From positions 12,690,501-12,754,500 of the forward strand of contig NC_092671.1 in assembly GCF_964355755.1 (NCBI RefSeq): a stretch of 64,000 nt of DNA. The letters are read 5' to 3'. The first letter of the stretch is position 1, and every line of letters starts with the position of its first letter. Shown here in pieces: positions 1 to 64,000 of this stretch. Below the pieces are notes generated by a model. That model saw nothing but the letters and a program-made list of their open reading frames with translations. It was not told where the DNA came from and did not search any database. This DNA comes from Antedon mediterranea (lineage: Eukaryota > Echinodermata > Crinoidea > Comatulida > Antedonidae). Made by a program: the position numbers and the translations under genes.

Positions 1-275
1 ATCCATCAGTGAGGTTACAGCTACATCGGTTGTTCTTAATTGGACAATGCCATTATCTGATGGTGGGTCGCCATTAGATTTCTACGTGGTAGAAAGACGA
101 ATGAGAGATACACTGGAATGGACAGACAGGCAGACAACCAAAGGAGTCACCATGCATGTTACGGACTTAGTACAGAACAGAGAATATGTTTTCAGAGTCC
201 GTGCTGTCAATAAAGCTGGCCTTGAGAGTGACCCTAGCAAAGCATCACAACCATTTGTTGCTAATGATCCATGTG
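1..275 (+). CDS. FN3 domain, cut by window start
   Basis: The frame is open from base 2. The exon shows the FN3 signature: a buried Trp in VVLNWTMP, then DGGSPLDFYVVERR, and the tyrosine-corner segment NREYVFRVRAVNKAG near the end. The donor GTAAGA follows base 275 in phase 1. Only the first strand is lost to the window edge. In the A-band part of titin such domains bind the thick filament. Confidence 0.85.
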
Positions 276-3200
276 GTAAGATAACTATTGCATAATCAAC
301 TATATTTCCGATACTTTTGAAATACTCTGTCTATAAAAGAGAACTAAGCTATGAATATCTTACATAATATAATATTGAGTGGTAGTTATATATTTATTAT
401 GTTTCTTGTGTTTAATATTTTTTAAATAGCTGGTGAGACTCCTGTATTTGTTCAAGAACCAACTGATGCAATGATCAAAGAGGGAGAGCCTGCAGAATTC
501 ATCTGCCATGTGTCTGGATCACCTAATCCTGTTATAACATGGTAAGTGAGTTATTAGTATTTGAATTCTGATCATAATGACATTTGAAATGATAGCATAG
601 AAAATATGTTTTAACTCATTTTTATTTGCTATAGGGTAAGGAAGGGCCGAGATTTATACCCTGGTAAACGGTACCACATATTTGATGAAGGTGATGGTAA
701 ACACCGTCTAGTCATACCAAACCCACATGAGATTGATATTGGATCATACACTGTAGTTGCTCAGAATGCTTCTGGAAAGACCCGCTGTTCAGTGGAGCTG
801 GGAATTCAACGTAAGCTACATAATTAAATTTAGTCTATTTTAATATGCAAAGGTGCTGCCTGCCTAGAAATAAAAAAGGACACCTACCATAATTGAAAAT
901 AAGCCTGTAATAAACAATAATAATACTGTATCGTGACATTTGAAAATGTATGCATTGTACCATAAAATGACTATATAACTCTATAACTTTGAACAGAGCC
1001 AGCTACGCTAGAGTTAGACAAACGTTTGAGAGAGATCAGTGTTAAAGCAGGCCTAACAACTCGAATGACTATCAATTTTGGTGGTATGCCTAAACCTGCT
1101 ATTTCGTGGACAAAGGATGGTATTCCAATTGAAAGCAAAGGACGATTTAAAGCAGATTGTTATGGAGATATTGCAGAGTTGAGTATTCGTGAATCTGAAA
1201 GAGAAGACACTGGTGAATACCAGATTACTGTCACTAATTCTTTGGGTTCACAGAGTTTGCCAATTAAAGTTAAAATCCATGGTAAGATTTTATATTTGTT
1301 TCTTATATAAATAACAAATTTATGCACTAAATATAAATTTAAATTTCTCTCTTCTATTAGTATTATATTAATATTATTATTTTTAATATTATTTTTCAGA
1401 CAAACCTGGAAAACCAGCTGGTCCAATCACTGCCGAAGAAGTAAAGAAAGATTCCATAGCTATTTCATGGCAGCCACCAACAGATGATGGAGGCAATGAG
1501 ATATTGCGTTATCACATTGAGATGCGAGAGGCCGACAAACATGCATGGCAGAAGGTGGGAACATCAATGGCTACGCAATTTAGCGTCAGCAGGCTTCGCC
1601 AAGGTATTTCACTTATCTTCAGAATATCTGCAGAGAATATTGATGGCATTGGAACTCCATTAGAGGGAAGGGAATCTATTCAAGCAAAGAGTCCATTTGG
1701 TAAGTATAGAAAACAATCATGTATACATCTTTAATGGAAAGTAGGTTATGAAAAGATTTGTATTATCATTTTTCTTTAAATGTTTTGTATTTAAGATGTC
1801 CCATCTGCTCCTGGCAAACCAACACTCAGAGGTATAGAAGCAAATCGTGTCCACCTCTCTTGGACAGCACCAAAATCAGATGGTGGAAGCAAGATTACTG
1901 GATACGTTATTGAGAAACGTGAGACTACAAGCAAGCGTTGGTTCCGTGCTAATAGAACGGAAGTAATTAAACCTGACCACGTAATCGAACATTTGATTGA
2001 AGACAGCGAGTATGAATTCAGGGTGTTTGCTGAAAACAAAGCAGGGCTAAGTGGGCCAAGTGAACTATCTCAACGTGTAGTAGCTAAAGATCCAAGAGGT
2101 AAGTTTAAAATATTTGAATTGTATTTCAAAGACTAAATCATTATTGAGTGTAGTAGCTGGCAAATCATTATGGTCAGCCAATATAATGTGAAATTAACTG
2201 AAATTGACTTGAAACATTTACCTCTTTTAATTTTACAGACTCTACAGAACCAGAGATCGTAAAAGTACCACATACAATATCTGTTGCACAGGGTAAATCT
2301 GGAACTATTGAAGTAGAGGTTAAAGGTTATCCATTACCAGTATGTAAGTGGTATCGATATGGTAGAGAGTTGCGAGATGGCCGGAAATATCAATTGAAGA
2401 ACTTTGGAAAGGTGTGTACGCTTACTCTGAACGACGTATATGAAGAAGACACTGGTGAGATCATGGTAAAGGCCGTGAACAAAGCAGGAATGAGAATAGC
2501 AACTACCATTGTTCAGCTGCGAAGTAAGACTTTTACACAGCTTAGTATAACTGAAGTTTAATAATACACTACACCCATTCACACTAAACATTGGCCATGA
2601 TGTTTTATAATGACTCTCTTAATCAATACATGTTTTTATTCATTCACTACAGTACCTCCACATCTGACACTTCCAACAAGACTACGTTCACCACTCTATT
2701 GCCTGGAAGGAGAAGTCTTGAAGCTTCGTATTTCAGTCACTGGTGTTCCCAGGCCTACAATAGCATGGGATCACAATGGTCGCGATCTTGTAGAAGGCAT
2801 ACGATATGAAATGAGAGAAACAGATAGGGATACAATATTGGTCATTAATAAGATTACAAATGCAGATGCAGGAAAGTACACTGTTGTGGCTACCAATGAA
2901 CTAGGAGCTGATACAGCAAGTGTTAGCATCAACATTCTCCGTAAGTATTTAAAAGTTACAGTGCTTCGCCTACATGCACAACTCTTTCAACCATTTAACA
3001 CATTTTTAATTGCCATATTTTTTTACAAATTCAATATTGTTTGTACAGGACACTCTGATCCACCACGTAACCTTGAGGTAACAGATATCTCAACTGATGC
3101 AGTACGTCTTTACTGGCAACCTCCTTTGTATGATGGTGGCAATACTGTTACAAGCTATATGATAGAAAAACAGGAATCTGGACAGATTGCATGGACACGG

Positions 3201-6200
3201 GTTTTAGCTAGCAGAAACTGCTTTTTAACTGTTGTTGGACTCAAATCTAATACTGAATACACATTCAGGGTGACAGCTCTTAATGATTATGGCCCAAGTG
3301 ACCCCTGCACTGCAACTTCACTCATAAAAACAAAACGTAAGTTTACTTTGGCAATTACTGTTATAAAGATAGTACAATATATATAGTAAGGAAGTTGGAT
3401 TGGTGCAAACTTTTCGTTTTATTTCAGGCTACTCTGTTCAATTAAGTGTGTTTTTATGTTGTATTAAAGTTGAGACAATTCACATTTATAAGCTTAAGTT
3501 ATGTATTAAATAAGATTTCTTTCACATATAGCATCAGACAGAGATCGTCCTCAATTTGAAGACATTGAGTCTAGAAGAAAATACTATGATTCCATTGGTA
3601 AGTTCAACATAGTAGAAAGTAACAAATATAATTACTTTCAAACTTATGAAAAAATAAATTTTTACCGTAAATATGGTGTCTTATCATCACTGCTGTCATT
3701 TAATTTAGCTTTATTACAGCCAGTTTTGTAGGCTTAACAAATTTATTCCATGTCCTACCAAAATACATGTTTAGAATTACCTACTATTTCTTGCAGTTGA
3801 TACATCGTACATACCATCAAAATATGACTTCAGACGTAAGGCAGGATCAGTCTATGATTATTATGAAATATGTGAAGAAATCGGCAGGTAAGAATTACAC
3901 CACTACATTTGAATACATATTGGTAGTGTAAGAAGAGTTATCACATATTATATAACACCTAAATAAATTCCTGTCATTTGATTGGACGAATGTGGGTCAC
4001 ATGGCGTGCAATAGTACGCACTATTCAACGATCGTTAAATAGTACTTTTTGAAACATTTTTGTGTACGAAAAAAAAACGTCTAGATGTTATATAAAACAA
4101 ATAATGAATGTTTTGTATTCGTGTAATGGTACAAATAATGGCACTTGGTGAATGATGAAAGGTTATATCAACTCGGCTTTGCCTCGTTGATATAACCTTT
4201 CATCATTCACCTCGTGCCATTATTTGTACCATTGCACTCATAAACATTCATTATTTGTATATTATTCATTTCAATTATGTAGACTGATCAAAACAACAAT
4301 TAAAATCGTATGTTTTATTTATTTAGAGGTTCGTATGGTATTGTGTACCGAGCTATTGAGAAAGCTACAGGTAAAACATGGGCTGCAAAGTTCATTCGTT
4401 GCCATGGCAAGGAGCGGGAGGTAGTCCAGCGTGAGATAAACATAATGCTGAAGATGCACCATAACCGACTTCTACAACTGCATGACGTCTTTGAGAATGA
4501 CGAAGAGATTGTTATGATTATTGAATTGTAAGTTCTTGGTATTTAAAATTTGTTATATTATCGATATGTATTTCAATTTTGACTCAAAGGACTAATTTTT
4601 AGTGATATTCATTTTAGCCTTTCTGGTGGAGAGATGTTTGACCGATTGGTTGATGAGAACTACATCTTGACAGAACCTGAAATTGTTCACTACATGCGCC
4701 AGATATGTGAAGGCATAAAACATATGCATGAACGTCATCTCATTCATTTAGATATGAAGGTAAATATAAGTTAAAAGAGGTGTGTGAATATTTTGTTAAT
4801 TATTTCCAATATTAACATCATAACCACCACTAACTAACACTTCTTTATTAATTTCTATATATAATTTATAATTAATAGCCTGAAAATATATTATTCAAAA
4901 CACGAACGAGCGAAGATATCAAGATTATTGACTTTGGGCTTGCTCATGAACTTGATCCTAATGAACCCGTACGAATGATGTTTGGCACACCAGAGTTTGT
5001 GGCACCAGAGGTAGTCAACCATGAGCCAATTGGACTGCCGACAGATCTCTGGTCACTTGGTATTCTTGCTTATGTAATGTGAGTATCAAACTCTATTGTT
5101 GCAAATATAAGCATAGGCAATAACTATTTTATGACACTTGAAATTAAATTAAAATGTATGTGATTGAAGACCCAGAATTCAGTCTAAGTAGATAAAATAA
5201 AAATTGGTAAACCAGTACCTACCTACCTTAATGTCTTCTCTTTCTTCATCTTCACACTTTTTTGCTACGTGTTCACTGTTTTCTTTCTACATTAGGTTGT
5301 CTGGTATGTCACCATTTATGGGTGATACTGATCAAGAAACTCTCAAGAACGTAGCTAAAGGTGATTGGGAATTTGACGACGAGTGCTTTGATTATGTCTC
5401 AGATGAAGGACTTGACTGGATTGAGAAGATTTTAGTAAAAGACAAAGAGTAAGTATACGTAGACCTATTTAATAATAAATTATTTATAACAAATGAACTG
5501 TCGCAATTTCACAACTACTCTAATTAATAATGCTATATGTTTAATTATAGTAAACGTATGACAATTCAAGAAGCATTACGTCATCCTTGGTTGACAATGG
5601 ATTCTGACATCTTAGCACGCAGACGTGCTCGTCGTATTGACCCAACTCGATTGAGATCATTCTACGAAAGAAGAAAACCAGAGGTATGGTACTATCCCAC
5701 CTTGTCATCACAAATCTCTTTTGCTTACAACTCTAAATTACTAATAAGATACAATCAGCTACTATAAATTCAAGTAATGGTAATTGGTGTGGTTATTATT
5801 GATTCAAACATTACTTGATCTACTATTTTAGGGTGCTGGACAAACAGCATTGGCTATTGGTCGGTTGGCCCACACAGGATCCCTGCGTGAAGTACACAAG
5901 ACCTTTAGAGGCCAAACTTTGAACGAAAGAATTGTGTTTATGGGTGAGAATTAACTTTTTATAAAAGTTTGTCTTTTGGTTTGCAAATCAAAATTGGTTT
6001 GCTTTTACTAGTAGCTATAATAGCTAATTTAATTTAGTAATAATATTGGTAAATTATCTTGTTTTATTAGGTGTGCGAGATGCTGCACCACAATTTGTCA
6101 AGCCACTTGTTAATACTACAGCTATAGAAGCCAGCAATGGTCGCTTTGAATGTGAAGTGTCTGCTCTTACAGAACCTCTTATTTTGTGGTGAGTAAACGA

Positions 6201-9200
6201 TATAACTGTAATTTTCACAATATTTAATCCAAAATAAATTCAAAATACTGTACTATACATGATTTATTTTTTATTTACAGGTACAAGGGATCTAAGTTAC
6301 TGCCAATCAGCATCAAATACAAAATGTTTTATGATGACAGAAAATACACACTTGTTGTTCATGATGCAAACATTGATGACATTTCCAAATACACATGTAA
6401 AGCCAGTAATTCATATGGTCATGCAACATCAACAGCGTCGCTTGACGTAGAATGTACGTATTACCTATATTAATATAAAAAGCATTATATGGCAAAACAG
6501 GTCCCCAGTATTGTAGATCAAGCATTATCCAATAGTACATTTATATTAATAAATAGATAGATTACTTCTTTTTTTATTTGAGAATTGACAATTGAATATA
6601 TTTTCAGTATTCGATGATGATGAACTTGCTAACCGTGGTGAAAGAAGAACCATTGGCTTCAAGCGTCAAAAGTAAGTTGAGATTCAATTGTGTGATTGTA
6701 GTATATTGACCATACCAACAGTTGTATTTGGCTGGGAGTAATTTCTTTACTTTCATTTTAAATAATTATGTATATTACAGGATACCACTGGGAGAACGTG
6801 CAAGAAGACGTCGTTCACTACACGCTGCTGCTACAGGCTACTTGGATATGCCTCCTCAGTTTGTGGCAACACTTCAAGATCAAGAATGTGGATTAGGATT
6901 TATTCTACCACTAACCTTCCAAGGTATTTTTTCAAATATTACACTCAATCTATATATGTTACAGTTACTGTGTGCTTATGAGATGTAGATTGTATTACAA
7001 ACCACTGTAACCCAAAGCTGTATTTATTCAGTATTGTTAGTTTATAATTAGATCATAAATGGGCTCCAAAGGAAATAAGCTCCTAAGCTTTTTTGGCTAC
7101 TACTGGGCTTGTAGCTTAAGTGAAGTTGTGATTTTGTATAATATATGTATTTTAATTGATTTTCTAATTTAAATCATTTAATATTTATTTTGTCTATTTT
7201 ATTTTTAGTACATACACCACCAGAGCCTCGTGTTACCTGGTTCAAGGGTACAACAGCGATAGTAGATGACCGCCACTACACACAGCATGCTGCTAATGGT
7301 TCATACGCATTAACAATACAAGAGACAACTTTAGAAGACTCCGGTGAATACTCAGCACAGGTTTCAAATATTGAAGGAACATCTATTACAAAATGCATCA
7401 TTTCTGTTGATGGTAATTATTTTTATTATTTAATTTATTTATGTGTTGCATATTGCATTACCAAATTATGGCAAACCGGTGGAGGCTGTGATTTCTATTA
7501 TTATCTCGTTGAAATCTGATCAGATCTATGTTTAGCAATAAAACTGTTATCATTAAATCTAAGTACTTTTTTTTATCTTAGAACATTACATCGACAAATA
7601 TGCTGGCTACAAGAAGCCATATTTTGAGAAGAAATTACGAGATATTTTGATTGTTGAGGGCAGTGCAGCCCGCCTTGAGTGCAATATTAGTGCAGTACCT
7701 GATCCAGAAATTAGATGGTATGTTTAGGCCTACATTTAATTATGTTCTTGTTTTCCTGACTCTAAATCTGTAATACTCAAACTAGACAATTAACAGTTAA
7801 GCCTGCTTGTGTGTATCTCAGTTGCCATCTATATGATAAAACGGGTTTATCAGGTTTTAAACACATACATTTCCTTTGTTGTAGTATTTGGTATTTATAC
7901 AGGATTACTTTTTCTTACTTAAAAAAACCCTTTCAACCTGGGATTACACATTTAAATATTGTATATTTTCTAAAAACTAACTATTACTTTATAGGTTCAA
8001 AAATGACAAAGAGGTAGCTGATGGACATCACTACAAGATAGATTGTGAAGATGACGGTACCCATACACTGACAATACAAGAGGCATTCTTACAAGATGCT
8101 GGGTCATATACCTGTCAAGCTAGTAATCTACTTGGACGTATCTCATGCGAAGCTACCCTCAGTGTAGAACGTAAGTTAAACTTATTTTTCAGTATTATTT
8201 TAATTTATAAACAATGTAGCTCAATTTGTTTGTATACATCTGTAAACAGGAAGGTACTTCATCATAATTTACTGATGGAATGTTATGAAATTGTTATGGC
8301 ATTGAATCAAAGTATTCTGTCCAAAGATGTTGAAAGTGCATCTCAATGATTATGAATGAACCAGATTTACAATTGATGAATGATCAATAAAAAATGATCT
8401 TGAATCATATGTTCATTCTTCACCAGAAGTTCATAATATAACTTTTGTACAGTAAAAAAGTATAATCATAACAGTGAAAAACTTGTTGGTCTAATCTTTT
8501 AATTTTATTACTGGGATCCCAGTATTTTAATAGGAGGGCGTGTTTGTTTGTTTTTATTTTTTGCTCATATAAAAACAACAAAAATATACATCAAAAGTCG
8601 CAGACTTAAAAAACAACAAATTCAGTCCAAAGACAACAAAAAACGGGTAGGAGCAAAGGATAACCCTCTAAACCCGGAGGTTTGTATCCTGAGGGGTACT
8701 GACCAGATCAACCATAATCAAGAATTTCTTTTGTTATTTTATGAACCAGGATGAAAGAAAACAAATCATTTATAAGCTTGAATACACTTCACCAATTTTG
8801 GGCAAAGAAGGGAAAACTTTAAAATGTCTGTAGACCTATCAGCGTCTATTTATACTCTTTATGTGTTTGTTTATTACGTCAAATATTTATGTAATTGAAA
8901 GATGATATACAGATTATATATCATATTTTTTCTAATTTTGCTAAAAGTAAATTTAATAGATGTTGTGGGGGTTTTTACTGTCACGATATCAAATTAAGTA
9001 ATATCATATTTTGCCGAATATAAAGTTTTGTTCAAAGCTGCCAGCTTATATCTCTCATTGACATGTTGCTTGAGGAATTTGACCTTTCGTGCGGATGAAG
9101 ATTCTGTTTGGATAGATCGCTAATGAGAATTCTTCTAGCAGTTCCCTCTACGCTATGAAATATTTAAGATAGATTGGATAACATTTTGCACTCGGCTTTT

Positions 9201-12200
9201 GAGAGCAATAAAGTTAAGCGTTGATTAAAATTATATTGCACAATCCTTGATTTTTTTTTTTTTTCAATGGCGTTTATCTTTGTGAATATAAGTTACATTC
9301 AATGTCACAGTGTTTTCTATATAAGTTGTTGTATTGTTTGTAACACTATTAGTCTAACTTAGTTTTAAATTTACTATTTCACTTCATATTTTTTTCACTT
9401 TACTTATAACTTAAATAAAGTGGAGGAGCCTAGATGGAAGCATAGCTTGTAATGAATAAGCTCCTCAAAACAAAAAATATAAAATATAAAATAATATTAC
9501 AAAATGTGGTACTCCAAAAAACAACAGACTTATATAATAATGAAGATTTTTTTCTTAACTAATATGTTTTCAAACACATACTTCTAATAACAAGTTTTAA
9601 AAAATAAGACAAGTAATATAGATTATATAAATTATTTAAGATAATTTATTTAGATAATATCCAAATATGTAAATATTAAAAGAAATTACAAAGAACCTTC
9701 AACCAATAAAGTTTTAATTTACGTTTAAATTAATAACAGTTTATATGTGATTTTTTTAAGAGATGAAGTTTAGTGATCTACAAAAACGAAAACATATATA
9801 TTTGGTCTACTATTTGACGAATTTCTATCGTTTCGGCAGCTTTTATAAATTGGACAAGTAACTTTTGATATAACCCTTTTAAACTAAAGTAGTATTAAAT
9901 TTTGTTTCGATATTAAAGTTAATAGTAAGTGTAGTGTCATTTGCTCATTTAGAATGCTAAGTCATGCAAGCACACACTGTAGGTATCGAATGTCTTGGAA
10001 TGCAATCATACGCTGCTATAAATCTAATCATAGCTCGGCTCTCGGCTCAAGTATGTATATCTGAGTAGTGTGGTATGGCTTACGAATTACATAAACGCTG
10101 GCATGCTGAGTTAGATTTCAAATTCACCCAGGCCTGCACAAGACGAAGACGTGTCATGGAATATACGTATCGCAAAGAGGGGTTTTCTCCAAAGCCAAGG
10201 ACATCTCGTGGTCGCGGTAAAAAGTTACGCCGGTTGCGAAGGAGTGCTTCAATAAAGATTCTTATGACAACTTACCTTGGCGAAGATTCTGGATCTGACG
10301 ATGGTTTTGATCCAAAAGTTGTATCCGTAACCAGGAAGCCTTTTGTCAGCTCTAGTTTTGCAGATTATACGCCTAAGCGGACGGAGCCTACATTTGCTGA
10401 TACAAATTTCAAATTTTCGACCAGACCTGTTAAGGAATCATATAGGCATAGTGATTATTCATACACGAGTCCAAAAGTAACTCGCTACGAAAAATCATTG
10501 ACAGATTATCCATACAGAAGTCCAAAATTAGACTTTCCTATTCTTAATGACATATACGAGGATGACTTGGTAGAATCTGATACAGAGGAAGTGGAGACAT
10601 GGGACCTTCCAGCATCCAAAGTAGAGAATTTCATAGATGAACCTCTTGAAGATATATTAGAAAGATATTTGCCTGGATATACTCCACGAAAACGAAACAG
10701 TGTCATGAAGACAGTCTTAACAGAAAAGTATCCAGTCAGTTTGAGCAAAAAAGCTGTCTTCATACCATGGAAGGAACGTGATATTTATTTCAGAAATGAT
10801 GGGTACAGTCCAGATAAATATATTACTAGTGGCTCAAGAAGTCCTACTAAAACGCCGGTTAACAACAAGAAGAAAACTATTCGAAAAAATAAGAAACTTG
10901 TTGTGCAATCGTATGACTTGCCCTCACCACTAAAGTCAAGAAGTCCGACAAGAGCGCCGCGTAATCACCGTGAAATCAAAAATGAAAATCTAATTGACCG
11001 GTATTTACTAGCTTACTGGTTACAAGATAGTTATGATAGAACTCCTAGAAATAGTCGTAAGCTTGATTATGATTACTTATCAGTCCCTTCTTATTCTTAT
11101 ACAGGCTTGAGTGTATCTAGTGATTATGGATCGCCATTATCAAGGTAAGACAAGTTTTGTTTAGAAAATCATGTAAATCATTAAAAAAATTCATTTAAAC
11201 ATATATGTAGTATTATGACTTTAATATATATTTTTTCATTTAATAACTGTGCGCGTATTTCGGGTTTTTTTACATTTTTGTATTTTTGTTTAAAATAATG
11301 CTTTTTTTTTATCACAGAGAATCTAGTACTGAAGATCTGACCAAGTTTGTTCCGAGACGACGAAAACCCAAGAATGTAGCACCATTCTTCAGCCTTCCTC
11401 TTCGTCGAAAGACACTAGTAGAAGGCCAAACAGCAGTGCTGGTGTGTACTGTACAGGGAACAAATGAGCCTATAATAACATGGACTAAAAATGGACGTCA
11501 AATTCTGGATGGAGAAACGTATAAAATAACTTTCAAGAGAGGGTCATGTACACTGGAGATTGGTAATGCGCAGCAGTCTGATACTGGTACATATCGTTGC
11601 ATCGCAACTAATGCTGATGGTGACGAATTTACAACCTGTGAACTTGTTGTTGACGAAAGTAAGTCATTGTTGATTTATTAAAATATTTATTAACAAATCC
11701 ATCATTGAGGGTATGTTATTTGCCATACAATCGTATTCCTTCCCAATACTGTAGAAAACTTATATGCGAAATATGCTAGTTACGCGATCCAGATTTATAA
11801 TACTGTACATACGCACATAGATATTTTCTTTTCAAACAAGGTTGTGCTAAGATACCTGGCATTCCTTGCTGTTTATTTTGAACGATGACACAACATTACA
11901 TGATCGTAATGTTTATTTATTTAGGATAGAAATAGAAATCGCTTATAACTCCCTAATCAATAGAATAGGATTGCAGTGTTTACGTAGTTTTTGCAACACG
12001 ATATGCCAATGCAATAAACAATTCTTACTTAATTTCGTCATCAAATAAAATGTCAACAATGTGAAGCCCATAGTCCTATAAGGATATCTATACTTGTCTT
12101 CATTATCTACATTTTCTGAGAGTATAATAACTATGTACACGTAGGCCTACAAACTAGCAGCACATGATAAAATGATAATAAAACCAGACATGTTGTTTTA

Positions 12201-15200
12201 TCACAGATGTGAATCTATCGGTAAATCGTTAACAAACACAGCTGTTATGACATGAATTTATGAACAGGAAACATGTGGTTCACGAATTATTTAATTATAC
12301 AAGTAAATTGAAATGACTTAATAGCCGATCTGTTTGTTGCTATGTAGTGGAAATAAGCTAATAAGTGTTTGGGTTTATCCTGAAATATCTTTTATAAATG
12401 TATTTTTATTTGTAAAGTCAGTAATTTATGTTATCACTTTGTATATATTTTTATGATGATTTTCTGTTTTATAACAATCTAAATTCGTTTATCGTGTAAC
12501 ATTATGTTATTAATATTTCAGTTAAATTATGCTTTTTATTCTGTGTATCACTATGTTTAGGTTTACCTCCCGATGACAGATTAAACTACACTAGGCCTTC
12601 GTTTCTGAAACCACTCAAGTCCCAGTATATACAGGAAGGCAAAACGGCTCGGTTCGAGATCATGGTAACCGGAACTCCTGAGCCAAAACTTACATGGTGA
12701 GAGACTTGCTGCGCAATAATATTATTTTAGTATACCAATTGCTGAGTGACTGATGATGATTATTATTATTACATCATCATTATGTCGTTGACCATGTTAT
12801 CAAGTTCAACATTAAATGTAATTAGCTTTACGGCCACAGGTATACATTGTTTAGTTACTATGTATAAACACAGTTTTGGTTTAAATGAATACATACAAAT
12901 TCCATTAAACATAATAGATTACTAACTAGTAATTGTTTATTTTATAATAGGTGTAAAGATGGTGACACAATCTATCCTTCCGGTCGTATCTTACTTGATA
13001 AGTATCTAGGAGGTGCCTATTCACTTTCAATAGCTAACGTTGCACCTACCGATGCTGGTCGATACACACTGATTGCTTCATCACCCGCTGGAACAGTGTC
13101 CTGTGGATCTGAGCTTGCTGTTATGAAAGGTACTAGAATTATGCTTGATATTCAAAAAGGTGTATACTTATTTACAAAGATATATGTTAGCAAATTAAGT
13201 TTAAAATATTGTAGTCAAGTTTTATCATTTATATTTTAGCTGAAGCAGACATAGAAGGAGATCATTTCGATAGAGATGATGATCATCGTCGGACACAACG
13301 ACAGCACCGAAGATCACGATCTGAAAGACCGCAACGTGATAAGCGATCACAAAGAAAATCAACCAGAACATCACAATCACTGACAACCGACTACGAGTAT
13401 AGAAGAAGACAACGTGCCATAAAGTACCCTTCACCAGACACTCGTGGAAGCTACACAGCGGCCTCAAGTTATTCCAGTGCATCTCGATATTCTAGTAGCA
13501 GCAGCTCTCGAACAAAATATGATCGATACCTCACAACAGACTACAGGTCAGGATCACCAGATATCAGTGGAGAGCGTAAATCCAGAAGAAGATCGAGTGA
13601 CGATGCAAAAAAGAGTGATGTACCTGAACCAATAGTTCCCAAAGCTGACGATAAAGAGGGCACCGGAGCTCCGGTGTTTGTCCAAGAGCTGAAAGACATT
13701 TCTGTTTACGACGGCGACCGAGTTGTTCTGGAAGTAGAAATTGATGGTCAGGAATTATATTTATAACTAATATAAAATTAATGTATACTGTAACTCTTCT
13801 TAAATTATAACTCAAGCCGTTTTACGATTAACAATAATAACATTATTTTAGTTTAGTTCAATTTTATCTCTTGATATAACCTAGTTTAAAAACCCACAAC
13901 GAAACAAAGGTGATGACCGTTTATATGTTGTTCTAAATGCAGGGAGCTGGTAATAATAGTGTTTGAAATTCACTCTTCTCTAGTTTGAAGCAATATTTCT
14001 AAATTCACACAATATTAATTATGTTGTTGTTAATAGGTGCACTACCAATGGATATCGGTTGGCTGCGTGAAGGTAATGATATTCCAGACGGCGATAACTT
14101 CCGATATGTTACCAAAGGAAAGATATACCAACTTGAAATTACTGAAATACTCCAGGAGGACGCTGGTAAATACACTTGTGAAGTGTTGAATGATTATGGT
14201 GAAGCTGATAGCAGTTGTAATGTCAAAGTTCAAGGTAGTAATCTAATGGGTTTTTTTTACATATTGTGCTTTTTATACTGATATAATTACTTCGGAATAT
14301 TTTCATCATTAGATTATTTCTTAGTCCGACAAAATCTATACCTATCGCGAAACAAATGAGACAGCTAGTGTGAGACAACATTTTTGTGAATTAATTTGAA
14401 AATATATATCTATATAGACGTTAAACCAATTTATATATCTTTACATTAACAGAAGAGCCAAGTGTTAGCATAAGTCAGGATATAAGTATTAGTATAAGCA
14501 CGGATCAGCCTGCAATAATTGAAGAAGATCCAGTTCCACCAGAGTTTTTCGACAAACCAAAAAATACAACATTTACCGAGGGAACAAGTGTTATGTTATC
14601 ATGTGATTGCGACGGAGACCCATTACCTGCAGGTAATTTACTTGTATTTAACTTGTATATAATCTAGATATTTTAAAACATAACATTTTAGCATTTACTT
14701 TCAAATAAACATATTGAAAATAGAAATAACATAAGATGGTTTTAATTTGACTTTTGCAGTGAGTTGGTATAAACAAGGAGATGATAAACCACTTAGAGAA
14801 AACGACCGATTTAAATTTACTGACGAGAAGTTTGTGCACACATTTGAAATACCAAGTTCAGTGGCATCCGATGCTGGGGCGTATTTGTGCAAAGCTAGCA
14901 ATGGAGAGGGTGAAGTCGAAGCAGAATTTGAACTTACTTTAGCTACTGGTGACGAAGACGCTGATGGCGTTCAACAACCTGCGTGAGTTACAGTATTTAT
15001 TTATTTTCTTAATAGCCAGTGCTAAAATAATAATGATAAATGGTTTTCAGTAGGGACAGTTTGTTTTGATAGTTACGTCATTAATTCAGTGTGCGCATGC
15101 GAGGACAGATGCGGTTCCGATGACCAACAAAACAATGTAGGTTTTAGGTTGTCACAAATCAAAGGGTTTAAGCGCTCAGCATTATGCAATTTAATCTAAT

Positions 15201-18050
15201 GTAAACGTACGTTTCACATGGGGTACCACTTTTATATGCGCTGACGTATGGTACGTTGTAAACATGGAAACAAAATTAACAGAACGTTTGTTACGATTCT
15301 GAATTTAAGAAATTTATATATTGTTTAGTGTGATTTTTTAATGAATTACATGCTCAATTTCATAGTTTAAAACCACAACAAACTGATGCTGACAATAACA
15401 TTACTCAAGACAAAGATGCAAAGACAGTTCCTGAAGAAACATCATCTATTAGCAATATTAGAATAGAAATATCACCAGTTCAAACAAGTAAACCAGAAGA
15501 CTGCTATAACAAAGTATACCAAGACACACTTATCACAAAACTTGGTATCAATGAGGAAGACTTAATAAGAAAACCTAAACAACCAAATACTAAAGATAAT
15601 GGAAGTGCTAATAATATCGCTGAAAAGAAAGACGACAGTTTGCCAGAGTGCAAAAAGTCTAAAGTTCGCATCCCTTCATGGTTGGCAGGGTCTGTCAAGC
15701 ACGATACGGAGGCGGTAAAGGCTCCAAATCAAATGACATCCAAACCTAAAAAGCAAGAAGAATCACCAGATGGAACCATGTCAAAAGATGCTATCAATCG
15801 TAAAGTTATTCAGCCAGGTGGGAACATTGGTAGTGACAATGATGCAGAGAATAACACCAATTCAGATACTCGTGAGTCTACGAAAATTGGTAAATATGAT
15901 AAGAAAGACGAGAGCCTAGAACAAGAAAGGAACGCTAACACTGACATATCCCAAGACTTAAACTCAACCAAACAGTCTGATGCGAGATTGAAACCACAAA
16001 AGTCAAATGAAACTGCAGATATCAAGCCTGCAATTCTCTCATTTGTTGTCACTACAGATAATAAATCTCAAAATGTCCACCATGATGTCACGGTAGACAA
16101 GTCGATAGAACATAACGCTGGTATCAATATTGGGAAAAAATATCAAGTAAAACCAAATGGTGCATCTCTACCTAAAGAAAATGTAGCCAATAAACAACGT
16201 AAGACAAGTTTTACCGGCCCTAAACAGCAATCAGACATAAAGCAAACGATGTCATATCAAGACTACAAGAAGAACAAAGATAGTATGAAAAATGCTGAAT
16301 ACAAAGCGCTGCCGCCCTGGCTTGAACATCTTGGAAGTAAAAAGTCTGGTAGTGAAAGTGACGATGATTACGATAGTGATGATGATGAAGAGGATATTCT
16401 GGAAGAAATTCCAGTACCAAGAAAAAGGTTGATTTTAAACATTCTGACACAAACTCTGCACCGTCACGAAAAGAAATAGTTGAACACAACACAGTGTAGC
16501 CCTAGATAAGAATTACCCACATTAAAACCCACATTAATTATTTTCACTGTCCACGTGTGTTGATGATGCGTACTTCACATATGGTTTTGTACTGCGCACT
16601 TATGGGTTTACTAGTTATGTTTTCAGTACGTAATGAAACTTATAGATTTCATATTACAGTTTCAACACTGTCAACCGCACATTAAATGCAAAATTATGAA
16701 GGACAGAAATGGAAGAACAGTAAGGACGCGTGTTAGTTAGTTACCGCTACCGCGCGCCTTTACAATCACTCACGTCGTTTCATTTTACAACCACACCTTA
16801 TTTTCATTTTACATACAGTTTATTTTCTCTTTACACATAGTATTGTGGAAATGTGTTTTTTTTTATTTCACTTGATTGCCTAAACTCGATTACTTACATA
16901 ATGTTAATTTATTTAGGATGATTGGAAGTGTACCAGAACACCCCGTTGGTAAACCTCATGTGTCAAATGTGACTAAAAACACCCTAACGCTGGCATGGTA
17001 TGAACCGACATCTGATGAAGGAAGTGAGATCACATCATATAAGGTAAAATAAGAAAATAAAATTTATGTTAATACTTTCTGTTTTCTCTTATAAATGTCA
17101 AATATTATTTCAAGGAATCCTCTAAATTATGTTGCTAATATTTCTGATAGATTGAAGAGGGTTCCAACTCGATTTGGACAGAAATTGCCGAGGTTAAAAC
17201 AACATCTCACCATCTAAGTAATCTTCAACCAAATACGGAATACTTATTCCGAGTTAAAGCAGTTAACAGAAACGGCTGCGGTGCCGTCGGTAAAACATCG
17301 AAACATGTGACCACAAAAGACCCAACAGGTGAGACTTTTATTCAGTGTTCATCTATCGATGCCAATTGAAACCTCTGTTTATAGCGGCAACATCATTGAC
17401 TTATCTATTCTATTTATTTGTTTTTCGATTCACAGATGATGAAATTAAAACGCGTGAGAAATGGGTTAAGCCTTACTTTGAGACAAAGATGAGTAATGTT
17501 GAGGTCGTTAAAGGCAAAGAGATGAGATTTGACTGTGTTGTTAAAGGAACACCAGTCCCAGACATCAAATGGTGTGTTTTTTTCTATCATATTTGTAGTT
17601 GACACAGTTGCAAACGTATGGAAACCGAATTATGAAAGTCAGTGAAGGGAACCATTAGTAGAGATACCGATAGTAGAGATATAAGTTGTTAGTATAACAT
17701 CTGGTCTACTGCACTTTGAAACAGTTATACTATAACTTTATTAATTTTATTCTATTAAGGTTTAAGGATGGAAAGGAATTAACAGACAGTCGACGTTATC
17801 AATTTGCGCAAGGTGTCGAGGTGATCAGTTTGCAGATCGCCAAATCTGAAGACGACGACGCCGGAAACTATATTTGTGGAGCAGAAAGCACGGCTGGAAT
17901 AGCATACTGCAAAGCACACGCCGTTATTAAAAGTAAGTTATAATTGTATACATTATAATTAATACTATCTCCGGTATCGTTAGACAATTCAATTAGTTGT
18001 TGCTTTATTATGAGAATATGACATAAATTAATAATTTTACAGGTGATTAA
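1..18050 (+). CDS. Titin-like giant sarcomeric protein, 3' part (38 exons, 5' end outside window)
   Basis: Exons: 1-275, 430-541, 635-810, 997-1281, 1400-1699, 1796-2098, 2239-2523, 2653-2940, 3049-3336, 3532-3597, 3797-3887, 4327-4527, 4618-4759, 4879-5078, 5296-5448, 5551-5683, 5832-5943, 6071-6188, 6281-6453, 6608-6671, 6781-6923, 7209-7412, 7582-7717, 7995-8170, 10115-11144, 11318-11658, 12561-12696, 12951-13129, 13240-13746, 14037-14234, 14453-14632, 14760-14982, 15366-16427, 16917-17043, 17151-17328, 17436-17571, 17760-17932, 18043-18050. All have GT/AG borders and matching phases. The order Ig-Ig-FN3-kinase followed by Ig domains separated by long linkers is that of vertebrate titin from A168 through the M-band. 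Twitchin/projectin tails lack such linkers. The product is expected to run along thick filaments to the M-band and act as scaffold and stretch-responsive kinase. The late FN3 is not a vertebrate titin feature. Obscurin/SPEG-type relatives are the main alternative. Confidence 0.85.
430..810 (+). CDS. Ig (I-set) domain in two exons
   Basis: Exons 430-541 and 635-810 encode one I-set Ig domain. The B-strand Cys is in AEFICHVSG, and the core Trp codon (PVITW) is split by the intron in phase 2. The second exon carries DIGSYTVVAQNASG, the usual F-strand Tyr motif with Val where the second Cys often sits. The phase 1 ends are typical of titin-family domain exons. Confidence 0.85.
997..1281 (+). CDS. 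Ig (I-set) domain, single exon
   Basis: One exon encodes the domain from GLTTRMTINFGG through the core Trp of PAISWTKDG to EDTGEYQITVTNSLG. The first core Cys is replaced, as in many titin A-band Ig domains. Both exon ends are in phase 1. Confidence 0.85.
1400..1699 (+). CDS. FN3 domain
   Basis: The exon starts DKPGKPAGPITAEEV and has the core Trp in SIAISWQPP, then DDGGNEILRYHIEMRE and the end motif RISAENIDGIG. It is an ordinary titin/twitchin type FN3 in one phase 1-1 exon, directly followed by another FN3. Confidence 0.87.
1796..2098 (+). CDS. FN3 domain
   Basis: The exon starts DVPSAPGKPTLRGI. The core Trp lies in VHLSWTAP, followed by DGGSKITGYVIEKRE and the tyrosine-corner EYEFRVFAENKAGLSGPSE. 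It forms an FN3 pair with the preceding exon. Both ends are in phase 1. Confidence 0.88.
2239..2523 (+). CDS. Ig domain, position of titin A168
   Basis: One exon encodes an I-set domain with core Trp in CKWYRYG and the F-strand segment EEDTGEIMVKAVNKAG. With the next Ig and FN3 it forms the Ig-Ig-FN3 block that precedes the kinase, as A168-A169-A170 do in vertebrate titin. Orthology by position is inferred; the Ig fold is clear. Confidence 0.85.
2653..2940 (+). CDS. Ig domain, position of titin A169
   Basis: The exon begins VPPHLTLPTRLRSP and has its core Trp in PTIAWDHNG and the motif DAGKYTVVATNELG. In vertebrates this position helps bind MuRF ubiquitin ligases. Nothing seen here shows that this interface is conserved. 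Confidence 0.85.
3049..3336 (+). CDS. FN3 domain just before the kinase, position of titin A170
   Basis: The exon runs from SDPPRNLEVTDIS through core Trp (VRLYWQPP) and DGGNTVTSYMIEK to NTEYTFRVTALNDYG. It ends in phase 1 before a short linker exon. An FN3 immediately before the catalytic domain is shared by titin, twitchin and MLCK. Confidence 0.88.
3532..3887 (+). CDS. Linker into the kinase N-lobe (two small exons)
   Basis: Exon 3532-3597 encodes a charged linker (RRKYYDSI). Exon 3797-3887 (91 nt) encodes DTSYIPSKYDFRRKAG and then GSVYDYYEICEEIG, the first strand of the kinase. The tyrosine-rich stretch corresponds to the N-terminal linker of titin and twitchin kinases, which folds against the catalytic core. 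The second exon has exactly the same length and phases (1 to 2) as the first exon of the downstream kinase at 56,310-56,400. Confidence 0.8.
4099..4258. mobile_element. Fold-back element in a kinase intron
   Basis: The two halves are near-perfect inverted copies of about 75-80 bases around a short centre (GGCTTTGCC) near 4,180. The arms start AAATAATGAATG and end CATTCATTATTT. It lies in the intron between 3887 and 4327. It looks like a MITE or snapback element; the superfamily is not assigned. Confidence 0.65.
4327..5683 (+). CDS. Titin-type Ser/Thr kinase domain (kinase 1)
   Basis: Exons 4327-4527, 4618-4759, 4879-5078, 5296-5448 and 5551-5683, with the first strand in 3797-3887, encode a complete MLCK/titin family domain. 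The glycine loop is GRGSYG, the ATP lysine is in WAAKFI, and the catalytic loop is HLDMKPEN, with an intron between Lys and Pro. The metal-binding motif is DFG (KIIDFGLAHEL), the activation-segment end is FGTPEFVAPE, and the C-lobe ends in EALRHPWL. Unlike vertebrate titin kinase, whose DFG reads EFG, all canonical catalytic residues are present and there is no inhibitory Tyr in the P+1 loop. The FN3 before it and Ig after it match titin, twitchin and MLCK. It should act in the sarcomere on thick-filament or M-band partners. Activity is inferred. Confidence 0.92.
5832..5943 (+). CDS. Kinase 1 C-terminal regulatory tail
   Basis: This exon follows the kinase in phase and encodes GAGQTALAIGRLAHTGSLRE. 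The piece AIGRL in a basic, amphipathic setting is the hallmark of the autoinhibitory and calmodulin-binding segment of smooth-muscle MLCK, with related segments in titin and twitchin. I infer that it folds back on the catalytic cleft and can bind calmodulin. Confidence 0.72.
6071..6453 (+). CDS. Ig domain directly after the kinase (M1 position)
   Basis: Exons 6071-6188 and 6281-6453 encode an I-set Ig starting APQFVKPL. It has a Cys in RFECEVSAL, the core Trp at the split codon (LILW), and DISKYTCKASNSYGH. It is the first domain after the regulatory tail, as in titin, twitchin and MLCK. Confidence 0.88.
6608..7412 (+). CDS. Basic linker plus Ig domain (M2 position)
   Basis: Exon 6608-6671 encodes a short linker (ELANRGERRTIGFKRQ). 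Exon 6781-6923 continues with RARRRRSL and GYLDMPPQFVATLQDQE, and exon 7209-7412 gives VHTPPEPRVTWFKG and EDSGEYSAQVSNIEG. The run of basic residues followed by PPxF, and the VH..PEPRVTW segment, closely resemble vertebrate titin M2 and its linker. This is good evidence for titin rather than twitchin. Confidence 0.85.
7582..8170 (+). CDS. Ig domain (M3 position), telokin-like
   Basis: Exons 7582-7717 and 7995-8170 encode an I-set Ig. The pieces KKPYFEKKLRDILIVEGSAA, the core Trp of PEIRWFKND and AGSYTCQASNLLG resemble telokin, the C-terminal Ig of smooth-muscle MLCK. The donor after 8170 is GTAAGT in phase 1, which decides the acceptor of the next exon. Confidence 0.85.
8171..10074 (+). other. 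Long intron, no coding exon seen
   Basis: No reading frame here has both splice sites and domain similarity. The sequence is AT-rich with homopolymer runs. Its last 60 bases may hold a core promoter for a short isoform (see the TATAAA entry). A small missed exon cannot be excluded. Confidence 0.5.
10017..10022 (+). promoter_or_regulatory. Candidate TATA box of an internal promoter
   Basis: TATAAA lies 53 bases before an ATG (10075) that opens a 356-codon frame. An initiation point about 30 bases downstream would leave a 5' leader of about 28 bases. The frame is closed by a stop (10066-10068) just upstream of that leader. It could drive a short isoform made only of the M-band-like region. TATAAA is common by chance in this AT-rich DNA. 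Confidence 0.3.
10075..11144 (+). CDS. Long basic Ser-Pro-rich linker of the M-band region
   Basis: The frame is open from ATG 10075 to the donor after 11144 (phase 2). For the full-length protein the upstream exon ends in phase 1, and the acceptor that fits is the AG at 10113-10114, so the exon would start at 10115. The protein is basic (TRRRRVMEYTYRKEG, GRGKKLRRLRRSASIK) with repeated Ser-Pro sites (FSPKP, YTSPK, YRSPK, SRSPTK, SRSPTR) and an acidic middle (ESDTEEVETWD). Vertebrate titin has comparable Tyr/Arg-rich and KSP-bearing insertions between M-band Ig domains. No fold is recognised. Confidence 0.75.
11318..11658 (+). CDS. Ig domain after the first linker
   Basis: The exon starts in a linker tail (RRRKPKNV) and continues with APFFSLPL, a Cys in AVLVCTVQG, core Trp in IITWTKNG and DTGTYRCIATNADG. 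Both canonical Cys residues are present. The end is in phase 1. It corresponds in position to titin M4. Confidence 0.88.
11659..12560 (+). other. Intron of about 0.9 kb
   Basis: No open frame with splice sites or domain similarity is seen. The short frames at 11,866-12,140 have no recognisable content. Confidence 0.6.
12561..13129 (+). CDS. Ig domain in two exons
   Basis: Exons 12561-12696 and 12951-13129 encode RPSFLKPLKSQYIQEG, core Trp (PKLTW) at the split codon, then CKDGDTIYPSGR and DAGRYTLIASSPAG. The first core Cys is replaced by another residue. It is an ordinary I-set domain. Confidence 0.85.
13240..14234 (+). CDS. Arg/Ser-rich linker followed by an Ig domain
   Basis: Exon 13240-13746 encodes a strongly basic RS-rich linker (HRRSRSERPQRDKRSQRKS, SSASRYSSSSSSRTKYDRY, ERKSRRRSSDD). 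It then gives the first half of an Ig (APVFVQELKDISVYDGD). Exon 14037-14234 completes it with core Trp in DIGWLREG and EDAGKYTCEVLNDYGE. The donor after 13746 (GTCAGG) is weak but the phase fits. The linker has many Arg-x-x-Ser sites that could be phosphorylated; this is inferred. Confidence 0.8.
14453..14982 (+). CDS. Ser/Ile linker followed by an Ig domain
   Basis: Exons 14453-14632 and 14760-14982. The first opens with a repetitive SVSISQDISISIS linker and then PPEFFDKPKNTTFTEG with a Cys in MLSCDCDGD. The second has core Trp in VSWYKQG and DAGAYLCKASNGEGE, followed by an acidic tail. It is an I-set Ig with both Cys residues. Confidence 0.85.
15366..16427 (+). CDS. Long hydrophilic linker with two Pro-x-Trp-Leu motifs
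   Basis: About 354 residues without a recognised fold, rich in Lys, Asp, Asn, Ser and Gln. Two short hydrophobic motifs stand out: RIPSWLAGS (near 15,670) and ALPPWLEHLG (near 16,306). The second is followed by a very acidic run (DDDYDSDDDEEDILEE). Such islands in disordered sequence often bind a partner domain. The phase 2 donor after 16427 (GTTGAT) is weak. If it is not used, translation continues 17 codons to a stop at 16477-16479. Confidence 0.75.
16428..16479 (+). other. Possible alternative end by intron retention
   Basis: If the weak donor at 16428 is not used, the frame reads LILNILTQTLHRHEKK and stops at 16477-16479. This would remove the final FN3 and Ig. No polyadenylation hexamer lies very near, so this is only a possibility. 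Confidence 0.25.
16917..17328 (+). CDS. FN3 domain downstream of the M-band-like Ig series
   Basis: Exons 16917-17043 and 17151-17328 encode GKPHVSNVTKNTLTLAWYEP, DEGSEITSYK, then TEYLFRVKAVNRNGCGAVG. It is a clear FN3 with the intron inside (phase 0). An FN3 after the kinase-proximal Ig series is absent from vertebrate titin. In MLCK, obscurin and SPEG an FN3 lies just upstream of a kinase, which fits a second kinase following later. Confidence 0.88.
17436..17932 (+). CDS. Last Ig domain of the titin-like gene
   Basis: Exons 17436-17571 and 17760-17932 encode VKPYFETKMSNVEVVKGKE, a Cys in MRFDCVVKG, the split core Trp, FKDGKELTDSRRYQF and DAGNYICGAESTAG. It is telokin-like. The donor after 17932 is GTAAGT in phase 1. 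It fits both the short terminal exon at 18,043 and the kinase exon at 56,310. Confidence 0.87.
18043..18050 (+). CDS. Short terminal exon of the titin-like gene (Ser-Asp-stop)
   Basis: An acceptor with a T-rich tract (ATTTTACAG) ends at 18042. Joined in phase 1 to the last Ig exon it adds Ser, Asp and TAA at 18048-18050. An AATAAA follows 185 bases later. This gives the protein an end without a second kinase. Confidence 0.65.
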
Positions 18051-18234
18051 TATACGAAGTCCAAATGGGATGTCATCTCGACTACCAACTGTATCCAGAA
18101 TTGTAACATTTACAACAAATTATATCTATATTTGACATATTTATTACTTTGGTCAAGACACATCGTTTGATTAAAAATAGGTGACTTCAAGCTGCTGCCC
18201 GGAAGCTTGAAGTAGTATGCAAATTTAATCTCAC

Positions 18235-18240
18235 AATAAA
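18235..18240 (+). terminator. Polyadenylation signal AATAAA
   Basis: AATAAA, repeated as AATAAATAAATAAA, lies 185 bases after the stop at 18,050. It is suitably placed to end the short isoform of the titin-like gene. Confidence 0.5.
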
Positions 18241-18244
18241 TAAA

Positions 18245-18749
18245 TAAATTAGTTAGTTAGTTTAAGCAAATTAAGCTACGTATGTGGTAGCTCTCTTTCG
18301 TTTTGACGTGTTCGTAGACCCAGACACATCCGGACATTTAATATAAAATAGTCAGTAACGAACTTCTACAAATCAGGTATCCAGATTGTTTGTGTTTGTA
18401 GTAAGCAACAATACCGTAGTCATTAGTCATTATAAATTAAAATTCATGTTAAAATAGTAGTTATTGTTCACCGAAAATTGGTTAGTAAATAAAAGTGCAA
18501 TTACACAAAAAGGCTTCGTTATGTTATCGTCAGAGATTTTTTTTCGCAAAATGACAATGCCATACCATAATTCTTCATACTATTATTTATGTCAACAAAT
18601 CTTTTCCAAATATAACTATCAATCAAAATTCACTAACATTGCTATATGTGCACGTATATCATCATCTTATGGTGTCATATAACCAATTTGTATCAACAAA
18701 TAAGAGGATAAACATTTACTCATTTTTCTTGAAATATCCTGTTACTATT
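18245..18749. other. Unassigned AT-rich sequence
   Basis: No exon, repeat array or RNA gene is seen. Short open frames at 18,464-18,750 have neither domain content nor convincing splice sites. Confidence 0.5.
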
Positions 18750-19291
18750 TGCTGGGATTTAAGGGTCGAAAATTGGTCATTTTTATATAGTATAGGGAGT
18801 TTTTCGAAAAATTCCCAAAATATCGACGTTTTAAAATGCAATTATTGTGCGATAATATGGCTATATATGCGCATATATTGCTTTGTATCATTTATACAGC
18901 CATAGTAACCAGTTTTGTCGAAAAATAAAAGGGTTGAAATTTTGCCATTTTTTTGAAAAAAAATCCCTGTACTATAGTATAGGGATTTTTTCGAAAAATG
19001 CCCAAAATATCGACTTTATAAAATCCAATTATTGTGCGATAATATGGCTATATATGCGCATATATTGCTTTGTATAATTTATAGAGCCATAGTAACCAGT
19101 TTTGTCGAAAAATAAAAGGCTCGAAATTTTGCCATTTTTTCGAAAAATTCCCAAAATATCGGCTTTTTAAAATGCAATTATTATGCGATAATATGGCTAT
19201 ATATGCGCATATATTGCTTTGTATAATTTATAGAGCCATAGTAACCAGTTTTGTCGAAAAATAAAAGGCTCGAAATTTTGCCATTTAAGAA
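18750..19291. repeat. Palindromic satellite, left block
   Basis: Three tandem units of about 150-190 bp. Each contains a segment with the palindrome TATATGCGCATATA, followed by a block with GTAACCAGTTTTGTCGAAAA and usually a second palindrome around TGTACTATAGTACA. The same satellite resumes at 24,013, so the intervening 4.7 kb appears to be inserted or expanded within it. Confidence 0.8.
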
Positions 19292-19423
19292 ACAAGGCCA
19301 ACCAACAACCATAAGTCGCGTGCTCTCAGAAAAAAAATGAACTTTCAAAAAGTAATGTACTTTAAAACTTTTCTGTACAACAAAACAGTTCAAAAAGTAC
19401 AGAAAAGCGATAAAACGCATAGT

Positions 19424-19486
19424 GATACCGGACCGACAGACAGACCGACCGACCGACCGACATAGTCGCGTCCACCCGACTAAAAA
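19424..19486. repeat. GACC/GACA microsatellite at the left edge of the 575-bp array
   Basis: A run of (GACC)n and GACA follows GATACCG and leads into CATAGTCGCGTCCACCCGACT. Almost the same block occurs at 23,911-24,010, so the two copies bracket the 575-bp array. Confidence 0.7.
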
Positions 19487-22400
19487 TATACTATAAAATG
19501 TATTTCTTATTTTATTAAAAAAATCATGAGTCTCCTCTCCTTAATTGCAAACACAAAAAACGATCTGAGCATGTGCAAATGTATATAAAAGCACTCAGAT
19601 AATGTACAGAGGGCAGTATAAAGATATAAGCAGTGAGTTAGGCAGATCATAGGTCAGCTCTCCTTAATTGCCTAAGCCACACAGCTGACTTAGGCAGAAA
19701 CACAAAAAATATAGTATATTGATATAAGCAGTGAGTTGGGCAGAAAAAAAAATTATGACTTAGACACTTTTGTTATGAGGCTGTCGATATCACCTATATA
19801 CAAAAAATGCTACCTTTAAGTAACAAAATTTAATAGCATCAGCTCTTCAAATTAAAATTAACACTGATGATTTTAGAAAAGGAAAGTAGCAATAAAAGAG
19901 AAAGAATTTGTAACAAATGGGTTAAAAAATATACTATAAAAAATGTATTTCTTATTTCATTTAAAAAATCATGAGTCTCCTCTCCTTAATTGCCTAAGTC
20001 AAACAGCTGACTTAGGCAGAAACACAAAAAAACGATCTGAGCATGTGCAAATGCATATAAAAGCACTCAGATAATGTACAGAGGGCAGTATAAAGATATA
20101 AGCAGTGAGTTAGGCAGATCATAAGTCAGCTCTCCTTAATTGTCTAAGTCACACAGCTGACTTAGGCAGAAACACAAAAAATATAGTATATTGATATAAG
20201 CAGTGAGTTAGGCATATCATAAGTCAGCTCTCCTTAATTGCCTAAGTCACACAGCTGACTTGGGCAGAAACACAACAAATATAGTATATTGATATAAAAG
20301 GCAATATCGATCATTATGTATTAGAGGTAACTCTCTTTGTAGAAAATTTAGTAAATGCTCAACAGATGTTAAGATTACTTTGTTTAAGTCATACTGTATT
20401 AGTATGTATTGTGCGGCCTTATGGTGCGATTTTAATGTAAAAACTATAAAGTCATTACAGGTCTGTTATAATAACGCAATTAAAAAGATTTTAAGACGCT
20501 CAAGGAGCTGTAGTGCTAGTGCTATGTTTGTTGATAACCATGTTCCCTCCTTCTATGAGTACATTCGGAAATCAATTTTTTGTTTCAAAACAAAAACTGA
20601 AAAAAGCTGTAATACTTTAATTACATGTGTTTTTTCTCGTATTCTAAAAGATTCAAAGTTGCATAGAAATGGACAGAACTTTTGTATATTTAATCTCATG
20701 TATACTTTTACGTGTGTTAACTAGTATCAGCATAGCCATAATAATGTGTTGTTTTTGTAAACTTTATGTGTTTCATATGGACAGTTTGTCTGAAATAAAG
20801 TTGAATTGAATTGAATTGATATAAGCAGTGAGGTAGGCAGAAAAAAAAATTATGACTTAGACACTTTTGTTATGAGGCTGTCGATATCATCAATATACAA
20901 ACAATTCTACTTTTAAGTAACAAAATTTAATAGCATCAGCTCTTCAGATTAAAATTAACACTGATGGTTTTAGAAAAGGAAAGTAGCAATAAAAGCGAAA
21001 GAATTTGTAACAAATGGGTTAAAAAATATACTATAAAAATGTATTTCTTATTTTATTTAAAAAATCATGAGTCTCCTCTCCTTAATTGCCTAAGTCACAC
21101 AGCTGACTTAGGCAGAAACACAAAAAAACGATCTGAGCATGTGCAAATGCATATAAAAGCACTCAGATAATGTACAGAGGGCAGTATAAAGATATAAGCA
21201 GTGGGTTAGGCAGAAAAACAAAAATTATGACTTAGATACTTTTGTTATGAGGCTGTCGATATCATCTATATACAAAAATGCTACCTTTAAGTAACAAAAT
21301 TTAATAGCATCAGCTCTTCAGATTAAAATTAACACTGATGATTTTAGAAAAGGAAAGTAGCAATAAAAGAGAAAGAATTTGTAACAAATGGGTTAAAAAA
21401 TATACTATAAAAATGTGTTTTTTATTTCATTTAAAAAATCATGAGTCTCCTCTCCTTAATTGCCTAAGTCACACAGCTGACTTTGGCAGAAACACAAAAA
21501 AAACGATCTGAGCATGTGCAAATGTATATAAAAGCACTCAGATAATGTACAAAGGGCAGTATAAAGATATAAGCAGTGAGTTAGGCAGATCATAAGTCAG
21601 CTCTCCTTAATTGCCTAAGTCACACAGCTGACTTAGGCAGAAACACAAAAAATATAGTATATTGATATAAGCAGTGAGTTAGGCAGATCATAAGTCAGCT
21701 CTCCTTAATTGCCTAAGTCACACAGCTGACTTAGGCAGAAACACAAAAAATATAGTATATTGATATAAGCAGTGAGTTAGGCAGAACAACAAACAAAAAA
21801 TTATGACTTAGGCACTTTTGTTATAAGGCTGTCGATATCATCTATATACAAAAAATGCTACCTTTAAGTAACAAAATTTAATAGCATCAGCTCTTCAGAT
21901 TAAAATTAACACTGATGATTTTAGAAAAGGAAAGTAGCAATAAAAGAGAAAGAATTTGTAACAAATGGGTTAAAAAATATACTATAAAAATGTATTTCTT
22001 ATTTCATTAAAAAAATTATGAGTCTCCTCTCCTTAATTGCCTAAGTCACACAGCTGACTTAGGCAGAAACACAAAAAAACGATCTGAGCATGTGCAAATG
22101 TATATAAAAGCACTCAGATAATGTACAGAGGGCAGTATAAAGATATAAGCAGTGAGTTAGGCAGAAAAAAAAATTACTTAGACACTTTTGTTATGAGGCT
22201 GTCGATATCATCTATATACAAAAAAATGCTATATAGTATATTGATATAAGCAGTGAGTTAGGCAGATCATAAGTCAGCTCTCCTTAATTGCCTAAGTCAC
22301 ACAGCTGACTTAGGCAGAAACACACAAAATATAGTATATTGATATAAGCAGTGAGTTAGTCAGAAAAACAAACAAAAAATTATGACTTAGACACTTCTGT

Positions 22401-23843
22401 TATGAGGCTGTCGATATCATCTATATACAAAAAATGCTACCTTTAAGTAACAAAATTTAATAGCATCAGCTCTTCAGAATAAAATTAACACTGATGATTT
22501 TAGAAAAGGAAAGTAGCAATAAAAGAGAAAGAATTTGTAACAAATGGGTTAAAAAATATACTATAAAAATGTATTTCTTATTTCATTTAAAAAATCATGA
22601 GTCTCCTCTCCTTAATTGCCTAAGTCACGCAGCTGACTTAGGCAGAAACACAAAAAAACGATCTGAGCATTTGCAAATGTATATAAAAGCACTCAGATAA
22701 TGTACAGAGGGCAGTATAAAGATATAAGCAGTGAGTTAGGCAGATCATAAGTCAGCTCTCCTTAATTGCCTAAGTCACACAGCTGACTTAGGCAGAAACA
22801 CAAAAAATAATATAGTATATTGATATAAGCAGTGAGTTATGCAGATCATAAGTCAGCTCTCCTTAATTGCCTAAGTCACACAGCTGACTTAGGCAGAAAC
22901 ACAAAGAATATAGTATATTGATATAAGCAGTGAGTTAGACAGAAAAAAAAATTATGACTTAGACACTTTTGTTATGAGGCTGTCGATATCATCTATATAC
23001 AAAAAAATGCTACCTTTAAGTAACACAATTTAATAGCATCAGCTCTTCAGATTAAAATTAACACTGATGATTTTAGAAAAGGAAAGTAGCAATAAAAGAG
23101 AAAGAATTTGTAACAAATGGGTTAAAAAATATACTATAAAAATGTATTTCTTATTTTATTTAAAAAATCATGAGTCTCCTCTCCTTAATTGCCTAAGTCA
23201 CACAGCTGACTTAGGCAGAAACACAAAAAAAACGATCTGAGCATGTGCAAATGTATATAAAAGCATTCAGATAATGTACAGAGGGCAATATAATGATATA
23301 AGCAGTGAGTTAGGCAGAAAAAAAAATTATGACTTAGACACTTTTGTTATGAGGCTGTCGATATCATCTATTTACAAAAAATGCTATATAGTATATTGAT
23401 ATAAGCAGTGAGTTAGGCAGATCATAAGTCAGCTCTCCTTAATTGCCTAAGTCACACAGCTGACTTAGGCAGATACACAAAAAATATAGTATATTGATAT
23501 AAGCAGTGAGTTAGGCAGATCATAAGTCAGCTCTCCTTAATTGCATAAGTCACACAGCTGACTTAGGCAGAAACACAAAAAATATAGTATATTGATATAA
23601 GCAGTGAGTTAGTCAGAAAAACAAAAACAAAATTATTACTTAGACACCTTTGTTATGAGGCTGTCGATATCATCTATATACAAAAAATGCTACCTTTAAT
23701 TAACAAATTTTAATAGCATCAGCTCTTCAGATTAAAATTAACACTGATGATTTTAGAAAAGGAAAGTAGCAATAAAAGAGAAAGAATTTGTAACAAATGG
23801 GTTAAAAAATATACTATAAAAATGTATTTCTTATTTCATTTGA
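19487..23843. repeat. Higher-order tandem array, unit about 575 bp
   Basis: The marker GATTTTAGAAAAGGAAAGTAG recurs near 19,869, 20,964, 21,336, 21,914, 22,494, 23,068 and 23,746. After removal of the LINE insertion the spacing is about 575-580 bp, and 678 bp for the last. Within each unit are 1-3 subrepeats of about 110 bp containing GCCTAAGTCA, CACAGC, TGACTTAGGC, a perfect 10-base inverted repeat, followed by GATATAAGCAGTGAGTTAGG. No protein is encoded; open frames in it are repeat copies. Confidence 0.85.
20298..20814 (+). mobile_element. 5'-truncated non-LTR retrotransposon (LINE, L2/CR1-like)
   Basis: An open frame from 20,302 to a stop at 20,722-20,724 encodes the C-terminal end of a LINE reverse-transcriptase protein: SLCIRGNSLCRKF, KITLFKSYCISMYC and NNAIKKILRRSRSCSASAMF. 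This pattern is usual after the RT domain in L2/CR1/jockey-type ORF2. A short 3' UTR ends in (TTGAA)n. ATTGATATAA occurs at both ends (20,288-20,297 and 20,815-20,824) and matches the uninterrupted array units, so it is a target-site duplication. The copy is a dead-on-arrival fragment and looks young because its frame is intact. Confidence 0.8.
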
Positions 23844-23851
23844 GTGAGCGC

Positions 23852-24012
23852 CTAAAATTGCCTGAAACGTACTCTTATTTCACCGAAAATAAATTTTGAA
23901 AATTTTCGCATAGAGATACCGGACCGACAGACAGACCGACAGACCGACAGACAGACCGACCGACCGACCGACCGACATAGTGAACTATAGAGTCGCGTCC
24001 ACGCGACTAAAA
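23852..24012 (-). mobile_element. Transposon fragment with GACC repeats and terminal hairpin
   Basis: Read on the minus strand it has a hairpin (AGTCGCG, TGGA, CGCGACT), then GTCGG/GTCTG repeats, then about 58 bases including AGAGTACGTTTCAGGCAATT. That last stretch closely matches a segment inside each 1.4-kb unit of the array at 42.6-54.4 kb. The two families are therefore related or share a captured piece. Confidence 0.6.
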
Positions 24013-26500
24013 ATTCCTGTACTATTTCAGTACAGGGATTTTTTTGAAAAATGCCCAAAATATTGACGTTTTAAAATGCAATTATTATGCGATATGCGCA
24101 TATATTGCTTTGTATCATTTATAGAGCGATAGTAACCAGTTTTGTCGAAAAATAAAAGGGTTAAAATTTGGGCATTTTCTGAAAAAATCCCTGTACTATA
24201 GTACTGGGATTTTTTTGAAAAATTCCCAAAATATCGACTTTTAAAAATGCAATTATTATGCGATAATATGGCTATATATGCGCATATATTGCTTTGTATA
24301 ATTTATAGAGCCATAGTAACCAGTTTTGTCGAAAAATAAAAGGGTTGACATTTTGCTATTTTTTGAAAAAATCCCTGCACTATAGTACAGGGAATTTTTT
24401 TTTTAAATGCTCAAAATATCGACGTTTTAAAATGCATTTATTGTGCGATAATATGGCTATATATGCGCATATATTGCTTTGTATAATTTTTGGAGCCATA
24501 GTAACCAGTTTTGTCGAAAAATAAAAGGGTCGAAATTTTGCTATTTTAGGAAAAATAGTACAAGGATTTTTTCGAAAAATTCCCAAAATATCGACTTTTT
24601 AAAATGCAATTATTATGCGATAATATGGCTATATATGCGCATATATTGCTTTGTATAATTTATAGAGCCATAGTAACCAGTTTTGTCGAAAAATAAAAGG
24701 GTTGAAATTTTGCGATTTTTTGAAAAAATGCCTGTACTATAGTACAGGGAATTTTTTTTTAAAATGCTCAAAATATCGACGTTTTAAAATGCATTTATTG
24801 TGCGATAATATGGCTATAAATGCGCATATATTGCTTTGTATAATTTATGGAGCCATAGTAACCAGTTTTGTCGAAAAATAAAAGGGTCAAAATTTTGCCA
24901 TTTTAGGAAAAATAGTACAAGGATTTTTTTCGAAAAATTCCCAAAATATCGACTTTTTAAAATGCAATTATTATGCGATAATATGGCTATATATGCGCAT
25001 ATATTGCTTTGTATAATTTATAGAGCCATAGTAACCAGTTTTGCCGAAAAATAAAAGGCTCGAAATTTTGCCATTTTTTCGAAAAATTCCCAAAATATCG
25101 GCTTTTTAAAATGCAATTATTATGCGATAATATGGCTATATATGCGCATATATTGCTTTGTATAATTTATAGAGCCATAGTAACCAGTTTTGTCGAAAAA
25201 TAAAAGGCTCGAAATTTTGCCATTTTAGGAAAAAATTCCTGTACTATTATTTAAAAATACCCAAAATATCGACGTTTTAAAATGCATTTATTGTGCGATA
25301 ATATGGCTATATATGCACATATATTGCTTTGTATAATTTATAGAGCCATAGTAACCAGTTTTGTCGAAAAATAAAAGGGTCGAAATTTTGCCATTTTAGG
25401 AAAAAATTCCTGTACTATTATAGTACAAGGATTTTTTCGAAAAATTCTCAAAATATCGACTTTTTAAAATGCAATTATTATGCGATAATATGGCTATATA
25501 TGCGCATATATTGCTTTGTATAATTTATAGAGCCATAGTAACCAGTTTTGTCGAAAAATAAAAGGCTCAAAATTTTGCCATTTTTTCGAAAAATGCCCAA
25601 ATATCGACGTTTTAAAATGCAATGATTATGCGATAATATGGCTATATATGCGCATATATTGCTTTGTATCATTTATAGAGCGATAGTAACCAGTTTTGTC
25701 GAAAAAATAAAAGGCTCAAAATTTTGCCATTTTTTGAAAAAATCCCTGTATAGTACAAGGATTTTTTCAAAAAATTCTCAAAATATCGACTTTTCAAAAT
25801 GCAATTATTATGCGATAATATGGCTATATATGCGCATATATTGCTTTGTATCATTTATAGAGCGATAGTAACCAGTTTTGTCGAAAAATAAAAGGCTCGA
25901 AATTTTGCCATTTTAGGAAAAAAGTCCTGTACTTTAGTACAGGGATTTTTTAGAAAAATTCCCAAAATATCGACGTTTTAAAATGCATTTATTATGCGAT
26001 AATATGGCTATATATGCGCATATATTGCTGTGTATCCTTTATAGAGCCATAGTAACCAGTTTTGTCGAAAAATAAAAGGCTCGAAATTTTGCCCTTTTTT
26101 GAAAAAAGCCCTGTACTATAGTACAGGGATTTTTTAGAAAGATTCCCAAAATATCGACTTTTTAAAATGCAATTATTATGCGATAATATGGCTATATATG
26201 CGCATATATTGCTTTGTATCATTTATAGAGCCATAGTAACCAGTTTTGTCGAAAAATAAAAGGCTCGAAAAAGTTTTTAAAATTCAATTATTATGCGATA
26301 ATATTGCTGTACATGATCATATATTGTTATAATTATATTATAGTACCATAGAAATCAGATATGTTGAAAAATAAAAGGGTTGAAAATTATCAAGTTTTTT
26401 AAATCCAATTATTATGCGATAATATTGCTGTATATGATCATATATTGCCTTATAATCATCTTAGGCCTATAGTACCATAGAAACCAGTCATGTCAAAAAA
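24013..26500. repeat. Palindromic satellite, right block
   Basis: About 13 tandem units spaced roughly 145-190 bp, same family as 18,750-19,291. Anchors (the TATATGCGCATATA palindrome) lie near 24,094, 24,268, 24,459, 24,630, 24,810, 24,985, 25,136, 25,308, 25,494, 25,645, 25,824, 26,005 and 26,192. Units at about 26,290-26,500 are degenerate and form the edge of the array. Many units also carry the second palindrome with half-sites CCTGTACTA and TAGTACAGG. Confidence 0.85.
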
Positions 26501-26740
26501 GTTAATATTTTGGCCATTTTTGAGAAAAATTGACAAATTTCGAGCAATTTATTTTTTAAGATATATAATAAATTTGTCAACATCAATTGGTCATGATACC
26601 ATAAAATAATAACGTGTACATATATTAGCGCATACTAAATGAATTTTGAACAGTGCCTATTTTTATCATGTTTTGAACAAATCCCTGTAAACACAAATGG
26701 TCATCTACACAATTTTACAGATATATATATATGTTTATAT

Positions 26741-26746
26741 TTTAAT
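26741..26746 (-). terminator. Candidate polyadenylation signal ATTAAA of the EAR gene
   Basis: On the minus strand ATTAAA lies about 75 bases past the stop codon. It is the common variant hexamer. Other A-rich candidates occur further on, so the choice is uncertain. Confidence 0.35.
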
Positions 26747-26820
26747 TTCAGTAAATATATAAATATGTAACATAAATTACCATAATGTATTACTACATTG
26801 CGATTTCATACAAGAACACT

Positions 26821-26852
26821 TCAGGCTTCAATGATAGTGTCTTCTTTCAAAC
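26821..26852 (-). CDS. Terminal exon of the EAR gene
   Basis: The acceptor after TTTTGTTTAG joins in phase 1 and adds GLKEDTIIEA and TGA at 26823-26821. It completes the frame exactly. The protein ends soon after the last propeller blade, with no membrane anchor visible. Confidence 0.7.
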
Positions 26853-29800
26853 CTAAACAAAAATGACATTTGTTTTTATATAAACATATACAGTAACTAG
26901 AAAGCCACCTCCGCCTACTCTAAAATTTTCCTACATAAGATTTTTTCGGGAAAAAAATATATATAATATATTTGTGTGTGTCTTAATGCTGTTTGTGATT
27001 TAGGCTAATTTCACTACAAGCATGTATATGCGGGTTTGGTGTAATGGTTATGTAACAAGCCTTTCAATTAACAATAGCTTCAGTTGACTAACAATAGAAC
27101 AGCAACGCGAAAATCAAACAAGTGAATTTGAAAAGAAAAATAGGTTTTTTAAACTACTGGCATCAAAAAACCTGTACATTAAATCAAATTATTATACTCT
27201 TGGACAAGTAGTTCTCGAGAAAATGCAATTTCAGTTTACTTGTTACTTTAAGACTGCTCGCCGGCTTTTGGAAAATTCTGTCCTATCTTTTAACACTAGC
27301 AGGTCTGAAAAAAGTATACTAAAAAGTGGTCCAGAATTTGGACCATGGTCCCAAATGGTCCCAAAATTTAATGGAATGGTCATTGACCACATATCTATCT
27401 GTTTATTCATTTTGGTAAAGATCTTGTAATTACTTTTTGAGTAATAATAATTACAGAAATGTTATACGTGCATTCAAGCATTGTAAGACACTACTTACCA
27501 TTAATAATTCCTTTCAGAATACGTGTATCACCAACTTGATCAGCAATTTCACTCACAAAAAAACGAGCCACACCCATTAGCAAGCTCCCGTCATACATAA
27601 ACACATTGACGCTGTTAACGTCACTATATGGAATGTTCAGATACATCTCGAATCCACTGATACCACACCATTTATAAACGTGTATTTCATCGAACTGGCT
27701 AAGAACGACAAGATATGGAGTGCCTGCAAATATACAAACAACAAAAAACTAGTCTAAAATGTCCTATAGCATATTAATAGTTTTTCCCCTTTTGGGTGTT
27801 CCCACATTTATTTATTACACGGCAGTAGAATTAATTAAAATAATAGTCAATTCACCGTCTACACTGAAGCTATCTAGTCCAATAACGCCTTGCCCCTCGA
27901 ACTCGGTTATTTCCGCCCATTGCTCGTCCTCAAAACATACTGTTACGACAGGCATATAGTAATCTGTAGCATCATAATTGTTTCTTTCAGATGCGGACAC
28001 TACGCAAGGCTGACCATTTACCTTTATGCTAACGACATCTACTATGTATTCACCAGAAATCTGATGCTGTAGCTACAAAAACAAAACAAAATCTCAATTA
28101 AAATAAAACAAATCAAAATATGAAGTATGAGCACTTCCTTAACTCGATACATCTAAAAAGGATTGGAAACTTTTCCCAAGTTATTTTAAGCCTGTTTTCC
28201 TGTCGACGTTATTCAACGCTATCGTTAAAAAAAAATCGGCGATCTTCTACGTAAACATTGAAATGAATGATTTACAGGAAAAGGTATCGTTATCATTTCA
28301 ACTTGATCGTTTTCAAACGATCGTCATTGAACTGTTAACGATCAACGCCGATAGTGTCGAAAACGTCGACAGGAAAACAGGCTTAAAAGAGAAGAGGAGA
28401 CCAGTTGAAAAACATCGGTGAATTGCAGAAAACCATGAAAGAGTAAAATAACAATTACAATAGGGAGTTTTCGCAATCTTACGAATACGATAACGGATAC
28501 GTCCAGCACACGTATTCGTTTTTCGTAAGCCAGTAAAAATCTGTTTCGCATATGCAACGAAATATTGAGGGCGCCGTCCAAAATATGACTGCGGTAAATT
28601 TGAGCGAAGCGCAGGTACGTGTTGCTTGGCTGCCTAGGCCTAGCGTAACATCAAAGCGAGTAAGGATTTTAAAAACTGCTATTTATCAAAATTGACCTGG
28701 CATTTTAGTAAATTACTTTAGTAAATTACTTTCAATAAAAGTATAATTACATTATAATCATGAATCATTTCTGATTCAAATGCAAAATGTGCATGCAAAA
28801 TAGATCAAAAACTATATTCGTTTTGTAGTTACGAATATGACTGGTGATATTCGTCAACACGAATACGCTTTACGAATAGGAAATGGGGATCAGCTCAAAA
28901 GTTTCACAAATGTGTGACGTATCCGTTTTCGTTATTTCGTTGCGAAACCTCCCTATTGTTTGCATTTTTTGGTAAAACGTATACATAGGGCTTAATTGCG
29001 TAAAATAAAAAAAATAATTTAATAAATGAAATTAATGCAGATCTATATAAACAAAATATATAATTACCTCAAAATTATTTCCGGACCATTGATAAATATC
29101 AGTTGTTGTAAGACCAGTTTCCAACTCAGAATCGTAATAATTGGCAAACACTAACCAAGGATCATAATCATCATGCTCAATAAAGAGAACAGTGACGGCG
29201 CCTTGCGTTACAAATGACTGTTTTAAAACGAATGATTTATCCCTTCCTCTATATAGATATAATCCTGAATTTACAACACTTGATCCTGTTTCAAAATTAA
29301 AAAAAATATTATGCAAAATTAATGAATTTTTAATTAATAAAAGGGCTTGCAGAATAATATTGTGTAATGACTACATTATGACCAAGCACCCAATGATCTT
29401 TCTTTAGACACTTTATCTGATAGAAGGCGTAATCTATGCTATAAGTTTGCTCTGAATTGTTCAAAAAGTATTCATTTTGGAAAATGGTTTCCAGTGAAGA
29501 ATGTAAGTAACATGAAACTAAGACGTTTAAAGTATCAACAACCCAAATGCAGAGTTGAATTAAAGATATAGAAAAAGTGCAATACCATACCTTATCTCGC
29601 TTCTAAATGAATAATCATTATATATCACGCAGTAGGCCTACAGCTATGTGATTCTTTTATTAATTTTTTTTAAATTTTACTATTTTAAGCTAAACCTTTT
29701 GAATGTTCCTGTATAGTATTTCTTGTGTAAAATGCATCCTTTTTTTATATATAATTATCATTGGTTTTATACTTTTATACAAATTTTAATATTGAGAAAA

Positions 29801-32800
29801 TGTAAATATCTTTGTAATTCAGCTAAGGCTGCGATGATGATAGTGAAATAAGTGAAATGAAATGAAAAAAATTAAAACGGTAAATGTGAAATTTATTCCT
29901 AGGCCTATACACTACATTACCTGTAACTGTGTCTTTCGAGTTTGCAATTGCCAAATATAACCTTCTATTTATGTTGATCATATCGCTGTCAATTGGAGTT
30001 TCCGATGATATTTCAGCTAATATGAGATCCTCTTCAATCAGTATTACACGTGTAACATTATTGTAATCGACTCCTTCTGTGCAATATCCAGATTGGATAC
30101 TTCCAGTCAACACTAAGAAGGTACTCATTTTATCGAGTCTTTTAAATGTAAAGGAAAATAACTTTGCAGTTGAAGATGGAATTAAGCCTTCAGTTACCTG
30201 TTACAAAGATGAATAATTTGTACAGTATCATAGGCAGATTATATGATACAACGCCATATATCTATCGCATTTAATATAAAATATGTACCATGTGATCAAT
30301 ATTTTTTATTAGTACACTGTTTACAGAATGTGCGTATGATACTGGACACTACTAGACAGCTATATTTGAAGATACAGTAGGCCTACAGAAAATCGGGTAT
30401 AAATTACTAAACATTAACGCGAAGTTGAATAAGTACTTGGTTAGAAGGCACTCGTTTATGTTTTACAATCAATGAACAATATATCAAGTGCTTTTATTGT
30501 TATTTCCAACCAGATGGCAAGACTTCGGTTACTTGTGTTTCATTTTTTTAAAAGATAATGAAACACAAGTAAAATACTGTTTTAATTACTAATTAATGTA
30601 GACACAGTATACAGTTTCATATTATAATAAGACCTATCCAATCATTCTAATACCAGTCTGTTAGGCATACTAATTTCTAGTATTGTGTGCATATAGTAAG
30701 AAATGAAGATTATTACCAAAAAGCACGTGTCTTGGTCGTCATCGTACATGTATAGAGCAGATTGTATACATTGTTGAGAATATTGGTTTTCGGTAACGCT
30801 TATCAACAGCGTGTCTTCATACGTCACTGCATAGATTGTAGCAACATCGGTTCGGTTGATAGTCTGGTAGTTCTCAAAGTAGCCGAATCTGACTGCTTGT
30901 GCTTGAATAATAAATTAAGCAATATTTATTCGGGTGGTTCCTTTACAAGGACCATATAGGTTTTGAGAAAATGTGTGGTGTGTATATATAATCGTTTCGT
31001 TCCGTATCTTTATTCGACCAGTGTAAATAAAATCAACAAACCATAACATACAATACAACATATTATTAAAATGCTACCCAGATAATAATGTGACAAATAT
31101 AATATATAACATAACAGATCATCAAATAGTAATTAAACTCACTTTCATCATATGCTTCTTCGAGTAAATGTATTTGGAGACACTGAGTACGTAATGAAGA
31201 ATTTACTTGTATCAGGTCACTTTCAATCCTCTCCATGTTGCTGCCAAAATTGCTCAACATCTCAGACAGATCAACACCAAGTACATAACCCGTAACTGTA
31301 ATATTTCCCGTAAAGGTAAGACCTGAGCTTGTAAAGTACTGTAAACAAATACATATACTAGTTTATCAACGTATTTATTATTATTGTGTTGGATTTAGAG
31401 CTAACGAATAAATGAAGTTTAATGAGTAAATTCTGAGATTTACTTAAGACTTTCTGTGTCGTACCGTATAGCCTGAAATGTTAGTTGGTACATCCTCACG
31501 TACAGCATGTGCAGCGTAGTACACTGGGTTTAAGTAGCTAATGTTTCCGTAGTAGTCCGTATACATATCACCAAGAACATCCACATCAAGCGAAAAGTTT
31601 TTATACCCTCTGACATCTTGGTCACCGTATGTTAGAACTACATCAGTAGACAGGTTAAATGTATTCACCAGACCGTGTACAATCACATCATCTAAAACAA
31701 AAGGAACAACTTATTTTAAACACAAGGCGGCCTACACTGGCAACAACATTTGCAAATTAACTATCCCACTCAAATTATAAAAATTGAGAAAAAGCTGAGA
31801 GCTTGGACATATACTCACCAAATGCTGTGACATTACCGATTGACCACGTTCCTGTTATGGTTTGTGGCGTTGATAACGTCACCCGGTTTGCTACGGTTGA
31901 GTCAAATAGTACAGTATCCACATAATTCGTAACAGTTGTATCGTCGAGAAATGTAACACTTGTAAATGTGTTGAGCGAACCCGTTAACGTTTGCGTAACG
32001 TTCTGAATCACAAAATCGTTTGGCATGGAAAGGTGGTTTATTAAGCCTGAAATGGCGAAAAGCAACAGTTTTTATACAACTAATATTATAATTAAATAAT
32101 ACATTATCTTATCTCATACAACACCTCCATCAACCATCATTCAAGAATTTAAACATTTTACCTGTAACAAAGAGGTCACCGTAAACTATAATATCATGTC
32201 CAAAGATGACGCGTCCGTCAATTAATGCATTTTCAGATTGGAGTAGGAGTAGATCTAAAATCATTTTTAATGTCAAGTTTTCATAGACTATATTTCCTTC
32301 AAAATCACCTTCGATCCATAAATTATCAATTTCAACGTCTCCAGTTACACTTTTATTGCCAGTTATAGTCTAAAAATATATATAAATAGATTGTTATACA
32401 AAATGTCATATCAAGCCATATTCAGACTGCGCGAAAGGTAGGATCTGTAGCTTAAATTTGCAGTTTGCTTTCTTAGTTTTTTTAGTTACTTCACTTTAAA
32501 TTGGTAGTGAATTCTCAGGCTTATACTTGATACCAAAACAAAAAGAAAGCATTACGGTTGATTCTGAATATAAAACAGCATCATCAATTATGAAAGAAAT
32601 GTTTTCTCCGTTGACATGATCATTGAACCAAACGTCATCTTCAATATAAACGAATCCTTCGAATGTAACAGATCCTTCGATGATCACATTTTCGTTGCTC
32701 AATGCGTTGTTGAATAAATCTATAAATATTGAATAGTCTGACACATCACATAGTATAGATTTTGTTATACAGTATTAATACTTAAGTGTGTTGCCGCAGT

Positions 32801-35800
32801 AAAGTAAAATATTATAATATACGGTATGTTGATGAAATAACATTGTTCTTCTAACCTGATAGATCTGTTCCATTAACAATTCCATTCGAAACAAGATCAC
32901 CGTCGACATTCAAATCATAAAACTGTTTTATACCATCGATAACAATCAAAGAACCGGACACACGAACGGCCCACTCATCATACTAAATCAAAAATGCAAA
33001 TTAGAGTAAAAGTCAATTCATACCGTATGGTACTGTAAAACTCTTTCCACGAATATGGCGTTCCATACCAATTTAATATTATTCAATGTGATTGAATTAT
33101 ATGATTTTGCCGCAATATTACCGTACCATCATACCTCAGTGATATTGAATGCACCTATTAAACCTTTTATCACTAAATCACCATCTATCATGATGTTAGA
33201 AAATGTCATAGGAACTGGAATATTATAATCATGGTCGATTAAGATAACATTAGATATGTCAACTCCATCAACGAGAATACCATCTCCTAATGAAATAGCA
33301 CCTGTAAAAAATGAAAAATTAACTAGTGCATTATAATTATCCAAACTGTATTAACTAGCATCTATCACCTACGGAGGATATTACATACATAAATGAAGCG
33401 GGAAATTTAAATGAAGTACGGTACACGCTATCATAAACAGAAATGTTTACTGGAAGGCTCGAAATTGCCAAGCACGGGTAGGTATTGTAGGTCCAAGATA
33501 GGCCTACCACTTTTAACATTACTGAGCAAACCATTAATTGTATATGTACCTTTCATTACACAATGTTCTGGATGTAGATTACTCACCTGCGGAAACATTC
33601 ATAAGGAATACCTTACTACTATTAATATATTGGTCTTTGTACTTGGATAAGTGATTGGTATAAAGTTCATGAATGTATATATTATCTATCGTTCCATCTA
33701 CATACAGATCACCATCTATCGTAACATCACTATAAATTGTACATACAAATATTTAGTTATAACAAATCGTCTGTCCACATTCTTAATGAATGAAATAGGT
33801 AAGAATCATTGAATTTAAGGTATTGCGGTCTTAGATCATATAATAATGTATAGATGAATTAATCGGCGTATACTGGCAATAAAGGTATAAACCTTTCCTT
33901 TCATACCTCAAGAATGTCTTCCTTCCTCTAATTTCTTCATCTGTATTGGTATAAACTAATATTTGAGAAAATTCGTATAAATTTATCCGGTTGACTTCGC
34001 TCAATACCGAAATATTTCCGTAAAAATAGGCATCAGACTCAAATCTCAAATAGGCTGTAAAAATAATCAAGATAGGGCTACTTATGACTTAATAAAAACA
34101 AATTACAAACATCGGTGGGTTTTGAAATTCACAAACATGCACATAAAAAAACATACCGGTACTGCACACTTACTGATTTGTATTACAGATATTTCCTACA
34201 AGAAATGCATGCATTTTTTATAATTTCAAATTACCATCAAATGACTCGTCGACCGACAACTGAATTGCGTTTAGATACAAATTGTCTACATCCACATAAT
34301 TAATAGTGCCTTCGACCAGTACACAAGCATCAACTGAATAAGATAAATCAAGTAAAAGTAATCAATAAAACTACAACATCCATCAACATTATTAGGCTGT
34401 TGGGGTCTCCCGATGTGGTGACAGATACCATGGCTAAACCAAATTTCAATAAAATGAAATTCTCATTAATGGGTAATACCTGAAACATTCTGTGTAAACT
34501 CTTTGGTACCCTCGACGGTAATATTAGAATCTATACGGACAGCTTCCTCGTCCAGTTCTGTGATGTTCACTCCACTGACAAAACCATCAACGGTCACATT
34601 GTTGGTTGATAAATTCCCTCGAAATGTTGCATTATCCGTAATAATAATGTCCCCTGTAAAAGAGAAAGTAACGCGATAGCTTGAGTCGTCAACAGATATT
34701 TATATTGTTACAATATTGCCAGTAGATGGCTATTCAGAATGATTTTGAAATGTACCATGCTTATATACTTATACTACTTATGGAATACTAACCATATATG
34801 ACTTGATCACCGTTCAACGTTACAAAATCTTCAGAAATGTCGAACTGGTTGACCGTTTCACTAACATGGATGTTTTTGTAAACTGTTACGTTTCCTATAA
34901 TCTCTAAATTGCCTACTAATGTTTGATTACAGTTTACCTTTAAAGCCTATAAAAAAAACAAAGTACAAACGGATTTCAGTTGAGAGCTATACGTGTCGAG
35001 TCACATGCGCATGATCTAAAACATACTTGTTTACTCGAAAGCTGTGCAATTCGAGTGACGCGTCGTGAAAAAGACTTTCTTTAACGAAAAAAAGAATTGA
35101 ATTTGCTATCAGTACATACTTTGTCGTAAAATTCCGACACATCAACATAATCGACGGTCATGCCTTCTTCAAGAAACAAACTTCCATTTATGTGCAAGGA
35201 ATGATTAAAAATCAGAAACCCTGAAACAAAAATACAATACATTTTAGTTTTACATGGATCTAATTTTGATAAATTAATATGCAAGTGAATACATACGCAA
35301 TTGAAAACGAGGAGACCGTGTATAGGTTTACGGGCTAGTCTTATGAAGCATTTTAGTGAAGAACGCATTATCCTACCTGTGACGTCTTGAGGGGAATTAA
35401 GTGTTACAAAGTCTTCTATTCGTTGGCCATCAAAAGTGCCCACAAGACTGATACCGCCATCCATGGATATGACACCGTCTAAGATGACATCAGACGTAAA
35501 GGTTATGTTGTCCGAGACGCGAAGTGCTTCCTGATCTAGCGTGGTGATATTTATTTCGTTGATAAGTCCATCGACTATGAGAGATCTTCGAACTGCGGAA
35601 AAGTATGAAACAATAAGGATAAAAATACCGTTCGAATATAACTTTAATAGCATATTCAACAAATATGTTTTTTTTTTCATTTTTATTATATCACTGCCAG
35701 ACCTACAGCTGAAAAATAACGGCAGTTATGGTATGTGGTTAATTCATTTATTTAATTATTCAACCTGGTAAGTTTAGTTGGTTTCATAGCCACAGTTATT

Positions 35801-38800
35801 GTTAACTTTATGGGTGGGTAACTTACCGGGGTAAATAACTAAGCCTTAGTGGAAATGACAAACCAAAATTACATCTTACAATGAACGTCGTCTATAAAGA
35901 TCTTCAGTCCCACGATGTCGGCGTCTTCATCGATCAGGATAGTTTTGTTGTAAAGTTCACTTAAATCTTTATCATTGATTTTACTTTTATAAGGTAGAAT
36001 GATATCACCATTTACACTGAATCCACTTGTAAAGAACACCGGCCCTATAAGACGAATACATATTTATAATATTCAAAATGTTGTCGAGAAAAAAAAACGA
36101 TACGATTTAAATATACATAAAACTAATCATAATCAACTTTATTCGAATTTGGAATTTCAAAATATGTGTAGTTATAGGCTTCATTTTGTAATTATTTGCG
36201 ATAGAAACTAAAATCAGTCAATGGTAATAAATGACACTGTTCCTTACCTTCAATTTCTTGATCAGCATCGAGTAAAACAAAGTTTTCTGGGCGAACACCA
36301 TTTATTGTATCAAACAAAGTCACATTTGATTTAAATGCGATATAATTAGTTGCCAACAGATCACTATATATTGTTTGGCTACCGATCGTTCGAATAAGAT
36401 CTTCATATATATCTACACCATTTAGTTCATAAAGTAGATGGAGATTTTCGAATGTAGTAAGCAAGCCTAGTAGATTTTGAGATGCTGGAAAAGTAAACAT
36501 CGTGAAAATAATAACATTTTTTTTTATCGTATTAAGAAATGTAATTAAGCTAAGCTAAACAGAAAATAAAAGAAAAATTTAAACTGAAATATCACAAATG
36601 ACATCGACTTGAAAACTTATTTAATTTAAAAGTGTTTTAAATAATGGCGAATTGTTCAAATTGGAAACGTTTGCATACGCATGTAATTAGTAAACTCTCC
36701 GGTGCCAATAAAACAGTTAGCTTAACCAATTCAGGGTCATTTCGAAATGTACATTAGTAGTACACTGTTTAAATGCATTCTTTACCATTATTATTTACAA
36801 TATACACTTTTGAAAATTCTGCCTCTTTATAATGTTAAAATAAAGTACATAAAACGAACGATTGAGGCAGGATGGTCTTATTCCCAAATAGCCTTAATCG
36901 TGTAAAGTTGACATTTCTCATATTTAATCTTTTTTATCCTCGATAACCTTCTAAAACATAATCTAAATCATAAAACAAAATAATAATTGTTTTAATGTGT
37001 TTTATGTGTTTTAGATTTATATTCGTAAACAAATTGTAATATTTAAAAATCAATCGCAATTCCGTTTTACTGTGAAGATTATTTTTAATGAATATACCAT
37101 TATGAATGAATAATTTGCTTTTTTTGATGCCTCATTACGCGTCATTTAGGTTTAAATTAAAATATTCATGAATTTTGACAAACCTTCTATAACAACATCG
37201 CCGTGTGTCTTTACAACATTCTTAAATCTATTGATATTTGTTGAATCTATATGGCCATCCAGGATTAACAGATTATCAAAATATACCTCAGCTTCGAAAA
37301 CAACGTCATCTTCCAGTATAATATCATCCGATGTTAAGAATACAGAATTTATAAACTTGTAAAGGTCAATCTAAAAATCAAACATTTGTAATTATGTAAT
37401 TAGTGATTTATTTTCCACACACACCAACAGCCACACACCAGCCAATTGGATGGAGACAATCAAGAAATAGTAAATGATAAGAAAACGAAGCAAATAGCAA
37501 GTGTTATATTAAAATGTAAGCACAAAAATTAAATATATATTTGTAATATAAACATAATCTGTGTCAGGCCACTAATACCTTACCCCATTCATGGTTGTAC
37601 CTAGAAGCATATCAGCGCCGTTGAGGACTGTCACGTTACCCCAGAATGTTTTGTTGCCTTTAATGTATTGATGGTCCTTTGTCATTATGACCAAGTCTTC
37701 AGGAATATAAATCCCATTAAGAGTGCCATTCAGCGCAAGCTCGTCAACATGCACATCCATATCAAATTGTATATCGCCTTTGTACACCTGGCTACCATTG
37801 GTTATAAGTAGATAATCATCTGAAATTTTAGTTTACAATTTGTCATGATACTGTATAGGCAGAATGTAGTATGAACAACACAAATATTTCAAATTAATGA
37901 ATGAACTTTATTTAAAGTATAGAAGTATATATAGGGTGATTCAAACAATGTTTTTATATAACACATAGGCCTAATAGTAGGATTATGACGTAAAATATCA
38001 CTAGGCCTACAATGATTCTAAAGTAACGATAGCAGTGTTATTTTGTACGGTACTTTAAAAGTACATTACATGAATACACTTATTTCATCTGCATCAACAG
38101 TAAACAAAAACATTCATGTGTACTTTATTCTTTACGCAACTATTTCTAATTTTATTACAAAGAGTTGACAAAATAACAACCACAAAAATACAATAAACTA
38201 TATTTTAAACAATGCAAACGACCGCAAAAATTATACCTGGTATCTTATGTTCATTCGCCAACCCCAAAACGAAGACACTAGCACCTGCAGTAACCGTCTC
38301 CATAAAAGTTATATTTCCAAAAATAACAGCGTTTTCGTTCTTCTTAATTGAGACTGAGTCGATATGTTCTATGTTGACTCCATTTATAAGATCATTAGTC
38401 GAGATAACAGAATCATTAACATTTAGACTGGTTACATTTAATAATAAATGAAACGTGACTGTACCTTTGAAAAAAAAAATTAGATTTGAAGAAAAATGAT
38501 GGTGACTGAAGTGTGTGAAATACTTTTCATTTAAAACCGTCCGCTTTCACTGCATAAACACAATCGCCATCATATTGCGAATACATTATCCTCAATTATT
38601 TTTCTATAATTTTATGCAAATTACCAAATAGCTATTTTAAACTTTCCTGATATACATGCCATTCACAAGACATACATAATATGACCTACATAAACAAGAA
38701 AGTCGCACAGAATAAGTTGAGAATGGAGATTTTTTTCATACGCAAACCTCCTGCTATTTGACAGGGTTTGAACCAAGCCAAGTCAAGCAACAACTCATCT

Positions 38801-41800
38801 CGTCACCAGTTTCGAACCCCTGTTTTACACATCTATCTTCTATATATATAAAAGGCAAACACAAAAAGTTTATCCTCTATGCACGCCGCGGTACAACCTC
38901 CGATCGGAGATGGTCATGGTCTATATAGAAAGTTCATAAACAAAATATTTATTAAATTATGACTTCGATTGCAAATCTTGCATAATTATTATATTTACAT
39001 ACATTTCAAGTTTTCTCGGCGCGATGCTAGTCTAATATAATAGCTTACCTCTAACCAGCTGATCTTCAACGTACAGTGAAACAAAATCTAACATTTCGGT
39101 TTCAATAAAATCTAAATTTCTTTCATGTTTGTTGAGTAAATATCGCAACACGAATAAAGACTCAAGTTCAAAATAATCGGCAGTGAAATTTTCGACATAA
39201 AGCGTATTTTCAAATGTCACATTCTCTAAATATGAAAAAAAAATATTAGAAACATAAAATAATTATGTAACAAATAAAAAATTGCTGATTTAGCAACAAA
39301 CAAGAAATCGGTGTAATTTTAGATAAAAAATTAGTATTATATATCGAATTTTTACCGGTGAAACGGAGATTGCTGTAAATACTCTCGTTCTTCGATATAC
39401 TAGCCTTCGTCTCAAGCTCCGTACTTAATTCTCCCAGCCGTTCAATGTTTTCTCTCACTGAATCCTTAAGTTCAGGAATGCTGCTCAATATTTCATTTGT
39501 TTCTCTTATAATTTCTAAATAAATGAATAATTATCTTGTTTAAACACCATTGTCCTTGGCTAAAACTGTTTTATTTGCTTTGTCTCTATCATAAAAATTA
39601 TGCTACTTACCTTTACTCTCATTCATAAAGTTAAACCAATAGAAACTTGAGAAATCTGACAGGTTCGTCGAGTTTTCACCATATGTAAATAAAGTGTAGA
39701 CGTTGCCATCCAATTCAAACACAGACATGTCATGAATAATCGCTCCTCCACCAGAGCGCGCACTCCACTGGGGAAATTGCTGAGTAGATAATACCCAGTC
39801 ACCGGCATCATCGCATTCATATATGACTGCACCTACATAGGGCTAAAATAAAAATAGTAAATGAAGTATTAGACCAGGAAATGTTACCCACCCATACTAC
39901 CTTACCGTATATTAAGGCCTGTTAAAGCCTATACTAGTCGATAATGGCAAATAGGCCTATATAAATATACATTTCTACAGGGGAAAAAGTGTTGCCTAAA
40001 AAATTGAGTTTATTGTATAATTGAGATGTTTCATAAAATATTCTATGTTGTGAAAATAAAGTTTCTTGAATAAATATAATATATACGTACGTCTTCGTTG
40101 GCTACAATTAAAATGTCATCACCATTTGCCAAATTTACATATATTATTTCTTTGGCAGCCGTAGTCGGCAATGATTGGTATTCAAGTACGAGTTGCCCTG
40201 AAATTCAAAATGAGCACAAATTAACGGTGTGGTCGACGATGACGGTGTGGTCGACGATGACGGTGTGGCCGACGATGACGGTGTGGCCGACAATGACGGT
40301 GTTGTCAACGATAACAATTTGACCGACGGTGGACGGTGATAGTGATATGGAAGATGATGTGATATGGAAGATGATAGTGATATGGCAGGCGATAACGATA
40401 TGATTAGGGTAACAATGACAGAAAGAAGGTGAAGTACTTACCCGACCACCAGTAAATTGTAGAATAGGTTTCTTCATATTGAATTTGATCATTTTCGATT
40501 ACATTATTCGTGAAAGCAATAAACGTGTTATGATTCATCTTAAAAGCAGTCACACTTCTAGGAGCCGTAGTGGGTACAGTTTGAATAAGAGTGATGGATG
40601 GACTATCTATTTTAAAAACAAGTGTACAAGTATATTATAAAAAAAATCAACTATTCAGATGCGTAAATAGTGAAATTGTCCCGATATTCTAGCAGTCTAT
40701 TAAAACGAATTAACTTACAAAGGTCTATCTTAAGAATAAGACTACCAATGTCATACTCGAATTCATCATTAACAAACTGAGTCACTGCAACGTACAATTC
40801 CTCGCCAACTTTAAAAAATTCTATGTCCGTGGCACCATGCGTTTCATAAACTAAAATTTCATCGAAATAACTCTCCTTCCATTCGTAGATTCTAAAGAAA
40901 GATATATAACATTTCAATATTGCGTTATTAAGCTAATGTTTAAACAATATAGTTTAAGAAAAGGTGTTCATAAAAACAAAAAATGGTTTCAACACATTTT
41001 CACCTAATTATAGTACTTATTATCATTACAGCATCGATTGACAGGAGCCCAAACGGACCATTGAATATAATGTAGATATATTTTAAAAACTAACCTGATG
41101 TCATTTCTGTATTTAACATTTAGATCTGATCGAAAATTTGCCACACCAAAAATCAATATACCATGATATGTAATACAATCTATGGCCGATGCACCGTTAG
41201 TGGTAAATGTGAAAAAAGGTTCTGGTACTGAAGCTGTACCATCCCAGATATGTAAAGTCGACCTGCCTGTGTACGATAGAGTATTTCCAGAGTTGAACTG
41301 ACCAATTGCCGTAACTAAAAATACCGCGGTGTTGTTTAATGGCAGTATCAGTAAATCTTGAACGAAGGAAGCGTCATATTCCGATAATTTATTAGTGATC
41401 AGTCGACCGTTGTCATTAAAAAACAATGCTATCTCGGCTATATCTTCGTATGCATTAAGAATATAGGTGATACCATCCATAGTGAAACCCCTTGTTACAC
41501 CTTCTGCCCATGCGTCCATGTTACTTTGTTCTATCCTCCACTTATTGTTCGTTGATACATCAAATACTGCCAAATTCAAATATATATACATAAAGTAATA
41601 ATTGATGATGGAAAGATTTGTGGTGAATGTAATTTCGGTAGTTATTTTCTACGCCGTGGACATTAATTGTCCGTAAAGATAACCTTAAAATGTATAATTA
41701 TAACAAAACATTTTTGATTTAAGAACATACCGTCTATATTTCGTTTTTGTCGTGATCTCTCATTACTTAGCATAATCTTTGACAAATCGCGTTTGTATTC

Positions 41801-41932
41801 TTGCAGCTTTTCATCAAGAAAGTTACGAAACGATTTTCTAAACTCCATGGCTTCGGATTCAGTAAGTGTGACGGAGTGTGATAAAGTTGACATGCACATC
41901 GCAAGTAACACGACAAAGTTTAAGTACGTCAT
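26821..41932 (-). CDS. Secreted double EAR-propeller protein with beta-repeat spacer, 2,081 residues, 33 exons
   Basis: Exons in transcript order: 41932-41731, 41566-41095, 40891-40719, 40606-40442, 40197-40091, 39842-39611, 39514-39356, 39225-39049, 38464-38237, 37819-37584, 37370-37184, 36484-36248, 36044-35880, 35592-35377, 35220-35120, 34946-34793, 34653-34480, 34333-34235, 34054-33907, 33729-33587, 33301-33135, 32982-32856, 32719-32556, 32369-32162, 32046-31819, 31691-31465, 31338-31143, 30901-30717, 30197-29921, 29285-29068, 28072-27856, 27723-27499, 26852-26821. All borders are GT/AG, every junction keeps frame, and the 6,246 nt end in TGA. The product has a signal peptide, EAR propeller, helix, about 25 modules and a second EAR propeller. 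EAR (epitempin) repeats are known in LGI, TSPEAR and ADGRV1, where they serve extracellular binding. I do not recognise this architecture. Confidence 0.88.
27499..30901 (-). CDS. C-terminal EAR domain, seven repeats (exons 28-32)
   Basis: Seven EAR-type repeats cover about the last 390 residues, including LYLAIANSKDTVTG, DPWLVFANYYDSELE, DGTPYLVVLSQFDEIHVYKW and GSLLMGVARFFVSE. The Asp-Gly joining exon 31 to exon 32 is restored only if the donor before 27,856 is used; that choice also restores the frame. Exon 31 has two in-frame acceptors six bases apart (28,072 and 28,066). Confidence 0.75.
28184..28388. mobile_element. MITE with 27-bp terminal inverted repeats
   Basis: The ends are TTTTAAGCCTGTTTTCCTGT... 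and its complement ...ACAGGAAAACAGGCTTAAAA, extending inward through GTCGACG. It lies in the intron between exons 30 and 31 of the EAR gene. No protein is encoded. The superfamily is not assigned. Confidence 0.75.
28457..28960. mobile_element. Non-autonomous DNA element with CAATAGGGAG ends
   Basis: The left end CAATAGGGAGTTTTCGCAA and right end TTGCGAAACCTCCCTATTG form a 19-base terminal inverted repeat with one mismatch. Inside are further inverted motifs around ACGAATA. It lies next to the previous MITE in the same intron. No transposase remnant is seen. Confidence 0.65.
31143..39225 (-). CDS. Exons 8-27: about 25 repeated beta-type modules
   Basis: About 1,190 residues made of a recurring 40-60 residue module. 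A Gly-x-[Ile/Val]-[Asn/Asp]-Gly-x-[Asn/Asp]-[Ile/Leu] turn is followed by a variable strand, an [Ile/Val]-x-Gly-x-x-x-Phe strand and a [Asn]-[Val/Ile]-[Thr/Ser]-Val strand. Examples are DLINGVNIEHIDS, DGFVSGVNITELDEEAV, DGLINEINITTLDQEAL, NGTLNGIYIPEDLV and QYIKGNKTFWGNVTV. Asn-x-Ser/Thr sites are frequent, which suits a secreted glycoprotein. Most exons start in phase 1 and hold one or two modules, pointing to exon duplication. I do not recognise the module; a repetitive beta-solenoid rod is inferred. Confidence 0.7.
39356..39514 (-). CDS. Exon 7: helical segment between propeller and repeats
   Basis: ETNEILSSIPELKDSVREN followed by IERLGELSTELETKAS has heptad-like spacing of Ile and Leu and few breakers. 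It is a likely short coiled coil that could allow self-association. It separates the first propeller from the repeat modules. Confidence 0.6.
39611..41566 (-). CDS. N-terminal EAR domain, seven repeats (exons 2-6)
   Basis: Residues about 68-450. Seven repeats of 45-60 residues follow the EAR pattern: an Ala/Ser entry, a hydrophobic strand with Gly, LYVAV/LIVAN-type strands, then an aromatic strand of the type IYEWKESYFDEI. Recognisable pieces include GATDIEFFKVGEELYVAV, ILIFGVANFRSDLN, TFIAFTNNVIEN and DDILIVANED. Seven repeats is the number needed to close the beta-propeller known for this family. Confidence 0.8.
40224..40312. repeat. 18-bp minisatellite in an EAR-gene intron
   Basis: About five copies of ACGGTGTGGTCGACGATG with few changes lie in the intron between exons 4 and 5. 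Probably a neutral expansion. Confidence 0.8.
41731..41932 (-). CDS. Exon 1: signal peptide and propeptide with furin-type site
   Basis: The ATG at 41932 begins MTYLNFVVLLAMCMSTLSHS, a typical signal peptide. It is followed by a charged helix (residues about 24-57) and RSRQKR at residues 59-64, a furin-type R-x-K-R site just before the first propeller. An in-frame extension upstream to 42,013 exists. The internal ATG was preferred because it puts the hydrophobic stretch at the N-terminus and because a strong acceptor lies just upstream. Confidence 0.8.
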
Positions 41933-42141
41933 CCTAACAAAACAACAATGTTTACACTTACTTATTGACGCCATATTGCCTTGTAACAATGCAAAGTCTG
42001 TCAATATATTCATATAAAACTGTTTGTTTGATTGGCATTATAACCAACCAGATAACTAATATTAATCCAGCTATATCGGCCTAATTTGTAAGATTTATTA
42101 AAAAGTATCCACTTCTTTATATCTAAGAGCCTAACTCTTAC

Positions 42142-42302
42142 CTTGCTCGATCCCAGAAGAAGAAGTTGGGTGTGTACGTATTGCACCAACTTCGCTGTCG
42201 AACCAAGTATTCAGCTTCCTCATAAATTGTCCAGTGGAGTTATTATGCAAATTAAGATTACCGCATGCCTTCCACCGTAACGCTATTTCACTGTTAGTTA
42301 GG
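42142..42302 (-). other. Candidate upstream exon of the EAR gene (probably 5' UTR)
   Basis: On the minus strand this 161-base block has a plausible acceptor (TTTTTAAAG) and a strong donor (GTAAGA). One frame is open throughout (RWKACGNLNLHNNSTGQFM), but joining it to the start exon would create an immediate stop. It is therefore either untranslated leader or an exon of something else. Confidence 0.3.
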
Positions 42303-44119
42303 CTTTAAAAATAAAATATCAATAGTAAAATGTAATCTATTTTGATGATTAAAATAATAAATAAACACATTATAACTCTTCTGATTGATCGAGAATATAA
42401 CGGTGAACAGTAAATTAATTTTCCTTTCTCAGAAAGACAAACAATCGTAATCCTTAGCAAAAAATGTAAACATCGCCCTCAATAATAATTATGAATAGAA
42501 AAGAAAACAATAGTTAAACAATCAGTAGTATCTTATTTACACATTAGTATCTTCTGCGTGTGCCATTGGTTAGTTGGAACCTATCCGAAAAGCAGTCCAT
42601 GACATTGTAGACATGGGTAAGTGACTAGTTTTATTAGGTTATATGCATGATATGCATATAACCTCTTGATTCTGTCAAAATCTTTATTTATTTATTTATT
42701 TATTTATTTATTCTTTCCTTAGCACTATTTGTCCGTGAATTATCTTGGCATCAGTTTCATCTATCTAAGTCAATTTTTCAGAGTATATTCCTTATGGCCA
42801 GGAATCGATGTGGTTATGTTTTCACGATGCGCAATCAAAAATTACGCGGTCTACGCGCGATTTAACGAAATCACGTTTGTAATCATATCTTCACAAACAT
42901 GAATCACTTTTAAACAAAATTTGGTACTCATAAATTTCAGGTCATATTTCATCATATGGCAATACAATTACGTGCGTAGCGCATATAACGCATGCGTACG
43001 CGCGCTTAAAATGTTGAAAATTGTCAGAATTTATTTTCGATGAAATTAGAGTACGTTTCAGGCAATTTTAAGCGTTTAAAAAATTGCCATGAGTGCGCAG
43101 ATTTTTGCACGCGCACTGCGCGTCAAACGTTAATGCGCACTCTTTTTGTCCGATTACTGTTGTGTAACCTTTCTTTAATAATATCATCATATTTTATTCA
43201 CTTTTCAACGCGAAACAGCGTTATACGAGCACGTCAAAAGTGACGGGCTACGCACGTGTAAGTTAACAAAATGGTGAAAATATGCTAAATTTTAAAATTA
43301 ATATATATCGTTAGAATGCTCGGGAACACATATTTTTTATTTAATTTTCTTGAAGTGTATGTATCTTATGTATGATTTATTATTAAACTAAGGGAACAAA
43401 AGTTGATTAAGCCATAATTAATTGCATATTAAATTAAAAAAAATTCATTTCGACAATCAAACAAATTATGACATTTTCTTAGGCCAAAATAACAAACTTA
43501 ACATTAACTTTCTTCCTTCAAAAGTTCATATATTAAAGTTAAAAGTATATAGTTTGACAGTGCATCATTTTTGTACATTTTTAGAGATGTCATCATAGTA
43601 AAAAATTATAATTCATTGCGGTATGTAATAATCTATCTGCACCAAAGTGGTTACTGCATAGTAAATACACGGAGGAATTTTTCTACAATTTTTAGTCAGT
43701 TGTGTATGGCTCGGTGGTGTGTGCTCGTGTCTATGGCACTCAAGGTACCGAGATCGAGTCTCACCTTGGGAAACGAAATAAAATTTTTTTTTTATTGTCC
43801 GTATTGTTTGTTCAAATTTATTTCTTAGTGTATATATTATACACATGATTTATAATGAAATCTAGATAAAAAATAACTTATGTCTTTATTATTATGTAAC
43901 AGCAAATGTGGTTTATGACATTATACGCAGAGGGATCTTTGATCGGATTGTGATACCGGCTATTGTATTCGCGTTAGCAAGGTCCTATCATATATTATAT
44001 ATTATTTAAAGAATCTGAGAAAATCAATGAATCAAAATATCTTTTAAAAATAAATTATCTTTATTTTAATTATCAATGCATATAACCTATAATTCGTCAT
44101 AGTGACGAATTAAATCTAG

Positions 44120-44527
44120 TTTCTTTATTTATTTATTTATTTATTAGGTTATATGCATGATATGCATATAACCTCTTGATTCTGTCAAAATCTTTATTTA
44201 TTTATTTATTAGGTTATATGCATGATATGCATATAACCTCTTGATTCTGTCAAAATCTTTATTTATTTATTTATTAGGTTATATGCATTATCATGCATAT
44301 AACCTCTTGATTCTGTCAAAATCTTTATTTATTAGGTTATATGCATGATATGCATATAACCTCTTGATTCTGTCAAAATCTTTATTTATTTATTTATTAG
44401 GTTATATGCATGATATGCATATAACCTCTTGATTCTGTCAAAATCTTTATTTATTTATTTATTTATTAGGTTATATGCATGATATGCATATAACCTCTTG
44501 ATTCTGTCAGAATCTTTATTTATTTCT

Positions 44528-44566
<39 letters not shown>

Positions 44567-44568
44567 TT
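44120..44568 (+). repeat. Six tandem copies of the element's 5' palindrome
   Basis: Between units 1 and 2 the 29-base palindrome and its flank (CTCTTGATTCTGTCAAAATC and a TTTA run) repeat at 44,146, 44,211, 44,276, 44,334, 44,399 and 44,468, spaced 57-69 bases. A seventh copy marks the array start (42,636). The region ends in a long (TTTA)n tract. Confidence 0.85.
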
Positions 44569-47500
44569 CTTTCCTTAGCACTATTTGTCCGTCAATTATC
44601 TTGATATCAGTTTCATGTAACTAAGTCAATTTTTCAGAGTATATTCCTTATGGCCAGGAATCGATGTGGTTATGTTTTCACGGTGCGCAATCAAACATTA
44701 CGTGGTCTACGCGCGATTTAATGAAATCACGTTTGTAATCATAACTTCACAAGCATGAATCATTTTTAAACAAAATTTGGTACTCATAAATTTCAGGTTA
44801 TATTTCATCATATGGCAATACAATTACGTGCGTAGCGCATATAACGCATGCGTACGCGCACTTAAAATGTTCAAAATTGTCAGAATTTATTTTCGATGAA
44901 ATTAGAGTACGTTTCAGGCAATTTTAAGCGTTTAAAAAATTACCATGAGTGCGCAGATTTTTGCACGCGCACTGCGCGTCAAACGTTGATGCGCACTTTT
45001 TTTGTCCGATTACTGTTGTATAACCTTTCTTTAATAATATCATCAAATTTTATTCACTTTTCAACGCCAAACAGCGTTATACGAGCACGTCTAAAGTGAC
45101 AGGCTACGCACGTGTAAGTTAACAAAATGGTGAAAATATGCTAAATTTTAAAATTAATATATATCGTTAGAATGCTCGGGAACGCCTATTTTTTATTTCA
45201 TTTTCTTGAAGTGTATGTATCATATGTATGATTTATTATGAAATTAGGAGAAAAAAAGTTGATTAAGTCATCATTAATGGCATATTAAATTTAAAAAAAT
45301 TAATTATGACAATCAATCAAATTATAACATTTTCTTAGGCCGAAATAACAAACTTAACATTAACTTTCTTCCTTCAAAAGTTCATATATTAAAGTTAAAA
45401 GTATGTAGTTTGACAGTGCATCATTTGTTTACATTTTAAAGATGTCATCATAGTAAAAAATTATAATTCATTTCGGTATGTAATAATCTATTTGCATCAA
45501 AGTGGTTACTGCATAGTAAATACACGGAGGAATTTTTCTACAACTTTTAGTCAGTTGTGTATGGCTCGATGGTCTGTGCTCGTGTCTATGGCATTCAAGG
45601 TACCGAGATCGAGTCTCACCTTGGGAAACGAAATAAGATTTTTTTTTATTATCCGTATTGTTTGTTCAAATTTATTTCTTAGTGTATAGATTATACACAT
45701 GATTTATAATGAAATCTAGATAAAAATTAACATATGTCTTTATTATTATGTAACAACAAATGTGGTTTATGACATTATACGCATATGGATCTTTGATCGA
45801 ATTGTGATACCGGCTATGGTGTTCGCGTTAGCAAGGTCCTATCATATATTATAAATAATTAAAGATTCTGAGAAAATCAATCAATCAATATATCTTTTAA
45901 AAATCAATTATCTTTATTTAAAAATCAATGCATATAACCTATAATTCGTCATAGTGACGAATTAAATCTAGTTTATTTATTCTTTCCTTAGCACTATTTT
46001 GTCCGTGCATTATCTTGGCATCAGTTTAATCTAGCTAAGTCAAGTTTTCAGAGTATATTCCTCATGGCCAGGAATCGATGTGGTTATATTTTCACGATGC
46101 GTAATCAAAAATTACGCGGTCTACGCGCGATTTTACGAAATCACGTTTGTAATCATATCTTCACAAGCATGAATCACAATTAAACAAAATTTGGTACTCA
46201 TAAATTTCAGGTCATATTTCATCATATGGCAATAAAATTACGTGCGTAGCGCATATAACGCTTGCGTACGCGCGCTTAAAATGTTCAAAATTGTCAAAAT
46301 TTATTTTCGATGAAATTAGAGTACGTTTCAGGCAATTTTAAGCGTTTAAAAAAATGCCATGAGTGCGCAGATTTTTGCACGCGCACTGCGCGTTAAACGT
46401 TAATGCGCACTCTTTTTGCCCGATTTCTGTTTTACAATCTTTCTTTAATAATATCATCATATTTGATTCAGGTTTCAACTCGAAATTGCGTTATACGAGC
46501 ACGTCAAAAGTGACTGGCTACGCACGTATAAGTTAACAAAATGGTGAAAATATGCTAAATTTTAAAATTAATATATATCGTCAGAATGCAGGGGAACACC
46601 TATTTTTTATTTCATTTTCTTGAAGTGTATGTATCATATGTATGATTTATTATCAAATAAAGAGAACAAAAGTTGATTAAGTCATCATTAATTGCATATT
46701 AAATTAAAAAAAAATAATTTCGACAATCAAACAAATTATGACATTTTCTTAGGCCAAAATAACAAACTTAACATTAACTTTCTTCCTTCAAAAATTCATA
46801 TATTAAAGTTAAAAGTATGTAGTTTGACAGTGCATCATTTGTATACATTTTAAAGATGTCATCATAGTAAAAAATTATAATTCATTTCGGTATGTAATAA
46901 TCTATTTGCATAAAAGTGGTTACTGCATAGTAAATACACGAAGGAATTTTTCTACAACTTTTAGTCAGTTGTGTACGGCTCGGTGGTCTGTGCTCGTGTC
47001 TATGGCATTCAAGGTACCGAGATCGAGTCTCACCTTGGGAAACGAAATAAGATTTTTTTTTATTATCCGTATTGTTTGTTCAAATTTATTTCTTAGTGTA
47101 TAGATTATACACATGATTTATAATGAAATCTAGATAAAAATTAACTTATGTCTTTATTATTATGTAACAACAAATGTGGTTTATGACATTATACGCATAT
47201 GGATCTTTGATCGGATTGTGATACCGGCTATGGTGTTCGCGTTAGCAAGGTCCTATCATATATTATAAATAATTAAAGATTCTGAGAAAATCAATCAATC
47301 AATATATCTTTTAAAAATCAATTATCTTTATTTAAATCAATGCATATAACCTATAATTCGTCATAGTGACGAATTAAATCTAGTTTATTTATTTATTCTT
47401 TCCTTAGCACTATTTTGTCCGTGCATTATCTTGGCATCAGTTTCATCTAGCTAAGTCAAGTTTTCAGAGTATATTCCTTATGGCCAGGAATCGATGTGGT

Positions 47501-50500
47501 TATATTTTCACGATGCGTAATCAAAAATTACGCGGTCTACGCGCGATTTTACGAAATCACGTTTGTAATCATATCTTCACAAGCATGAATCACAATTAAA
47601 CAAAATTTGGTACTCATAAATTTCAGGTCATATTTCATCATATGGCAATAAAATTACGTGCGTAGCGCATATAACGCTTGCGTACGCGCGCTTAAAATGT
47701 TCAAAATTGTCAAAATTTATTTTCGATGAAATTAGAGTACGTTTCAGGCAATTTTAAGCCTTTAAAAAATTGCCATGAGTGCGCAAATTTTTGCACGCGC
47801 ACTGCGCGTTAAACGTTGGTGCGCACTCTTTTTGCCCGATTTCTGTTTTACAATCTTTCTTTAATAATATCATCATATTTGATTCAGGTTTCAACTCGAA
47901 ATTGCGTTATACGAGCACGTCAAAAGTGATTGGCTACGCACGTATAAGTTAACAAAATGGTGAAAATATGCTAAATTTTAAAATTAATATATATCGTCAG
48001 AATGCAGGGGAACACCTATTTTTTATTTAATTTTCTTGAAGTGTATGTATCATATGTATGATTTATTATCAAATAAAGAGAACAAAAGTTGATTAAGTCA
48101 TCATTAATTGCATATTAAATTAAAAAAAAATAATTTCGACAATCAAACAAATTATGACATTTTCTTAGGCCAAAATAACAAACTTAACATTAACTTTCTT
48201 CCTTCAAAAATTCATATATTAAAGTTAAAAGTATGTAGTTTGACAGTGCATCATTTTTTTAAATTTTTAAAGATGTCATCATAGTAAAACATTATAATTC
48301 ATTGCGGTATGTAATATATTCTATCTGCACCAAAGTGGTTACTGCATAGTAAATACACGGAGGAATTTTTCCATAACTTTTAGTCAGTTGTGTATGGCTC
48401 GGTGGTCTTTGCTAGTGTCTATAGCAGTCAAGTACCGAGTTCAAGTCTCACCTTGGGAAACCAAACGAAATAAGATTTTTTTTATTATCCGTATTGGTTG
48501 TTCAATTATATTTCTTAGTGTATAGATTATACACATGATTTATAATGAAATCTAAATAAAAACACCAATGTGGTTTATGACATTATATACGCAGACAGAT
48601 CTTTGATCGGATTATGATACCGGCTATTGTATTTGCGTTAGCAAGATCCTGTCATATATTATAAATAACTAATGATTCTGAGAAAATCAATCAATCAATA
48701 TATCTTAAATCAATCAATTATCTTTATTTAAATCAATGCATATAACCTATAATTCGTCATAGTGACGAATTAAATCTAGTTTATTTATTTATTCTTTCCT
48801 TAGCACTATTTTGTCCGTGAATTATCTTGATATCAGTTTCATCTATCTAAGTCAATTTTTCAGAGTATATTCCTTATGGCCAGGAATCGATGTGGTTATA
48901 TTTTCACGATGCGTATTCAAAAATTACGCGGTCTACGCGCGATTTTACGAAATCACGTTTGTAATCATATCTTCACAAGCATGAATCACAATTAAACAAA
49001 ATTTGGTACTCATAAATTTCAGGTCATATTTCATCATATGGCAATACAGTTACGTGCGTAGCGCATATAACGCTTGCGTACGCGCGCTTAAAATGTTCAA
49101 AATTGTCAAAATTTATTTTCGATGAAATTAGAGTACGTTTCAGGCAATTTTAAGCGTTTAAAAAATTGCCATGAGTGCGCAGATTTTTGCACGCGCACTG
49201 CGCGTTATACGTTAATGCGCACTCTTTTTGTCCGATTTCGGTTGTACAACCTTTCTTTAATAATATCATCATATTTTATTCACTTTTCAACGCGTAATTG
49301 CCTTATACGAGCACGTCAAAAGTGACAGGCTACGCACGTGTAAGTTAACAAAATGGTGAAAATATGCTAAATTTTAAAATTAATATAGATCGTCAGAATG
49401 CTCGGGAACACATATTTTTTATTTCATTTTCTTGAAGTGTATGTATCTTATGTATGATTTATTATTAAACTAAGGGAACAAAAGTTGATTAAGCCATGAT
49501 TAATTGCATATTAAATTAAAAAAAATAATTTCGACAATCAAACAAATTATGACATTTTCTTAGGCCAAAATAACAAACTTAACATTAACTTTCATCCTTC
49601 AAAAGTTCATATATTAAAGTTAAAAGTATATAGTTTGACAGTGCATCATTTTTGTACATTTTTAGAGATGTCATCATAGTAAAAAATTATAATTCATTGC
49701 GGTATGTAATAATCTATCTGCACCAAAGTGGTTACTGCATAGTAAATACACGGAGGAAGTTTTTCTACAATTTTTAGTCAGTTGTGTATGGCTCGGTGGT
49801 GTGTGGTCGTGTCTATGGCACTCCAGGTACCGAGATCGAGTCTCACCTTGGGAAACGAAATAAGATTTTTTTTTTATTAACCGTATTGTTTGTTCAAATT
49901 TATTTCTTAGTGTATATATTATACACATGATTTATAATGAAATCTAGATAAAAAATAACTTATGTCTTTATTATTATGTAACAGCAAATGTGGTTTATGA
50001 CATTATACGCAGAGGGATCTTTGATCGGATTGTAATACCGGCTATTGTATTCGCGTTAGCAAGGTCCTATCATATATTATAAATAATTAAAGAATCTGAG
50101 AAAATCAATGAATCAAAATATCTTTTAAAAATCAATTATCTTTATTTTAATTATCAATGCATATAACCTATAATTCGTCATAGTGACGAATTAAATCTAG
50201 TTTATTTATTTATTCTTTCCTTAGCACTATTTTGTCCGTGCATTATCTTGGCATCAGTTTAATCTAGCTAAGTCAAGTTTTCAGAGTATATTCCTCATGG
50301 CCAGAAATCGATGTGGTTTTTTTTTCACGATGCGTAATCAAAAATTACGCGGTCTACGCGCGATTTTACGAAATCACGTTTGTAATCATATCTTCACAAG
50401 CATGAATCACAATTAAACAAAATTTGGTACTCATAAATTTCAGGTCATATTTCATCATATGGCAATAAAATTACGTGCGTAGCGCATATAACGCTTGCGT

Positions 50501-53500
50501 ACGGGCGCTTAAAATGTTCAAAATTGTCAAAATTTATTTTCGATGAAATTAGAGTACGTTTCAGGCAATTTTAAGCGTTTAAAAAATTGCCATGAGTGCG
50601 CAGATTTTTGCACGCGCACTGCGCGTTAAACGTTAATGCGCAATCTTTTTACCCGATTTCTGTTTTACAATTTTTCTTTAATAATATCATCATATTTGAT
50701 TCAGGTTTCAACTCGAAATTGCGTTATACGAGCACGTCAAAAGTGACTGGCTACGCACGTATAAGTTAACAAAATGGTGAAAATATGCTAAATTTTAAAA
50801 TTAAAATATATCGTCAGAATGCAGGGGAACACCTATTTTTTATTTCATTTTCTTAAAGTGTATGTATCATATGTATGATTTATTATCAAATAAAGAGAAC
50901 AAAAGTTGATTAAGTCATCATTAATTGCATATTAAATTAAAAAAAAATAATTTCGACAATCAAACAAATTATGACATTTTCTTAGGCCAAAATAACAAAC
51001 TTAACATTAACTTTCTTCCTTCAAAAATTCATATATTAAAGTTAAAAGTATGTAGTTTGACAGTGCATCATTTGTATACATTTTAAAGATGTCATCATAG
51101 TAAAAAATTATAATTCATTTTGGTATGTAATAATCTATTTGCATCAAAGTGGTTACTGCATAGTAAATACACGGAGGAATTTTTCTCCAACTTTTAGTCA
51201 GTTGTGTACGGCTCGGTGGTCTGTGCTCGTGTCTATGGCATTCAAGGTACCGAGATCGAGTCTCACCTTAGGAAACGAAATAAGATTTTTTTTTTATTAT
51301 CCGTATTGTTTGTTCAAATTTATTTCTTAGTGTATAGATTATACACATGATTTATAATGAAATCTAGATAAAAATTAACTTATGTCTTTATTATTATGTA
51401 ACAACAAATGTGGTTTATGACATTATATGCATATGGATCTTTGATCGGATTGTGATACCGGCTATGGTGTTCGCGTTAGCAAGGTCCTATCATATATTAT
51501 AAATAATTAAAGATTCTGAGAAAATCAATCAATCAATATATCTTTTAAAAATCAATTATCTTTATTTAAATCAATGCATATAACCTATAATTCGTCATAG
51601 TGACGAATTAAATCTAGTTTATTTATTTATTCTTTCCTTAGCACTATTTTGTCCGTGAATTATCTTGATATCAGTTTCATCTATCTAAGTCAATTTTTCA
51701 GAGTATATTCCTTATGGCCAGGAATCGATGTGGTTATATTTTCACGATGCGTAATCAAAAATTACGCGGTCTACGCGCGATTTTACGAAATCACGTTTGT
51801 AATCATATCTTCACAAGCATGAATCACAATTAAACAAAATTTGGTACTCATAAATTTCAGGTCATATTTCATCATATGGCAATACAATTACGTGCGTAGC
51901 GCATATAACGCTTGCGTACGCGCGCTTAAAATGTTCAAAATTGTCAAAATTTATTTTCGATGAAATTAGAGTACGTTTCAGGCAATTTTAAGCGTTTAAA
52001 AAATTGCCATGAGTGCGCAGATTTTTGCACGCGCACTGCGCGTTATACGTTAATGCGCACTCTTTTTGTCCGATTTCGGTTGTACAACCTTTCTTTAATA
52101 ATATCATCATATTTTATTCACTTTTCAACGCGTAATTGCCTTATACGAGCACGTCAAAAGTGACAGGCTACGCACGTGTAAGTTAACAAAATGGTGAAAA
52201 TATGCTAAATTTTAAAATTAATATAGATCGTCAAAATGCTCGGGAACACATATTTTTTATTTCATTTTCTTGAAGTGTATGTATCTTATGTATGATTTAT
52301 TATTAAACTAAGGGAACAAAAGTTGATTAAGCCATAATTGATTGCATATTAAATTAAAAAAAATTCATTTCGACAATCAAACAAATTATGACATTTTCTT
52401 AGGCCAAAATAACAAACTTAACATTAACTTTCTTCCTCCAAAAGTTCATATATTAAAGTTAAAAGTATATAGTTTGACAGTGCATCATTTTTGTACATTT
52501 TTAGAGATGTCATCATAGTAAAAAATTATAATTCATTGCGGTATTTAATAATCTATCTGCACCAAAGTGGTTACTGCATAGTAAATACACGGAGGAATTT
52601 TTCTACAATTTTTAGACAGTTGTGTATGGCTCGGTGGTGTGTGCTCGTGTCTATGGCACTCAAGGTACCGAGATCGAGTCTCACCTTGGGAAACGAAATA
52701 AGATTTTTTTTTTTTATTATCCGTATTGTTTGTTCAAATTTATTTCTTAGTGTATATATTATACACATGATTTATAATGAAATCTAGATAAAAAATAACT
52801 TATGTCTTTATTATTATGTAACAGCAAATGTGGTTTATGACATTATACGCAGAGGGATCTTTGATCGGATTGTGATACCGGCTATTGTATTCGCGTTAGC
52901 AAGGTCCTATCATATATTATAAATAATTATAGAATCTGAGAAAATCAATGAATCAAAATATCTTTTAAAAATCAATTATCTTTATTAAAATCAATGCATA
53001 TAACCTATAATTCGTCATAGTGACGAATTAAATCTAGTTCTTTCCTTAGCACTATTTGTCCGTCAATTATCTTGATATCAGTTTCATCTAACTAAGTCAA
53101 TTTTTCAGAGTATATTCCTTATGGCCAGGAATCGATGTGGTTATGTTTTCACGGTGCGCAATCAAACATTACGCGGTCTACGCGCGATTTAACGAAATCA
53201 CGTTTGTAATCATATCTTCACAAGCATGAATCACTTTTAAACAAAATTTGGTACTCATAAATTTCAGGTCATATTTCATCATATGGCAATACAATTACGT
53301 GCGTAGCGCATATAACGCATGCGTACGCGCGCTTAAAATGTTCAAAATTGTCAGAATTTATTTTCGATGAAATTAGAGTACGTTTCAGGCAATTTTAAGC
53401 GTTTAAAAATTGCCATAAGTGCGCAGATTTTTGCACGCGCACTGCGCGTCAAACGTTATTGCGCACTGTTTTTGTCCGATTACTGTTGTATAACCTTTCT

Positions 53501-54025
53501 TTAACAATATCATCATATTGTATTAACTTTTCAACGCCAAACAGCGTTATACGAGTACGTCAAAAGTGACAGGCTACGCACGTGTAAGTTAACAAAATGG
53601 TGAAAATATGCTAAATTTTAAAATTAATATATATCGTTAGAATGCTCGGGAACACCGATTTTCTATTTCATTTTCTTGAAGTGTATGTATCATATGTATG
53701 ATTTATTATGAAATTAAGAGAACAAAAGTTGATTAAGTCATCATTAATGGCATATTAAATTTATAAAAATTAATTTCGACAATCAAACAAATTATAAAAT
53801 TTTCTTAGGCCGAAATAACAAACTTAACATTAACTTTCTTCCTTAAGAAGTTCATATATTAAAGTTAAAAGTATATAGTTTGACAGTGCATCATTTAAAA
53901 AAATCTTTAAAGATGTCATCATAGTAAAAAATTATAATTCATTGCGGTATGTAATAATCTATCTGCACCAAAGTGGTTACTGCATAGTAAATACATGGAG
54001 GAATATTTCCATATTTTTTAGTCAG

Positions 54026-54097
54026 TTGTGTATGGCTCGGTGGTCTTTGCTCGTGTCTATAGCATTCAAGGTACCGAGTTCGAGTCTCACCTTGGGA
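54026..54097 (+). ncRNA. tRNA-like (SINE-type) segment, best copy of eight
   Basis: TGGCTCGGTGG (54,033) resembles a Pol III A box. GAGTTCGAGTC (54,076) resembles a B box at normal tRNA spacing and is followed by TCACC. Equivalent segments occur in the other units near 43,707, 45,562, 46,975, 48,394, 49,789, 51,209 and 52,627, mostly with GATCGAGTC as B box. It probably descends from a tRNA or tRNA-derived SINE captured by the element. Transcription is not shown. Confidence 0.5.
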
Positions 54098-54422
54098 AAC
54101 GAAACAAAATAAGATTTTTTTTTATTATCCGTATTGTTTGTTCAATTGTATTTCTTAGTGTATAGATTATACAGATATGATTTATAATGAAATTTATTTA
54201 AAAACACAAAATGTGGTTTATGACATTATATACGCAGAAGGATCTTTGATCGGATTACGATACCGGCTATTGTATTTGCGTTAGCAAGATCCTATCATAT
54301 ATTATAAATAACTAAAGATTCTGAGAAAATCAATCAATCAAAATATCTTAAATCAATCAATTATCTTTATTTAAATCAATGCATATAACCTATAATTCGT
54401 CATAGTGACGAATTAAATCTAG

Positions 54423-56309
54423 TTTTTATTGTAATATATCAAATGGATTTGCAACCCTACACGGTTTGTTGATGTATTTTGATTAATTTGTTTGTGAGTC
54501 TATGTAATTATTATTATATTATAATTTTATTATAGTCTATAACCACAATATAACTACGTTTTTCGTATTATATTATTTATTCATTCATTTTATTTTATTT
54601 TCTTTATTTCGAATAGTACATCTAAAAAATCATACAAAAAAGAACAAAAAGAGAAACAATTTCACCAAAAAATTTACAATAAGCAACTTCCTCAAAACTA
54701 ACCTACAATATCCTAAAATACAGATTTACACCAACGCTGATGTAGGTTGGATTGTGGAAATTATGATTTATGCTTCTTTTTTTTTAATTTAGAGTCGTTA
54801 AAACGACTCTAAATTTTTTCTCGATATACAAACTTACCGCAAACTAATTAGGGTCATATATAATTTCAATTTCATAATAAATTACATCGAAACGACAGTT
54901 AAAATGTACATGGTAATTGCCGTTAAAAAGTAGTAATTAATTGTTATACAGTGTTGTTAAAATAATACAGTTCTTCATGTTGTTAACATGCTATGGTTCA
55001 CAAAACACGACATCTAAAGCCATACCACGCTTTTGACAATTTTAGAAATCGCAAATATTTAAATCAATAATGACAACAATAAAGAGCCTGAAACTAACGT
55101 TACCTTAGACAATATAGCAAGTGGGGTAAAACTAGACTGTGGGTATTATGTTTTACAGCTTATTGTGAATAAAGAAAATGAGATTATTTGCTTTAGGATT
55201 GTGTTCGCTTTAGCTGTTATTTCATTGAGCTTGAGTGTGTATTTGTGTTACGGGTATGGAAATAATACATCAAAGAAATAGTCAAATAGCGCATTTATGG
55301 AGAGGTTTTCACTCGATCTTCCCACATACTTTATACTTAGGCCTATACCAACCTGTTACGTCGTATGCTTGATTATTTTGGGGTAGGGTGGGGGAAGTTA
55401 ATGTTATGATAGGCCTAGAGATAAAAATATAAAAACTAATGACTTTTATTTCGTGTGGGAAAATAAACATAAGTATTGTGGGAATCTTAAAATGTGAATC
55501 ATCATTGTACGTAATGCCTATTCATTAAACCCTGGTCCTATTGAAATTCCAATAAATCATACACATCTCAGGTTGAAAACAAGGTATTCTCTGTGTAATT
55601 ACAATTGGTTATAGCCCCTGTTCACCCAGCCATTCAATGTTACAGAAAACAAAAATTGCTTTAGTCTATAAACAACGTCAGACCACAGTTATTTATAAGA
55701 TATATCTCCTATTACTAAGCATGAATGTCTGGTAAAAAAAACCCATATAAAGTAATAATAACAATACTACGACACCACACAAATTATATAAATGTAAGAT
55801 TTCATTTTGTTTAAATTAGTCAGTATATAATCTGTTAATTGACCATTATATTTCTAAGAAAAATCTTGATCGATGAAAGTGGGTAAACATTTACTTACTT
55901 TAGATAACAGGACCCACTTATGGTCAGACACAAATGATTTATTGATCTTAGTAAGTTTATTCAAACTGGATATACTAATCCTAATAAGTAGAATCCTTGT
56001 TATAGGCAAAGTGTCCACTTATCAGGGCTATATTTTTATTCTGGCTTACGAAAAGTGAAACAATGATTAGGCAACGCATGTAGAAATTAATGAATTAACT
56101 TTTTAGAGATATCATTTTAACTGAGTCTTACTGTTATACTGATTTTTTGAATTGTTTTATATGTTTATGATGTATGTATTTGTGTTAATCTGGTCAATCA
56201 TCAATAAAATATAAGAACCAGACGGAGGCCTATGTACTGGTTGCCCCTCGTTCGTTTCACATTAATATGGTGTCAACTGTTATAATAATCAATATTCTAT
56301 TTCTCGCAG
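54423..56309. other. Non-repetitive gap before the second kinase
   Basis: No exon with domain content and no upstream FN3 or Ig is seen. It contains a perfect hairpin at 54,786-54,815 (arms AATTTAGAGTCGTT and complement, 2-base loop). The sequence is otherwise AT-rich. It could hold the promoter of a separate kinase gene or be intron. Confidence 0.5.
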
Positions 56310-59300
56310 ATATGGATGAAGACGGATATAGGGCTAATTATATCGAAGTGAAATTATGTGAAGTCGACAAATACTATGATATTTTTGAAGAAATTGGGAA
56401 GTAAGTTTTCAAATACATCACAATTTAAAAGGAGAATGAATAGAGAGAACTGGCAAGAAAAATGCTAATATTAATCGCTGAAATGGTTATATATTTTAAG
56501 GGTGTACCTATGTCTATACTTACTAAAGATAAATCAAGGTCTCATTATTAACAGAATCTGTTTAACGTTTCGAAAATGAATAACAATAATCATTTGTACC
56601 GTTGTATTTAATTGGTTACATGTTCTTGTTGCATGACCAATTATGAAAAGAGTGATCGATCCACCTTGATTTACTATCGGACAGTGTTGATAATTAGGTA
56701 TTATACAAAGCCGATTAGTTGCATTCCTTATTAAACAAATTAATAATCGTTGTATCTTGAACAACCTTGGTGGATCGGCAATTGAGATCGAATGTGGGTT
56801 ATTGCTATATTTAAATCCAATGTATGTATGTAAGATATGTATTTTTAATCAATTTTTACATTATAGGTGTTTATACAGATTGTAAAATGTTAATAGTTAA
56901 GTTATGAATTTCAATATAAATCAGAATAGGTATAATTCAATTTATTTAATAAGTGAATTGCTTGGGTACCGACTGCCAATCATTATAAGACTTCCAAGAT
57001 TAAATTCAATACGGTAGGTCTCGTACATTTTGGCCTAATGAATAAGTTAGCTGCTTGGGTACCGTACCGCAGTAAACAAGTAATATTAATTAGGCAAAAT
57101 CTGTCAAACTAGCCCCCTCCTAAAATAAACATTTCAATAGGCTTAATTCGTTAATTAATAAGTATGTCATTTGGATAAAGAGAAAAAAGGGCATTGGTTT
57201 ACAAATGTAATCATTATAATGCTGAATTTGCAAAAGTAAACTAAATCAAAAGGTCAGGCTATTTTTTTAGTACAATACACTTATATTTTGCATTTTACAC
57301 CAAGATAATTCGTGACGCGATAAATGTTTTTATAGTCTGCCATGAATACCACCGCTTTGTTTTCAAATTGAACGAGCGCTAAGAAATAACCAATGATCGC
57401 ATTGTTACCGTATAATCTTTATGACAATGCTTGATTAGTGCAGAACAGGCTTATTCAGTATTATATTAATCAGATACGTATAGTTATATTTGTATTACGC
57501 ACAGGAATTAAATGTACAACCACAATGAAAACAAATTGCTGTTCTCCTGACGTTAATCGATGTAGATTATCATGCCCATGTCCATTAATTTCAATACATA
57601 TTTTTACTAATATGTTATGTATAAATACATCGTACTATCATATTATTAGATAGTAGGTTTAACTTAACAGTTGAAATCAAAAGAAGTTGCTAATGACTAT
57701 ATGTAATATATATGACATTAAAAGGGTTTTCTCGTGTGAATATTATGGCCTACTCTTAATGTTTCAACTAAATATCTGATACACAAACTACGTGTATGAT
57801 GCACAATATAGCATACCTAATGATACGATGCTGTGATTTTAATTAAGTATATAATTATGTGTTTATGGCAATGATGATATAACAAGTATGATGCTATACT
57901 GATGATGTGGGCGATGATGCTGATTCGAAGACCAATACCAGTGCTACGTACTTAACGAACAAGGATAATTCTTTTACTTTAAGGGGTAGGTTCGGAGTTG
58001 TCCATCGATGTGTTGAGAAAGCTACCGGCAAGACATGGGCAGCAAAATGCGTTCGTGCCCTTCGTCGAAAAGACCGGGATGAAATCAAGAGAGAAGTTGA
58101 ACTGATGTCAATACTAGAGCACCCAATGCTACTACAATGTGGGGGCGCTTTTGAAGGGCGTTCTTCAATGACCATCATACTTGAACAGTAAGTATTCTCA
58201 TGCAGTTACTTAATTGTATTCTGTATTAAGTTTTAATTTATTTCTTTCTTATATTGCACAATCAACACCGGTACCACAATTTGGCGATGGTACACAATGA
58301 ACAATATACAACAAAGATTTGAAAAAAGTTAGGCCTACTATTAATAAAATCTCACCTTTTCAGTTTATACTGAATTTATAATTAGATAATCTGGGATCCA
58401 ATTTATAAACCAATTTATCAGATTTGAAAGACAGAATCACCGTGTGAGTTTTTAAAACAATATTGAAAAGAGCTGTTTATCGTTCCACTTGGAATATTTT
58501 CAAGGATCTAATTGCTTCTAGTTTTAAAAAGTATTTATAAATGGGACAATATTGAATTCATGATCTTTTAGAATATAAAATTAATTATGCTTGTAATTAA
58601 TTTCAAAGATTAGCTGCAAATTTGTAATCCTATCACCGTTTTTTATGGATCGATATAGGCTATATGAACCAACGTTTAAAAAATCACAAATTTAACTTAA
58701 TTTTGATGGGATCAAGAAAAATACGTTTATTCAATTATGTTGATTCAGAATATTTCCAGTTGTTGTTAATGTACGAAGTGTTCAATACTCACTTTTGTGC
58801 AATTCACCCATCTTGATTTATGTGATGTTTTCAGCGTATCTGGTGGGGAGTTATTTGAACGCATCATCTCCGATGACTTCGAGTTCTGTGAAAGCGACGC
58901 GGTCATCTTCATGCGGCAGATATGTCTCGGGGTACAACACATGCATAAACTGAACATTGTACACCTTGATCTGAAACCTGAGAATATAATGTGTATGGAC
59001 AAACGTAGTAATCGAATCAAGATAATAGACTTTGGATTGTCTAGGAAGTTGAAACCTGGAGAGGCAATGAAAGTGATGTTTGGAACACCAGAGTTCATTG
59101 CACCAGAAGTAATCAACTACGACCCTATTGAAACATTAACCGATATGTGGAGTGTCGGGGTTATCTGCTATATTTTGTAAGATTTACCATTAACATGCAT
59201 ATTAAAATTAAATATAATAATATAATATATCACGTAATGCATACTTATGAAGAATTTATTATGAAGGTGTATGTGTCATACAAATATAGGCATATTGATA

Positions 59301-60746
59301 AGAATAATTATGACGTTCTTAATGATGGCGCTATTTTTAATAGTCTTTCACACCTGTTCCGGCACGGTTTCGGTCCGGCAAATCGAACAGCAATGTTTCG
59401 TTTTCACGACGCTCCACGTGGCTATACGCCAATCGATATTCGTGTAGCAGCGTGAAAACGAAACATTGACGTTCGATTGGATTTTCCGGCGCCGGACCGG
59501 AACAGGTGTGAAATACACTTTAAACGTGTTTTTATTGTGATAATTTAGCATATCCCAACACATATAGCACAATTATGTACAAATTAATTTAATAACTAAT
59601 ATTAGATACTAAATGGTGAAAAGAGACGTAACATATCTAGCTACATAAGCATGTCATGATTACGTATTTGTATATAAAATGTGTATGTAGGTTGAGCGGC
59701 TTTTCGCCATTTCTTGGTGACTTGGATACAGACACTCTGAACAATGTAACTCGAGCGGAATGGGACTTTGACGATCCAGCATTCGACACTATTTCCGAAG
59801 ATGCTAAAGCATTCATTGAAGCATTGTTGATTAGACTTCCAAGGTAATGTATATCACACAGTACCTCAATGAAAATGAAGTGGTTTTTATCCACCATTTT
59901 TAAAACGGTTTGGCTGTTTACTTTGCAAATATTGTGTCTTCAAACAACTATAATATAGAGATGTCGTCATCGTTTTTTTTAATTCTCCACTAATACTGAT
60001 TATTATTACTTTGCAACCCAGTATGTGTGTCCATTGTATGTATTAATGATAAACAGGTGACACAAAGGGTTAAATGTTATAGTAATATTAATTCATGGTA
60101 CAGGACATTTCTGCCTTCATGAGGAAAGCGACCTTGAAATATGTTGTCGATTTACTCTGGGGACAACCCTTGGGGATGTAGCTATATAGTTGCTGCTACG
60201 TGTACTTAAATCAAAGTCCCAACTTCACAGAGTAAATGATAATAAACTAACACATCAAGACTCTGTGACACATTAATTATATATTATGGTCGTTTATTAA
60301 GACTAGTATTCTAAAATAAGGGGTTTTATACTCACTTTTAACTGCCAATAATCAAAAACATTTAATTAATTGATTTATTTAGAATACGAACCTTTTCGTA
60401 ATTCCAGCAATCTTTATCAAGGTAAATTTAAATAGGTTTATAACGGTCAAAAGTCATGTATTAATTCATGGGTTCGTTGGTAAAGTGAAATGTGTTTTAA
60501 TATCAAACAAAAAAGGGTGAACTAGCGTCATAACTGTACAAATTTGATTTACGATCAAGTGGCTGGCCAGTACTTAGCGATGGAAGAGAACATTCAAACA
60601 AGTGACTCCTTTTATTTTTCAGGAAGCGTAATTGTGCTGAAGAGTGCCTAAGACACGGATGGTTGGCTGGGGACACAAGGCCAAAGGAGACGACTCGACT
60701 TTCTACCGAAAAACTAAAAAGATACGTTGCTAAAAGACGGTGGCAG
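56310..60746 (+). CDS. MLCK-type Ser/Thr kinase domain (kinase 2), five exons
   Basis: Exons 56310-56400, 57984-58187, 58835-59176, 59691-59843 and 60623-60746 join in frame. The glycine loop is GKGRFG, the ATP lysine is in WAAKCV, the catalytic loop is HLDLKPENIM, followed by IIDFGLSRKL, FGTPEFIAPEVI and LRHGWL. It ends in RLSTEKLKRYVAKRRWQ, which matches the start of the MLCK autoregulatory segment. All catalytic residues are present. The first exon enters in phase 1 (acceptor TTTCTCGCAG) and also contains an ATG at 56312. It could therefore be either an alternative 3' end of the titin-like gene or a separate gene starting MDEDGYRANYIEV. The substrate is likely myosin regulatory light chain or a sarcomere protein. 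Confidence 0.88.
59346..59513. mobile_element. Fold-back MITE, intact copy
   Basis: The ends TTTCACACCTGTTCCGG and CCGGAACAGGTGTGAAA are exact inverted repeats. The halves continue as imperfect inverted copies through GTTTCGTTTTCACG. It lies in an intron of kinase 2. A second copy is at 63,054. Confidence 0.8.
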
Positions 60747-60767
60747 GTAAGTGATTTCAAGGATTAG
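60747..60767 (+). other. Possible read-through end of kinase 2
   Basis: After the donor-like GTAAGT the frame adds VSDFKD and stops at 60765-60767. No exon for the expected calmodulin-binding segment is seen before the next gene. AATAAA at 61,151-61,156 could end such a transcript. Splicing to a missed exon is equally possible. Confidence 0.3.
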
Positions 60768-60799
60768 TATAGCTTATGGAAGGCAATCGCCGCCAAAAA

Positions 60800-61110
60800 T
60801 ACAAAAGTAAAACAAACAACGTACTTTCACAAACGAACAACGTGCTTTCACAAACGAACGATCTAAATTAAAACAAACAACGTACTTTCACAAACGAACA
60901 ACCAACTTTCACAAACAAACAACCTACTTTCACAAACGAACGATCTAAATTAAAACAAACATCGTACTTTCACAAACGAACGAACTAATGTAAAACAAAC
61001 AACGTACTTTTACAAACGAACAACCTACTTTTACATTAACAGCGTATTTTTTTCAAACGGACAACGTACATTGGTAAACGAACAACCTGCTTTACCAAAC
61101 GATGTAGATT
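60800..61110. repeat. Degenerate minisatellite
   Basis: Many imperfect copies of CAAACAACGTACTTTCACAA followed by ACGAACGATCTAAATTAAAA, between the last kinase exon and the next gene. Non-coding. Confidence 0.75.
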
Positions 61111-61412
61111 GCCGAATGAACTAAGGACTCGTCCATTTTCTAAGTCGGGTAATAAAGGTTTATCGAAAATACCTTGATTTCGCGAGAAACGTCATTGCAC
61201 AATGCATGCTGGGAAGGGTTTGGGAGCATAGCGCCACACCGGCGTATAATACAAACTTTATATGTGCAAAAGTTTCGATAAGAGGATATGACGTAGAGGG
61301 CGCTTAAAGCGAGCATTGCGCGCGTAAGCAAAACTCATCCTGACAAAACGCCGTCAAAACTACACGTGTGTAGATAGTAGTAGCTACCTTTTTACTGCAA
61401 AACGTATGCAAT

Positions 61413-61664
61413 ATGGCCGGTAACAATTCTGAGACCCTGAGTGAAGCAATTAGACTGTTGAACAGAGCAGTTGGACTTCTGGTTCAACATCCTCCTGGTA
61501 AGTACTACCATTTATTTTTAATTTTTGGATCTATTTATTATATTATTCCCTCTAACTGAATCTATACCATACTTCTGCTCAGTGTGTTGTTATAGCGACG
61601 GCTTGCTAGCATACCCACGAGCAGTACGTGATGGCCAACATGGAAGACTAGACCTTATTCAATA

Positions 61665-61695
<31 letters not shown>

Positions 61696-63968
61696 CAATA
61701 ACGTATTAAGTCAACACAGTATTAAAGATGGCCGGCAATAACTCACACAACCCGGGGAGTCATTATTTGTTTAGGCATTTCGAAGCTCTTTTTATTTGTA
61801 CTAATAATACTATGATTTTATTGTTTGCAATTGTAAAATTATAAAAAGTATGTGTCATTTTACGTTTTAAAAATCAACACCCATTGCCCGCTGACAGTGT
61901 GAGGTCACTGTTTTACCTATTTTCTAAACCACCACAGTGTTTTTTACTTGTGATTTAAGATCACTTCAAGTAGGTCATCAATCATTTTCGATAGTTTCTT
62001 AAAATAAGCCGAATATTCATAGATTCCTTACATATTTTTCTTATGAGCATTGCAGACCGTTGGATTTTAGCTAACTTTAGGGTTAATTTTTCATTATATA
62101 ATTTAGGCCTAAATAGAATTTTAATTTTTATATCATTCTAATGTTTGATATAAGGAACAATTATGAGTTGTTATTTAGTTCTATAATCGTGTTTTATATT
62201 CACAATTGCCAAATTAAGATGTTTGAATGCTAGCCAGCTGGGATTTACCATTATCACTCGGATGATGGTTATGTTTATTTTTCTGTGACCTGTTTAATGT
62301 TCATAATATACTAGTTTATGTTATTTTAATTTCTTTGGTTAAAAACTGTAATCAATATTTGTGGAAATTATTTTTAGTCATAATATAGCATGACCCCGCT
62401 TTATAATGGACGATGAAAAGTTGCATATGAACTTGGTATAACAAATGTAGATGAACAGCTCACTATAGGTACATATTAAAAATCACTGTTTGGTTGCAAC
62501 ATTTGCACCAAGAGATTCATATTTTAATTACTATTATGTAAACTGTTTTGCTTTAGATTCTGGTCCACAAGACCGTTCCGATAACAATAGGGAGTCTACT
62601 ACTACTACTACTACTACTACTAGGCCTACTAGTAGTAGTGGTAGTAGGCCTACTTCTAACATCGTGGATGAGCACAGGAGGCTATTCCGAAGAACACCAA
62701 TCGTAAGGATATATATATATATACAGTAAATTAAAAATGTGCTTTATAAACCTCATTATATAATATACAAAAGGACGTTTGCAAAGACAGTGTTACATTT
62801 AATAATGTAAGAGGGATAGATACCGGTACTACGTCGCGTTAGGATTTTTATACACAAGTATACAGGAGGGCAATTACTAACTTATTGGGTAACGGATTGA
62901 TAGCTGGTTCTTTAAAACCAACAATTATATTAGTCCGAATTATACTGATAATTTATCCATTTATATTGCGCAAATTTCATTAAAATATGTTCAAATTACG
63001 CATTTGGCCTTTCTCATGCCCCAGCTTCCTACCTCCTCCTGGTCTAAAGGGCCTTTCACACCTGTTCCGGCACGGTTTCGGTTCGGCGAATTGAACGCCA
63101 ATGTTTCGTTTTCACGACGTTCGACGCGGCTATGCGCCAATCGATATGCGCGTAGCCGCGTAAAAACAAAACATTGGCGTTCAATTGGATTTGCCACTAA
63201 TTGGAGGCCCTCAAACTGTCATCCTTATTTATATTTATAAACAATACCAATCCAAACAACAAACAAAGCCCATGCTCACATTGGCAAGACTAGTGACCAC
63301 AGGAATGGTCGAATAAATAGAAGACAAAATGAAAAAGAATCAATACATTTTTGGTTTGGCTTATATTAAGGATGACAGAGATAATGTTATACATAATATG
63401 TACAAATATTACACTGCCAGCCGCACACACCATTGAATACATAGGCCTACATACATTAACCTTAGCAAGATTTTCTATAATGTACAAACTCACTCTCATT
63501 TTTATTCCAGAGATGTTTTTGGCCTCAGCCATTGTGCTAAATGGGGAAAACTGTTAATTTGTTAATGACATTTTTCATTTACGTGGGTTTATTTTCTATA
63601 GATTCAATCTCGACGTGCAGCAGTCCGGCCTTACGCAATTTCTCCACGCAACACAAGTAAGACTTTATTGTTGAAAGTTTAAGCAAAAAGAAAATAGGTC
63701 TAAGTCGTACTTCATTGATATATAATATAAACATATAGGTTTGGTCTACCATACTTTCAAGTTTTAGCAGTAGAACTGAAATGAACAATATAATTTTGTT
63801 TTCAGTAAGACAATGGACAAAAGAAATCGTGTGTTTGCCAACAAAGGACTGCATTGAGGTACCGTCCCTATCATACCAGCGTATACTGCAGGCGAACGGC
63901 ATTGGTAAGAAAAAGATACGGTTTACCTGTAATGCAGATGCCGAAGAGGTCCGAAGTATACTATATAG
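61413..63968 (+). CDS. G2E3/HECT-like protein, N-terminal exons (gene runs off the window)
   Basis: Exons 61413-61497, 62557-62702, 63602-63656 and 63806-63968 join in frame from ATG 61413. The product starts MAGNNSETLSEAIRLLNRAV, has a Thr/Ser-rich low-complexity stretch, then RRTPI, SRRAAVRPYAISPRN and a domain IRQWTKEIVCLPTKD, QRILQANGIGKKKIRF. A pattern of CLP/CLA, then LQxAGLGKKxIxF, then xxLxxxFPKL is typical of proteins called G2/M-phase-specific E3 ligase-like in fish and invertebrates, which end in a HECT domain outside this window. The family call is moderate because only the N-terminus is visible. The last donor (GTATAG) is tentative. Confidence 0.55.
61665..61694. repeat. (AATA)n microsatellite
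   Basis: Seven to eight copies of AATA in the first intron of the G2E3-like gene. Confidence 0.8.
62597..62654 (+). repeat. Coding trinucleotide repeat with AGGCCT centres
   Basis: (ACT)n, AGGCCT, (AGT)n and a second AGGCCTAC form an inverted repeat inside exon 2 of the G2E3-like gene. It encodes a run of eight Thr, then RPTSSSGSRPTS. The insertion keeps frame. Confidence 0.75.
63054..63195. mobile_element. Fold-back MITE, copy lacking its right end
   Basis: It begins TTTCACACCTGTTCCGG like the copy at 59,346 and follows it for about 140 bases, but stops after GGATTTGCC without the closing inverted repeat. It is in an intron of the G2E3-like gene. Confidence 0.75.
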
Positions 63969-64000
63969 GTATAGATTTACATTCTGACTTTGGCATGTTA

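Follow-up and report, generated by a model that had tools for sequence, protein, structure and literature searches.

Introduction

In the portion of the literature consulted, EAR propellers are known chiefly from human proteins with links to disease, namely epilepsy, deafness and ectodermal dysplasia. TSPEAR combines a laminin-G domain with EAR repeats, ADGRV1 carries Calx-beta repeats around its EAR repeats and has a GPCR end, and LGI1 binds ADAM22 through its EAR domain. LGI1 carries leucine-rich repeats together with a single EPTP domain (PMC12226019). Among phage proteins, the trimeric TP901-1 stem is described as a three-helix bundle (residues 17–30) followed by a linker (31–39) and a beta-prism (40–63) (PMC3893620).

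The window analyzed here is a 64,000-nucleotide stretch of the crinoid Antedon mediterranea (contig NC_092671.1, positions 12,690,501 to 12,754,500). Its region 26821–41932, on the minus strand, is a genuine gene, and a single one, whose secreted product probably forms an extracellular fibre. Like LGI1, the protein is secreted and contains EAR/EPTP repeats, and its blade profile matches LGI1; whereas LGI1 has a single EPTP domain with leucine-rich repeats, the window protein has two EAR regions and a 26-unit rod, and the Pfam scan of its residues 61–2079 revealed no leucine-rich repeats. With TSPEAR and ADGRV1 (the same genome holds an ADGRV1-like locus, L006) it shares extracellular EAR repeats set in a larger architecture. 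No such rod is known from either of them, and neither Calx-beta repeats nor a seven-helix membrane domain was found in the Pfam scan of three segments of the window protein. The phage TP901-1/Tuc2009 stems, which supply the ten best PDB chains of the unit profiles, have the same helix-linker-strand order; they differ in that the stem occurs as one stretch and leads to a receptor-binding head, whereas the window protein has about 26 tandem units, N-glycosylation sites and EAR repeats.

Results

Gene Structure and EAR Ends

The gene was rebuilt without the exon list of the original prediction, using a codon/splice-site dynamic programme with the ATG at 41932 as its starting point. It returned 32 exons at first, and retrained passes returned 35, 36, 39 and 41, varying with the intron penalty. 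The final model was curated by hand from the 39-exon result: six micro-exons of 8–39 nt were removed, and three borders (exon 3 end, exon 4 start and exon 5 end) were shifted with the aim of keeping EAR blades intact. It consists of 33 exons and 6,240 nt, encoding 2,079 amino acids with a single terminal stop (Table 1), and bears out the 33-exon gene of 6,246 nt proposed originally. Because the GT-AG sites and the reading frame are set by the splice programme, they are not independent evidence for the model. Exon 33, with 32 nt, is the least certain exon.

Table 1. Features of the fibre gene, in window positions.
Feature	Position	Strand	Evidence
Exon 1: ATG 41932, hydrophobic signal peptide, propeptide helix, RQKR	41731..41932	-	sequence, splice model, heptad scan
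Predicted N-terminal EAR propeller with seven readable blades, exons 2-6	39611..41566	-	Pfam EPTP; LGI1 match of blade profile
N-terminal EAR exons 2-6	41566-41095, 40891-40719, 40606-40442, 40197-40087, 39832-39611	-	
Predicted coiled coils between N propeller and rod, exons 7-8 (39514-39356, 39225-39049)	39049..39514	-	heptad scan
Rod built of ~26 units, each ~43 aa long, in exons 9-27	31143..38464	-	unit HMM and spacing, phage-stem matches, sequons
Rod exons 9-13	38464-38237, 37819-37584, 37370-37184, 36484-36248, 36044-35880	-	
Rod exons 14-18	35592-35377, 35220-35120, 34946-34793, 34653-34480, 34333-34235	-	
Rod exons 19-23	34054-33907, 33729-33587, 33301-33135, 32982-32856, 32719-32556	-	
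Rod exons 24-27	32369-32162, 32046-31819, 31691-31465, 31338-31143	-	
Rod end and predicted C-terminal coiled coil (aa 1665-1692, containing Cys1683), exon 27	31143..31338	-	heptad scan, alignment
Predicted C-terminal EAR propeller with seven readable blades, exons 28-32	27499..30901	-	Pfam EPTP
C-terminal EAR exons 28-32	30901-30717, 30197-29921, 29285-29068, 28072-27856, 27723-27499	-	
Exon 33 with the final codons and the TGA stop	26821..26852	-	splice model alone

Exon 1 begins with a signal peptide, judged by eye, and contains an amphipathic propeptide helix (aa 26–53, heptad scan) and a furin-type site, RQKR, at aa 61–64. No membrane anchor was seen by eye at the C-terminal end. Both the furin-type site in front and the lack of a visible anchor agree with the original prediction.

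Pfam EPTP/EAR, whose use had been proposed as a check, scored 46.3 bits at the N-terminal end and 42.1 bits at the C-terminal end, above the cut-off of 21 in each case. When ten unspliced frames from the ends were scanned, EPTP exceeded the cut-off in two (40651–40932, 28.2 bits; 40404–40634, 22.1 bits), fell narrowly under it in the C-terminal frame 27491–27748 (19.3 bits), and was absent from seven of the ten. A profile built from 10 of the 14 window blades, four of them from the N-terminal end, found LGI1 in the PDB (E 7e-6), which made up four of its five PDB matches. The predicted seven repeats per end are readable. The blade HMM recovers seven in the N-terminal part and six plus one weak in the C-terminal part, a count that is circular because 13 of the 14 window blades were used for training; the weak one, the first C-terminal blade (E 0.79), is the sole window blade outside the training set. 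Compared as single sequences with hhalign, the two ends of the window protein gave a probability of 1.4%, and exon 2, which holds three blades, folded as an isolated exon with a pLDDT of 33.7, too low to be informative.

Paralogs

A search of the genome (354 Mb, 18 contigs) shows that the window gene is one of at least three paralogs with the same layout and about 22% identity. The C6 paralog, which is intronless, runs collinear with the window protein in one open frame 2,061 codons long; among the 1,892 positions aligned, 430 are identical. Had so diverged a copy escaped selection, stop codons would be expected in it, yet C6 is free of them. Since it holds the rod and both flanks in one open frame, C6 removes most of the splicing doubt on the window gene.

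The EAR ends of C6 lie below the EPTP cut-off of 21 (13.4 bits, E 0.081; 19.7 bits, E 0.00088), whereas those of the multi-exon C5 paralog, whose parts follow the same order as in the window gene, both lie above it (47.7 and 38.2 bits). Single-sequence hhalign comparisons were weak in every case, with probabilities of 0.3% for the N-terminal ends of the window protein and C6, and 33% (N) and 61% (C) for the window protein and C5. As the C6 ends are weak by both Pfam and hhalign, it is C5 that carries the case for the EAR ends. The blade-HMM matches on C6 are also partly circular, four C6 blades being in the training set. The originally proposed single secreted gene with a repeat rod is thus supported by the leader, the EPTP ends, the single frame of C6 and the common order in C5.

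Four introns of the window gene recur in the C5 model (within 3 columns, same phase), compared with 1.5 expected and a shuffle maximum of 6; this count is not significant, and no conclusion on C6 as a retrocopy is therefore drawn.

The C-terminal region of C6 also has a Reo_sigma1 match (E 0.0018, below the Pfam cut-off). Further EAR loci are present in the genome as open frames: C11, whose frames look ADGRV1-like; C3, whose frames resemble a combination of PAN/EGF/WSC with EAR repeats, in tandem; and C4. Inspection of these open frames by eye revealed no rod units.

Rod Units and Coiled Coils

The rod of the window protein contains 25 units scoring above 12 bits. They are spaced by 38–45 aa in 23 of 24 intervals and by 91 aa in the remaining one, which gives about 26 slots and agrees with the roughly 25 modules predicted. 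The unit HMM was refined on the same proteins, so the evidence lies in the regular spacing. Each unit is ordered as a short helix, a linker and DQxIxGxKTF strands. By the same HMM, C6 likewise has about 26 units, and the C5 model has 21 matches over 1,103 aa, with space for about 26. Sequons are in excess in the rods of the window protein (38 against 15.0 expected, SD 3.3) and C6 (31 against 16.2, SD 3.6), and in both proteins the excess is confined to the rod.

The original prediction had called the module unrecognized. The repeat is real, but it can be recognized further, as its profile matches TP901-1-type phage stems. Profiles built separately from the two proteins place the same ten PDB chains first, all of them such stems: 10 of 12 PDB matches for the window profile (19 of 23 units, best E 0.0004) and 10 of 13 for the C6 profile (17 of 22 units, best E 0.00077). 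A profile of 32 of the 45 units from both proteins also gave 10 of 12. One column-shuffled control profile yielded three matches, the strongest at E 0.33 and none carrying the name of a phage stem, and one reversed profile yielded no PDB match. The ten chains represent about three proteins, namely the TP901-1 stem (seven chains), 5e7t/5e7f (two), which we take to be Tuc2009, and 9efk orf22 (one). Matches are 20–32 residues long. The seven TP901-1 chains are matched at residues 34–58, comprising linker and prism without the helix, and only the 5e7t/5e7f matches extend into the helix (E 0.2 with the C6 units). The helix/linker/prism order of the TP901-1 stem is that of the rod unit.

The corresponding Pfam family, BppL_N, remained below its cut-off of 25.8 in both C6 (17.6 bits, E 0.003) and the window protein (11.6 bits, E 0.23); judged from its sequence, the rod may work like a BppL_N stem, and we do not file it as a family member. 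BLAST of a 303-aa rod piece gave no phage or plasmid match, a 95-aa C6 piece retrieved just three records (E 8–9), a C6 rod piece brought up no viral relative, and PHROGs had no match for either rod. The unit consensus matched four phage records with E values no higher than 0.01; it pointed to 25 viral loci, with 1–4 unit matches per frame, and to four bacterial loci with 1–6 matches each, mostly under 5 bits. Copies in these 29 loci are scattered, and none forms a tandem array at 43-aa spacing. Descent from a phage is therefore not claimed.

Coiled coils were predicted with a home-made heptad/helix score. The highest-scoring segment of the window protein is aa 1665–1692, where the position of Cys1683 is occupied by Cys in all three paralogs. 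Segments 456–483 and 522–549, encoded by exons 7–8, rank third and fourth in the whole-protein scan, and their C6 equivalents rank first and second. The window protein and C6 thus have predicted coiled-coil segments at matching places; the fourth-ranked segment of C6 falls within the rod.

Discussion

The architecture of the window gene is well supported, and its product is probably an extracellular bridging fibre. Its arrangement, described originally as not known, has no counterpart in the portion of the literature surveyed. As the matched TP901-1-type stems are trimers, the originally proposed monomeric dumbbell gives way to a likely oligomeric fibre with several propellers per end. We give about an even chance to a more specific arrangement, in which the protein, secreted and N-glycosylated, forms an in-register trimeric fibre that bears EAR propellers at either end and bridges surfaces or matrix layers. 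In such a fibre, three chains, either identical or mixed paralogs with approximately the same unit number, would align in parallel, with the coiled coils starting and clamping the register and the conserved Cys possibly cross-linking the chains at the C-terminal clamp. Like the phage stem with its helix bundle and beta-prism, each rod unit would supply one short helix together with a few beta strands that interlace, and the stacked units would form a shaft that is long, stiff and glycosylated and has three EAR propellers at either end. These propellers would bind partner proteins as the EAR domain of LGI1 does ADAM22, so that the fibre would bridge two surfaces or matrix layers; removal of the propeptide at RQKR would free the N-terminal propellers for binding. 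Both the trimerization and a matrix or egg-coat role are what we infer; the original prediction had suggested matrix or adhesion. Somewhat more tentatively, at a little short of even, we propose that the family makes secreted fibres that follow the design of a phage tail fibre, with an in-register shaft of three chains, drawn from one or several paralogs, and about 26 helix and beta-prism units of the kind found in phage receptor-binding stems, coiled-coil clamps and an EAR trident at each end.

The rod might instead be a monomeric beta-solenoid, bactofilin-like or similar, in a single-chain dumbbell whose coiled coils merely cap or dimerize it. Bactofilin, a monomeric beta-helix that forms a bacterial cytoskeletal polymer, is the best Pfam match of the window rod (E 2.5e-5) and resembles it in its beta-helix-like strand rhythm; Hexapep is matched weakly (E 0.53). 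The six-residue rhythm is compatible with a beta-solenoid or a phage-type stem, and the Bactofilin score of 24.9 bits is under the cut-off of 27.9 and is not repeated by C6 at E 1. Moreover, phage stems come first in the unit profiles, among whose matches no PDB protein was recognized as a solenoid. A rod exon folded alone was predicted, at low confidence, to be extended with almost no internal strand pairing (pLDDT 63.8, pTM 0.33), and Foldseek found no PDB match for this model. We regard the solenoid as rather unlikely. That the model joins at least two adjacent EAR genes to an independent rod gene is very improbable: every junction was computed and the model needed hand curation, but C6 holds the rod with both flanks in one frame and C5 repeats the order. 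An LGI-like neural ligand, with both propellers on ADAM22/23-type receptors across a synaptic or cell-cell cleft, would accord with the LGI1 match of the blades; given the lack of leucine-rich repeats in the Pfam scan, the several-fold greater length and the sequon-rich rod, we hold this to be quite improbable.

The three paralogs could also be counterparts of insect Nasrat, Polehole and Closca, secreted and interdependent proteins of a three-part complex that organizes the vitelline layer. The genome has three related proteins of one layout, and the Drosophila proteins are described as mutually needed for eggshell entry (PMC6303783) and as a heterotrimeric complex (PMC10576393). The likeness, taken from papers alone, would be that of three secreted proteins acting together, an analogy of number and behaviour. 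Among the literature matches listed, none tied Nasrat or Polehole to EAR repeats, and none linked Polehole or Closca to AlphaFold or a propeller. The pea aphid is reported to be without Nasrat and Polehole (PMC3639227), so the family is not general even in insects. We consider this correspondence improbable.

For the bridging fibre, a glycosylated shaft with EAR repeats at its two ends represents a different use of the EAR domain. With unit numbers alike in three genes and a Cys that is conserved, the trimer idea is directly testable, and C6 provides a gene without introns that could be expressed as it stands. Should the shaft be a trimeric beta-prism of the phage type, it would constitute a class of extracellular fibre for which the portion of the literature surveyed gave us no animal example, and which would then stand beside the collagens and the coiled-coil matrix proteins.

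Gene Structure and EAR Ends

The EAR-rod gene of the window encodes a predicted secreted protein in which two end regions of EAR repeats (blades) flank a rod of repeated modules. A single gene of 33 exons had been predicted, and an independent rebuild with a codon and splice-site programme and hand curation arrived at 33 exons and the same stop, with a coding length of 6,240 nt (2,079 aa) that differs by 6 nt from the 6,246 nt of the original prediction. The first splice pass had given 32 exons between these ATG and stop codons without an internal stop, and in retrained passes the exon count varied with the intron penalty from 35 to 41. The final model derives from a 39-exon result, from which six micro-exons of 8–39 nt were dropped and in which three borders (exon 3 end, exon 4 start and exon 5 end) were shifted with the aim of obtaining intact EAR blades. 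Because the frame and the GT-AG borders are imposed by the splice programme, the test of the gene model must come from other evidence.

EAR repeats at both ends were borne out by Pfam EPTP (PF03736, EAR repeat), which scored 46.3 bits at the N-terminus and 42.1 bits at the C-terminus, both above the cut-off of 21. Among ten unspliced end frames scanned, two exceeded this cut-off and seven lacked EPTP; a C-terminal frame fell below it. Seven blades are readable at each end, the number proposed. A blade HMM recovered all seven of the N part, and in the C part six plus a weak seventh (E 0.79), but 13 of these same 14 window blades were its training set. A profile of 10 of the 14 blades (four N-terminal and six C-terminal, the remaining four being omitted) gave five PDB matches, four of them LGI1 (best whole-sequence E 7e-6), with seven partial matches along the LGI1 propeller, none significant singly. 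Single-sequence searches with either EAR end did not find LGI1.

Ig/fn3 exons on one side of the gene and kinase exons on the other, all on the plus strand, might belong to one titin/obscurin-like gene, with the EAR-rod gene possibly nested in one of its introns. Tandem-repeat arrays occur on both of its sides.

Features of the window and of other loci of the same genome (G000; C, contigs; L, excerpted loci)
Feature	Location	Strand	Description
EAR-rod gene	window 26821–41932	minus	ATG at 41932, stop at 26821
End frame, unspliced	window 40651–40932		EPTP 28.2 bits
End frame, unspliced	window 40404–40634		EPTP 22.1 bits
C-terminal frame, unspliced	window 27491–27748		EPTP 19.3 bits
Left side	window 993–11678	plus	Ig I-set and fn3 exons of giant muscle-type gene
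Right side	window 57892–59177	plus	protein kinase exons
Just past gene 3' end	window 18786–26498		closely packed tandem arrays, with repeat units including 98, 149, ~185 and 374 bp
5' side of gene	window 44128–44532 and 60810–61102		65-bp and 21-bp tandem arrays
C6 paralog	G000 C6 19991639–19997824 (L001 1639–7824)	minus	intronless; 2,061 codons in one open frame
C5 locus frame	L005 1648–1836		helix-like stretch and RAKR site, outside C5 model
Predicted C5-paralog intron	L003 8993–9789		minisatellite with a short repeat of Cys-Pro-Lys-Gly type; three frames are open
C3 array	C3 33.801–33.821 Mb (L008, L009)		tandem gene array; frames resembling PAN/Apple, EGF, WSC and EAR repeats
C11 locus	C11 16.503–16.513 Mb (L006)		ADGRV1-like gene; frames resembling Calx-beta around EAR repeats

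Paralogs and Other EAR Loci

The genome holds an EAR-rod gene family of at least three members. A translated search with the window rod gave 29 matches, 21 in the window gene, 5 on contig C6 and 3 on contig C5. The C6 matches all lie within one open frame of 2,074 codons (2,061 from the chosen methionine, as given in the table), which begins with a hydrophobic leader and also carries a Lys-Arg site. The C6 and window proteins align end to end, with 430 identities over 1,892 aligned positions (22.7%). Since such divergence has left no stop over more than 2,000 codons, the C6 frame is best explained, judging from sequence, by selection to retain the protein. EPTP matches at its ends are weak (13.4 bits with E 0.081; 19.7 bits with E 0.00088), as is a match of its C-terminal region to Reovirus sigma1 (E 0.0018), all under the respective cut-offs. 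Searched against the genome, the C6 protein matched itself and two C5 places and missed the window gene, so that the numbers of relatives given are lower bounds.

The C5 paralog is multi-exon (32 exons and 2,094 aa, with predicted borders), and EPTP reaches 47.7 and 38.2 bits at its two ends. In single-sequence hhalign, a weak tool for these comparisons, window and C5 gave probabilities of 33% (N) and 61% (C), the window and C6 N-terminal ends 0.3%, and the two window ends 1.4%; rod versus rod gave 75%.

Across the genome, EPTP matched eight places at E ≤ 0.001, one of them inside the window. By their frames, the genes of the C3 array look like an EAR expansion of different architecture; the Pfam scan of the C3 and C11 loci covered EPTP only.

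The Rod Unit and Its Similarity to Phage Stems

A unit HMM refined on the window and C6 proteins gave a period of ~43 aa. The window rod has 25 units above 12 bits, in line with the ~25 copies predicted; 23 of its 24 spacings are 38–45 and one is 91, which indicates one degenerate unit. The C6 rod has 24 such units (22 of 23 spacings 39–47, one of 96) and closes with a weaker unit at 7.4 bits. Each spans ~26 unit slots, preceded by a few weaker partial matches. The C5 model has 21 matches above 6 bits across 1,103 aa, space for ~26; gaps interrupt the series, and one spacing, of 11, is spurious. The unit consensus is (N/D)LxVxGxINGVDLSEL...DQxIxGxKTFxxNVTVxG. N-glycosylation sequons number 38 in the window rod (15.0 expected, SD 3.3) and 31 in the C6 rod (16.2 expected, SD 3.6); the excess is confined to the rod, being found in none of the four window and C6 end segments, and fits a secreted, exposed shaft.

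The module, unrecognised in the original prediction, now matches phage receptor-binding stems in profile searches of the PDB. Matches to Pfam BppL_N lie under its cut-off (C6 E 0.003, window E 0.23). A combined profile of 32 of 45 length-filtered units returned 12 matches at E ≤ 10 among 177,635 PDB sequences, and the top ten chains represent ~3 proteins: 'Major structural protein 1' in 5e7t and 5e7f (E 0.001), which we take to be the Tuc2009 protein, 9efk 'orf22' (E 0.002), and, in seven chains, the baseplate/receptor-binding protein of TP901-1 or a chimera of it (E ~0.05). The identical ten chains headed the 12 and 13 matches obtained with window units alone (19 of 23; best E 0.0004, TP901-1 0.003–0.006) and C6 units alone (17 of 22; best E 0.00077 for 9efk, TP901-1 0.02–0.03, 5e7t/5e7f 0.2). 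Units excluded from the profiles were the less clear ones, picked by eye. Of two controls, one column-shuffled profile gave three matches, to other entries (best E 0.33) and the reversed profile gave no PDB match.

PMC3893620 describes the Tuc2009 and TP901-1 stems as close relatives, and assigns to the trimeric TP901-1 protein a stem comprising a three-helix bundle (residues 17–30), a linker (31–39) and an interlaced beta-prism (40–63). In TP901-1 the unit profile matches residues 34–58, in the linker and the prism; the helix is reached in 5e7t/5e7f alone (residues 20–51). Rod unit and TP901-1 stem share the order short helix, linker, strands.

An 86-aa two-unit consensus gave 21 PHROGs matches at E ≤ 0.1, six with an assigned role (four tail, one virion structure, one GroES). 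The native window and C6 rods matched no PHROG, and BLAST with a native 303-aa rod piece found no phage or plasmid. Because the consensus-matched loci, 25 viral and 4 bacterial, carry scattered motif copies and showed no tandem 43-aa units, we propose that the rod works like a phage stem and do not claim descent.

A Proposed Trimeric Fibre

The EAR-rod protein is most likely a parallel trimeric fibre. In the window protein, a simple scoring of heptads and helix in every 28-residue stretch put these places highest: residues 1665–1692 (before the C-terminal EAR region), 26–53 (propeptide), 456–483 (after the N-terminal EAR region) and 522–549. Their C6 equivalents, 423–450, 496–523 and 1637–1664, occupy ranks 1–3, and the propeptide (24–51) rank 5; rank 4 (1369–1396) falls inside the rod. 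A cysteine of the predicted C-terminal coil occupies the same alignment column in all three paralogs. These putative coils would nucleate the trimer and lock its register, and the rod units would stack into a stiff shaft with three propellers at each end.

The main rival is a monomeric beta-solenoid rod. Bactofilin is the best Pfam match of the window rod (E 2.5e-5, under the cut-off), but the C6 rod does not repeat it. Structure prediction for one rod exon of the window gene, with eight other exons of that gene forming the alignment, gave an extended chain almost without internal strands (pLDDT 64, pTM 0.33), and Foldseek found no match with it; such a result could reflect strands that pair solely from chain to chain or, just as well, a prediction that failed.

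Since the three genes have about as many units each, a trimeric fibre could also combine chains of different paralogs. The insect eggshell proteins Nasrat, Polehole and Closca, each dependent on the others according to PMC6303783 and described as a heterotrimeric complex in PMC10576393, may offer a parallel to the three EAR-rod genes, as a lead only; Nasrat and Polehole are reportedly absent from the pea aphid (PMC3639227), and no link of these proteins to EAR repeats was seen in the part of the literature examined. Carrying one kind of domain at its two ends, the fibre could bridge partners, and cleavage at RQKR would release the N-terminal propellers. Titles and abstract openings of the open-licence papers surveyed revealed no two-propeller EAR protein and no animal fibre of the rod-unit type. 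EAR proteins are already known; relative to the papers surveyed, the double-ended architecture and the rod are new.
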